A stretch of 64,000 bases of DNA, taken from the NCBI GenBank assembly GCA_963920765.1, contig OY987251.1, positions 3,536,501 to 3,600,500 on the forward strand, read 5' to 3'. The notes beneath the pieces were generated by a model that searched no databases, was not told the origin of the DNA, and worked only from the letters and a program-made list of their open reading frames with translations. A program made the position numbers and the translations under genes. Position 1 is the first letter of the stretch; each line of letters starts with the position of its first letter. This DNA comes from Ulota crispa (taxonomy: Eukaryota > Streptophyta > Bryopsida > Orthotrichales > Orthotrichaceae). Positions 1 through 64,000 of this stretch are shown one piece after another.

Positions 1-4
1 TGCA

Positions 5-565
5 TCTATCTATCAATATAATAGAATACGATTTATAGATTTGGCAATCCTATTATTGCAATATTTTTACTGCATGGGTAAATAAACATGCATGGATAAG
101 AATTTGGTTTGATAAGAAATTTGGATAGGTAAAAAATTGCGTAGGAAAAAACTTCCATGAGAAAAAAAAATATGGGTAAAAAAATCTATGTGAAAAATAA
201 AACATGGATAAATAATAAAATGTACAAAAAATATGTATATTAAATAAATTGCATGCATAATTACTATGTGGGCTAATGTGGGTGACAAATTGGTGATGGC
301 AGAAAATAAATAATATTTTTTTGGGTGAAAAATTGTGATGTTCATTTTATTGCGTGGGTAAAACATTGTATGGGTTTTTAACAAAAAATGCTTGCTATAA
401 TGGGAACTTTTTGTAAACAAAGGCAAATGCTTAGTGCATGGGTAAAATTCAAAATTGGAGTGTGTTGACAAAAAATTATTATTATTTTCTTGCAAAGAGG
501 AAATTATTTTCTATAATTGGGCTTGATCTTATTTTCTCTTTTGGACCAACAAGTGCCTATACTAC
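5..565 (+). mobile_element. Helitron-like repeat, family Z (copy 1)
   Basis: Starts A|TCTATCTATC and ends GTGCCTATACTAC|T. Many ATGGGTAAA words lie between. The end matches copies 2 and 3, which finish CTAG|T. The inverse-strand frame across it is a by-product of these words. Confidence 0.45.
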
Positions 566-1156
566 TGTGGAAAAATAAAACTGACATTTGGCAATAGATG
601 TCTGTATATTTAGTTTGTTACTTCTACAATCATTGCGCTTCTTTTCTTGGAGAATTAGGTGAAGAGCAACACCACTAATGAAGCCACAAGTCGTCTGCAA
701 ATTATCCTTTAGCTTTTGTTCTGAAAAAATAAAACTAAAAAAGGAATTGGACTTGGAGACATTCATGAGGAATGAGGTGAGATATTTGAGGGTTTTGAGC
801 AATCTTCACTAGTGATGTTGTGTTTATTCAAACTGAATGATCTTTTGGAAGAGCATTATTTGCATTTTAACATTAAAACGAGAGTATTCAGTATTACTAA
901 GAATCAAGAAATTCATTTGAGATTTATTCAACTTCGGAAGTTTTGCAAAAACATATACTTGAATATTATTTAGCACACTCAATAATCTTGAATACTGTAC
1001 CTTACTAGCAAGTTTGGCACACAAGTGCCAAATAATTAATTAAAGTGCAAAAACATGATTAGGCAACTCAAAAATAAAGTTTAAAGGAATTAGCCACTTT
1101 AAAAAAGAAAAGAAAAAACAATATTTACGCATTCTTTGAAGTCAAATATTATAAAT
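566..1156. other. Intergenic, nothing recognised
   Basis: AT-rich, with only small chance frames. Confidence 0.5.
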
Positions 1157-1381
1157 AACGCCATATTTGTTATAATGAGAGAACAAAAACCTTGATTTTA
1201 GCTAAAACTAACATAAAACCTATCAATTTCAAGTCAATTTTGAAAGGTTTTATGTCAATTCATCTCAATTGATCTAAAACCTTTTGTGAAATTGCCCTAA
1301 CTTTTTTTAATTTTAGGTTGTATTTCCTTCAAATTACTCTCATTTCATTGGAAACCTCTCATTATAACAAATATCACGCTA
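1157..1381. mobile_element. Miniature inverted-repeat element (~225 bp)
   Basis: Perfect 19-bp inverse repeats ATATTTGTTATAATGAGAG at 1163-1181 and 1356-1374, extending imperfectly to TAACGCC and CACGCTA. TA at each edge may be the target duplication (Tc1/mariner type). Confidence 0.65.
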
Positions 1382-1829
1382 AATGAGGTAGTTAGCTATT
1401 GAATGTAATTGCAACAATTGCAGATGGCCTTCATTTTAGTATTCTTTGATAAGATGGCATTCATGAAAAAATGGTAGTTGGTAATTTATCATCTGGCTTT
1501 AATGCTTATTGCATTTATAAACTAATTTTTTCTAGTGTGTTTGGATGCTTTTTTTTAATTATGTTGTCTCTTAATAAAATTAAATTTATCTAGCACATAA
1601 TTCTACAATGAACATTTAGAGAAGTTAACAAAAATGAGTTGGAATGTGTGCTGCTTCATTTTGCAACTTTGAGCTCAAATTTTATATTGTGATCTACATG
1701 TAAATTAATATAATTATAGAACTTATTTGGTCGTGTTTCCATTTTTAGAGTTTTAGCAATTTTTTATGATTTCATTTTTTTCCAGCAATACTTAGAAATT
1801 ATTTTCCAACTTTTAGGCAATGAATGTCC

Positions 1830-1966
1830 ATTATGTTCCCAAAAGCTAATGTGTTTTCCTATTTTCAAAAAAAAGTTTCAAAAAATCAAGACAAAAATAG
1901 AGGCTGTAGGTACCTGCCTAAAATCTCATTTGTCCCCGAGGGAACACTCACGGATTTAGGGGTTAA
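1830..1966 (+). mobile_element. TTAA element, A-type right-end fragment
   Basis: From CCCAAAAGCTAATGTG through AGGTACCTGCCTAAAATC to GGATTTAGGGGTTAA it matches the last ~135 bases of the A copies. The left part is missing. A second TTAA follows directly (GGGTTAA). Confidence 0.7.
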
Positions 1967-2860
1967 GGGTTAAGCTTATGCCTAATGCATCATAACTTTT
2001 TTGTTGATTTAGCAAAATTGAGCTCTCCATATTCAAACATGAACGCCAAATTTAGCTTGTTCTTGATAAATATTTACAAATTAATAAATCAACAACCCTC
2101 CAACCACAACAACCTACCCCGCCCCGCATTTCTGCATCATAAATGTAACTGGTAAATGGCTAAAGTTTAGCAAGCCCGGTAATTTATTGGACACAAAATT
2201 ATAAAAATAACATGAATGACATCAGGGGCAATGAAAATATTAGCCTAAACATGAAAACAAAACCTTATTACTTCTGTAATATTAAATATACCCTAAGAAG
2301 ATTTGAAATACCGAAAATGCCCTCTGTTGTCTTTGAGTTCAAATAATTTAGGGATGAGTTTAATAGTTCAATAGTCAAATATGTCCTTGTGTTATTTGGA
2401 ATACCAACTATGCCCTTGGATTTCCTTGAAAATATTATTAAGAACCCTAGTTTTTTGTGCCCCTTTATTGCATTTAAAAAACAAACAAAATGACAACAAA
2501 AATTACTCTGTGATCACTACAATGGTTATGACCATAATAGACTTATATGCACACACCTTATGGAGAGCTTAAAGAACTTGCTCCCAAGATTTGGCTTGCA
2601 TTCAATTTACACTTAGTTTTTGTACTTTCCATTATCATCCAAATATTTACAAAAAATTGCAAAAATAAGCACAAGGAGTTAAGAATACTTTTAATAATTT
2701 AATGATACAAAGGTATATTTGTTAATTTATAATAATTGAGGGTCTCAAAGAACTAGGGGTATAATTGATATTCTTATACAAAGCAAAGGGTGTTTTTGAT
2801 ATTTCAAATAATATAAGGGTATATTTGAGTTTTTCAAAGATTAAGAGGCATTTTTTATAT
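1967..2860. other. Intergenic with a weak inverted repeat
   Basis: Blocks around 2283-2430 and 2680-2835 share, inversely, words such as AAATATACCCTTA and TTATTTGAAATA. Too diverged to delimit. Confidence 0.3.
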
Positions 2861-3627
2861 GGGGATTGATATGTGCACACCCAAAGTTTGATATAAACAC
2901 ACCCCCAAGGTAATTTTTAGATATTTACCATGAAAAAGCTGAATTGGAAATTTTCGAATTCAAATTTGGACTTAGAGACCTTGAATTAGTCTAGAACTAT
3001 AAAGGAAGTTAGAATTGAACAATACCTAATAAAAAAGCTTAGCTTTTTTTTTATGAACAAAAGTAAAAGTAATAGCCTACACCCTAGCTAAGCTTTTTCA
3101 TTGGATGTTGTTCAATTCTAACCTCTTATATGATTCTAGACTAAATGAAGGTCTCCAAGTCCAAATCTGAATTCAAATTTTTCAAATTCAGCATTTAGTA
3201 GTAAAAATCTAAAATTTATCCTAGGGTGTGTAAGGTAGAAATACCATAAACGGTTAAAATAGCCCGTAAGATCTAGGGATTTCTTGAGAAATTATGCTCA
3301 ATTTCTGGAGGAACAAGGATAAGGAAGAGTGCAAAAAAATAATAATCCAAGAATGAATATTGTATGCACTATGAATGTGGATTTAGGGTCTGGATTGATT
3401 CTAGTTTCATAAATGCACCTTAAATGACTACCTCTATTACCTTGCTTCAAAATAAGTTTGAACCAATCAAATACAAGGAAATAGCCTTAGAATATTTCAG
3501 AAACTTTTCAAATGCGGCTATTGTTGGTTTCAGAACAGTCTACTTCTCACAAAGTAGTAGTCAATAACAATTTTCAATATTTCAACCTTATATATCAAAC
3601 TTTGGGTGTGCACATACCAATACCCTT
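2861..3627. mobile_element. Foldback element J (copy 1), interrupted
   Basis: The left end ATTGATATGTGCACACCC then AAAGTTTGATATA matches inversely the right end at 3592-3622. Inner arms (TTGGACTTAGAGACCTTGA against AAGGTCTCCAAGTCCAAATC) pair around 3070. An insertion at 3231-3590 splits the right arm. The same structure occurs at 14911. Confidence 0.7.
3231..3590. mobile_element. Miniature element nested in foldback J
   Basis: Starts TAAGGTAGAAATA and ends TATTTCAACCTTA, inverse repeats with one mismatch, placed where the J left arm has an uninterrupted sequence. TA at both edges could be the target duplication. Confidence 0.5.
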
Positions 3628-3690
3628 TTGATATTTCCCTAGTTTGAACAAGACTGACCAAAAATGGAAATGTTGCACATGATTGCATAA

Positions 3691-3885
3691 CATTGTTAAC
3701 TAGGGAATGAGTTTCCCTCCCCGGATGGAGGTATATTTGTCCTTGATACCTACAGAGGATTTTAGTGATAACATACTCGCTCTAGCCACTCAGAGCGAGA
3801 ATATCATAACTAAATTCCTCCCTAGGTTTAGGGGGAGGAATATACCTCCACTCGAGGAAGGAAACTCTTTCTCTGGTTAACAATG
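3691..3885. mobile_element. 195-bp foldback element with GTTAAC ends
   Basis: CATTGTTAAC at 3691 pairs with GTTAACAATG at 3876. The arms (GAGTTTCCCTCC, TGGAGGTATATT, CTCGCTCT) pair almost throughout around a centre near 3786. TTAA sits within each end, as in the other TTAA elements, but the terminal sequence is different. Confidence 0.8.
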
Positions 3886-4045
3886 TCATGTGGATATAGA
3901 GTAAACGGCTGAATCTATAGTTCTACACCCCCAATACTTGTACACTTCAATACTCCATGGAGCTCCATGACTGCATTTATATCAATGTCATGGCTCCACT
4001 TGGGTTTTTTTGGGATACAATTCTACACTTGCATTAAAAAGGGAT

Positions 4046-5441
4046 CCTAAAGCAGGCTTCTTTAATTTATGTTTTTTCATAAATTAACAAATTAGCTTTA
4101 TTTATGCACATCGTGAAAGTTAATTTGTGTATTGTCATAAATTAACAAACTCATTTTTTATGTTTGCATATTTGATATCATATTAAATGTAACAAAGCAT
4201 GAAATTGCTTGCACTTTGTCACCCTCCTAAGTGAGAGGTTAGTCAACAATTTATAATACTCATAGTTTGAGAGTTTAGGAATAGAGAAGGCGGATTCAAC
4301 TCTGGCCATGCTAAGGAACATGGCGGCCTTGCCGCCATAGAAGTTGCATAGTGACTGCCATGTGGCATAAGCCAAGTGCAATTCTTTTTATAACCCCTAA
4401 AGAACTGCGGCATTTTCTCTGTGAATTTGAGTGAGAACTGCCACTTATGGGGGAGTGAGTAGAATTGTAAAATATATTTTTTTTTGGAAAATTCAACCAT
4501 AGGATCTTGGCCTAAACTATGGGAGGTACTTGTTGGGAAAAAATCAGCTCAATCTAAATGTTGAGGAGTGTGATATTTACATCCAAAGTGAAGAAAAAAG
4601 TTTTTCTTTACTGCCCAAAATTTTTAGAAGCCTTCAACCATTGATAAATCAAAAAAATTACTCTATGCAAAGTTGAGGATTTTTTTATTCATGTCCAAAA
4701 CCAAGTTAGGTATGTGTGGGAGAATTTTCAAAGAAATTGAACATGTGGATCATACTTTGTAAAATCTTGCAATGCCAAAAGGTCTAGAATTTTACAAATT
4801 CATTAGGCAAAATTGGAGGATTTATGTAAAAGTTAAAAATCTAATTTACTTTGATTCAAATGATGAAAACCAAGAAATCTTAGTCTACTACAACTTGGAA
4901 AAAAAAAACAAAAAAAAAACAAATACACAAAGAGCTAATAAAAGCAGAGCAACAAGTTCTACAAGGGGAAAAGGAATGGAGGTTTGGGAGTCCCATACCT
5001 ACCCGCAAACTAAAACTATTCATAACTTTCATCTCATTTATCAAAATTGAATGATTCAAAGCTTCCCACATACATAAAAATCTAATGAACCAATTTCAAA
5101 TTTTAATTTTTAAAAAAACTTTTTTTTTGGACTGCCTGATTCTCCCCTATTTTCAATTATTCTTGCATAACTTCTTCAATAAGTGTCCAAATGAAGAAAA
5201 AAGATAGGTGCCCACGCATATCTTTGAATTCCCCATCTTCAATAAACATTTCAAAAGATCACAAAAAGTAGTTTAGCTGTAGGTACATGCCCAAAATCCC
5301 ATTTTTCCCTTGAAGGGACAATGGTCCTTTAAGGGATAAGGAACCAACGGGCTCAATTTGTGCACATTGTCAACGGTTAATTTGTTAATTTGTGCATGTA
5401 TTTTTAGAAAAAGTAAATTAAAGAGGCTTTTCCTAAAGTCA
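4046..5441. mobile_element. Older inverted-repeat element hosting the B copy
   Basis: The left block GATCCTAAAGCAGGCTTC then TTTAATTTATG matches, in reverse complement, the right block TAAATTAAAGAGGCTTTTCC then TAAAGTC. The similarity continues inward for about 80 bases, with AAATTAACAAATTA and GCACAAATT/TGCACATCG motifs. Exact ends and the target duplication are unclear. Confidence 0.45.
4390..5339 (+). mobile_element. TTAA-type element, family B, flanked by ATAA on both sides
   Basis: The termini are CCCCTAAAGAACTGCGG and GGTCCTTTAAGGG. The flanking tetranucleotide is ATAA on both sides in the same orientation. Because ATAA is not a palindrome, this direct repeat behaves as a target duplication and not as part of the inverted repeat. 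It is nested in an older element (4046-5441). Confidence 0.75.
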
Positions 5442-5454
5442 AGAATGAGGAATA

Positions 5455-5559
5455 GTGCCTTACAAAGTTGACAGAAAACATGGGTGAATATGGGCTGTTG
5501 TTGGTTTAGGGTTTACTCTGTCAACTTTTTGTAGGGTCCCACAATATTCTCTTGTAGTG
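5455..5559. mobile_element. Possible second CACTA-like miniature element, eroded
   Basis: The right end TCTTGTAGTG is the inverse of CACTACAAGA, and the interior has the inverse pair AAAGTTGACAG / CTGTCAACTTTTTGTA seen in the better copy at 33599. The left terminus is lost or degenerate. Confidence 0.45.
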
Positions 5560-5594
5560 CCACCATCCTCAAAAATTTCACTTGAAAAAAAATT

Positions 5595-5664
5595 GGTTTA
5601 GTCATAATTACATGCCCAAAGCCCCATTTGTTCCTTGAAGGGAGAACAATCCTTTAGGGATTAA
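5595..5664 (+). mobile_element. TTAA element right-end fragment
   Basis: Carries ATTACATGCCCAAAGCCCC, AAGGGAGAACAATCCTTTAG and GGATTAA, the right-end signature shared by families A and B. No left end is found nearby. Confidence 0.6.
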
Positions 5665-6186
5665 AACTACTACAATGATGCTTGGAGAAGGTCAACTTTT
5701 GTAAAAAAAACATATGGATAATATTAAGGTTCCACTCTCTTTTTGTATTCCTAGCCTAATTCAATAGAGTGTTTGTTTGTGATCCATGCTTGGATATTGT
5801 CAAACTTGTTATTTGGCCTAAGGCATTGACCTTATTCAAGCATCCCTGTACACTACACCTGAAATTTTTAAGTTCTACATGAAATGTGCTTGAATTATAA
5901 GCGACCATTAAACATGGGTCTTGTTGTTCATGTTCATTTTGTCATGCATTATATACATGCCTCTCTCACCCCTTGAAAAAACAGTACATGACAAACTTTC
6001 AGAAAAATAATAAAATATACCTAGTCATATGGTCCTTTGCTTGCTTCCATTTTAGAATTGTTTTATGCAAACTACATGTTAAAGTCCATGTCAGCAAATA
6101 TAATTAAGGATTGGAAAAACAGAACAATTTCATTGATTTTGAACGTACAAAGATGTCAACACATGATCTAAAACAACCATTTTTCA

Positions 6187-7113
6187 TTAACCCCTAAAGG
6201 AACAAAGTTCCTTTGGGGACTTTTGAGATTTGGGGCATGTACCTATGGCTAAACTACTTTGCATGATTTTCTGAAACTTTGATTGAAGGTGAGGAATTCA
6301 AAGATCTACGTGGGAATGTAATTTTTACTTCATTCCAGCATTTACTGAAGAAGTTATGCATGAATTTCTAAAAATAGGCAAGATTGGGCAGCCAAAACTT
6401 CTTTAAAAAAATAATTTTTTTCAAATAAAAATCTGAAATAGGTTCTTTAGATTTATAAAAAACACGGGGGGCTTTGAATCATTCAATTTTGCTGGATGAG
6501 ATGAAAGATATGAGAAGTTTTAGTTTACGGGTAAGTGTGGTTTTGCTTTGAAAAAATAAGTTATGAACTTTATTTCTGAACGCAAATTTAACATTTTTGC
6601 AAAAAAGACTATTGGAAAGGGTGAAGATTGCTTGCTAGAACAATCTCACCATTGGGATTATTGTGATTCAATTCCATTGCAAGGTTATTAACAATGTAAG
6701 ATTTTGTTCAATCTCAAACCTACTTCTATTTAATGTTTTTTCAAAAAATAAAAATGAAGTATTTTTTGTTTTGGTTTTTTTTCAAAGATTCTCAACTCAA
6801 TTCCCCACCATACAAAAATAAACCTCAAAACTCCATGGTGCAAAAATTTTAAGTTAAAAAAGTTCAAAGTCAAATAATCTAATCTTGCGCGGTGCAAAAA
6901 AGCTTGTTTTTTATACTTTCAACGCAAATATCTTGCAATCTGTGAGGTCAAAGTTTTAAATTTTGAATAACACATTCTTATACAAGTCTAGTACAAGATC
7001 CTATGGTTAAATACAAAAACAGACCAATCTTCAAACTTTTTTACTCTTTGCCATAGAAGTGGCAGTTTTGAGTGTTTTGACAAAATAAAGGCCATGGTCC
7101 TTTAAAGGTTTAT
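6187..7113 (-). mobile_element. TTAA element, chimera of B (one half) and A (other half)
   Basis: Read on the minus strand, the right end and about 350 adjacent bases are B-type (AAAACTTCTCATATC, CATGCCCAAA end), whereas the remainder, including the other terminus with the A signature (CTCAAAACTGCCACTTC, CCATAGGATCTTG), is A-type. TTAA is intact at 6187-6190; the opposite end reads TTTA. A and B share only their terminal ~80 bases, so this copy is a mosaic. Confidence 0.75.
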
Positions 7114-8581
7114 TTGTTTGCAAATGTATGTTATATTGTAGAGTTCAAGTCTATTAGGCCATTAATCATTCAAAAAAATATTGCATAGTTTTTGGAACTT
7201 TGTCATCAACATTTGTAATTTCATTGCTCAAAATTCTATCAGAAATAAAAACTTTTGTTGGATGTAAATACTGTTTTTGTATAAGCCTAACCTAAAGTCA
7301 TGTAATGCTTAGTGACATGGAATATATCAGCCTCTATATTGTACATCAATTTAAATTCATGAAGAGATAATATTTTATAATGGAAAAAATAAAATAAAAC
7401 AACAGATTCCGTACATAAAAGGCTTTCTAAATTAATTGCTATTCCAAAGTCTTCTAAAAAATCATTGAAATTGAGCTCTTGTTGTGCATTTTCACATTCC
7501 GTTCCCAAGAACAACATAGAACCACCTTGTTTATATATTTCTTAAAGATTACAACCTAGTCATTACACAAAAATAGCGTAAAACACAAAGCTTAGATAGA
7601 ATTAGTAAACAAATAATGGAATTGACGTGTGAGAACATAGTTTTTTTTGCCTATCCTTAAGATCATTCAAGTTAATTTTCAATAATCCTTGAGATTTCTG
7701 TCCGGAAACTGTATGACATAAATGATCAATACTTTATATTTCCCAAAGCAACGGAATTGTAGTTGCACATTAAATGTTTTCAGTGTAATGCGTTCCTTTT
7801 GTTGGTGGCTATAGTTTTGAAGGATATGATCAAATAGTTCTCAAATTTCATGGACGAAATATATATTGGTATTCTTTGTCATGCATTTCAAATTGATGTT
7901 TTTATTTGAGTTGAAAATTTGATGAAAAATACTCCTCTAATCATAAGTAAAATCAAAGACCAGGTTTAAAAACCTATTGATTATAACCCCAAATTTTATA
8001 GTATAAGACTTTTTCCTTGAGTTGTAATGTAGTTTCTAAAATAAACGTTACTCATATTTATACATATATTTAACAAGCTCTTGCCATAAAAACACATTTT
8101 CAAGAAATTGTATGCTTTACCTCATTTGATGTAAAATTACCGTTGGGACAACTGAATACCACAATATTAATTTCTTTGAGAAGTTTCAATGATAATTCAT
8201 CTTGGTTCCTATAATTTGTAGAAGAACACTAACAATTCAATTAGTTTTATATTTACTACTTAAACCTCAAGTACATATTCTTGGTCATATTAGATATCAA
8301 ATGATATCTAGTATATTATAGAGATTTTGTTTTAGGCAAATCAAAACCACATATAAAAAGATGAATTTAATTTGTGAACATACGTAAGTACTCAATGTGA
8401 ACCCTCTAATTTTTTCACCATTTGCTTAAAACCTTGATTTGGATAGCTCTAAACTCACACATTTGGTTGGTATGTTAAAATACAAAAATTCACAATCCTT
8501 TACGATAGTGTGATATATAATAATAAAAAATAATACCACATACCTTGCACCACAATTGTATGAAAAACCCAATATACATAC
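7114..8581. other. Intergenic, nothing recognised
   Basis: AT-rich sequence between two TTAA elements. Confidence 0.5.
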
Positions 8582-9496
8582 TTAACCCCTGAAGGACCAT
8601 GGCGTTTATTTTGTCAAAAAACACTGAAAATTGCCACCTCTATGGCAAAGAATAAAGATGTTTGAAAATTGGTCTTCCTGCGTATCTAATTGTAGGATCT
8701 TGTACTAGACTACTATGAGAATGTGTCATACAAAACTCAAGAATTTTGACCAAATAGATTGCAAGATATTTGCATTTAAAGTCTAGAAAAGAAGGTTTTT
8801 TGCACCTTGCTTGACTAGATTATTTCACTCTAAACTTTTTTAACGTAAATTTTTTGCACCTCAGAGTTTAGAGATTGATTTTTTAGTGATGAAAATTTGA
8901 GATCGTAATTTTGGGAGAAAATAAAACCAAAGATAATTAATTTTCATTCTTAAAAAAAACACTAGGCAGAAGAAAGTATGATATTGAACAAAAACTTAAA
9001 GTGCACATAACCCTGCAATGGAATAGAAATGCAATATTCCCAATGGTGACATAATTGTTCTAAAAAGCAAACTTCACCCTCTCCATCAACATTTTTTGAG
9101 GAAATGTTAATTGCATTCAAAAATCAAGTTTCTAAGTTCTTTTTTCAAGAAGATGCTTGATTTGCCCAAAAAACAAGATTGTCCATAACATTCTCATAAC
9201 TAGTCCAAATGGAATGAATCAAAGCTTTAGATGTAGAAAAACATATAGTGTATGAGAAAAAAAATCAAGTTTTTATAAGAATTTCTTTTGCTGCCTAGAA
9301 TCCCCAAATTTGTGCTTATTTGGGCATAACTTTTGCTATCTAGCATCAATTGGAATAAAAATGATATCCCCAAAAACTAATGTGTTTTTGTATATTTAAA
9401 AAAAAATTCAAAAAAATAGGACAAAAATTGAGGCCGTAGGTACTTGCGTGAAATCTCGTTTGTCTGCCAAACGGACAGTGGTCCTTTAAGTGTTAA
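8582..9496 (+). mobile_element. TTAA element, family A
   Basis: A 915-bp copy flanked by TTAA at both ends (TTAACCCCTGAAGGACCATG ... GTCCTTTAAGTGTTAA). Landmarks shared with the other A copies: CTATGGCAAAGA near the left end, GCACCTTGCTTGACTAGATT, CCCAATGGTGA in the middle, ACAAGATTGTCCATAAC and GGTACTTGCGTGAAATC at the right. No open frame of note. Confidence 0.85.
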
Positions 9497-10274
9497 TATA
9501 TATTTGGTATTGCCTTACCGTGTTAAGAGCAATCAAAATGAATTGTTGGAACTTTGTTGGTTGTAAGCAAACTATATGAGATAGGTTTGGCAATCCAATA
9601 TTCCCCAGTATGTTGTCCAAAATGAAAATCGAATTATGCTTAACCCACTAGGTGGAGAGTTCATTTTTAAAGAATTAATCGACATGTTACATTCACGGAT
9701 TTCTAATATTCCATAGCGCCCCTCTTAATTTAAATAAACTCAGGCATACAATTGCAAGGAAAAAAGTGAAATGCCAATATACTCTAAACTTTGCATTATA
9801 GAAGTGCTTGTTTAATTAAAGCTGAAGTAGTCTATCTCATGAATTGATATTTAGCAATGGAATGCCTAGTTGTATTAGTGAATGAATATTACTTGATTTT
9901 TGAGAATATTACTTGATTTTTGAGAATAACTTGTTTAAGAGCTTCCATTTTACCTATGTGTAGAAGTCGGAATGAGAGTCATAACAAATAAATTAAAGTT
10001 CTGTTCAACAATCACTGAATAGCAAGACACTGGTTTATTGTCTGTAACACGATAAATACTACTTCTAAAATATAACTTTCAAAGTGGCAGAGTACTACAA
10101 CAACAGACATGCATTTAATGCAACATACCTTTCTACCTTCCCTGCCACAAAATAAACTTTAAAGTACTTGCTGGAGTTAATTTATAATTGGACAGTGATT
10201 GCTAAGAACATGGAAAAAGTTATTCATAAGTTACGAAAGGGAGGAAATAGGGGTTCAAGCACGAAGTGGCTAAA
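9497..10274. other. Intergenic, one 23-bp duplication
   Basis: GAATATTACTTGATTTTTGA is repeated in tandem near 9885-9930; otherwise featureless. Confidence 0.5.
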
Positions 10275-10635
10275 AGAGGATTACCTACCTACCACAACTT
10301 ACCTACCTGCCACGACTTACCTACCTACCACAACTTATCTACCTACCACGACTTACCTACCTACCACAACTTACCAACCTACCACTACTTACCTACCTAC
10401 GACTACTTACCTACCTACCACTACTTACCTACCTACCATGACTTACCTACCTACCATGACTTACCTACCTACCATGACTTACCTACCTACCACAACTTAC
10501 CTACTTGCCACGACTTACCTACCTACCACAACTTACCAACCTACCACAACTTACCTACCTACCACTACTTACCTACCTACCACTACTTACCTACCTACCA
10601 TGACTTACCTACCTGCCATGTCTTAAGTACCTACC
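10275..10635. repeat. 18-bp minisatellite (about 19 units)
   Basis: The unit is TTACCTACCTACCACAAC, with variation at the last six bases (ACGAC, ACTAC, ATGAC). It is open in two frames (TTYLPT and YHDLP repeats), a chance result of an 18-bp unit without stops. It ends where Helitron-like copy 2 begins. Confidence 0.9.
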
Positions 10636-10636
10636 A

Positions 10637-11052
10637 TCTATCTACTACATCCATATGTCTATAAAATACAATTTACTCATTTGGCGATCCTTTTATTGCA
10701 ATATTTTTACCATGTGGGTAAATAATCATGCATGTGTAAAAACTTGGTTGGGAAAGGTAAAATTTGTATGAGAAAAATTGTGGTAAAAAATTTATGTTGG
10801 TAGAAAATAAAGAATGTTTTTTGCGTGAAAGATTGTGACGTTCCTTTTACTGCATGGGTAAAAGATATAGAACAACAAACGCTTTACTGCAAGGGAATAT
10901 GTTGTAAACAAAAACAACTGTTTAGTGCATGGGTAAAATTTGAAATTGGAGAGCACTGACAAAAAGTAAGAATTATTTTCTTGCAAAGGAAATGCACATA
11001 AGTGGGCTTGATTTTATTTTACGTCCATCAGACCAATAGGTGCCTATACTAG
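10637..11052 (+). mobile_element. Helitron-like repeat, family Z (copy 2)
   Basis: Starts A|TCTATCTACTAC directly after the minisatellite and ends GTGCCTATACTAG|T. Helitrons insert between A and T, start TC and end CTRR, so these edges fit. The hairpin before the end is eroded. Confidence 0.5.
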
Positions 11053-11625
11053 TAATAAAATAATACAATTTAACCATCTAGCTATCCTTTTATAGTGAAA
11101 TTTTTACCCAATGGATAAATAAACATACATGGTAAAAATCTGCTTGGATAAAAAACTTGCTAGGTTAAAGCTTGCATATGTAAAAATCTGAGTAGGTAAA
11201 ATATTGCGTGAGAAAAAATGTATGAGTAAAAATTTATATGTGTAAAAAAATGTGTGGGTAAAAACTAAAAAAATATAACAAAATTACGTGAGTAAAAAAC
11301 ACAACTATATAAAGAATTGAGTGGATAATTTCTACGTGGGTAATTAATTTGTGTTGGTAGAAAATAAACCACATGTTTTGGCTTGAAAAAATTGTGACGT
11401 TTCTTTTATTGTGCGGGTAAAAATACTCTATGGGTATAGAACAAAAAATGCTTTACTGGAAGGGAATGTTTTGTAAACGAAAACAAATGTTTAGTGCATG
11501 AGTAAAGTTTGAAATTGGAGTGCGCGCATAAAAAGTAAGAATTGTTTTCTTGCAGAGGAAATGTTTTGCATAATTGAGCTTGATCTTATTTTGAGTCCCG
11601 TCAGATCAACGGGTGCCTATACTAG
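11053..11625 (+). mobile_element. Helitron-like repeat, family Z (copy 3), joined to copy 2
   Basis: Follows copy 2 without spacer and ends in CTAG|T at 11622-11626. A small hairpin, CCCGT (11597-11601) with ACGGG (11609-11613), lies 8 bases before CTAG, as expected of a Helitron 3' end. The 5' TC end is missing. Non-autonomous: no Rep/helicase coding. Confidence 0.5.
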
Positions 11626-11805
11626 TTAGTTAAAAAAGAAAATTTCTGTTCAGTTTTGCAAAACTGAGCGACAGATATTCTTTTCAAATCATACATGTTG
11701 AATGCTATGAATACATACACTTTCTCCAATTATTTGCCTTTTGCTCAAGCACAATCACATGTAAGGGATACTTCTCTAAAATAGGCCTAAAGCATAATTT
11801 TAGGG

Positions 11806-11912
11806 TTTTGATACTGCCACCCTCATTTTTGATACCGCCACCCTCATTTTTGATACCGCCACCCTCATTTTTGATACCGCCACCCCTCTTTTTGATACTG
11901 CCACTCCCCTCT
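11806..11912. repeat. 21-bp tandem repeat, about 5 units
   Basis: The unit is GATACCGCCACCCTCATTTT plus one T, degenerating at both edges, ending at the C element. Two inverse, diverged units (GGCAATATCAAAAACAAGGG) lie near 15635-15665. Confidence 0.8.
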
Positions 11913-14898
11913 TTAACCCCTAAATGCTCAAGGTTTGCATGGACTTTTCAGAGTTTTCATGAAATAGGACAATGAACCAATCTTTTCATAAGTCTCATCA
12001 CATTTTTTTAAAGTGTAACCGTACTATATTAAACTTCACATTTTAGAGAGTACATGGAAAAAGAAAACATAACAATATCATTTATAATTTGAAAGATTAT
12101 AATGTTTGAACATGAGGGCAATAAAATTGCAATACCGACTTGAAATCTTCCAATCTTCATTTCACATGCAATATCTAAGATGTTGGTCACCAAAAAAATA
12201 TGAACTTCAAGGTCATTACATGTCCAAGCTCAATCAATTTATGGCTTTCAAAATCTACTCCTACCTTTCTTTTAAATGAATTTCTAATATGGATTTTCCT
12301 CCATGCTCAAGTGTATTTGAGGCTCCGGGGGTTGACCATTGAATTTTTAGAAACTAGGTGAGATAAAAAAAAATAGGGTCAACTTAATTCATTTGAGGTA
12401 ATTTTTATATTTTTGGTAGATGTACAAAAGCATGCAAAATATATGACTCACTTCATTGTATATAAAATAGGGTATGGGTTAATAATATATTTTAGAAAAA
12501 AAATAGGATATGGTTTATTGAATCCCTCTATAATTGTTGAATAGAATGAGTTTGAGTAATCATGTGCGTTACCCGTTTAGATGAATGAAACTGCAATGTT
12601 TGTCTTGATTCTGAACGTAATGGATGTATAGTATTCATGGTTTGATGCTGATTCAACACGTGGCAAGTTGCGGTGGCTTAGGGTTCTCAATAGGGTTTGT
12701 AGTGTAGGGTTGTGCACACGCTCTTTATCATTTTTAGAAAGGGTTCTTGTTGCTCAAAGCGGTAGCACTTTGGATTCTTTTGATTGCGTTTGTATTTTTG
12801 TGGTTTGCAATTTGTACCAACCTTGGATTCTCTGAACACAAATATCACAAGCAAGGAAGTAACGCAGTTTTAGGGTTTTAGAGTTGAGGCTTGGTTTTTT
12901 TGTATTCCTCCCCAAATCTTCTTTGCGGTGGTTACCTGAAGCACAAGATTGGCTGTTGAAGGGTTTAGAATTTTTCTTTCCAACATTGTCACGCTCTTTC
13001 CAACCATTTGGTTGTGTTCAAGGGCGCTTATCCATTGAGGTTGGCCTGTTTTTCTTCCTCCTTGAATTGGGGTTTCAAGTCGTCACTGAGATCATTTAAG
13101 TTTCTGTTTTGATATTGGATCAGCGCAAATGTTGTGTTAAAGGTGGGCAACTTTAGGGTTTGTGGTTTTTTAGCATTTATATTATCTTTCCATTTTTTCT
13201 TTTCAGTGACTTGGGGTTTGCTTTTTATATGCAATGCAAGTAAGAGTCTGGTGGGGTTAGGAATTCTGGTTTATCGTGTGAGACAAAGTTGGGGGCCATC
13301 ATATTTTTGGTTTCATTGGCCTTTTCTAGGATTTGACTTGGAGAGCTTGGAGAAGGTATTTACATAATTCCTTGCACTTTACTAGCTGCTGCTCTTTCTC
13401 TCCATTTTTCTTAGCCAATGTCTGGTTCAATGTAGGTGTATTTATGTTTTGCAAGGTTTGAAATTTCTATATTGGTTTAGGGTTTGTTTTAGGGCTTCTA
13501 GAAGGCTTGTAGGTAGTAAATTCTAATCAATCCGTTTCTTTGTTTAGGAAGTTTAGGGTTTTAAGTTGTCTACCTTTTTTGGAAAGTGAATGTATTGTTC
13601 TTTTGGATTCAAGGGATAAATGCGGTGTCAAAGTGGGGTTAATTTTTATAGTAGGGTTGGAGGAGGTCCGTTGAGGGTTCTTTGTTGGTATTCAACTTTG
13701 ATTCATAGAGCAATCAGACAATTGGCCCTTAAGCTTCTCATGAATCATTTTTGAAATCCATAATTAACGTAACATCCACCAAAAATTAGGGTTTGTATAA
13801 TCGTACAAAAAATTACCCTAGCACAATTGCAAGGTCTTTGTACTCACTTTCAACCATATCAGATCCAGTCATTCCAGTTGCCACATCGATATAGCACTAT
13901 GTCATCTACTCTCCTTTGGTTTACACCCAGCAATCATGTAGATAAACGTTGAAAAACAATTTTTGTTTTTTTCCAAGTGCCCTTCTATCTGGCTTATTTT
14001 GCGGTGTAGATGTACAAGTACTTAAACTGTGTAACCTTACATCATCTATGTTTGTATTTGTTGTTGCTGCATTTTTTCAGTGCTTCCTAAACTAGTCAAG
14101 CTCTAGTCTGGTTCTTAATGGAAACTTTTTCTCGCATATTTAATTGTAAGGAACATTTCTTGTAAAAGTTGTAAATGTATGTTCTCAAGTTCCATTTGGA
14201 TCATGGACAAACTGTTGTGTTCTTAAATGCAACAGGAATGTCTATTTTTCTCTGCAATACCGTGTGAAGTGTCTATTTCCTTTTCCATTGACACCCTAAA
14301 CCCTACTTTGTTATATGCTTGAAGTTTTGTTTTCACAAATATGTTTAGAATTTACAGCTATTTTCTATACTTTTTGAATGCTAGATTTCAATATTTTCAC
14401 AAGTTCATTGTTAGGCAGAAAAATCTAATCATGGTATTTTGGAATTTGTAAAGAAAATAGGGTACCAAAAAATTGTCCCTCAAACCCTTTAGAAATAAAC
14501 ATAGGGTGCCATAAATCACATGAAAGTAGCTATTTTTATAAAGATAGGGAGGACAAAAATTCCCTAAAAAACATAAATACCCCCCCTTTAATTACTCCAT
14601 TATTGCACGTGGTATCCCATTGTAAGGGGGGGGGGTGACCCCACCAAGATTTGAGGCTCATTTTCAAGATTTCCCAACACTTGAGAACTCAAGTTTGCAG
14701 TAGACACCCTTGTACAAAATGTTAAGCAAGAAAATTATCAACATTCATTTTCAAAATCAGATTTTTGGTGTTAGAAATAGACTTTGAAACAAACTTGTAT
14801 TGGAAAAAAATTACAGACAATTATGCTTCAATAAGGTTTTATTCATCTTCAAAGTTTTGTAAACACCCAAATTGGGTGCCTTGCACATTTAGGGTTAA
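11913..14898 (+). mobile_element. TTAA element, family C, split by a ~2.3-kb insertion
   Basis: The left half (11913-12325) starts TTAACCCCTAAATGCTCAAG. The right half (14649-14898) runs from ATTTGAGGCTCATTTTC to TTGCACATTTAGGGTTAA. Both halves match the continuous C copy 31008-31660 (inverse orientation), where the sequences flanking GAGGCTC are joined. Confidence 0.75.
12326..14648. mobile_element. ~2.3-kb insertion in the C element, flanked by an 11-bp direct repeat
   Basis: ATTTGAGGCTC occurs at 12315-12325 and again at 14649-14659, on either side of the segment, where uninterrupted C copies have it once. The edges are GGGGGTTGACC and GGTGACCCCACC, weakly inverse. A 9-11-bp duplication would suit a Mutator-type element, but LINE-like insertion is not excluded. 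The interior around 12.6-13.7 kb is less AT-rich and holds several AGGGTTT words, but I see no credible coding exon. Confidence 0.5.
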
Positions 14899-14910
14899 AA
14901 GCGTTGTTCA

Positions 14911-15386
14911 GTTCTAATCATATTTCATAAAAATATGTGGGAATTCATATTTGCACACCAGGGGGTTGATATTTGCACACCCCCCCTTGGGGGGTAAATT
15001 AGTGATTTCTACCATCAAAAAGCTAAATTTGAGAATTTTGAATTCAGATTTGGACTTAGAGACCATGACTTGGTTTAGAACCATGAAAGAAAATTGCAAC
15101 TGAACAACATCCAATGAAAAAACTTATTTTTTTTACAAACAAAAGTAAAAGTGACACTTTTCCCTCTAACTAAGCTTTCCAGTGGGTTTTGGTAAATCAC
15201 AATTTTTTTTATGGTTCTAGACTAAAGCGTGGTCTCTAAGTCCAGATCTAATTTCAAAATTCTTAAATTCAGCTTTTTGATGGTAGAAATCACTAATTTA
15301 CCCCCAAGGGGGGGGGGTGTGCAAATATCAACCTTTGGTGTGCACATATCAATTCCCAATTTTTTTATGGAAAATGATTAGAATTA
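14911..15386. mobile_element. Foldback element J (copy 2), intact
   Basis: Two arms of about 230 bp: GTTCTAATCATATTTCATAA outermost, then TTTGCACACC...CCCTTGGGGG, GTAAATTAGTGATTTCTACC and TTGGACTTAGAGACCA, all repeated inversely to 15386. Compare 2861-3627. It directly follows the right end of the C element (14898). Confidence 0.8.
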
Positions 15387-15406
15387 AATATGTATCAAAC
15401 CAAGTT

Positions 15407-15540
15407 AATTTTTGTTGGTGTTTTCCAAAATGATAAATTACAATCATTGTTTTGTTGATAAGAAATGATAATAGAGTGTGGTTTTTTAATATAAAAAATT
15501 TGATTGCAACATATCATTTTGAAAAACACCAACAAAAATT
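15407..15540. repeat. 134-bp foldback hairpin
   Basis: The 40-bp arms AATTTTTGTTGGTGTTTTCC... (15407-15446) and their inverse (15501-15540) differ at only a few positions. The loop is about 54 bp. Confidence 0.75.
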
Positions 15541-15789
15541 CACTTCATTTTATACAATTTTAAATCAGTTTTTATTTTGTTTAAATTTCCCCAAGAAAAC
15601 CTCAGAATTGAACAATGTTGTAAAAGAGGGGGATGGCAATATCAAAAACAAGGGTGGCAATATGAAGACCCTAATTTTAACTTAAGAATAAAAGAACCAT
15701 TAAGGCAACATGAAGAGTATATACATTGTCATTTTAAAGTTTTAACCCGACCCTAATAACATAAAATTGAACAAACGGTGAACTGAAGT

Positions 15790-16110
15790 TTTTCAATCAT
15801 GCAATTTTCTACCTATGCAACAATTTTTTTCCACAAGCAAGATTTTTTACCCGAGAGTTTCCATTATGCCCATGTGATTATGCTGCAACCCATACACAAG
15901 TATTTTGCCCACATAGTAATCATTCAAGTTATTGTTTATTTGTTTTTGTTTACTACATGCGCATTTTATTACACATGCCATCTTGTACTTACGCGTTTAT
16001 GTACCCATGCAGCGGGTTTTCCCTTTTTACCCTCAATTCATAACTCGCTTGACCAACAGACAGCTTTTGCACCAAGTTTATAATAAAAGAAAGCCCAATG
16101 GCATGACATT
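15790..16110 (-). mobile_element. Family Z repeat, fragment in reverse orientation
   Basis: Translation of this strand resembles that of the opposite strand of copy 1 (AHIVI...YL...C pattern), so it is an inverted, eroded copy. Neither terminus is recognisable. Confidence 0.4.
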
Positions 16111-16442
16111 GGTATAGTGACATGTACCTCAGCTAGACCAATAGAGAAAGCTGTAACCAGGTTTACCATGAAAAAAAGGTAGATGTATTATATATATATA
16201 TATATATATAGTACTTAATGCTAAACCTAATTATTGTACCTAAAGTGTTTTGCATGGATGATTAATAATGTTTTGATTATTATCTATCAATAAAAGAGTA
16301 ATTTGTACAAGTTATATTTCCAACTACATAACTTGCATACCGCATTTTAAAGTTGTATGACCTACCATTGGGTTTAAGATGCTACTAAGTTGTAGTACAA
16401 AAAGACAAATCATAATGTGTTTCTAGCACTGCCTAGCTTCAA

Positions 16443-17407
16443 TTAATCCCTCAATGCCTAAGGCCCCTCAATGCCCAAGGCCTATTTGAGCTTTTGGAAT
16501 TTTCATGAAATTCAACAATTACCTAATATTTTCATAAATTTCATCAAGGTTTTTTCAATTGTAACAATACAAATTTAAACTAAACATGTTAGAGATCACA
16601 TGGGAAAAGAGAACAAAACAATATCACATACAATTCAAAAGATTATAATGTTTGGACCCAAGAGTGTTAAAACCATAGAAGTGACTTGAAGTCTTCTAAC
16701 CCTCATTTCATATGTCAAATCTAAAAAGTTGGTCATCAAAACAAAACCAGGTTTAAGGTCATTATTTGTTTAATTTTAATCAATTTACAATTTAAAAAAT
16801 CTACTCTTGTTTTTTTTTAAATGGGTTTCTAGTGTGGATTTTTCTCCAAGTTCTACATCAAATACTGCATGTAGGTTGCCCCATACTAATTTCTTGACAT
16901 TTTGCACTATATGAATATTTACTACTGCTACAATAAATTTCAGCAATAATTATTGCAAGAAGTAACTTTTAAAAGTCTTGGCAAGGGCAACATAGAATGA
17001 CAAATTAGCTAAGTCCACATGGTAAACCATGTGAAATCTTAGTATCTACACAATTTCATGCATCTCCAAGTGGTCAAGCCATGAGTCATGAGGTAACTTT
17101 CTATGATAAGGCAACCTAATTGTTAAGGCAACCTAAATGTACTATTTGGTGTACTATATTTGAGGCTCATTTTCAAGAACTTCCTCACACTACTAAACCT
17201 AAGATTGCAATGAACACCCTTGTATAAATACTTGAGTAGAAAAATCATGAATTTTTGTTTTCAAAATCAGATTTTTCATGTCAAAAATAGACTTCATAAC
17301 AAAACTATATTGAAAAAAAGTACTGAAAATAGTGATTCAATTAAGTTTTATTCATCTTCTAAGTTTTGTAGAGACCCCAATCTGGTTGCTTGGGCATCTA
17401 GGAATTA
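16443..17407 (+). mobile_element. TTAA element, family C, with a nested ~296-bp miniature element
   Basis: From TTAATCCCTCAATGCC to GCTTGGGCATCTAGGAATTAA. The interior follows the other C copies (TAACCCTCATTTCATATG, TTTGAGGCTCATTTTCAAG, AATTTTTGTTTTCAAAATC). The extra length over the 653-bp copy is largely due to the insertion at 16856-17151. Confidence 0.75.
16856..17151. mobile_element. Miniature inverted-repeat element K
   Basis: The left end CATCAAATACTGCATGTAGG and the inverse of the right end CACCAAATAGTACATTTAGG are about 80% alike and both continue into TTGCC. It interrupts the C element between TTCTA and TACTATATTTGAGG. A piece of the same family occurs at 60450-60500. Confidence 0.65.
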
Positions 17408-20400
17408 AGGGAATCCCTAGCTAGCTGTGTCTACACCTATGCCGACGACTAATATTCAATGTATAAGTGTCAATGACTATGTCAGGGGCAGCTGGCATTT
17501 CCAACGTGGGGATTTCAAAATCCAATCCCCCTGCCTAATCATGGCTTTGGAAGGCAGGATTTGACAAGACAATGCAGACAGGCGGTCGCGTGGACGTGGA
17601 AGGCGGGAAGTTGAGCATTGCAGAGGTCAAGTTGGTAGCACTTTGCATCTTCCAAGGCACTACGAGAGGTGAGAAGTTGCGGCGGTTGAGAGCATTACTG
17701 TCATTGGCTAGGAGCGAGGCGCAAAACCACTTGCAAGGATTGCACTGCAGTTGCTATAAAGCACAATTTGCAAGCGTCTAGAGGGAGGGAGCCTAACGTC
17801 TTAGGGAATGCATGCAGGAGTTATAAGTTTTTTATAGGAGAGGAAGGTTGGGCCTGTGGATATCAATTTAGTGGGTGCGAGCGAGGGTGCGTGGAGCCGC
17901 GTGAGGGTGGTTGCATGCTGTGATGGGAGGTGGTGCATTGCAACCCATTGAGCCGGGTTACACTGATTATGCCATTGCTAATTCAGAATTTCTATTTTCC
18001 CAGGATTTACGCATGAGCTCTAAACCCTCATGAAGAGGGTTACTACATAAGCTCGGGGCGAAGGATAACGATATCACCAAAGTAGTGACGTGTTGCAATG
18101 TGAATTAGAGGATCAAGTGAACCACAAGGTCCAATTGAGGTATAGGCAACGGGATTGGCCTGTGCATCCTCGCAAGCTACGTGCTAAGGAGGGAATGATG
18201 GCTGGGACAAGAGCTGCTAAAAGTTGATTGTTTGGAGAAGTTTCTGGCAAATGAAGTAGGAGTTTCTGCAACTCAACTTACTATGGCTATTGCAATCATA
18301 TATACTCCAAAGCGCTGCACATTGAAGTTAATCTTGGTGCGTCCCTTTGCCTTTGATTGCTTTTTGGGAAGGGAATAATAGTTTCTACTAAGCGCAATGA
18401 AAGGGTTGGTGTACTGAAGGTTGTACTTGCATTGAAATTGAATAGAGATTGCACATGGCGGAGCAAAGGTTCCTTATAGGTGTGAGTGATTTATAATATG
18501 GATAAGGCAATGATGAGTACTTGCGGTTTTGGTTGGATCCAAAATTACGCTGTTAGAGTGCTACCACTGCGCATCCCTGTGCTGGCAATTGTGTCTAATA
18601 TTAGGTGATTTTTCAAAACAAGTGTCTATTGCGGATGAGCACAATCCCTATAACCCTGGTAGATACACGCTCCTTTGTGAGGTCATCGTATACTGTGTTA
18701 ATGGAATACGGTGATCTCCAAAAAGAATGTACCAGAGGAAATATTTGAGTATAATTAATTTTTTGATTATAAAGCCAAATTGAAATTCCAAAATTAAGTA
18801 TTACAATAAGAGTTTTAGCATTGCTGGATCAACATTGTTTAGATTCTAGTGACAAGTTTCTCTCTTGGCTTATAATGGTGGCATTGGCCACAACGACATG
18901 ACATGCTACCTAGATTGTAGTGAAGGGATTGTCATTGCACAGCCTTCTCTACTTTGTCTTTAGCTCTGCATGGTCATGCTGCACTTTAGAAATGTAGATA
19001 TAGGAATGGCAGGAGTGCATGCCTCCACCTTGGTTGGCAAAACCAAGGTAAGTTTTCAAAGCTGAGCAGTCCTAGAACCACAAGTGCAAAGGTAGAGCAC
19101 AAGGTGTAAAACCAGGAGTGGCGAAAGACACTTAGTGTATGAGTGTCATGTACCACTGTTGGAACAGAATTGTAGTACTTACATATACCGGAGTTTGAGA
19201 GTGTAGCCCGGTTGGACTTGTGGACCATTTTGCAAGAACATTGCGGGTGCAGCCAGAGAGGATTACAAGCACAGTTGCTTGTCATGGCGGAAGGGAGGAT
19301 CCAAGGAAGAAGGGATCATGAGTAGTGAACCGCATAGCTATCAACGGTAAGCTCAGCTACGGAACTAAACCAAGAACTTGCAAGTATTGCTTGTCATTGA
19401 TGAACAACTGTAGTATGTACGCACCAGAATTTGATGTTACCTTTAGGTTTGTCACATATAGTATGAGAAGCCCATTGCATAATGCGGTTGCACCAAAATA
19501 CCACTAAACATTTATGAGAATGACATGGGTGACTCCATGCCTTTCACAGAAGCGTTGATAAATTCCTATAGAGTACATGTAACTTCACAATTGAGAGAAC
19601 CAATAGAGTAGAGCTTCAAGAATGACTCTCAAAGTTGGGTACGCAATTGTGGTCCGACCTAGCTGCAAAGAATGTTGCAACCCCTAATTTTGTTTTCAAA
19701 ATGAGCCTCAAAGAAGCATAGCAGACCATTGGCCTAAATCCATGGGCAAACAATGAGCACGGCTTAAACAACATTGTCAACACATTCAAATTATCAATGA
19801 AATAAGGCGCAATAGGCAGTGTGTGAATTTATTCAATTTTATTGCAAGAAACAACCAATGAAACCTGTACATTCATAGTTTTACATTGGTGAATCTATAG
19901 AGTCAGATTGTGGTTTGTGAGAAGGATGGGTTTGCAAGGCACATTGCTAGTCATTAGTGTTAGGATTATAACAACATTGTCCATAAAACCAAAGCGCATT
20001 GTAAGAAACATGGAAGGCATATGTAGATCGTTAATGGTTTAGGAGGATAGTCTTTTCCTGTACAATAGTCAATTACCAAATGTCTCTTAGATGCAGTATT
20101 GAATAGCCATGTAGACCCTATGTCAACGTGATCTAAATTGCAGTCAATGATGCCTAAGAAAAACCACTATATGCCCAAAGTTGTGATATACAGGGAGGAC
20201 AACTTGGAACAGTGCAGTGAATGCAAGTTTGAAATGACAATGCCACTACCCACTATGGACATTCAACGACAACGTTGTCCTCTAAATCTTAATGAAGTGA
20301 AGCATTGTTGTTGTTGCCCTGACAACGTTGTTGAAATAGCGGGTTGCTTTGCTGGTCAATGAGTTGCATGTAGTTTTGATGAATCCTAAACCCATGTCCA

Positions 20401-22313
20401 CAGAGAATCCTGAACACTAAAGGAACATATTACTTAAGCATAAAAATAGGTTGCTCCTTAAAGGCCATGGTTCTGTGACGTAGTGTTAAGGAACCTCCGG
20501 TGCTTTAATAATCACATCTGCTCCCTTCATGGTATACTAACGTGCTGTTTGATCTAGTTTATGTTTCCAGATTCAGTGGTTAGGGTCTAATCAAGCCAAC
20601 CAACAGCAATACTTTGAATGAGATCAGAATTTTATCCTAGATTGGATTGCTAAAATGGAATGTTAGTTCCGCACCATGTAGCCATAGTTATGGACGCGTT
20701 TGGTTTCATAGACCAAAACAAGATTTCAAGACAATCACATCAAAGAAGCTAAACTGAGCAAGGCATTAAGTTGCAGCCGTGTCACCAGCAGGGCACATGA
20801 ATAAAGTGCATAAAGCAAAATTGTAGAAGGGGGTTGGCAAGAGTGGGAGCCTATATATGTGAAAACAAATAGTTTTTTCAACTTTGGCGTTCGTCAAAGA
20901 TTTGAAGACAACAACAAATCCATCCATTTGTAGGTAAGCACCTTTGCACACAAATCCATTAGTTATAATTGTACTTTGGACACGCAATACACAAGGTAGC
21001 CTTTAAAAATCACCAAAGAATAATTTTGGACGGGGTCGCAATGTTGGATCATAATTGCGGCTGCAAAGATATTGCTAAACAAAAATAATGATATCCTGAA
21101 GTTAGTCAATATGGCCTTGCACATAAATGTTTAGAGAACATTCCGTATGCAATTTTCACACGATGCAACAGATTTTGGATTGTCCTATGTGCTATCCTTC
21201 AGCAAAGACGCTGAACCACTTGGGTTATCTTTTAGTTTGTTCTAGAATGATGAAGAGGCTATAAGGGTTGTTTGGATGTACCTTGTGTAGACAACGATCT
21301 TGAAGTTAATAGTTTGGAAAACACACTTGAGTAGATGGCCGTCTTTTTACACAGTGGCTCTTGCTATGTACTTTTTTATAACTGTGAGCCACTCTAAACC
21401 CTTCAGCATGGTAGATTCTAATGACAACCTTGTCCATTCAAATCAAACAATGAGGATCTTGCACAGTAGTTCTATAAAACCTTAGTTAACCTCAATGTCA
21501 ATGTCAAGAAACATGGTCAAGCACTTTTGACTGAGTGTATCTTGGAAGTCCCAAATGCATGGTCGTTACATATGTACAACAAAATTTCTAAAGTTGTCAA
21601 TATCAAAAGAATGCAATTTTAAAAATCGATTACAACTAAAACGCAACAATCCTCTTCAAGTAGACGCTCAATTATCAATCGGGATTGTTTAGGATGTAAA
21701 GATTGGTTTATGCAAGAAGTGTTTGCATGTGAATTGGGTAGGGCATTGTCAATAGATGTGTGGTGATTTTGTAAGGGAGAAAAAATTGGATTGTTAAGAT
21801 ACGCAGTTGCATGTCCAAAACAGTAGGATTCCGAAGCTCATGACATGACAATTGTAGATCACAGCAGTAATTGAAAGTGAAGATTGAGTATGCTGAATTT
21901 TATTTAGAGGAACATGAAAATTCTAAAAGAATGAGAGTGTATACTTTGTGGAAGCTCTTGGCAATAAAATTCCATTTTGAGGTAAAATAAAATTTGCTTG
22001 CAATACCACCGCTGGTACATATTAACAAAGATAATTGTTTTATCCAAAGTACGTTGCTAAAATATTGTTGTACTTGTTCTCTGAAGCCCCTATAAGGGAT
22101 AAATTCATAAAAAATGATAAATCTTTGTTTTTGACTCAATTCAGACAAGTAGGAGCTGCCTTGATCCCTTATTGATGTAGGTTATAATTTTGGAAGAATA
22201 ATTTGTTCTCTTGATATTGAACTATTGTGAGAAGGTTTACAACATTCTTTACAACAACCAATTAGTTTGGGGCCTTGCAGTTGGCAATTTAACAAAGGTC
22301 AGTAGTAGGAAGC
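17408..22313. other. Less AT-rich tract without recognisable genes
   Basis: Starts exactly at the right TTAA of the C element 16443-17407 and leads into the DUF7869-like gene. Composition is visibly more balanced than in neighbouring repeats, with CG-rich patches near 17570-17960. Open frames are all below 100 codons and look random (for example 17572-17781 and 18986-19285). It may be decayed sequence of one large element that includes the DUF7869-like gene, but no terminal repeats were found. Confidence 0.4.
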
Positions 22314-25299
22314 ATGGCAGACGGAGATCCACCGAACCATAGGAGACGGCCGGTTAAAGCCCTTCCACGAGCAGAGTGGGTTGGCAAAGAGGTCATTCTA
22401 ATTGGCAATGCAAGGGTGGTATGTGGAAATGGATTCATCCAATTTGCAGGCACCGGTCAGTGCATTAATGGTCATAGTACTCTTGGAAAGGAGAAAGTTG
22501 GTGTCGTAATATATAGCGTTGAGGATGGAGAACCATACAAAGTACACAGTTTAAAAGAATGGTTTGTCCACCGCACAATTTACAATGGCATGTCACTACA
22601 CAAACATGAGTGTGCGCACAAGCTTAGAGTTGGTTCCTCTTCAAATAGGAAAGGAAAGAGTGCGTATTCATCAAATAGGAAACGTGCGCCTCCTAAACTC
22701 ATGAAAGGTGATAGATTGCTATCTCTCACGCATTCATCGGAAACACTGAGAAAAGATTGCTATGAAAATGAATGCATGAAGAAGTGTACGTACGCAGCTA
22801 TAGCCACTGCCAGATATGAATTCTACTACTCTAGCCACATCCGGAAAATGGACATGAAATTGGCAGTACATGGAAATTATGCACACTCTTATCGTGACAT
22901 AGAAAAGAAAATGGCGGTGATCGACGGCCGCCAAGTATGTATGAAAGACTGGAAATTGGTTTACGGAGTACCGGAGTCTTGTTTTTACAAGTACCAAAAG
23001 TTAGCAAAGCAAGGCATAAGAGCTCAAGATCGTGGTAACAAGAGTTTGCTAAAGACTACCAAATCCACAAAGCAAGCAATTCAGTCAATGAAAGTGATCC
23101 TAGAGCACAAATTTGACAGTATGCCACATCGTACACGTATCTTATCTTCAAGGGAGAAGGTCATGGACAAAGTTTTACCATTAGGTACAATGTGGATGAA
23201 GATTTTGGAGGATGTGAACAAGGTCAGCATATTCTTTGTATAGCAATTATTAGTTTTGAAATTCACTATATTCAAGAAATGAACTCGTCTTCTAATATAT
23301 TGATAATTGGTTCATGGTATGAAAATCTAATAAGCACCTAGTACTTTTGTATATATTTTTAAGTATTTTTATATGGATATAGCCATTACTTCTTGTTGTT
23401 CTTTGTACAAAACCATGCTAATTTAACAGATGAACTTGTATGAACCAGAAGCAAGAAAAAGCCGGTCTGAAACCAGTGTTGTATTCATCCTATACCCGTA
23501 TTCGGAAGAAATGTTTTTCCAATTACACTGTTAAGCACTCGGGAGACAACTTTGCTCGATGTGGATGCTGTGAGAAGTTGCTCAATTTACAAAATGCCCA
23601 TCTAGCACGGTTGCCGGCGTGGCTTGCATGCAAGAAAAAATACCAAGCTCATTTAAACGAGCAAAAGAGCCCTCAAAATCAATATTATGGCAGTCAGGCT
23701 TCTTTGCAATATTACCCTGAGCGTGTGCTATCAATTATGCACGATAAGATGGACCACTCAAAAATTGCATCTCCGTGTTTTGCAAACAAATCAAAAGCAA
23801 CCGACGGACTACAGAAATCGCCCGTGTTTGTCTCTGGTATACTTGCCCATGAGCATGGTGATGGAAAATATGCTCATTTTATATTGGATAAGTTTCCAGC
23901 AAATTGTAACCAAACCATTGGTTTGATTTGCAAACTATTATGTGATCTAGAGTGTGAACCAATGTATAGTAATCCATCTCAACTCTTTGAGGGGCACCAG
24001 CGCTCTCCTTTGTATGAAGCATTAATGGAAGGGTTTGCATGCTGCAAGGACTCAATCAAAGTTTGTGACGGTACCACTACATCCAAAAAAAAACTTCCAC
24101 CACTTTTACATGTTCAACTGGATAATTGTTGGAAAGACAATAAAAGCAGATTCATCATATGTTTTTGGTCATTATTAGTAGCAAAGATAGTGTTTAACAA
24201 AATCAAAGTATTGTTCATGCTGGTAGAGCACATCCACAACAACATCGATGCATTATTTGGCAAATGGAGTATGGATTTGCGAAAACACGACTATCCTACC
24301 GTTCCATTGCTAATGAAATCTTTGATGGAGTTGGAGAAAGAGTCGGTGATTCTGCACTTCATTGAGGAGGTACCAAATTTCAAGTCGTTTATTGGTGATT
24401 ATATATGCTCAAAGAGTAAGCAATTAATAGGACATACAGGTGGCCGTCAATTCTTGTTTACCAAGCGGGCAGACGGTTGGCCCATAATGCAATATATAAT
24501 GCATAGCACAAACAAAGAATGGCTACCAAAAGAAAAAATTAAATTGTGGAAAGAAGACAAAAATGGGAATGCGATTGTGCCGGAGGGTACACCAAAACTA
24601 GTAAGTCCAAGACCATTCAAAGCCAAAGAAGATATCAAGAAGGGCATTGCTGGATTTATTGAGAATTAGAAAGCAGTGATCAATGCGGATGCCACGGGTA
24701 GGTGTGAAGAAAAATACATTGATTTGATTAGATATTGGGAGAGAGTGAAAGCAACCAATAGTGATACAAAGGTACAAAGCAATGTGCTAACCGGAAATTT
24801 TTGGCCTGAGACACGTCAGACTTTTGATTCCCCTTTGTTGGCTATGATGCAAGCGCTTGCAGAGGAAGAAGAGATGGAAGAAACATTCATTGGACAATGC
24901 AATCTTTGCAGAAAACCTGAATTTTGTGTTTGAAAAGATTGCAAGAAGGAATATTTTGTATGTGTGAAGCCTTCCATTGAAAGTGTGGAACCAATGTGGC
25001 TTAGATTAGCAAAGTCAGACCCATTGTTCTAAGTAGGCTCCTCAAACCATAAACAAATTCTCCTCGAATGGTATAAGCCTGCTAGAAGAAGAGGTGTGCC
25101 AGCAGGATTTTACATTGGCTGGGACAAAACTCCCCCAATGAAATGGCAACCGGACGGTGAGACTTTCAAAGGAGCACAATGGGTGAACATTGACGCAATA
25201 ATAACAGCATAGAAACCAAGGGGGCAGAGCTTTGATAAAGTTTCTTTTCCTCAAAATCAAATTGTTAGAACATTAGAGACGCTCGCCGCTTCTTGTTAG
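22314..25299 (+). pseudogene. DUF7869-like protein gene, decayed (possible DDE-type transposase relative)
   Basis: Exon 1 (22314-23222) encodes about 303 residues with the run QVCMKDWKLVYGVPESCFYK and the MPHRTR motif. The rest (from about 23440) carries HSGDNFARC, then LLHVQLDNCWKDNKSR (about 24100-24150) and HIHNNIDALFGKWSM (about 24230-24270). This order (DNC..NK, then an H-h-D-D-I-D motif) is what I recall for DUF7869 proteins, an uncharacterised RNase-H-like family found in plants, oomycetes and animals; I could not search. The frame then continues through single in-frame stops at 24667, 24931, 25030 and 25210 to a likely natural stop at 25297, with readable sequence between (FWPETRQTF, FYIGWDKTPPMKWQP). 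The expected GHTHDDID reads EHIHNNID here, so key acidic residues are lost. A non-functional relic is the best reading; the cellular role of the family is unknown. Confidence 0.6.
23223..23448 (+). other. Probable intron of the DUF7869-like pseudogene
   Basis: Exon 1 ends at a codon boundary in AAG|GTCAGC (GT at 23223). Two acceptors fit. AG at 23447-23448 (AACCAG|AAGCAA) keeps the frame and leads to SSYTRIRKKCF...HSGDNFARC. AG at 23428-23429 (TTTAACAG|ATGAAC) looks better by sequence and gives MNLYEPEARKS, but enters the wrong frame for the downstream homology, so using it would imply a later frameshift. The intervening 200-odd bases are T-rich with stops in all frames. Confidence 0.5.
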
Positions 25300-26115
25300 T
25301 TGAAAACCGTGTGATAATCAATGGAACAATGGTGAGGCATATGAGTAGGGAGTAGAGTGGAGCCCATAGCATTTTTATTTTAGTTTTGACTATTGTATTT
25401 GCATCGGTATTGAAAATGTATGGCTTACAACAAATATCAAGAAAATTATGCACAAGGTTGAAATGTCATTTGGAAAACACTTGTTGCTGATGTTGTGAAA
25501 GTACGTGCATTCATTGTCTTGTAAGGATTTGTTTAACACTGACTCTATATGGTAAAAATAATTTTTGTTGTAATATTGTTGTATCTAAGTTGTTAAGAAT
25601 ATGTATGCTACTCTAAACTAAGAAAGTAGCCCTATGTATTGGTTAGTATTAACAAGCTAGAACTAAAATAGAGGGAATGTCATACATACATGTTACACTA
25701 TCAAAATGTTAGTTATTTAACCAAAATAACATGAGTTTTACATCTTATATAGAATTGACATTGTATAGTTTTGTTGAAGGATAAGGGTAACAAAAATAGG
25801 ATCACAAATTCTCAAATGTAGAAATTTTAAACCTTGTGATCTAAGATGAACAAAAATTAAATAATAAAATAAAAAAAGCTTGTAATGTGAGAAAGTCACT
25901 TTGGCATAGTTACAACCTTTAGGGAGTATTACTCTCGCCATGCGAACAAAAAAGAATAAGATAATATATACAAGTTGTCATTGCAATGACTTAGGGTATG
26001 GTACAACCGCTTTTATTGACAATGATTGTTGAGAACAATAGAATGGAAAAATACAGAATTGGTGAAGACAACCTACTTTTATAAATATAATGGTGTGATA
26101 AAATAAGGAACTTTG

Positions 26116-26220
26116 TATTCAATCAATATGGGTGTATGTTGCATGTGGAGTGTCTTGGCCAATCAAATGTGTAGATATTATCCATACATAATATGCAACT
26201 CCATATTGATGAAATATGGA
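26116..26220. repeat. Small foldback hairpin M (copy 1)
   Basis: TTCAATCAATATGGGTGTATG pairs with CATATGCAACTCCATATTGA (approximate). Same arm sequence as 26391 and 35270. Confidence 0.6.
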
Positions 26221-26390
26221 GTTATTGTGCTGAGTTGTAAACCATGAAGTTGAATTAGTAAACAACATTACTACTTCAGTGTAAAACATATTTTGGCTCT
26301 TTGTTAGAGATTCAAAAAATCGAATGAATGGAAGCTGTTATGTTGACCAAGGGTTAGATTATTCATTAATAGGCCAATAGACCAAAATTC

Positions 26391-26476
26391 CAATATTCAA
26401 TCAATATGAAGTTGCATGTTACATGTCAAAACACACTCCGTATTGAACATGCAACTACATGTTTATCAAATATAGG
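26391..26476. repeat. Small foldback hairpin M (copy 2)
   Basis: CAATATTCAATCAATATGAA with GTTGCATGTT pairs with AACATGCAACTACATG and the following TTTATCAAATATAGG. Confidence 0.6.
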
Positions 26477-28497
26477 TCTAAAACGCTCTAAATAATATTA
26501 AATATATTGCCAAGATACAATGGTCATGATGCACAATTCATGAATCCTTGAAGTTTTTTTATGATGTTTTTGATGTAGCAATGACAATCAATCATGCTAA
26601 ATTTTACAACAAAATGGCTGGTCTAACATTGAATTTTGTTAATAAGTGCTTTGTAGATTTATCAAAAAAAAAAGAGATAGTATTAAGTAACATAAGGCAT
26701 CATACTCAGAAATGGTTTTCATACTTATTGAACATATAGAAATAGGTAGCACGTAAACATTGATTATATATACAAGCTCCTCAAAATAGTCCAAGAAAAG
26801 ACTGTATATTCTACATAAGTGCAATGGTTCCTTTTGCAATTACATACTTCAAACAGTGAAAGATATAGGAGGTGCATAGTATGTACACTTAGGTGAAAAT
26901 AATGGTTTATCTTACTTAAAGCTAATAGACATTGGTACACAACACTAGAGTAAGGCTTGGTCTCCATAAAGGCACAATAAACAATTTTGCAATTGACATT
27001 TGAACGGTGGATTGTAAGTTATATATATAAATAGAAAACATTTGCATTTTGATTGGCTAAGAGAAGGTTGTAGTGCAAGTGCCAGTAGAAGGTCGTTATT
27101 GTATATGTAATGAAACAACTCAATCTAAATGAATGAAAGAGAGTGTTGTTAGGTAAAGTCTACTGACTTGCTGTACTTTCTATTGACCACCACGTGAGAG
27201 GTGTATATGCATAAGGTGGTTTACATAGTATTCCTAGCAAAATATCAGGAGAAAAGATGAGTATATGCATATAGCAGTGTACGCTCATCCCCTTAGCAGA
27301 TGACAAATAAAGAAAAGAAGGATAAATATTTAAAGCAATCTACATTGGGGTTTCACTCTCAATGAAGTTGATGCAATGATTGACACAATAAGTACCAAAA
27401 CTAGTACTTCATGAATATGTGCTAGTCAAAATAATACACTTCTATGTGGTTGTTGAAAACATGAGTCAATACTTGATTAACCTAACATGCTTTCTAAAAT
27501 ATGTTGTGTAAATGTATCAATGCAATTCTTGGACACATGCACAAGTAACATATAAACCCACATCATTGGAATACAAACTGTATTATATCTTGTCAAAAAA
27601 ATTATGTGGAACAATTGTAGGAACATAGATGAGTAACAACAATATCAAGAATTATGGAACTAAAAGAATATTTGCATAGAAGCAAGATGGTTCACCTATG
27701 GTTTCATAATGTCATCCACGTGAATTATGAAATTACATGTATTGTACCAAATTAATAATGATTATATATGTGCAACATAGTCTATTGTCAATTGAAAATA
27801 AAAGTTACATTCATGCTACATGATGTAATAGAAACTAGCTTCCATTGATTACCAACTTGAGTGGCTTTCAAAAATTGTTGCGTATATATCATAGAATCAA
27901 AACAGCACAATGTAGAAAAATGTGAGGAGACAACAAGGATGTACGCACGTCCCTTCAAAATTGGAAATTGTTTGAATAAAATTCAAAATACTATAGAGCA
28001 GAGATATGATAAGAAGAGGCTATTGAAACAATGTGATGTAACATGGAGTGATACTTAGAATACAAAATGTGTTAGTGAAGACAAAACAATGGTATTTTAC
28101 AAAATGATAAGACTAATTGGCATTAACAACAGTTGAAATGCATGTTGAAATACCCTAAAGTCATGTCTATAATACTCCAAAATTAACTGCTTAACTCCAT
28201 ACTCATCGAATATCATGTTTTATACTCTGTACAATGCAAAGTTTTTGAACTACACATGAAAGTAATGAAAATTTATGGTAAGATACTGTACTGTACAATC
28301 GAGTCATGAAAGTCTTCAACCTTTTGACTTCACCATCAAGTGCAACGTGTGCATGCGCCATGCCCAGAAAACCCTTTGTAGTTTTTTTTTCCACAATTTT
28401 TTTTTCCGCACTACCACCACGTGAGTGAGCTGCTTTGTATTCCACGCTGCCACCGTGTGAGGAGCTAGTACTTATTCTAACATTTTCTCTTCCACCT

Positions 28498-28662
28498 TAA
28501 GCAACAATTAAGCAAACATTTGAGGGTAGTTTTTTTATAGTTTGTTCTCTCATGTGAGCAACAAGGATTGATTTGAGTGTAGTTTTTCTACAATTTGATC
28601 TTTCAACCACTAGATGTGAGCAACAAGGATTTGAGTGTAGTTTTTTTACAATTTGATCTCTC
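28498..28662 (+). repeat. Three tandem ~60-bp repeats just upstream of the Tc1-like frame
   Basis: The phrase GCAACAAGGATTTGAGTGTAG, or a close variant, followed by TTTTTACAATTTGATCTCTC occurs three times in succession and ends immediately before the transposase start. Such direct repeats could be subterminal transposase-binding repeats of the Tc1-like element, but no matching inverted terminal repeat was found. Confidence 0.6.
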
Positions 28663-28666
28663 AGCC

Positions 28667-29663
28667 ATGTATCTTATTACCAAACAGAAGGCACTTGTGG
28701 TAGGCCAGTGTCAAGCAAGTGAAAGGAAGGCACAAATTGCGAAGACCTTATCACTTCCAAAGTTAACTGTTGCAAGCTTTCTCAAGAAATACAAAGTTGA
28801 GGGGACAGTGGAGACCTCACCATGTTCTAGTCGGCCATTGAACTTGACGGAGAGAGATGCAAGATCAATGCAGTGGTTCATCAAGCAAAATCAACATGCA
28901 ACTTTGAAAGAAATTACATGTGCATATCCCACAAAGGTGCATCCGAACACTATGCGTAAGTTACTCAAATCTTTTTGAATTCAGAATTGCATTGCCTTTT
29001 TTGACTCAAAAACATCGTAAAGCTTGTCTTAGTATTGCAATAGAACATAGGAAGTGGACTGTTGAGCAATGGCAGAAGGTCATTTGGATAGACGAGTCCA
29101 CATTTGAGATTGGCAAAAATTCGCGCTATGTGCGTGTTTGGAGATCCCTTGGTGAAGACTATTGCATGCAAAGATTGTCTTGCGCCAACTTTCAAAAGTG
29201 GAAGAACATCAGTCATGGTATGGAGTGCATTTTGCAATGCAATGAAGTTGCCATTGGGCATTATGCTCCCAAGACGATGCACAACATAAGATTTTGTAGA
29301 TGTTACTTACAACGGACATTTGCCTGCGTTCCTCCCCTATGTTCATGATGCCATCTTAATGGAGGATGGAGCTCCGGTCCATTGCAGTATAGTCTCAAAA
29401 AAATGGCGTGAAGATCATCACTTGAAGAAGCTTGATTGGCCTGCACAATCTCTAGTTTTGAATCCCATTAAGAACTTTGGTATGCAATGAAGAGTGCCAT
29501 ACAAAAACATTCCACAATGCCGTAGAACTTTGAGCAAATGAAGATAGCTTTGGAAGAAGTATGGAAGGAGATTGAGTGCACCAAATTTGCATCTTTGATT
29601 AAAAGTATGCCTGTTCAAATGGCAGCAATGGTTGAAGCAAAAGGAAGCTCAACACGATGGTGA
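28667..29663 (+). pseudogene. Tc1/mariner-type transposase, broken (DD34E spacing, E changed to K)
   Basis: The first piece (28667-28978) holds a helix-turn-helix region (AQIAKTLSLPKLTVASFLKK), a GRPR-like joint (SSRPLNLTERD) and a second HTH. After a frameshift near 28970 the catalytic part follows: VIWIDESTF with the first Asp at 29091, TSVMVWSAF after another shift near 29180, a stop at 29287, then LMEDGAPVH with the second Asp at 29365 and LDWPAQSLVLNPIKN. Exactly 34 residues separate that Asp from the third catalytic position, which is Lys (29470) instead of Glu. A further shift near 29480 and a stop precede a typical C-terminus (SLIKSMPVQMAAMVEAKG). This is the Tc1 DD34E architecture rather than the DD39D usual in plant mariner-like elements. 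About 330 codons is the normal family length. At least three shifts and several stops make it inactive. Confidence 0.85.
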
Positions 29664-29711
29664 ATTTCTTATTAGAGATAATCACATATAGCTTTGTAGA
29701 AGCTTCTTATA

Positions 29712-29806
29712 TTCCATTTCTTGATCAAAACCTAAAATTTGTGAGTTGTGTCTACATTGTGTTCTATTTCTTAATCAAAACCTAAAATTTGTGATTTGCA
29801 CCTACA
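29712..29806 (+). repeat. 50-bp direct duplication downstream of the Tc1-like frame
   Basis: Two copies of a block reading ATTTCTTGATCAAAACC then TAAAATTTGTGA (one difference in each half) start at about 29712 and 29762, exactly 50 bases apart. They follow the transposase stop by about 50 bases and may belong to the element's right flank. Confidence 0.65.
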
Positions 29807-31007
29807 TGCCAAGAATAGCAAGCTAGGAAAGAATTGCTGAAACTAGCCAAGTAGGCAATTATGAAATTATGAGCCAAAAAGAGTGTTGAAACGAGCCAAG
29901 GATTGCGGAAATAATGAGCAAGAAGAAGGAATGGAAGGGGTGCCAGAACGTTTTGCCACAAACATGAAGTCAAGGGTGCCAAGAGGAAGGACAAAGACTT
30001 TCTCAATCCGATTGTACAAAGTCCAAGCGTGTGGTGATATGCCAAAGTGAAATATCATTGAATTTAGTATTAGTTGTTGCACTCATTTGTCTATAATTGC
30101 ACATTTTTGTAAGGTAAGTAGACTTTAAAATTAGTCCTTTCATATGTTTGCAACTTGACAATTGGAAGTAGATCAAAGTAAGATGGCATACATGCAAGAG
30201 ACCATCAAAACTTGTATAGAAAATATGTAATTTGAGAGCGTTAAGTATATATATGCTATAAGTTGAATAAAAAAATATTTTGTCAAAGAATATGCTAGTA
30301 TTGAAAAGACAAATTCAATTCAAAGGTAGTGGCATATATCTGAACCACTAATTCCTAAACGCCCACGTCCACGTTGTTGTGAAAAAACACGGAAAACTTT
30401 CATTATATGTCTTTGATTCCTAGAATAACCTTTTTCTTTTTTTTTGCAAATCCAACCATATAGTCTTCAGTATTAGGCGTATGTAAGGATCCATCCTAAA
30501 AGTTTCATAAGGTTTGACCATACTAGTTGAAAGATATGAGTATTTAACATCAAAAAAGATAGTTTTTTTTTACCTCTACCCAAAATTGTCAGGCCCCTTT
30601 GACTTCATATTGTGAATTTTTTTGCTTTATGGATGCAAGAGAGATTCACCCGACATGTCGTAAATCAAGTTAAGCATATTTTCATAAGTTTTCATGACCA
30701 AGAAACACTTGGAACATTCTCTACATGGACCTCCATTACAAACATGTGCTTCAAATTTGTGCTACACTAAGGTTTGTGCAAACCATACTTTTGAGGGAAA
30801 ATTTTGAAAAATAGAAATTCCAAAGATAGATTGAAACACTTTGCCTTTTTGACAAACTCAAAAGAAACAAATTGAATAAACAAACAAATTTTAGTTCCTA
30901 CTGCATTTCAAAAGTAAATGTATTATTCGATACAATAATATATTTGACTAGTGCACTATTGCTTTGGATTTATTCCAACAAGGGTCATTCTGCTTCAGTG
31001 GTTGCCC
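29807..31007. other. Intergenic, nothing recognised
   Basis: AT-rich with chance frames only. Confidence 0.5.
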
Positions 31008-31660
31008 TTAACCCCTAAATGCCCAAGGCATCCAATTTGGGTGTTTGCAAAACTTTGAAGACGAATAAAATCTTATCAAATCCCTATTTTTGGAATTTTC
31101 TTTTGAACACAAGTTTTTTCTTAAGTCCATTTTCAACATCAAAAATCAGATTTTGAAAGTGAGTGTTCACAATTTTTCAATTCAAGATATTGTACAAGGG
31201 TGTCCACTGCAATCTTGAGTTTTCTAGTGTTGGAAGATCTTGAAAATGAGCCTCATACACACTAGAGCTTGGAGAAAATTCGCATTAGAAATCCATTTAA
31301 AAAAAATGTAGGATTAAATTATGAAAGAAATAAATTGGTTGAGGTTAAACATGTAATGACCTTAAACCTCATATTCTTTTGATGACCAACTTTTTACATT
31401 TGAAATGTGAAATGAGAATTAGAAGACTTCAAGTCACTTTTGCAGTTTTAACACCCTCATGTTCAAACATTATAATCTTTCAAACTATAAGTAATATTGT
31501 TGAGTTTTCTTTTTTCATGTAATCTCTAATATGTCAAGTTTAAATTTGTAAGGTTACAGTTTAAAAAAACCTGATGAGATGTATGAAAAGGTTGATTGTT
31601 TGTTCACTTTTCTGAAAATGCCAAGAAGTTCAGAAAGGCGTACGGGCATTTAGGGGTTAA
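31008..31660 (-). mobile_element. TTAA element, family C, intact 653-bp copy
   Basis: Perfect 17-bp inverted ends (TTAACCCCTAAATGCCC ... GGGCATTTAGGGGTTAA) with TTAA at each edge. This is the uninterrupted reference for the two other C copies. Non-coding. Confidence 0.85.
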
Positions 31661-31911
31661 GAGAAGTTATTAAAAAATGACATCCCTAGAAGTGTGCTGC
31701 TTGAACAAAAAAAGCTTATAAAATTCCAATATACTTTGAAATGTATATCCAATTTCAATAAAATTTTTACTCCCGTATAGCACTTGCAAAAATTTATTTC
31801 AGAAAAAAAAACAATAAAACAAAAACAAAAATTGATCATAAAACTCAATAGAACAAGCTTGCCCAAAATCTATTTTATTCCCCATAGGGGCAATGGGCTT
31901 TTAGGGATTAA
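31661..31911 (+). mobile_element. TTAA element right-end fragment
   Basis: Ends GGGGCAATGGGCTTTTAGGG then ATTAA, the right-end signature. No matching left end; the stretch begins at the right TTAA of the C copy. Confidence 0.5.
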
Positions 31912-32798
31912 AGAAGAAAGCTTCATTACAAAATTTAAAAAAAAAAAAAAAAAAAAATCATGATGGTTCATCAAACAATTATTAGTTTTGTTCATTCATA
32001 GAAAATTTGTGACTAAACCCAAATGAGGTCAAATAATTATATTTGAATATTGTTTGTGAAACTTGATAAATATCAAAGTTCAAATAATAACTTATCTAAC
32101 TCCATGCTCTAATTGAACAATTGTCATGAATATCCATTTAGTATATGCAACCAATAGACACAATTTGAAACCCATGTTGGCTACTTAGTTAATTAGTTTA
32201 TATTAGGAATCATGGCCATCAATTAATGATATTTAAAGCAAACCTTCGGTGCACATGGATGTTGCAAAGTTGAGTCAATGTTAGCGAGCCTTGGAGTCTT
32301 TAGTAGAGAACGGAACAAAAAATTAAACCACGTGATCATGGTTTAAATTTAAATTTCATCCTATAGTTTTGGAGATTCAAAACGAACAATTTCCAATCCT
32401 TCACGTCAAGTTACATATTTCTATTGTGATTTTGTTTTTCTATCTGGTTATGCAAAGAGTAATTTATTTTGTAGGGCATCAACATCCTTATTTGCAATAG
32501 GTGTGGCATGAGCTAGCTTTGGATGATCTTCAATATATATTGATGCCTCTCAATTCTAGTATGTAGAGCAATGGCCCTTGAATTTAATGCTCATTCTAAA
32601 TTTTGAGAGTTTTATCTAAAATTCCATTTACTATTGATCAATCGGCTGTTTAAGAGACATATTTGGTGATTGAGGAGGAAGACAAGAGTTTTGAAGGCTT
32701 TTTAATGCAAATTTTAGTGTCAAAGGTGTCAGCGACCTTAAGAATTTAGTTTTTGGTAGAACATTTGCTCAATTACTAGGTATGAAGGTCTACAACCT
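31912..32798. other. Intergenic, nothing recognised
   Basis: AT-rich; begins with a poly(A) tract near 31938. Confidence 0.5.
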
Positions 32799-33887
32799 TT
32801 AACCCCTAAAGGATCATTGTCCTTTTGGGGGATAATTGGGGTTTTGGGCATGTACCTAGCTATAGCTAAACTATTATGTGTGATTTTTTGAAACTTCCAT
32901 GAAAGACGGGGAATTCAAAAATCTACAAGGGCATCTAGTTTTTTCTTCACTCCGACATTTATTGAAAAACTTATGCATGAATTTCTAAAAAACAAGGGAG
33001 GACAAGCAGACTTAAAAGTTTTTCTAAAATTACATTTAAAATAAATAAATATCTGAAATTGGCTCTTGAGATTTACATATATATGGAAAGCTTTGAATCA
33101 TTCAATTTTGATTGACACGATGAAAGTTATGAGAAGTTTTAGTTTTTGGGTAGGTATGGAACTCCCAAACCTCCATTCCTTTTGCCCCTTGTAAAATTTG
33201 ATGCTTTACTTTTTTAAGCTCTTTGTGTTTTTTTTTATTTACTTTGTTTTTCTCAAGTTGTAGTAAACTAAGATTCCTTGGCTTTATCCATTTGTATCAC
33301 TCAGATTTCTGAATTTTACATAAATCCTTCAATTTTGCCTAGTGTATATGCAAATTATATGGCCTTACAACATTGCAAGATTTTACAAAGTATGATTCAC
33401 ACCTCCAATTCATTTGAAAATTCTCCCACGCTTACCTAACTTGGCCTTCTACATGGAACAAATGAACCTCAACTTTGCATAGAGCAATTTTTTTAATATG
33501 AAAGCGGTCAAAGGCCTTTAAAATTTTTGGGCGACAGGGAAAAAATCTTTTTTGCTTCACTTTAGATGTTACTATCTCAATCCTCTACATTTAGAATCAC
33601 TACAAGGAAACTGGAATCTATAAAAAGTTGACAAAGTTTGTGTCCTAAACTTTAATATAATGTAGATTAGGTCATAATCTTTGTCAACTTTTTGTAAATT
33701 CAACCATAATTTCCTTGTAGCGAATGAGATGATTTTTTTCCCATAAGAACCTCCCATAGTCTTAGGCAAGATCTTACAATTGAATTTCCACCAAAACTTA
33801 TTTTTCTGCCTTTCTACTCATTATCCCAAAAGTGGCAGTTTTCATTGATTTTCACAGAGAAAAAGGGCTTGGTCGTTTAGGATTTAA
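32799..33887 (-). mobile_element. TTAA element, family B, carrying a CACTA miniature insertion
   Basis: TTAA lies at both ends (TTAACCCCTAAAGGATCATT ... GGTCGTTTAGGATTTAA). It aligns along its length with the B copy 49050-50002, including TTGCCTAGTGTATATG and CCTAACTTGG. The extra length over that copy is explained by a 125-bp CACTA-like insertion at 33599-33723. Confidence 0.85.
33599..33723. mobile_element. CACTA-type miniature element, 3-bp target duplication AAT
   Basis: Starts CACTACAAGGAAAC and ends TTTCCTTGTAGCG (one base off a perfect inverse match), flanked by AAT at 33596-33598 and 33724-33726. The CACTAC terminus and 3-bp duplication are hallmarks of the CACTA/En-Spm group. The related B copy has the empty site (TAGAATGAGC near 49835) exactly where this element sits. 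The arms also share AAAAGTTGACAAAG, making it a hairpin. Confidence 0.85.
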
Positions 33888-35269
33888 GTGGCCAGCCCAA
33901 TCTCCCATTATTGATCCATGATATGGCATTACAAATTTTGATGAAGGCCAAAAATAGGAAATTGAAACAATAACCCTAATTCTTGTGCTTAATCCTTTTA
34001 TTTTGTTTGGAAGTTTGATTAAATTGAAAGCTTTATTTAAATTATCAAAAGTACACAATAGACAAATGACTAAAATAAATTGCGCATTGTAGGTACAATG
34101 AGAAACTAATTTGGCATTGTAAAATGAAGATGTACACAATTTTTTTTGACGAGTCTGATTTTTGTGCTGCCTACTTTGTTACTACAACAAAGTTGCCCAA
34201 ACATTTGAAACTTCTTACTTGCCAATTTGAGCCTCCATTCAAGATTATTGTATGGACGCTCTTACAAATGCTACATCTTAACATGTGTTGAATATATATG
34301 TTGAGCTTTTATTTTGGTTTATTCATAGATAAATGTGAATTTAATAAAAATATCTTCTAAAATTACAAGTGTATTTTTTAAAATCACAAATTTTAAACAT
34401 TTTTACACTGTCCTAATAGAGATGCCTCTATCATGTAAATATACGTTTATTACCTAGTTTTGAGTTGGATTTCAATAAATGAAGAGCTGAGGTAGAAATG
34501 GCGACTAAAGATCATCGCTTCTCTAATCAACCCAGTCCACGATTTGGCAATTGGAGATAAGCTTTCAACACTTCGTATGCCCATGAGTGCACGTGACCAC
34601 TTTATGGTGGTATTTGTTTTAAGTTTTTTCTTTTTTATTAGGAAAAGTGAAAAAAAATGAAATAAACATTTTTGGTGGAAATAGTTTTGGAGAAATACTA
34701 AAGTAATTTTGTCTTTAATCTAAAATTCAAGATGGAATAACCTCAAGATAAAGATTTGAGTAGGTTATAGAATCCAATGGGAGTAGGGCCATCCATGTGA
34801 GAGGGTATGAGCTGATCCATATGCCCAAAGCATCTCAAGAAGAATCTAAAATTTTTAGAGTGTAGTGGGGAGTTGGGATTAGAGACTCGAATATGGCAGA
34901 AGCCATAATTATTATGTGTGTAGAATTTTGAAGCAAAATTTGTTCAGCTTGTGTATCATTGTATTGCGTTTCCAAAAAGTCTGTGCTTGTTTGATTTGGA
35001 GTTAACATTTTAAAGTTGTGCTTGTTTGAGCGGAAAAAGGTCTATTGCCTCCCATGTGAAGGGGTAGAGATTTTGATCAACCATAAAAACCAGATAGCTC
35101 ATTAGTTTACTACGAAATTTTGAGGAAATAAATATTATTGTATAAAATTTTTAGAAAGTTATTAAACTTGAGATTTGGAGCTTTGAAGAAGAAAATATGG
35201 AAGAGTAAAAGCTTGAAGGTTGCATATTTTTGGAGAAAAAGATGCCACAATTTTGAAAAAGTCATAAAC
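33888..35269. other. Intergenic, nothing recognised
   Basis: AT-rich with chance frames only. Confidence 0.5.
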
Positions 35270-35382
35270 CCCATATTCGATCAATATGGAGTTGTTAGCT
35301 ATATATGGAGTGTATCTAGACATTGCGTTGGTCCGAATACACTTCATATATAATTGACCACTCCATATTAATCAAATTTGAG
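35270..35382. repeat. Small foldback hairpin M (copy 3)
   Basis: CCATATTCGATCAATATGGA and CTATATATGGAGTGTAT pair with ATACACTTCATATATA and CTCCATATTAATCAAATTTG. Loop of about 20 bases. Confidence 0.65.
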
Positions 35383-35385
35383 GTC

Positions 35386-35925
35386 CATAGCTTTTGGCCA
35401 TATTTGTATTTTCTTTTGAAAATTTTGTGAGTCATAGCTTGTCAAATTATCTTTTCAAATTATTATCATTCATATTATTTGAATGATTTTTCAGAGACTT
35501 ATATTAAGTTGAAGTTGAGAAGTATGTTGTCTTTTTGCAAGGGGGAGGCCGCAACTTTGATGAGCCATAACTTTTGATTTGTTTGAAGTTTTCTTTTAAA
35601 ATTTTCAGAGACAATAGTTTGTTAAATTAGCTTTTTCAGATTAATTTTATTTAAGTTATTTGGAAGAATTTTAAGGGAATTGTGGTTTGTAGAAATTGAG
35701 AGGTTGGATGTCTTCTTGAATTTAAATATTTAAACTTTGATTAGCTATAACCTTCGGACAAAGTTTTAGTATTTAGTGAATTTTTATATGTTGTATTAGA
35801 TAATGTTAGCTTTTCAAATTGCCATCACAATTGTGTTTTGAAGTTATGACACAAAAGTCATAGAGCTTCAAAGGGACAGTGGTTGATTTACTTAAGAGGG
35901 AGAGGAATCCTCACTTTGTTTATTT
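35386..35925. repeat. 180-bp tandem repeat, three diverged units
   Basis: Equivalent phrases recur exactly 180 bases apart: ACTTTGA or ACTTTGT at about 35553, 35733 and 35913, and CATAGCTTTT / CATAACTTTT / TATAACCTTC at about 35386, 35566 and 35746. Units differ considerably. Confidence 0.7.
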
Positions 35926-36028
35926 TCAAATTTTTATAGTAGTTTAGTTTGAAATGAGAATTTAGAGATTTGGTAGATTTTGAGATTTGGTAGATTTGGA
36001 TGTTTGAGAGATTTAGAAGTCATATACC

Positions 36029-36255
36029 ACGCTCATTCTTGAAACAAGGTTGTCTCTAGAATTTTCATTTAGAATTTAAAGTAAACAACCATGCCCATTC
36101 TAGAAAGAACATTGTCTCTAGAATTTCCATCTAGACTTTGAAGTAAACGATCGTGCCCATTTTAGAGAAGATATAGTCTCCAAAAATTTCATTGAGAGTT
36201 AGCAATAATTGGAGACTATTTTGGAGAGCAGGTGTTTTCCAAAATTCTTATTTAG
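36029..36255. repeat. 62-bp tandem repeat, three to four diverged units
   Basis: GCTCATTCT, GCCCATTCT and GCCCATTTT recur at a 62-bp spacing, each followed by GTCTCTAGAATTT or GTCTCCAAAAATTT and a GAATTT/GAGTTAG block. Confidence 0.75.
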
Positions 36256-38376
36256 AATTAGCAATTAAAAAGTCCAATTACACTAAGTCGCAATTAAAGA
36301 TCCTGCATATTCCCAAATTGCGTTCATCTCTACCCAACAACGCTTTCCAACTGTAATTTTGGAAACATAAAACACTATTAATCCCTACAAAATTCATTAA
36401 TAATATTTAAATGACTAGATTTAGTTATTTAACATTTTCAAATTTTGCAAATTTTTTTGTTACAAAGCATATGACTTCAAGTCGCAAACTACATACTAGC
36501 AACCATATCTTAAATTTCTCATGTTTTGAAATGCCTTGTCACTTGTATTTCAAGAATTACATTATTGTTATCAATTTTTATATTTTGTGTTGTAAAGCTA
36601 AAGCACAATTGAACCTTTTGCAATTAATTTTCTTTACTTGAAACTTTACAAATTGCAAGTGATTTGTTTAATAGCTTATAAAACCTAGTGCAGGTTTTTT
36701 AATATTAAGAATAATTTAAGATTGTACAATCAAATGTACAAAAAATTAGCATTTAATTTTTAGAATAGATTTTGAATAGGTCACACCAACTTGTCAATTT
36801 AGGACACTAACCCAAAATGGGGCTATTGTTGTCAATTGGTCAATGAAGAGCTGCACAATAATATGGTTTTGGATTTTTTTTTTGGTCTAAAGTGGCTTAA
36901 GAAAAATAATTGTGAGAATCATATCTTCTTCTTACATTCAATGCACTGAATAACCATGTTAAAATTGAGTCACCAATATATGTGTTGTTCTTTTTCTAGA
37001 ACCATCTCACTTTTCCTTGAAATCAAGGAATTTCAATTCATTGGATAAGTTTTGATATTAGTTCATTGATATTTATGTTTGCTTTTAATAAAATTTCTAC
37101 TTTTATTGAAAACTATTTTGAATTTATTGAGGTAAAATTCTAATTGATTCCTTTTTTGGACCATCATAATAACAAGGAATTACATAGACTATAACATGCT
37201 TAGCAACTTCTTCGAGTTCATTTCCACATGTTGGGCAATCCGTAAGAGAAAGAAACCTTTCATAGTTTTAAATTTATGTATATTTAAAACTTGATACATT
37301 AATATTACTAATCTACATCAAGGAAAATGATGTTAAAATTCCTTTTGTAATGTTAAATTTCTATTTAAGAAAGACTCAATAAATATGCATAGAAATGTGA
37401 TATTTCTGTAGAAATTTCTTTCCTTTAATACAATATAAGAATGTATTTTGATCTTCACCATTGATTTCAAACATGAAAGATTAATCATTGTGTTGGTTGT
37501 CAAAGATAACTTGATGAATTTGTTGTGTTTAGAATTATATATGCTGCTTGAAACATTCATTTAAAAAATTTCAAATCCATTTGATTTAATATTTTTTTGT
37601 TCATAATCCATTATTCAGTAAAAAAGAAAGGAAAAATATTGCAATAGCATGTAGATAAATATTAGTGAAAAATTTGTCTACGATAGTTCAACTATTCTAA
37701 ATCACACTGACTCGTGGAAGCAATTTCTATTTTGTACGCCCTGTACAAGCCTTGCACAATCATTCAGTGATAATAAAATAATTTCTACGGAGTACATTTT
37801 TTCTTCCCATGGCTTTTGTATCTTATTTCTATAATAGGCTTAGTTGGGTAGTTGGGTGTCAAAATAATAGAATGCAAGGTGGTTGAAAAACTCTTTAATA
37901 ACCAAATTTTTTGTAATTGATTTTTCTACCTTACTAATCGGCATTGGATGGGGTCATGGGCATGGGATGGGTCATGGGCATGGGATGAGATAGGTCATGA
38001 ACATGGGATGTTAGTTTTTTTGCAAGGACCTCCTCCCATGATGGCCCTTTGTTGAAAGGGCAGGTACACGGGCCCACTAGTAAGTTGTATAACAAGGTCA
38101 CTAACATTCTTAATGTTCTTAAACAGATTATGGTAGTAATTTTGAGGTCAACATGTAAGTGAAATTTAATAATATCATGCTAATATACTATGACAAATTA
38201 TTGAGCTAGTGCATGGTTTTTTTACCAACAAACCATAAAAGACTTAGGTAAGTCATATATTCCAACACATTAAATTCAATTCTACAGTATCTAGCACTTT
38301 AAAACATGTTCGCAATAAAAAAATTATCACTTAGAAAAATCAATGGTTCAATATTGAAATGATAAAGCAAACACAC
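36256..38376. other. Intergenic, nothing recognised beyond the short repeat at 37942
   Basis: AT-rich, no gene-like frame. Confidence 0.5.
37942..38009. repeat. Short tandem repeat of GGTCATGGGCATGGGATG
   Basis: Three units of about 18-23 bases (GGTCATGGGCATGGGAT, twice, then GGTCATGAACATGGGAT). Confidence 0.8.
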
Positions 38377-38614
38377 TTAACCCTTGAGCGCCCCAGGGAT
38401 AGTATAGTGTTGTTGGGGATCAGAAATAGATTGCATTTGTACTTTTCATTGGTAGTGTGAAAAGGGTTGAGGTTGGGTCCCCATCAACAAAAAAATAGTC
38501 TTCTTTCCATCCACACGGTCATTTTTTGTGGATGCTATTTTTCAAGGTATGATGCCCATTAAACCCCCCAATCTGGCCCCTATGCAAAAACGTGAGCTAG
38601 GTGCTTAGGGGTAA
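38377..38614 (+). mobile_element. TTAA element, family E (short)
   Basis: About 238 bp, from TTAACCCTTGAGCGCCCCAG to GGTGCTTAGGGG then TAA. Shares GTTGGGGATCA, a CGGTCA-TTTTT-GGATG block and ATTAAACCCCCC with the other E copies. Non-coding. Confidence 0.8.
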
Positions 38615-39530
38615 CCCCTAAAGGCCCAAGCCCTTTCTATGTGAAAGTCACTAAAACTGCCACTTTTGGAGGGATGAGTAAAAAATTAGGAATTCTTTTT
38701 TCAAAATTCAAACATACAATCCTGCCCTAGACTATGGGAAGTACTTGTGGGGAACAATTACCTCATTATTGGTGATGAGGAGTGAGATATTGATACCTGA
38801 AGTCACAAAAAATAGTTAATTTCCATGCTATCCAAAAATTTCAAAAGCCTTTGACCACTCTCTTACCAAAAAAATTGCCCTAAGCAAAGTTGAGGTTTAT
38901 TTTCTTCATGTAGAAGACCAAGTTGGGTACATGTTGAAGAGTTTTCAAATCAGTTGGAGGTGTGCAACATACTTCAAAAGATCATTGAATGCTGAAAAGT
39001 CATGAAACTTGCAAATACACTAGGCAAAATTGGAGGGTCTATGAAAAATTTAAAAATGCAAATCACATTAATAAAAATGGTGAAAACCAAGGATTCTTAG
39101 CTTTCTACAACTTGGGAAAATCAATCAAAAAAACAAATACACAAATTGCTCAAAAAGTTAAAGCACCAACTTTTACAAGGGGCAAAAGGAATGGAGGTTG
39201 GGAGTCCCCCAAGACGGGCACCTTCCACTCCACTTCCCTTTGCCCAAGTGTCCACACCTTGTGTCCACAAGGGCTTACCCTCTTTGGAGTCAACACCTAC
39301 TTACAAAAAAGAGGCCATACCCAAACTGTCCCTTCTTGCCTTGTTTCAAAAAATTATTAATAACTTCTTTGTCAAATGTTAGAATGAAGAAAATATAAGA
39401 TGCCCGCATAGATCCTAGAATTCCCCACCTTCAATAAAAATTTTAAAAATCCCAAAAACTAGTTTACCTGTAGGTACATGCCCAAGATCCATTTGTCTTT
39501 GGAGGAAACAGTTAGGCCTTTAGCGGTTAA
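38611..39530 (+). mobile_element. TTAA element, family B, between two E elements
   Basis: The left end CCCCTAAAGGCCCAAGCC directly follows the E copy 38377-38614; the right end GGCCTTTAGCGGTTAA shares its TTAA with the next E copy. The interior matches other B copies (ACTATGGGAAGTACTTG, GACCAAGTTGGGTAC, CACTAGGCAAAATTGGAGG). Confidence 0.8.
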
Positions 39531-39763
39531 CCCTTAAATGCCCTAGCAATGGGATCCTGTTGTTTGGGATCAAAACTTGATCTCACTTTTTCTCTTGATT
39601 TGTACGGGGAAAAAATTTGTGACTGGTCCCCATTAGCAAAGAAGATAGTCCTTTTTCAAATCTTGCGGTCACTTTTTCTGGATGTAATTTTCCGAATTGT
39701 CGTGGCCACTAAACCCCCATTTTCTCCTAAACTCTAAAACAACTCCGAGCACTCAAGGGTTAA
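39527..39763 (+). mobile_element. TTAA element, family E
   Basis: A 237-bp copy, TTAACCCTTAAATGCCCTAG ... GCACTCAAGGGTTAA, in the same orientation as 38377. It uses the TTAA that also ends the preceding B element. Confidence 0.8.
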
Positions 39764-41694
39764 ATTGCAAAATGAAAACCGTTTCTAAAAACAACAATCC
39801 CAATTTTTGTTCAAAGAGTATACATGGTTTTAAAACAATTCACCATCGCAACATAATGACTTAAAATTTTATACCAACACCCCAAACTCTTATAACAATT
39901 GTTAATACTCGTGCTTTTGAAAGTTGAAATCTTTTTTATTTTTTGACAACGCACTGTAGAAAGTGGTTTCACATGCAAGGTATCAACTTGGTATCAACTT
40001 GATGCCCAAATGGGTCTATGGAAATCGAGCTTTAACGTTGTAATTTGAATCCTTTGGACCTTGCATCTACTACTAAAGACTGTAGAGTCGTAAAGAAACT
40101 AACCATTGCATGTACAGACATTTTCCTCAATCAACATTTCAATATTGAAATGTCGATGAAACTTTCATTATTTCTAATGAAAATTTGGATAGAATTTTCC
40201 AAATTCATATGGAATTAATACAACGTATAGGTGAACCAATAATCCTATTTGAAAACATAAAAGAGCGAACAAACGTTAACATTCCCCACAATATTCGATT
40301 TCGCTGTTCTCATGCTCTTTGAAAAATAAATAAAATCTATGAAAATGCTTACTTGTTAAATGAATGGGTCACAGAATGAAACATGTCTAGATTCTGTTCG
40401 GGGAGAACCGACATTTATTGTATTATGACTCGGTTGAAATTGCAACAAAATTGGTTAATATTTAAAAAGATTAGTTCAATAATGAACCGTATTGTTCAAC
40501 AAATAGTAATCATAGTGATTTGCAATATGTTAAAGGCATATCCTGTGCATGCTCATAAAAAATGCTTGAAGATGGGAAATACCAAATTTTAGCTGGTGAA
40601 ACTATACTTTCTTCCCAAAAATATACAACGCAACTAGCACTTGGACTTGTAAAAAGTAGTTGCTTACTAAGAGCATTCTGGAGGTGAGACTTTTTCGTAA
40701 ACACAATGCTTACCTCAATCTTTTCTCAAAACCCCTCTTTCCCTTTATGAAAGTTGATTTTTTTTTAATGATTAAAGAGATCGGAAAAGATTTGCCTCTA
40801 GTCTTTTAATTGTTTAATTTCACCTTCTTCTTTTTTTCTTTCTTTTGGCAAACCAATTGAGAGTCTTTAAATCCAAACATGAATTCGAAATTTCCAAATC
40901 TGACCTATTGGTAGATTTATGTGTTCTAGCGTTTACCCCCAAGTGAAAGTTTTGAAAATTCTCACCACAAAACCCACTACAAGGAGTTTATCCTATTACC
41001 ATTAGGCCTTAGACAAAAAATCAATTAAAAAATAGTTATAATATATCAAATGACATGGTTATGGTCTCATCTGAAAGATAATCAAGTCAAGGTTTTGCAT
41101 CAAGTTCCAAATTCTTAAATGAGTGAAGTATGAATTAGTTATCAAGGTTTCAACGAGGTAAGGTCAAGGTTCTGCTCAAATTTGAAATTGCCCTATTATC
41201 ACTTCCTTATCATTTCCTTAAACATTTTTTTTGTCATACATGATAATATTTTGTCAATTTCACTTTTGAACTTCTTCTTCTTTTCCTCGACCTCTGTGGT
41301 CATCCGTAAGTGCTAACTTAGTTAAAAAAAAGTATTTGTTTTTGGTATTTTGCAATTGATATTGCTATAGCTAAGGCATAAGGCCAATAAAATGTATATC
41401 TAACTAAGGTTCTCATAACTAATACGCTATATCTTTTGCAAGTTTTGGTCAAATGGAACACAAATTGCACAATTGGTAGAAGACTCTAAGACCTTTCTTG
41501 CAATAATTGTAAATTTGGATTTGAAACTAAACCCTAAAATATATGAATTTTTGAAGATAGAGAAATGATAATAGGAGCGGAGTAATAATAGGGTAAACTA
41601 CCAGTGGAAGGAAAAGAAGCCATTCAAGGAAAGATGGAGACAGGCTCTACGTATACTATAAAAACTCACCTCCCAATTGCTTCTAGTGCAAGGC
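39764..41694. other. Intergenic, nothing recognised
   Basis: AT-rich, no gene-like frame. Confidence 0.5.
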
Positions 41695-41931
41695 TTAACC
41701 CTTAAGCGCCCCAACAACAGTATACTATTGATGGGGCCCACAACTTCATTTCATTTATAAAAAAAATTGTACGATGAAAATAGCCATGGTTGGTCCTCAT
41801 CAACACAGAATGTAGCTTTTTTTCAAATACTACGGTCACTTTTTTTGGATGTAATTTTCCAAGCTGTGGTGGCCATTAAACCCCCCATTTTCTCCTAAAT
41901 CTAAAAATAATTCTAGGCGCTCACGGGTTAA
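41695..41931 (+). mobile_element. TTAA element, family E
   Basis: A 237-bp copy, TTAACCCTTAAGCGCCCCAA ... GGCGCTCACGGGTTAA, sharing its right TTAA with the A element that starts at 41928. Confidence 0.8.
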
Positions 41932-43778
41932 CCCCGAAAGGACTAGGGCCTTTATTTTGTCAAAAGACACTCAAAACTGCCACTTCTATGGCAAAGAGAA
42001 AAAAAGTTTGAAAATTGGTCTTTTTGCATATCTGACTATAGGATCTTGTATTAGACTTGTACAAGAATGTGTCATTCAAAACTTAAAAAGTTTGACTGCA
42101 CAAATTGCAAGATATTTGCGTTTAACCCCTAAAGGACCAAGCCATTTTTTTGTGAAAAACAAAGAAAACTGCCACTTTTGGCAAAGCAAGTACAATGGTA
42201 AGAATATTTTTTTTACAATAATTCAACTATAAGATCTTATAGTACACTACAAGAGGTACACATGGAAAAAAATTCAACTCAATCTACACAAAAATGAGTG
42301 AGATATTTACATCTGAATTACGGAAAAAAGTTTCTTTTTGCTGCTACCCAGAAACTTCAGAAGGCTTTGACCACTCTTAGATCAAAAAATTACTCTACAC
42401 AAAGTTGTGGGTTATTTTCCCCATGTAGGAGACCAAGTTAGGTATGTGTGGGATAATTTTCAAATCAATTGGAACTATATAACACATGGGAAAAATAGTA
42501 AGTAAAAAGAAGTAGAGAATGAGTCAAATCACTAAATTGTTAAGAATTGAATTCTTGAAATGAAAAATGCAAATCCCAATGGCTAAAATGTTGTGATAAA
42601 CAATATCCATCCTTTGGTTTTGTTTTTTTTCCAAAATATTGAAAATTGAGTAAAATAAAGGACTTCAAAGTTTACTTGAGTAGAGAATCTAGAACTGCCC
42701 GCAAACCAAAACTCTTCATAACTTTCATCTCATTGATTGAAATTGAATGATTCAAAGCTCCCAACGTCTATTTAAGTCTAAAGAACCTATTTCAGATTTT
42801 TATTTGAAAAAGCTGAAATTTTTAAAGACGTTTTTGGCTGCCCGAGGAGCAACTTTTTCTAGATTTCATACATAAATTCTTCAATAAATGTCGGAATGAA
42901 GAAAAAATTACATTCTCACGTAGATTTTTGAATTCCTCATCTTCAATAAAAGTTTCAGAAAATCATGCAAAGTAGTTTAGCCATAGATACATGCCCAAAA
43001 TCCCAATTGTCCCCCGAGGGGACAATGGTTCTTTAGGGGTTAAAGTGTAGAAAACAAGCTTTTTTGCACCTTGCACAACTAGAATATTTGACTTTGAACT
43101 TTTTTAACTTAATTTTTTTGCACTATGGAGTTTTGAGGTTTATTTTTTTATGGTGGGGAATTGAGTTGAGAATCTATGGGAAAAAAAAAAAATTTAAAAT
43201 TCTCAATTTTCATTCTTAAAAAAAACATTAAATAGATGAAGGTTTGAGATTGAACAAAAACTTATATTGTTAAAATCCTTGCAATGGAATTGAAACACAA
43301 TAATCCCAATGGTGAGATTTTTCTAGCAAGCAATCTTCACCCTCTTCAATAATTTTTTTTGCAAAAATGTTAAATTTGCATTCAAAAATGAAGTTTATAC
43401 GTTATTTTTTCAAGAGGATGCTTGAATTGCCCAAAAAACAAGATTGTCCATAACTTTCTCATAACTAATCCAAATGGAATGAATCAAAGCTTCAAATGTA
43501 AACAAATATATAATCTACGAGCAGAAAAAATCAAAAAGAAAAAAATTCAAGTTTTTGTAAAATTTCATTTGTTGCCCGAACCCCCCAAATTTTTGCTTAT
43601 TTGGGCATAACTTTTACTCCTTGGCATTTATTGGAATAAAAATTGTACTCCCCAGAAGCTAATACATTTTCCTATCTTCAAAAAAAGTTTCAAAAAATAG
43701 AAACAAAAATTGAGACCATAGGTACTTACCTGAAATCGCATTTGTCCCCCAAACAGACAATGGTCCTTTAGGGGCTAA
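41928..43778 (+). mobile_element. TTAA element, family A, interrupted by a B element
   Basis: The left end is TTAACCCCGAAAGGACTAGG with the A signature TTTGTCAAAAGACACTC; the right end is GGTCCTTTAGGGG followed by CTAA, one base off TTAA. Removing the nested B copy gives about 930 bp, the family length. Its left TTAA is shared with the right end of the E element 41695-41931. Confidence 0.8.
42122..43043 (+). mobile_element. TTAA element, family B, nested inside an A element
   Basis: Begins TTAACCCCTAAAGGACCA and ends GGTTCTTTAGGGGTTAA. It lies inside the A-family copy 41928-43778: the host reads GATATTTGCGT up to the left TTAA and resumes AGTGTAGAAAACAAG after the right TTAA. The three intact A copies carry the uninterrupted form at the same place (GATATTTGCATTTAAAGTC near 8770, and equivalents near 47530 and 59350). 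So the insertion duplicated TTAA exactly. Internally the left third is B-like, followed by a stretch resembling A, then the B right end. No coding capacity; non-autonomous. Confidence 0.85.
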
Positions 43779-44655
43779 ACAAGCCCATATTCATGAAAAA
43801 GAATAGAGATTTTTCTAGCAGAAAAAATTCAAGTCACAGCTGGACAGTGCGCAATGATTCTTGTCAGGAGTCAAAGACTGTGTTAATTTATTTCCGCGAA
43901 ATAAAATATGGAGCATGAGATTAATACTGTATGACTTGGAAAACCCAAATGTTTAGCACGTGTGTCACAGTCGGCAGCCCACCGTTCAAAAGAGCGGAAA
44001 TGGTTGACATTTCCTCATATTGTAATCTTATTTTGCGTTTTACCTTGTCCGAGTATACAAGTCGGCATACAAAAATCTTGACCATATCGTCAAAAAGGAA
44101 CTATTTTTAGCAAAAATCTCCCAAATATGCCATAAATTGCGTGCAGATGATAGTGCTTATTGTGATATTTTTAGCTCATTTAGCAGCATATTTAACCACT
44201 TAAGCTAATTAGGAACTTTATATTTGGGATTTTTGATCCAGACCCCAGCGATCCACCTCACATCCAGGTAATTGTTTTTGGGGTGAGTTTTCGACAGCAT
44301 CTTACTAACATGATGCTGGGTGTCAGGATGGATGAAAGCTTGAGATTCCCTTTCAACAGCCACATTCGCCTCGTCAATCTATAGATGATATTTGTAATAA
44401 TACACTGTTTAATGAATGAACGTGCCCAAGTGGACGAGCCTAAAAATATGTATATATATTAATTTTCTCCTTACCAGCCATGCATTCTATGGTGCGTGTC
44501 GCTCGACCAATGAATGAACGTTAAGAATTCCTCTGCTCTCATGCACGTTTCAACGAGGGGTTTCAAAGTACAATTCTTATAAATAGCTCCACTTGCAATT
44601 ATCAGTCCTGAATGTGCTCAAATTTCAAATTTAACTTTGTACTTCACAATTTTGT
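43779..44655. other. Intergenic, slightly less AT-rich
   Basis: No open frame of note. A short phrase around 44490-44515 (GTCGCTCGACCAATGAATG) resembles one near 52285-52312. Confidence 0.4.
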
Positions 44656-45429
44656 TTAACCCCTATAGGACCAAAGAGCCTAATATGGCCAAAGGGGGTG
44701 TTTGGAGCTGTGGAAGTATATAAAGAGGCATTTTTAGCTCAAATTTTGGTTTGCCTCTCAAGTCCAAATGATGTTGCTAGTTCAAAAAAAATTAATGATC
44801 GGCTTGTTGTTCCTTGAAGCGCCTCCTTTGCTATAGATGATATATGGAATGTGGAGAATATTCTATTTTTCAACAATTAGGAGAAGAGTGTCTTTGGGCA
44901 AACAAAGGGAGCGGCTTAGAGAGCAAATGGGATGTGTGCTATCACGTCTTGTATTGTACAAGGGAGACGTTTGGTGATGTGTCGCTTTTTTTTTTTTGAT
45001 TTGGGCAAGGTTTTTATAAGTCTAAAGTAAGGAGCTAGTGGAAACTAGCTACTTTGAGTGACCATATCTTTTGGAGTTCTTTTCCATTTGTGGAGTTTTT
45101 TTTTCCATCAAGTATAGCAAGACACAATCTCATGGGATCAGCCATTAGGTGAATCTTTTTTTTGAGAAAATATTACATGAAAGTCCAAAATCCATATTTT
45201 GAACTGTTGCCCAAATTAGAAAACATGAGATTCTCAAAGGTGGGGTTTTTATAAATTTACTTGGATTTGAAATCAAATCGGTTTAAAACATTTGATTTAT
45301 AATTGGGTATAGAATGACCGGTTTGGATTATGTGATTACTTGTTCAACTTTCCAAAAACTTGGGGAATGTGTTGAAGGTTTCATGTTGGGGGTATGTTGA
45401 ATTTTCTTAGGAAGACGCTTAGGGGTTAA
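44656..45429 (+). mobile_element. Probable TTAA element, family F
   Basis: TTAACCCCTATAGGACC at 44656 and GACGCTTAGGGGTTAA ending at 45429 would delimit a 774-bp element. The interior resembles none of the other families, so the pairing of these ends is inferred. Confidence 0.5.
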
Positions 45430-46450
45430 TATCTGTATGAATCATATGGTAGCTTTGGAAATTTGAATGTTATGGGTTAGTTGAAACCATCACTCACTTC
45501 ATTGACTAAATGGATGTTTTTCATTTGTGTCATGTATACAACTATATACAACATCCATTTGATTGGGTTCAATTCATGTTGTTTTTGTTAATTACCAAAT
45601 GTTGACGCTTGCTACACTACTCATTCACCATTAAACTTTTGTTAGGATTTTCATATGTTAGATAGAATTTAAAGTAATAAATTTAGTAAGTTTTTAATTT
45701 CTATTTATGTGATAATATCACACAAACTACAGATGTGATATTATAGAGGTCCTTCTGATTTTAGTAGTATAATGGGTTTTCTATGGAAATTTGATTCAAA
45801 AGAATGATAGAGTTGTATTGTAAGTTTTTGAGTATTTGGGAGCTTTGGTTTTGAACGGTTGCGATGGTCAGTGTCAATTATAATCAAGCAAATAAAGCTT
45901 CTTTTCAGATGACGGGATTCTATAAAAGGCCTAAATTTGAGTTTTTAATTCTGTTGAAATTGAGGTCTTCCAACAAGGTTGGAGAGAATTACATATTCGT
46001 ACAAAGTGAGTTGATTGAGACGGCAAAAAAAATTGGTTGAAAACAATTGGCTATATTTCGAAGAAGATCTAAATATAGTGAATAACAATATAGTGTAGGA
46101 AATGGTGCATACTCATAAAAAACCATTTAAAATGAGAAAGGCTAGGATTCAACCAGCGAAAATCAAAACCTCCCAAGTGTTGGTCTTTTGCTTCTTCTTT
46201 TTCAAAATAAATGATTATAAAATTGGCTTACATCAAGATGTTTTACAATTGAATGTATGCTGAAAGCTTATGCTGAAAGCTTTTGGTTTTCTATTTGAGG
46301 AGGGTTCCTTCGCTTTTCCTACATCCAAATCTTTTCAAATTATCCGAAAGTTAAATGATTGAACGAAGTTACAAAATTGTATCTATGATTCGTGCATATT
46401 AATAATAATAAAACAAAGTTATAAATTAAAATCCAATGACAATAGCGCAT
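45430..46450. other. Intergenic, one small hairpin
   Basis: AAATGGATGTT at about 45509 pairs with AACATCCATTT at about 45551; otherwise nothing recognised. Confidence 0.5.
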
Positions 46451-46856
<406 letters not shown>

Positions 46857-47056
46857 NNNNNNNNNNNNNNNNNNNNNNNNNNNNNNNNNNNNNNNNNNNN
46901 NNNNNNNNNNNNNNNNNNNNNNNNNNNNNNNNNNNNNNNNNNNNNNNNNNNNNNNNNNNNNNNNNNNNNNNNNNNNNNNNNNNNNNNNNNNNNNNNNNNN
47001 NNNNNNNNNNNNNNNNNNNNNNNNNNNNNNNNNNNNNNNNNNNNNNNNNNNNNNNN
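46857..47056. other. Assembly gap, 200 N
   Basis: A run of exactly 200 unknown bases between the microsatellite and an A-family fragment. The round number suggests a placeholder and not a measured length. Confidence 0.95.
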
Positions 47057-47217
47057 TCTTGAGTTTTGTATGACACATTCTTATAGTAGTCTAGCACAAG
47101 ATCCTATGGTCAGATATGCAAAATGCCTGATTTTCAAACTTTTTTACTCTTTGCCATAGAGGTGGTAGTTTTGAGTATCTTTTGACAAGAAAAAGGCCAT
47201 GGTCCTTTAGGGGTTAA
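47057..47217 (-). mobile_element. TTAA element, family A, left end only (cut by sequence gap)
   Basis: The reverse complement of this stretch is the A-family left end, identical base for base to 47336-47496, ending in TTAA at 47214-47217. It abuts the run of N, so the rest of the element is unknown. Perfect identity, where other A copies differ at many sites, means either a very recent inverted duplication or an assembly error beside the gap. Confidence 0.8.
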
Positions 47218-47335
47218 GCTTTGATCACAATAACAGCACAACAGGGATTTTTTTCTTGAGGTCTTAAAGTTGAGGATATAACCACATTTTTTTGTCTGTT
47301 CCTTCTCTTATGAAGTTTTCAAGATTTGTGGTATA

Positions 47336-48265
47336 TTAACCCCTAAAGGACCATGGCCTTTTTCTTGTCAAAAGATACTCAAAACTACCACCTCTATGGC
47401 AAAGAGTAAAAAAGTTTGAAAATCAGGCATTTTGCATATCTGACCATAGGATCTTGTGCTAGACTACTATAAGAATGTGTCATACAAAACTCAAGAACTT
47501 TGACCGCACAAATTGGAAGATATTTGCATTTAAAAAGTAAAAAACAACTTATTTTGCACCTTGCTTGGCTAGATTTTTTAACTTTGAACATTTTTAACTT
47601 AAAATTTTAGCCCCACAGAGTTTGGAATTCTATTTGTGCATGGTGGGAAGTTGAGTTGGGAATCTTGGGAAAAAATTTCAAAAATGAATACTTAATTTTC
47701 ATTCTTTAAAAAATCATTAGGTAGAAGAAGGTATGAGATTGAAGAAAATCTTGAATTGCTAATAACCTTGCAATGGAATTGAAACGCAAAATCCCAATGG
47801 TGAGATTGTTTTAGAAAGCAAACTTCACCCTCTCCAACAATTTTTTTTGAAAAAATGTTAAACCTGCATTCAAAAATGAAGTTTATAAGTTATTTTTTCA
47901 AGAAGATGCTTGAGTTGCCCAAAAAACAAGATTGTCCATAACTTTCTCATAACTAGTCCAAATGGAATGAATCAAAGCTCCAGAAGTAGATAAAGATATA
48001 ATCTATGAGAAAAAAAAATTAAAGTTTTTTTTTCAAGTTTTTATAAGAATTTTTTTTGCTGCCCCTAGTCCCCAGATTTGTGCTTATTTGGGCATAACTT
48101 TTTCTCCCTCGCATCAATTGGAATAAAAACTATATTCCCCAAAAGCTAATGTGTTTTTCTATTTTCAAAAAAAAATTCAAAAAATTAGGACAAAAATTGA
48201 GGCTATAGGTACCTGCCCGAAATCCCATTTGTCCCCCAAAGGGACAATGGTCCTTTAGGAGTTAA
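47336..48265 (+). mobile_element. TTAA element, family A
   Basis: A 930-bp copy with TTAA at both ends and good termini (TTAACCCCTAAAGGACCATG ... GGTCCTTTAGGAGTTAA). Its first 161 bases are identical, in inverse orientation, to 47057-47217 across a 118-bp spacer. Non-coding. Confidence 0.85.
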
Positions 48266-48409
48266 GACTATTTTTAAATTCATATGAAAGTATAATTTTG
48301 ATCTATACAGCCCCAAGTTTTAATGACCTACACTTTTGCTATATATTAACCCTACAGAGGCTCTAGATGTTTGAAATGCATGTTGGCTTTCATAGCAAAT
48401 TTTTCCTGG

Positions 48410-48656
48410 TTAACCCGTAAAGGATGTTGCTGTTTTGTATACGGACTCCCAAGTTGTATATGGATGGGGTATTTGGATAGCACATGAACTCCATTGGAGT
48501 TGTAAGTTTCAAGCCAAGTCATAGACATACTACTTGTTAACTAGGATTTTTTGGGGAATTTTTAACATTTATCATATAGTCATTTTTTTAAGTACTAAAT
48601 TGTTCTTGTACAAATACAAACAACAATTTTGGTAGGCAACATCCTTTAGGGGTTAA
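48410..48656. mobile_element. TTAA element, family G (247 bp)
   Basis: Inverted ends of about 21 bp with one mismatch: TTAACCCGTAAAGGATGTTG at the left; the right end, read inversely, TTAACCCCTAAAGGATGTTG. TTAA at each edge. Non-coding interior. Confidence 0.8.
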
Positions 48657-48763
48657 TATCCTCTCCATCTCTCTCTTCTAGCAAAGGACATAGAGGACCT
48701 TGATTAGGAGGAAATGGATTTCGGGGATACCAAGTTAATGAGAAGAAAGGTGATTTTGCATTT

Positions 48764-49020
48764 GGACAAAGCTATTTTGTGAGCGGAAAACATTGAGCCC
48801 ATGAGCAGTGAGCCAAGATTTTGTGAGCAGGAATTTATTTTAAACTCAAATTTAATGAAAAATAAATAAAAAAACAACAATTTTTCAAAAGATGAACATT
48901 TACAATGCACAATTATGAGGTTTTATGTAAACATGTATAGGTGAAAATCAACAATTTGACAAAAAAATTAGGCTCACTACTCATGGCTCATGGATCCTTG
49001 CTCCCAAGTTAGCATTCCCC
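48764..49020. mobile_element. Miniature element L (copy 1)
   Basis: GGACAAAGCTATTTTGTGAG with GAGCAGTGAGCC at the left corresponds inversely to GGCTCACTACTCATGGCTC ... AGCATTCCCC at the right. Related to 56028-56273 in the opposite orientation. Confidence 0.6.
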
Positions 49021-49049
49021 GCTTCAAATTTAGGTATTGAAACTACTAT

Positions 49050-50002
49050 TTAACCCCTAAAGGACCATTGTCCCTTCGGGGGACAATTGGGATCTTGGGC
49101 ATGTACCTATGGCTAAACTACTTTGCGGGATTTTCTAAAACTTTTATTGAATATGGGGTATTAAATGGTCTACGTGGGAATCTAATTTTTCCTTCATTTT
49201 GACAACTATTGAAAGAAGTTATGCATGAATGACTAAACAACATGGGAGAATTGGGCAGCAAAAAAAATTGCAATTTTTTAAAATAAAATTTTGAAATTGG
49301 TTATTTAGATTTTTATGTATTTGGGAAGCTTTGAATCATTCAATTTTGATAGATGAGATGAATGTTATGAGAAGTTTTAGTTTGAGGGTAGGTATGGGAT
49401 TCCCAAACCTCCATTCCTTTTTCCCCTTGTAAAACTTGTTGCTTTACTATTTTGAGCTCTTTGTGTATTTGTTTTTTGAATTTTTTTTGCAAGTTGTAGT
49501 AGACTAAGATTCCTTGGTTTTCACCATTTGGATCAAAGTAATTCAGGTTTTTGAATTTTACATAAATCCTCCAATTTTGCCTAGTGTATATGGAAATTTC
49601 ATGACCTTACGGCATTGCAGGATTTTACAAAGTATGATCCACACCTCCATTTCATTTGAAAATTCTCCAACACATACCTAACTTGGTCTTCTACATGGAA
49701 AAAATAAACCACAACTTTGCGTAGAGCAATTTTTTTGATACAAGAGCCGTCAAAGGTTTTTGAAAATTTTGGGCAGCAATGAAAAAAACTTTTATTTTTC
49801 ACTTCAAATGTGAATATCTCACTCCTCTACTACTAGAATGAGCTGTTTTTTTTTCCCACAAGTACCACTCATAGTCTAGGGCAAAATTTTACCATTAGAT
49901 TTCCCAAAAAAAATTATTTCCTACATTTCTCCTCATTCCCCCAAAAGCGGCAATTTTGAGTGATTTTCACAGAAAAAAGGGCTTGGTCCTTTAGGGAGTT
50001 AA
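49050..50002 (-). mobile_element. TTAA element, family B
   Basis: A 953-bp copy with TTAA at both ends (TTAACCCCTAAAGGACCATT ... GGTCCTTTAGGGAGTTAA). It provides the empty site for the CACTA insertion seen in the copy at 32799. The next element begins 3 bp further on. Confidence 0.85.
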
Positions 50003-50005
50003 GTA

Positions 50006-50754
50006 TTAACCCCTAAAGGCCCAAGCAGTGTATTTTGACGACATAGTGATTTTGGGCAACTCACTACAAGTGGATGTTTCAACTTTGTTCTTTGAATTTT
50101 TTACACATGATGTGCCCAAGGAATAGCTTTAAGGTCCAACAATTTTCATAACTTTCGATTACATGGTTCAAAAGTTATTGCATGATATGTTGTAATTTTT
50201 GAACTTTTGCCCGCCCGGGCAACTCAAAAAACTCCTTCAAAAATGACTTTTTTTTACTTTTTTTTTTTGAAATTGGTTCTTTAGACTCATATATAGGTGG
50301 GAAGCTTGGAATCATTCAATTTTGATTAATGAACTAAAAGTTATGAGAAGATTTAGTTTGCAAGTAGGTAGAGTTTTGAGAGACTCCATACCTACCCACA
50401 AACTAAAACTTCCCATAGCTTTCAATTCATTAATTGAAATTGAATGATTCAAAGCTTCCCACCTACACATAAGTCTAAAGAACCAATTTCAAAAAAAAAA
50501 AAGTAAAAAAAAGTCATTTTTAAAGAAGCTTTTTGAGTTGTCCAGGCGGGCAGGAGTTCAAAAATTACAACATATCATGCAATAACTTTTGAACCATGTA
50601 GTCAAATGTTATGAAAATTGTTGGACCTTAAAGCTATTCCTTGGGCACATCATGTGTGAAAAATTCAATGAAAAAAGATGAAACATCCACTTGTAGTGAG
50701 CTGCCCAAAATCCATTATGTCCCCCAAAGGGACAAGGGGGCTTTTAGGGATTAA
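50006..50754. mobile_element. TTAA foldback element, family D: 749-bp near-complete hairpin
   Basis: TTAA lies at both ends (TTAACCCCTAAAGGCCCAAG ... GGCTTTTAGGGATTAA). From about 50048 to 50715 the two halves are inverted copies of one another around a centre near 50372: for example CACTACAAGTGGATGTTTCA opposite TGAAACATCCACTTGTAGTG, and AGGTGGGAAGCTTGGAATC opposite GATTCAAAGCTTCCCACCT. The arms derive from the B-family right half. If transcribed, it would fold into a hairpin of about 330 base pairs. Confidence 0.9.
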
Positions 50755-50823
50755 ACCATAATTCTTGAAGTGCGACAGTGTTTTTGGAACATTTTTTCAC
50801 CAAAATCTTTTTTCATTGTGGTT

Positions 50824-51073
50824 TTAACCCTTGCGCGCCTAAAAGACAATATACAACCTCTCGAAGAGCAGGGTCAATGTAATTTTGACCGATATAATAT
50901 CATTGCTCCTTTGGCAAAACCACCTCCAGTTGAGCCCAATACAATGGAGACGCTTTCCACTAACAATTTGCATGGTCCAATCTTGTGGATCGTATCTTTC
51001 AATTCACATGGGCACTTTGATTGCAAGTAGGTTGGGCTTTTTTTGTTTCAAAAACTAGGCACTTAGGGGTTAA
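50824..51073 (+). mobile_element. TTAA element, family E (divergent)
   Basis: A 250-bp copy, TTAACCCTTGCGCGCC ... CTAGGCACTTAGGGGTTAA. The ends fit family E; the interior is divergent. It contains a chance 86-codon frame. Confidence 0.65.
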
Positions 51074-51078
51074 CTAAC

Positions 51079-51997
51079 TTAACCCCTAAAATTCTTTTGT
51101 GTTTAGAGGCACAAAATTGCTTCAAATACTAGTCCCCAAACCAAGGTCAAAATCTTCATTGAAACTTATTTTTTAACAAATCCAACCGTAGGATCCTTTG
51201 GTTGACTTGTATAAGTATATTGTCCCAAAATTTCAGAATGAATATCCCCACCAATTGCAAGATCAATAAGTCTAAACTTCAAAATGTAGGCTTTTCTAGT
51301 CCTTCCAAAAGGTGAAGTTTTGATTTCAAACTTTTTAGAAAAAAAAACATATGTTGTATTTCTTGTGCAATTTTTGCAATATGTCGGAAAATGGATTGAA
51401 AGCATATAAAGAAAAATTTAACCCAAAAAAAAATTGGATTCATTTTTAAAAAAATTGTAAAGTGAAAGGTATTGATGAATGAAAGATATAACTAATATGC
51501 TAATAAGTTTTGGAAGAATTTGAAAATTGTTAATCCCAATGGTGAGAATGCTCTAACAAACAATTAGTAACTTTCATTTTCATTTTCATTTGAAAATTTT
51601 CAAAATTGAGAGTAAAAGATAACTTTATATGCTTTTTCTACCCTCTTCCTACCTTCATTGCCTGCAAAAGAAATCTCCTTTTAACTCTTACCTCATCATC
51701 TGGAATTGAGTGATCCAAACTTTTTGAGTAGATATCAATCTATACAATTCTATATAAAAAAATTTTAAAAAATTTAGAATATATTTTTTGCTGCCTGATT
51801 TGACATTGAAATTGAAAAAACCTTCTAACTTTTGCAAAACTTATCGGAATGACATGAAATAAAGCTTCCCATGTACATTATGATGAGTAGCATCCATCCA
51901 AAAAAATTCATGAAAAATTTCCAAATTATGAAGTCAATAGAGCCTGCCCAAGTTCTCATAAAGCCCAAAGTGAGTTCTTTGAGCCTTTAGGGGTTAA
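51079..51997 (+). mobile_element. TTAA element, family H
   Basis: TTAACCCCTAAAATTC at the left and GAGCCTTTAGGGGTTAA at the right, 919 bp, starting 5 bp after the E copy. The middle has AATCCCAATGGTGAGAATG, distantly like family A. Non-coding. Confidence 0.75.
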
Positions 51998-52976
51998 TAC
52001 TCAAAAAAATATAAGGTGCAATTAATCATGATACTGTATAGGAAATTATTTTTTGGGTAAATTCTTCCTAGATACCTTACCTTGTTTTATCTAGTTTTGT
52101 CATTGGCGTAACACTAAACAGCTTGGGTAAAAAACATGGATGAAATAGCCAAATCCTACTCAAAGACTCAAAGATTAATAGGATGGGCTAAATCTGGATG
52201 AAGCATACTAATATTAACTGCTTATAAAGGATAAGCACAGACATGAACTATTGTACCATTTTTTTTTGTACCTGTAAGCATTCGAGCGTGCGTTTCTTCC
52301 GACCAATGAAAAAACCCCAAAAAGTCCTTACTCCAAGTATAAAGTGGAATATGGGTGACCTAGGTTTAAGTTTACTGGCAATGCAGATTTCCAACATAAC
52401 ATTCAGTAGCCTGAAGAGAGGCTGCCTATCGGGAAAATGCCCCCCTACATCAACAGTATTGATGCAATTGATGCAGTATTGATGGATTTTCTGTTTTCAG
52501 TAGTTTTGATGTAATATTGAAATTATGTTGTTATAGTATTGTAAATTTGGCACTTTTAGCAATATTGCAATGATTAATAATTTTGCAATGTTGATGCAAT
52601 GAGCCCCATTGAAGCAATATTGGAGCATTGGTAGATACTAGAATTTGCTCAAATTAATATTACAAACAACCAATCAGTTAAGATAAAGTTTGAATTGATA
52701 CAGTATTGCACAAATATTGCTATATTTTTAATTCTATCCAATTACAATATTGTTGCAATACTAAAAATATACACAAATAATATTGAGGAATTTAGTATTG
52801 TTGTCATATTGATTGCAACAATATTCTTAACTAAGGTATGTTTTGAATGTATATTGCAACTGTACAATTTACAATAAATTTTTTGTGTTAAAACAATACT
52901 ATGCAAGTATTGCAAGAAAATAGAATTTTTGTACTCTTGCTTTATTGTGGAGGGCCCATTTTCCAAGATGGAGAAG

Positions 52977-53010
52977 ACTCATTCTTCACCTTGGGAGGTG
53001 AAGAATGAGT
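52977..53010. repeat. Perfect 14-bp stem hairpin
   Basis: ACTCATTCTTCACC, six loop bases, GGTGAAGAATGAGT. Function unknown; no neighbouring gene. Confidence 0.7.
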
Positions 53011-53719
53011 GGATGTGAAGGTGTTGCCTTCCCAAATGTTATTTACTATATGTTTGTAAATTACAATTATATTTTACTAATTGACTCTTATATTATGACT
53101 ACTTCTATACATTTGAGTATGATGGTTCAATCACTTTGCTAAACTTAATTACAATTTTAAGAAAATTTGATGATCACATTTTTTATTAGACCTCATATTG
53201 GGATTGCAAGATTTCTTGGAGGGTATTGTGCAATGGATTTTTTTTTAAACTTAATCTTCCACAATTTAGTTTTGTTTAACCTTATTAATTTTGGCGGCCA
53301 TTAAGGAATAGTGAAATAATTGTTTTTAGAAAAACTGGATCTTAAAAAAGATCTCAAGTAAGTGAACTTTCATTTCCAAAAAATTGTTTGACATTTTGAG
53401 CCTCCAATAAAAAAATATATGCAAAGTTCTAAGAGGGGTTGAAAAGGAAATTTTCTTGAACATTTTCAAACACCCTCTCATAATTTTGTACATAACTCTT
53501 AAATGAAATATCAAAATTTGAAATGGTTTTTTAAAAACAAAATCTAACTAAATTTAACAGCTTTTTTTAGTCCAAGGTATTCTGAGAAAGTTGTTTTACT
53601 ATGCCAAGGTGGCCTTCAAAATTTGCTGATTTTACAAATCGAATGAAGAAGAATGAGAATAACTAGGTAAGTTTCAATGTAAATTACATAATTGTGCATG
53701 GCTCAAATCATGTGGTGTA

Positions 53720-53817
53720 GTAATGTGGTCACACCATGAAAACTCTAAAGTTGAGCGCCTTTAGGTTGGAGTAGCACTTGGATGGGTGACCTCTCAAGGA
53801 GTCTTGTTGTTGTAGTA
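53720..53817 (+). ncRNA. 5S rRNA-derived sequence (pseudogene, or part of a 5S-carrying retroelement)
   Basis: Read against the plant 5S rRNA gene: ATGTGGTCACACCA matches the 5' part (ATGCGATCATACCA), about 20 bases are missing, then AACTCTAAAGTTGAGCG matches AACTCCGAAGTTAAGCG (A box), GGAGTAGCACTTGGATGGGTGACCT (split here only by me) matches the internal element and C box, and GGAGTCTTGTTGTTGTAGT matches the 3' end. The internal RNA polymerase III promoter is thus partly preserved. The deletion and many substitutions exclude a functional ribosomal gene. It stands alone, not in an array. Cassandra-type retroelement LTRs and SINE3-type elements also carry 5S sequence and are alternatives; I saw no clear LTR ends or poly(A). 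Confidence 0.7.
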
Positions 53818-54433
53818 GATTGTGTGGTGCAATTGTGGAGCTCGTGGCTTGCCATGCATACATGGAGTCTTTTTTTTTTTTCTCATAAACTAAAAACAAA
53901 TAAATTGGAAGACATCCTTTTTTCCCGATGCAATATATGATATTGAAGTATGACTCTTTCATTACTATATCAATACTATTTTATTATATAGCACATAATA
54001 TTATTTACATATAGTAACAGTATTGTGTCTATTTTAATTGCTTGCAATATTGTTGCAGTATTGCATCAATATTGGACTGTGAAGCCATTGCAGTCAGTAT
54101 TGATGCAAGATTGCTACAATACTGTATAGAGCAGAGGTTATTTCCCAAAGTTCCCTTTCTTCAGGTATCATGCACGAACTTCATCCTGACAAAAAAAAAA
54201 AACTTAAAAAAAAAAAAAAAATTCTAACATGGCTGGCCCACATAGACGTATGTGCACTAAATTAAGCCTCTCCTTCAAACAAATTCAGCCAAGTGTCCCC
54301 ATAGCTAAAGATGGATGTGGAATATTCCACACCATTTCATTTGGAGGAAGGGCAACGCCTCGTAGCGCTATTGAATGTTATGAATGATTTTGTTTTACTC
54401 AGGCTGAAATAACTTATGGGCCCCTTTTCAGTT

Positions 54434-54761
54434 AAGGAAGGAGGCTCATAAATGGACCATCTAAGGGCTAAAACTGAATTTTGAGGAGTTGAAACTTTTT
54501 GAAATAGTTTTTGGTAAATTTTCCTTGAAAGACAAGAGGAATTGACATCTAATCCAAGTTGTTTCAGATGTTTTGGAGCTTTGTGGAATTAGTCATGAAA
54601 TTTGAAGGCAAAAGGTCATAGGGCTCTAAAATGGACCACCTCCTCAAATGTACACCACCTATACATTGTTGAAGGGTTATGAAAAACAACATGTACAAGT
54701 AAAGTACATTTGAGGAGGTGGTCCATTTTAGAGCCTGGTCCAAATTAGAGCCTCCTACCTT
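54434..54761. mobile_element. Miniature inverted-repeat element with an internal 32-bp perfect palindrome
   Basis: The outer ends AAGGAAGGAGGCTCATAAAT and, inversely, AAGGTAGGAGGCTCTAATTT are similar; TTA at both edges would suit a PIF/Harbinger duplication. Inside, 54622-54653 (GGCTCTAAAATGGACCACCT...) and 54704-54735 are perfect 32-bp inverse copies around a 50-bp loop. Confidence 0.6.
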
Positions 54762-56019
54762 ACACCTAGTTCAAGAAGCTGTGGCTAGCAATTTTTAAAC
54801 AATCAAAAATTAGAGAAATAAGAAGACCAAGGAAGTTTATTTTACACTAGAATTTTGGTCTAAAGAACCCCATAAAGAAAAGAAAAAAATGTGAATGACA
54901 ATTTTGTGGCAATAAAAGCGTACCAATTCCAAATTTCCCAAGTTTATCGAACTTGATGGGCCCTTGCTTCTTAGGTGGGCATGATTCAAATATGAGAACG
55001 AAAAATTATCTATTCTATTTTACTTAATGTTTCCTAATCATCTTACTTAATGGATGTAGTGTAAATATTACACCAAAATTACCAAATGATGTGGACCGCC
55101 ATATATTTTTGACAAATATTACCAATTTAATTGTTTTGAATTTTATTGTGGACTGCAATTCCACAAAAAGTATCGTAGTTTCTAAGAAGTTTAATAGCGC
55201 ATTCAAGCTTTGAAGAGTCCCAAGCTTTAGGTTCGAGGGTTTGCTTCTCACAGTGATTTGTTTCACTATACAAAATTACCATGAATCACAACAATTATGA
55301 CCAAAAAACGATTGTTCATCCAAAACATGCTCTGACTCTAGTATAGTAGTTTATTATGTGGTCGACTCTCTCACTTTACACCAAGGTCAATTTAATTACG
55401 ACCATCAATTTGACAATTCCACCCTCATATATAAGAGGTGATTTCTAACAAGTAATCCTTTAAGCACAAGCCCTGGACCTTGGGAGGTTTCATGAACATT
55501 CAACCAAGTATCATGAGGACCTCGTGCCAAAAATCACCATTTATTCACATTTTTAGAATTGACCAACAAACGCTATCTAGCATTGCACTTTCAATTACGG
55601 TCATTGTTTTGTAGCACAATTAAACAATCAGCATTATATATTTGCGTTTAAACTAATGGTCGTGCACTTGGCTCTCACAAGACTGGAATGGAAAGATAGA
55701 TTAAAAATAAGTAAAAATGAAGGATATAATTGAGACAAATTTTTTGTTAGATGCACGAATAACAATAATTGCCAATTTTTACAATTTGTTTTACAAAACT
55801 CATATATGTTTTTGAAAAATAATTTAAAGGCAAAGGGTACTTGGCCAAATGTAAAATTAGAAAATCGTGTATTGACTTTGAACGGACCTCTACTCATTTG
55901 ACTAATACAATATTATATATCCTCAATTTGATCCATATAAAGGTCATCTACTTTGTTATAAGATTGTGTAGGTTGCAATGGATCTCTATCCCATTGGGTC
56001 AAAAAATTAGGTAAAAAGA
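54762..56019. other. Intergenic, nothing recognised
   Basis: AT-rich with chance frames only. Confidence 0.5.
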
Positions 56020-56027
56020 TGGAATAT

Positions 56028-56273
56028 GGGGAATGTTATATCGTGAGCGGGGATCAGTGAGCCACGAGCCTAGATTTTTTGTCAACATACTAAACTTCAC
56101 ATATAATTATATACAATCCTATAATTATGCAATTTGAACTTTTGTCTTTTATGAAACTTTTATCTTTTTAATTGTTCCATTTATTTTGAGCTCAAAATTG
56201 GTTCTTGCTTACCAAATATTGACTCACCACTCACATGCTCACCATTTTACACTCACAAAATAGCTTCGTCCAG
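56028..56273. mobile_element. Miniature element L (copy 2), hAT-like, 8-bp target duplication
   Basis: Flanked by TGGAATAT at 56020-56027 and 56274-56281, an exact 8-bp direct repeat as made by hAT transposases. The ends GGGGAATGTTATATCGTGAG and, inversely, CTGGACGAAGCTATTTTGTG are imperfect inverse repeats. Subterminal GTGAGC-type words recur. Confidence 0.65.
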
Positions 56274-56859
56274 TGGAATATCTCTCAAAATATTTTTTCT
56301 GCAGTCTCATATGCTTTGCACCGCCTTTAATGAGCGGGGACTTTTGAATATTGATCTTTCTTACTAAAAGGATCTTAAAGTATCCAAAAATGTACAAAGG
56401 ATTAAGATTGTCATATTCACCTTCATATCAAATATTGGCTAAGGTAGGAACATCCATAAGCGTTAGTGTCCCCAAAACCGTCACCTCCAAAATCTTGAAA
56501 AGTTTGTGGAAGTAAATAGATGTAATTACAAGGATGTACAACACGTGAACATGAAACCTTAGTGTTGGTTATGGGTGCAATGGCAGTCTGCTCTTTAAAA
56601 ATTCACAACTTATTCTCACAATATCCATATAATACATTCAAAGCGCAAACTCATTTTTTTCTGTTCCTAATAAATTTAGGATTCTATAATTTGCTAAATG
56701 TTTGTTAATAGTCACTATGTTCAAAAGCCTTAAACTAACGCTTATGGGTGTTCCAACCTTACGTGGAACCACTGTTTCTAGGATATTGCTTAAAAAGTTG
56801 CATAGACAATTATCGAAATCTCTCTTGAAATATTACAAATGTTTTTTGCAATTGCTTAG

Positions 56860-57273
56860 GTGAAGGGAGCGACTAGGCGGACACCCCGAGCTGCTACTCA
56901 GACACCCCCATAGTCTAGCCTATTAAATTTGAGATTATTGTTATGCTAAATAATGAAATAAAATCAAAGTATATTTTAGCGTACATTTGCTTTTACAAGT
57001 GTTGCAAACATACAAAAAATTTGCCTCATTTATGACATAGTTAGGAGTTAAACCAGTAAATGAAGGGAACCATTGCTTTAATTTCTAACCCTGTCACAAA
57101 TGAGATAGATTTGTTGTATGTTTGTAACGCTTGTCGTAAACGCAGATGTACACTAGAATATTGCTTTGATTTTATTTCATATTTCAACATAATAATGATC
57201 TCAATTTTAATAAGCTGGGCTATGGGGGTGTCTGTGTAGCAGTTGGGGGCGTCCACCTAATCGCCCCTTACAC
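56860..57273. mobile_element. Foldback element, ~414 bp
   Basis: The left arm (GTGAAGGGAGCGACTAGGCG, GACACCCCCATAG, AATTTGAGATTATTGTTATG) pairs inversely with the right arm (CATAATAATGATCTCAATTT, CTATGGGGGTGTC, CCTAATCGCCCCTTACAC) over about 185 bp each. A possible 9-bp duplication (AATTGCTTA / AATTGTATA) is imperfect. Confidence 0.75.
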
Positions 57274-58166
57274 GAATTGTATACTTTATGTATTTTATAT
57301 GCAAGCCGCCAAGTCCGGTGAAAATATAATCAATAAACTTCAAAAATATTGGTATATAAGGATTGTTGAGTACAAGCTCCAATAAAACCCATATTGTTAC
57401 ATTTAAATAGTCTTAGAACGTTCTCAATGCACTAAGTAAACACGTCAGGCATTATAAACTAATTTTTTTAATAGACTACAAATCATAACATGATAATACT
57501 TTTGTTTGACGGGCATGGAAAAGTTTATTGTGGGGTTTATTGTGAAACATAAGAAAGGTTCAGTTCAGGCCGCTGGGTTGATTTACATGTATCCCATCCA
57601 AATGTTGACAATTTTTTAAGAAAATCAAAGGGCTCTGCCGCTCCTCAAATTGAGTCCAAAACATGGATATTAAACCAAATGGCCCGCACAATTGGTGCAT
57701 TGTGCTTTGCTTTTAGCAAAAAAAAGTAGCTTTTAAAGGTTTGATTGAAAAGGGTTATAATATTTTGCAAGTCAAATAACATTTGATGAAAGGTATCTAA
57801 ATCACCCAATATCCAAATCCAAAATTTCTTATGCTTTCACAAGAAAAATCCAATCTTACTACTAGAATCACCAGGATCTCTGTAATATCACATTTCCAAT
57901 TTTTGTGACACAATTATCACATAGATACAATTTAAGATTTACTTAAACTTTTACTTTACATTTTATCTAATATATGAAAATCATCATGCAATTCAAATGG
58001 TGAATGCGTAACGTAACAAGCTCCAACCGCTAATTTCACAAGAAAAGTGTAGTTATTTTCACAATAAACTTTACAATGCCCTCCAGAGATAAGACCATCT
58101 CCACCCGTCCAAGGAAAATTGAGCGCGCCAAATGCGTGTGCGAGGGCCCGCGGTTGCTGAATTGGT
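57274..58166. other. Intergenic, nothing recognised
   Basis: AT-rich; composition becomes more balanced after about 58060. Confidence 0.5.
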
Positions 58167-58340
58167 TTGGCAAAGGGTTGGATGTTCACAGGTTTGAAGT
58201 TGGCCGGACATAGAAAGGGATCAGCAATGGATCTTCTGGACAAGCTGGAGAATACAGCTGGGTTTTTGAGCCACGGAGGTTGCGGGACCATGGACAGGTC
58301 ACAAAGGCCGTGGCCCCAAGATAGGAAAAAGCGCTCTCTC
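58167..58340 (+). other. Possible isolated exon fragment
   Basis: A 70-codon frame in a locally less AT-rich patch reads MDLLDKLENTAGFLSHGGC then MDRSQRPWPQDRKKRSLL and runs into a donor-like TTTCA|GTAAGC near 58350. The opposite strand is also open for 134 codons (58360-57956), so coding strand and reality are uncertain. Not recognised. Confidence 0.2.
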
Positions 58341-58792
58341 TTGACAGTTTCAGTAAGCAATCTTTCTCACAACCTCTAAATAGACTAGGATTTACAAAAA
58401 GTGCAGAATTCAAGCTCGCCAGAGAAATGGACAACCTCGGTAGGACACCGTCTCTAGACCCCTTTGTGGCGAGCCCGCTGAAAAAAAACACCCGAGCATG
58501 TCACCGGTGGGGCTTGTATATGTGAACAGTAACAATATGACTTGCTATTTGAGTGCCCAGAGCCCACCCGTGGAGATGCTCTAAGATTGAGGCAAAACAC
58601 TTGCTTTGAAAAAGTTTCCTCCTCTTCGGGGTCAAGCAGAGATGGAGAATGATACTCTTGCAAAGCTGAAATGAAAACACAAGAGAATCATCAAGGATTC
58701 GAAATTCCAGTGCTCCTTTACGCTACCTTCTGTCAGAGGCGAATGCTCTCCAATGTGATTTTTACAACTACCCATCAGGTGGCTACAAATAC

Positions 58793-58830
58793 TGCCAAAT
58801 GTGCCAAATGTGCCAAATGTGCCAAATATG
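58793..58830. repeat. TGCCAAATG repeat, four units
   Basis: Four consecutive 9-bp units, the last with one change. Confidence 0.85.
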
Positions 58831-59162
58831 CTAGATGGGGCTAAATACTCAAATTTAATACTTTGGCATTCACATCTTCTGCACACTAAATAGTGCATTT
58901 AGGTTGCTTAACAATTATGTTGTCTTACCTTAGAAAGTTACCTCATGACTTGATCACTTGGGGAGGTGCATGCCACTTTCTAGAAATTCACATGTTTTAT
59001 GGTTTGAATGATACTAGTTTGTATTTATACAAAGTTGTTGTTATCGAGTATTTATTATTGTTTATAAATATTTATTGTAATAATTATTGATGAAAATTAT
59101 TGTAGTATTAGTATACAAGCACAGATTTTGCGTGAGTTAGACATGGAGGGGTAATGTAACAT

Positions 59163-60088
59163 TTAACCCCTAAAACCTTAGGGCCTTTATTTTGTCAAAA
59201 GACACTCAAAACTGCCATTTCTATGGCAAAGAGTAATTTTTTTTGGAAATTGGTCTTTTGCATATCTAACCATAAGATCTTGTACTAGACTAGTATAAGA
59301 ATGTGTAAAAAAAATTCAAAAACTTTGACCTCACTTATTGCAAGATATTCGCCTTTAAAGTGCAAGAAATAAATTTTTTTGCACCTTGCATGACTATATT
59401 ATATAACTTTGAACTTATTTAACTTAAAATTTTTGACCCACATAGTTTTGAGGTTTATTTTTTTATGGTGAGAAATCAAGTTGAGAATCTATGGAAAAAA
59501 ATCAAAATATATATATATATATGTATTTTTCATTCCTAAAAAAAACATTAGGTAGAAGAAGGTATGAGATTGAACAAACACTTAAATTGTTAATAACCCT
59601 CCAATGGAATTGAAACACAATAATCCTAGTGATGAGATTGTTCTAGCAAGCAAACTTCACCCTTTCCAATAGTTTAAAAAAATGTTAAACTTGCATTTAA
59701 AAATGAAGTTTATAAGTTATATTTTCAAGAAGATGCTTGAATTGTCCAAGAAACAAGATTGTCCATAACTCTCTCATGACTAGTCCAAATGGAATGAATA
59801 AAAGCTTCATATGTAGAAAAAACTATAACCTATGTGAAAAAAGAAAAAGAAAAAGAAAAAACCAGATTTTGTAAAAAAAATTGTCCAATCTCTATTAAAT
59901 TTGTGCTTATTTGGGCATGAATCTTGCTCCCGGGCATAGATTGGAATAAAAATTATATTCCCCAAAAGCTAATGTGTTTTTCTATCTTCAAAAAAAGTTT
60001 CAAAAAATCAAGACAAAAATTGAGGCCATAGGTACCTACCTAAAATCCAATTTGTGCCCCAAGGGTACAACTAGGCTTTGGGGGTTAA
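59163..60088 (+). mobile_element. TTAA element, family A
   Basis: A 926-bp copy with TTAA at both ends (TTAACCCCTAAAACCTTAGG ... CTAGGCTTTGGGGGTTAA). All A-family landmarks are present in order. Non-coding; it is the last repeat before the ALOG locus. Confidence 0.85.
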
Positions 60089-60449
60089 TTGAACAAAAAA
60101 TTGATATCTCACAAATCCAATGCCCTAGAATCTAATCTTAATAAATGTACTTCATAGAACTCATAAATATTTGGTCCAAAATCTAACCTTGATGCACTAT
60201 CATTTCTGTCCTTTTTTGAAATAAGAATTACTAATTGCTTTGGTCACATTATTACTTTTTAATACTTTGCTAGGGGGCGCTTGGCATATTGTTAATTTTC
60301 TAGCCCATGGTTGGAGGGTGCTTGGTGTTTTATGTCTAGGGCTTCCTTTATTGTTTCAATTTACACCAAAAAAATCATAGAAGGTTTTGGAAAAGGTCAT
60401 GGAATTTAAATCCTCCCACTTAGTAGCACAGATTAGTAACTATTTCTAG

Positions 60450-60500
60450 TGCAAAATGTTGAGAATTTAGTGTGGGGCAGCCTAAATGCACTATTTGGTG
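60450..60500. mobile_element. Fragment of miniature element K
   Basis: GTGCAAAATGTTGAGAATTTA and GGCAGCCTAAATGCACTATT (each under the K consensus) are the inverse of the left end of the K copy at 16856. The other end is missing. Confidence 0.55.
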
Positions 60501-63101
60501 TAATTTTTCTTTTTCTTATTTTTCTTTTTTCTCTTGTAACTTAGAGTTTGAGCTAAATTAAGCCAGAGTGGACACGGGAGGGGGGAACATTGCTCTTTCA
60601 ACTGGACGTCCGTCACCTCTGACGACAGACCATCTGGGGGAGAGGGGAAGGGTTGCTGTCAAGTCCTAATAACGCACAGCAGCACGAAGTGGGATTGTGG
60701 GAACTTGCATCCTCCCCTCCATCCCCGGTTCACAGCAACAGTAGTTGCTGTCACGCCTTTCAGCCCTGATCAATCCAAAGCCTGACACCGCCCAACACCG
60801 CCCAGTTTACGCAGCAGCAGATAAAACGCAACACTTGCAGTCTCCCTGGTAATGATAATAAGTGCGTGCTTAGAATAGCCACAACGAGGGGCGAGAGACT
60901 GGAGAGTAAGTTAATAAGAAAAGGGCGAGTCAAGAGTCAAGGCCCTTGTGGGACCAACAGCAACGAAAAAACAAACAAAAAAAAGGAGTAAAAAACTGCT
61001 CCCGCTCCTTACCACCTGCATCAGATCCCGCTCCAGCCCCGTCTTCACAGGCCGGGGGGAGGGGAGGGGAGGGCCTTGAGGGTGAGTGGCAAACCAAGTC
61101 ACACACCCACTTGCGGTAAAGACCGGACAAACAAAACCAGCTTCGGAAAGCATCGGTCGAGAGAGAGAGATCTCGTGACCACTTGAAGATTCCAAGTCTC
61201 GCCACCACTGCAGCCAATTCAGGGGTGACGAGTCTACTAAGCTTATAACAAGCTCTGCCGGTGACGTAGAGTGAGTTTATTACCGCAATGTCACTAGCGT
61301 GTGGGAGGGTACTAGCCAACTAACTAGCCATTGTGTGCCGAACCGAACCCCCGCACATTTATGTTCGGCTGAAACGGAGGGCTAGTGACTAACAACACGG
61401 AGTGTTTGCGGAGCTTGCTAGATAGTACCCCAGCCTCTGACGTTGTCGGAAGCTAGCCTTTTTGACGTGTCGAAAGCTCATCGGATGCTCCTGGAGCATA
61501 AAACGCGGAAGCATGTAAGACTCGGTGGTACTTGTTGCAGGGAATCTGTTTCGAGCGGGGTTGTTTCCTTTTGGTGTTTTTGGTTTTGGACCTTTTGGTG
61601 CTTCCCGGAGATGGCGGACGGGGTCGCAAAAGCAGCTTACTCGACTTGGGTGTGACAGTGATTCTCTTTGCTTGTACGGGCACCGGGTTCGATCGAGAGG
61701 TAGCAGCAGCAGCTGATGTGGTGTATGCTGTACATGTTTCGTAGTCGAGGAGGGTTGGGCGGTGGGGTTAAGGGGGGCGACTTTAAGACGGGCAGTTCGT
61801 ATGTCAGTGCTCGCTGGCCAGCGGACTGTTGTGCAGACGTGCGTAGAATTAGCGTTGCTGGCGAGCGAGCGGCCAACCTGGAGTTTGGCTCATGTCGTAA
61901 CTTAGGTGTGGCGGAGAGTCGCGAAGACCTACTGACTACTGAGTGCCCTTGTTGTCAGTCGTTACTGACAGCTCAGCTTCCATGCAGTGTCTGAATCCGT
62001 TTCCTTTGACTCGTCTGGTGCTCCTCTAGACTCCTTTGAATCCGCTTCACGTTGCTGCTAGGTTTGCCTCCGCACTCTTCTCCATTGCAGCCTAGTTTTG
62101 CTTCATGCTCATCTGGAACAGCCACTCGTTCGTCGGGGTTCCAAAATGCTGTGGAACTCTTTGCGTAACTATGTGTGACTGTCTAGTTACTTGCTAGCAT
62201 GAGAGCGAACCCTTTGGAAGCTTTCAAATGAAGAGGTTTTGCAGAGTCAGCGCAGCTTGTTACCTACCCTCCATTGTAACTGTGAAGGAACCGCTTTTTG
62301 TACAATTCGTGCAAGGACACTGCTGTGACCGTGTCAATGCGCGGTCCGGATTTTAGAAGAAGAAAAAAGAAGTAGATCTGCAGGCCTAACTTCCTTCGTG
62401 TTGCTCGCTCTTGTTGATATACATCAGCAAGTGGGTTGTACAACTTTTATTCAGCCACTTGCAGCAGCAACGTTAATTAAGTGCGTAGGTTGACAGGACC
62501 ATCGATGATCCACCGTCCTTGGAAAATGTGTTTTTCCTCGTTTGAAGCTGTTGCTGTTTACTAGTTCTTTTCCGTCTTCAAGGACTGGTATCAGGACAGC
62601 TTCGTCTTCCTCGTTAGAAGTCTGACTGTGGAAGTTTTGGCGTGTGCTCGGTTGAGATGTTTTCAAGGGTGGTAATGAGTTGGATTGGGGCTTCGAAGTA
62701 AATGTTTCTGTTCGCCTTTGCTAGAAAAGGTTGGGGTGGGCAATGGCTACTTCAAGTGTTTGAGTCTCGTCATTCTTCATCAGCAGAAGTGCGACTGACA
62801 GTGTGAACGTACCGTCTTGCAGCTGGCTGACACAGGAACGAAGGGCCGCAGATCGTTGTCTTCGTAGACAGGGTGGAAATTCAAGAGCTTGTGGGTGTTA
62901 GCGTGAGTAGGTGATGGTTATCATCAACCTGGTGTAAGGCTATAATTTTCCTGGGGTACTTTCAAACTCTCTTCGAAAGTGATCGTGTTCATCATCGTCA
63001 GTACCAGAGCATGTTGATGTCCGACTCACATTTTCTCCATGGTGTATCAAAACTCCTCCGTTGAAGAAATCCCCCGCTGAGAGGATTCTCGACTATTCTT
63101 A
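60501..63101 (+). promoter_or_regulatory. Promoter and long 5' leader region of the ALOG gene
   Basis: Base composition changes sharply near 60.5 kb, from AT-rich repeats to mixed sequence with many CG dinucleotides, and stays so up to the ALOG start codon. No TTAA-type element or other repeat is recognisable here. A GAGA tract lies near 61158-61171, a possible GAGA-factor (BBR/BPC) site. Several short ATG-initiated frames (for example 61443-61655, 61716-61994) precede the main ATG; they look like uORFs or chance frames. ALOG genes are often driven from long regulatory regions with long untranslated leaders, so a transcription start well upstream is plausible, but I cannot place it or exclude a leader intron. 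No clear TATA box was identified. Confidence 0.5.
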
Positions 63102-63983
63102 ATGACATCTGACTTCCGCAACACCGAGTTCCGCAACATTCTGAACCAAACGGCGCCGGCCATTCAACCGGGAGATTCTGTTCGGCCGGGCGAGCGGACG
63201 GCGTTCGACCGGGCGGAGGGTCACTTTAACATGGGCGCGCTGCAACATAGGGATTCTAAGCTTGGCAACATTCGAGAGAATGACTTCGCCAGCCGGATTC
63301 AGTCCCTCATGAGTGGCGATGTGGCGCTGGGCAACTTGCAGGTCGACCATGGCGCCGGGCCGTCCACGCTGATGGGGTCCTCGCCCGGCGGCGGCATGGT
63401 GCCCAACGGCGGCATGCCGCCCGGCATGCAGGCGGACGCGCAGCAGCAGCACGATCAGAACTCGCGCGCGCCCAGCCGCTACGAGGCGCAGAAGCGGCGA
63501 GACTGGAACACGTTCGGGCAGTATCTGCGCAACCATCGGCCGCCGCTGGCGCTGACGCGGTGCACGGGCGTGCACGTCCTGGAGTTTGTGCGGTACCTGG
63601 ACCAATTCGGCAAAACCAAGGTGCACAACCCGTCGTGCCCCTTCTTCGGGCTGCCGCACCCGCCGCACCCGTGCCCGTGCCCGCTGCGGCAGGCGTGGGG
63701 CTCCCTGGACGCGCTCATCGGCAGGCTGCGGGCGGCGTTCGAGGAGAACGGCGGCAAGCCCGAGAGCAACCCGTTCGGCGCCAGGCAGGTGCGGCTGTAC
63801 CTGCGAGAGGTGCGCGAGATGCAGGCCAAGGCGCGCGGGATCGCGTACGAGAAGAAGAAGCGGAAGCGGATGCCGGCGGCGTCCGAGGGCGGCGCCAACG
63901 GGGCGTCGACAGGCATGAGCCTGAGCAACGGCGCGGGCGGCCTGAGCCCCGGCAACGTGCAAGCGCTCCCTGCCCAGCAGTAA
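63102..63983 (+). CDS. ALOG-domain (LSH/G1-like) nuclear regulator
   Basis: A 293-residue protein with an ALOG domain at about residues 124-254: a basic entry ([17 protein letters not shown]), the [20 protein letters not shown] helix, a zinc-ribbon insert in which H175, C179, C191 and C193 can bind metal, then [16 protein letters not shown]. The lysine/arginine run KKKRKR (251-256) is the expected nuclear signal. The family (LIGHT-DEPENDENT SHORT HYPOCOTYLS, G1, TAWAWA1) consists of plant DNA-binding transcriptional regulators of meristem and lateral-organ development; its core is thought to descend from tyrosine recombinases of DIRS-like retroelements. The N-terminal ~120 residues and the Gly/Ser/Asn-rich tail are low complexity, as usual. 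This ATG gives the longest frame with the whole domain; the context TTCTTAATGA is weak. No intron is needed. The second half is strongly GC-rich, unlike the AT-rich flanks. Overlapping reverse-strand frames are by-products of this GC bias. I cannot tell which paralogue it is. Confidence 0.95.
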
Positions 63984-64000
63984 GCCGGATGCGGCCGTAA

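Follow-up and report, generated by a model that had tools for sequence, protein, structure and literature searches.

TTAA-duplicating MITEs of a land-plant genome and their piggyBac transposase-bearing relatives

Which transposition system is responsible for the short elements, flanked by TTAA, that recur in this 64-kb stretch of DNA (the window, C10:3536501-3600500 of a 274,817,297-base (274.8 Mb) assembly)? One such element, B, lies within another, A, so that a single locus offers both the insertion and, in other copies of A, the site before insertion. We are highly confident that A and B are piggyBac MITEs of a plant nuclear genome, and that larger elements hold the transposase gene that would move them in trans.

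A nested insertion and its empty sites

The nested insertion and its uninterrupted counterparts in the window are made up as follows:

41928..41931: TTAA, 5' target-site copy of A
41932..43774, + strand: host A element, non-autonomous, interrupted by B (41928-43778 with flanks)
42122..42125: TTAA, left target-site copy of B
42126..43039, + strand: B element, a 914-bp MITE, ends matching those of transposase-bearing elements
43040..43043: TTAA, right target-site copy of B
8582..9496, + strand: A-family copy, uninterrupted site, single TTAA at 8776-8779
47336..48265, + strand: A-family copy, uninterrupted site, single TTAA at 47530-47533
59163..60088, + strand: A-family copy, uninterrupted site, single TTAA at 59355-59358
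6187..7112, - strand: A-like copy (6548-7103), its other end B-like, uninterrupted site TGAA near 6919

The preliminary description held that B (42122-43043 with flanks) splits A at a TTAA that is single in three other A copies, and this proved correct: when the two halves of A were aligned to the copies starting at 8582, 47336 and 59163, they overlapped by exactly four bases (8776-8779, 47530-47533 and 59355-59358), a single TTAA in all three. Because the halves overlap by these four bases in the empty copies, B must have inserted into A with duplication of TTAA, and we regard the nested insertion as confirmed. Altogether the site was found uninterrupted in five copies: four have a single TTAA and one, the minus-strand copy in the window, has TGAA; the fifth (L045) lies outside the window and has the single TTAA. 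The left flank of A itself is TTAA and its right flank CTAA (43775-43778), one substitution away. B starts with CCCCTAAAGG; reading inward from its right end gives CCCCTAAAGA, which differs by one change.

Transposase-bearing elements with the ends of B

A transposase-bearing copy with the same termini had been named in advance as the decisive find, and four came to light, with a DDD-type piggyBac domain, the copies read carrying stops. These elements of 8.0-8.8 kb have B-type termini, TTAA on both sides and the transposase domain inside (E011 8,033, E025 8,829, E026 8,530 and E038 8,255 bp, including both TTAA). They fall in a clade of five (L011, L025, L026, L034 and L038) with 100/100 support in a tree of 32 transposase domains. 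All five clade elements have the downstream end TTAACCCCTAAA[A/G]G, and four of the five have a matching left end with TTAA: TTAACCCCTAAAGGACCATTGTCCCC in E025, the same bar a few bases in E026 and E038, and TTAACCCCTAAAAGCCC in E011. No left end of E034 was found within the fetched stretch.

Similarity to B extends well into these elements. Positions 1 to about 350 of B (1-352) match the right ends of E038 (81%), E025 (75%), E034 (75%) and E026 (72%), and positions 743/774-922 match the left ends, over roughly 150-180 bp, of E025 (92%), E038 (87%) and E026 (81%); for E011 the matches are 88% over 57 bp at the right end and 79% over 52 bp at the left. Since B thus matches both their right ends (72-88%) and their left ends (79-92%), it is an internally deleted relative of the 8.0-8.8 kb elements, in reverse orientation. 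The ends of A match those of E025 and E038 more weakly (69-79%).

The length of the large elements is partly due to nested repeats, as in E011, whose interior holds a 918-bp MITE with TTAA on both sides; E025 and E038 have repeated internal blocks in common, which are also present outside E026. A CATA-type simple repeat of more than 600 bp lies 3' of the transposase domain in E011 (L011 ~3030-3650).

A second, shorter group comprises E012 (5,746 bp) and E022 (5,456 bp), which have CCCCTAAATGCCYAAG ends and align end to end in five blocks; the right flank of E022 is TTGA. The window terminus at 31011 resembles the ends of this pair, as does, to a lesser degree, that at 11916; the former belongs to one further feature:

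31008..31660, + strand: 645-bp element, CCCCTAAATGCCC termini, TTAA on either side, a terminus resembling that of E012/E022

We propose a division of labor in which larger elements, of 8.0-8.8 kb in the CCCCTAAAGG group and 5.4-5.7 kb in a CCCCTAAATG group, carry the transposase gene, and elements of the A/B type keep the ends only and are mobilised in trans. If movement follows the reaction worked out structurally for piggyBac, the transposase would free the element via hairpins on the flanking TTAA, and the element would then enter another TTAA, which would become duplicated.

Transposase domain and lineages

In a profile search of the genome, PF13843 (piggyBac-type DDE_Tnp_1_7) matched at least 120 times, with E 1.3e-73 at best; this is a lower bound because 116 of the 528 candidates were scored, and some elements yield two rows. 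Most rows have in-frame stops; by our count 10 of the 120 are stop-free, several of them part-length. The domain was found inside matching ends in both size groups (E 3.2e-44 for the E011 piece, 2.6e-59 for the E012 piece). Against the Trichoplusia-type reference, T. ni transposase PDB 6x67, the E011 piece aligned at E 1.8e-17 with D at all three positions of the catalytic triad D268, D346 and D447 (PMC7351741); the E012 piece matched piggyBat (9c0f) at E 1.7e-16 and 6x67 at E 3e-13, and the L040 frame matched 6x67 at E 3.6e-20. When five rows were aligned, all five had the first two Asp, and the third was present in three of the four rows reaching that far, N replacing it in L040, which is of another lineage. 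The E012 and E011 frames have Cys-rich stretches at their C-terminal end, and no zinc-domain Pfam model matched the C-terminal piece at E 0.01. Going by the split matches, the transposase gene seems to be interrupted by a short intron.

Further frames precede the transposase domain by ~1.5-2 kb (L040 1425-1775, L044 1419-2054, and L039 5912-6646 on the minus strand). Those of L040 and L044 have an NGYI-PPPPP stretch in common (DNA 66% alike), and those of L040 and L039 an RYLF-RxIAKxLG motif, with a Pfam match in neither; four upstream frames were checked against Pfam, without a match. They are possibly a first exon or a second protein.

The 32 domains of the tree form many lineages, with pairwise identity of 26-80% (median 34%), and the genome also contains further piggyBac lineages whose ends read TTAACCC. 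Among the subset of transposase loci for which element ends were read, L009, L014 and L018 end in TTAACCCTTCA[T/C][T/C]GCC, and in L043, which takes in L009 with more sequence on its sides, there is a 5,023-bp end pair with TTAA; the ends are CCCATTAAGGATC and CCCTTTAAGGACC in L044 and CCCTTTAGGGACC and CCCTTTAATGACC in L013, and L036 and L027 end in CCCATTAAGGACC and CCCTCTAACATCC. Short terminal inverted repeats of the CCCCTAAAGGACCA type stand at both ends of the A/B-type elements, and CCC-starting termini occur in other lineages as well (CCCTTCATTGCC, CCCTTTAAGGACC). Other loci showed no clear end within the sequence stretch examined. L044 was tried as a parent on the strength of its terminus CCCTTTAAGGACC and rejected, matching no MITE of the window and only the MITE adjoining it; a partner end at 6,617 bp was likewise discarded as belonging to that neighbouring MITE, L044 being ~5.65 kb long with TCAA as its right flank. 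Among viral contigs, a search for transposase relatives gave 79 pattern matches, none of them confirmed.

Given this coexistence, the MITEs might be moved by a piggyBac lineage other than the L011/L025/L026/L034/L038 clade, especially as one of the TTAACCC-end lineages has CCC[A/T]TTAAGGA[C/T]C ends resembling the MITE terminus. We think such cross-mobilisation unlikely, although it is the alternative to be taken most seriously: B shares its ~350 bp and 150-180 bp with the named clade, well past the inverted repeat, and the L044 element (594-6246) is without a match to the window MITEs at E 0.01.

That the superfamily is piggyBac is indicated by the combination of TTAA duplication, CCC ends, PF13843 domain and D-D-D triad. 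The preliminary description had read TTAA duplication with CCC termini as piggyBac-type, and the PF13843 domain with D-D-D between matching ends bears this out. At base 4 the MITE terminus CCCCT has C, unlike the T of the superfamily terminal motif CC[C/T]T (PMC2872659). Kolobok, another TTAA-duplicating superfamily, would fit the duplication taken by itself; we nonetheless consider Kolobok-type elements very improbable here, because their termini are 5'-RR...YY-3' (PMC9587614) rather than 5'-CCC...GGG-3' and because the transposase domain between the matching ends is PF13843. The THAP domain had no match in the genome, which is weak evidence since the control genomes gave none either.

A second insertion and genome-wide flanks

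For a piggyBac origin of A and B a second before/after comparison was available in E011. A joined-flank search (33 queries against a 344-kb database) gave spanning hits for B, for E011 and for one self-match, that of L076_2027, which was dismissed as an artefact. E011, the transposase-bearing element of 8,033 bp, has TTAA on each side, as against a single TTAA in its two empty counterparts, L058 1050-1244 and L059 784-599. These coordinates lie inside E012 and E022, and therefore the target that E011 entered was a member of this second family of piggyBac elements.

Genome-wide, exact TTAACCCCTAAAGG sites numbered 15,411 (7,719 forward and 7,692 reverse), compared with 1 + 0 for the reversed-pattern control; with up to two mismatches there were 69,740 (34,796 + 34,944), compared with 3,339 (1,638 + 1,701) for the control. 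At the same tolerance the window has 34 sites where 0.71 are expected, and its element density is about twice the genome-wide average. Counting two ends per element at ~0.9 kb each, the figures for up to two mismatches suggest ~33,000 elements and about one-tenth of the genome, an estimate that ignores solo ends and pools related families.

The flanks of genome-wide copies had been singled out beforehand as a check, on the reasoning that random flanks would speak against TTAA targeting. Counted across the genome with no flank condition, TTAA precedes 7,555 of the 8,876 exact CCCCTAAAGGACCA sites (85%), as against the ~1% that we estimate from base composition, so flanks at random frequency were not what we saw. 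Element pairing was set aside as TTAA evidence, because it allowed up to one mismatch to TTAA and because its 29 rows (TTAA flanking both ends in 23, one end in four, neither in two) include some loci twice (L002/L003, L004/L005) and some wrong pairs (window 41931-43039 and an L076 overlap).

The kinship of the A and B families and the many repeats in the region might invite recombination or an assembly error as the source of the A/B arrangement in place of transposition; the base-exact junction with its four-base duplication against five empty copies, the same pattern at the unrelated site of E011, and TTAA at 85% genome-wide make this exceedingly improbable.

The B family itself seems to have spread in a burst, with a single source or a few, as judged from nine copies each about 5% from the majority sequence. 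The 40 best-matching candidates, scored out of 9,395 at first look, comprise B itself and 39 further copies with identities of 87-90%, nearly all of full length. In a sample of B and eight of these 39 copies, hence drawn from the best-matching ones, divergence was 4.4-6.1% from the majority sequence and 8.0-10.7% pairwise; of the variable sites, 200 are singletons and 84 are shared. TTAA stands on both sides in seven of the nine, the other two having TTAG/CTAG and TTAT/ATAA.

The host

ALOG and SBP are plant transcription-factor families, and the window includes a gene of the first:

63102..63983, + strand: ALOG-domain gene (E 6.2e-63), marking a land-plant host

Twelve SBP-domain matches were found in the genome, on C1, C3, C4, C8 and C9, large contigs where the elements occur as well. 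The ALOG gene in the window and the SBP matches on five large contigs are the grounds on which a land-plant host is supported, and they agree with the plant-like genome of the preliminary description. Neither SBP nor PF13843 had a match in 14 control genomes, which are believed to be prokaryotes and hence provide no plant negative control. A contaminant as the source of the piggyBac genes is barely credible when transposase matches and B copies occur on every contig from C1 to C10 (16-41 Mb), with the ALOG gene in the same 64 kb and SBP on C1, C3, C4, C8 and C9.

Architecture of the ends

The right end of B contains a subterminal palindrome:

43006..43026, no strand assigned: ATTGTCCCC tcg GGGGACAAT reading inward, bp 14-34 from the terminus

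We scored inverted repeats by their centre over 81 termini of the present group, with clusters weighted equally. The top centre was bp 25 at 4/4 clustering thresholds (z 4.5, 3.5, 4.2 and 4.1; 95% shuffle maxima 3.2-3.3), and an internal control 120 bp further in had no palindrome peak (z -0.5, -0.9). Twelve ends of other lineages also peaked at bp 25, at z 3.2, just below the 95% shuffle maximum of 3.3. Left unclustered, the same 81 termini peaked at bp 28, which we attribute to redundant A/T-rich right ends. The palindromes of different families are unrelated in sequence, ATTGTCCCC..GGGGACAAT having its centre at 24 and CAAGTGGCTGTT..AACAGCCACTTG at 25. In the T. ni piggyBac complex, the palindrome contacted by the cysteine-rich domains occupies bp 17-33 of a single end and has its centre at about bp 25 (PMC7351741). 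By analogy, we infer that binding of the C-terminal domain at a bp-25 palindrome may be a conserved mode.

Comparison with known systems and significance

To T. ni piggyBac (IFP2; 6x67/6x68) the elements are alike in TTAA duplication, CCC...GGG ends, the aligned D268/D346/D447 and a palindrome centred near bp 25 of the end (PMC7351741). They differ in length, T. ni piggyBac having 2,472 bp (PMC10140906) compared with the 5.4-8.8 kb found here, partly nested repeats, as well as in the land-plant host and the seemingly intron-split gene; animal piggyBacs in the literature consulted, at 2.1-3.5 kb, are likewise shorter. PiggyBat (PDB 9c0f) is a relative by its transposase (E 1.7e-16 for the E012 piece), but it is a bat element and distant in sequence. 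A parallel in design may be drawn with the CMITEs of Acropora corals and AmiPB1, TTAA MITEs and a piggyBac relative with common ends, for which an allele pair with and without the insertion is also described (PMC2872659); there the host is an animal, and similarity past the inverted repeats is weak, in contrast to the ~350 + 150-180 bp of B.

The preliminary description considered piggyBac poorly documented in land plants, which fits the literature consulted. The superfamily, a cut-and-paste group familiar from animals, is placed in animals, fungi and protists and in plants only occasionally, red algae being one example (PMC12732532), and the portions of PMC8086355, PMC10140906 and PMC10813416 available mention plants in passing only. 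Even so, the class had already been named in plants: PiggyBac is one of seven MITE superfamilies of angiosperms (PMC10004981), and 1,230 PiggyBac-labelled repeats (122 kb) are given for a fern (PMC6890710). The angiosperm MITEs are classed by repeat features, and the available part of that account names no transposase-bearing parent (PMC10004981). Among the matches listed from the open-access literature, none was by its title about piggyBac transposase families of a moss, liverwort or lycophyte.

The superfamily is thus already known, and what is new is its land-plant host and its abundance. That a land plant has more than 100 transposase matches, and ends in the tens of thousands, suggests that the superfamily can thrive in a plant nucleus. 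On balance we favor, with some reserve, a wider reading: that piggyBac is a dominant DNA-transposon superfamily of this genome, with several anciently diverged lineages that have long elements of their own, ~30,000 MITEs making up maybe one-tenth of the genome, and a grip on palindromic ends conserved from insects to plants. The many natural end variants could be used to test the asymmetric-end model of piggyBac, and the genome also provides TTAA-targeting elements resident in a plant; the findings also suggest that repeat annotations of other plants could merit re-examination for the piggyBac class.

Other features

Several other features were seen in the window. Degraded Tc1/mariner-like transposase frames lie at 28595-29348, the first with HTH_SB at E 4.7e-4, under Pfam's cut-off, and the second with no Pfam match. 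Two long frames at 22314-24669, the second with DUF7869 (E 4.2e-36), are perhaps another mobile element. A TA-rich long repeat at 46419-47159 includes a run of masked or unknown bases, and one frame of a tandem array at 10168-10664 reads repeated TTYLPTT. Elsewhere in the genome, pairs of equal-score hits in opposite orientation, 14-75 kb apart, suggest large inverted duplications, the candidate pairs being:

C8:11143124 and C8:11218206
C2:36765124 and C2:36779670
C7:18203169 and C7:18223004
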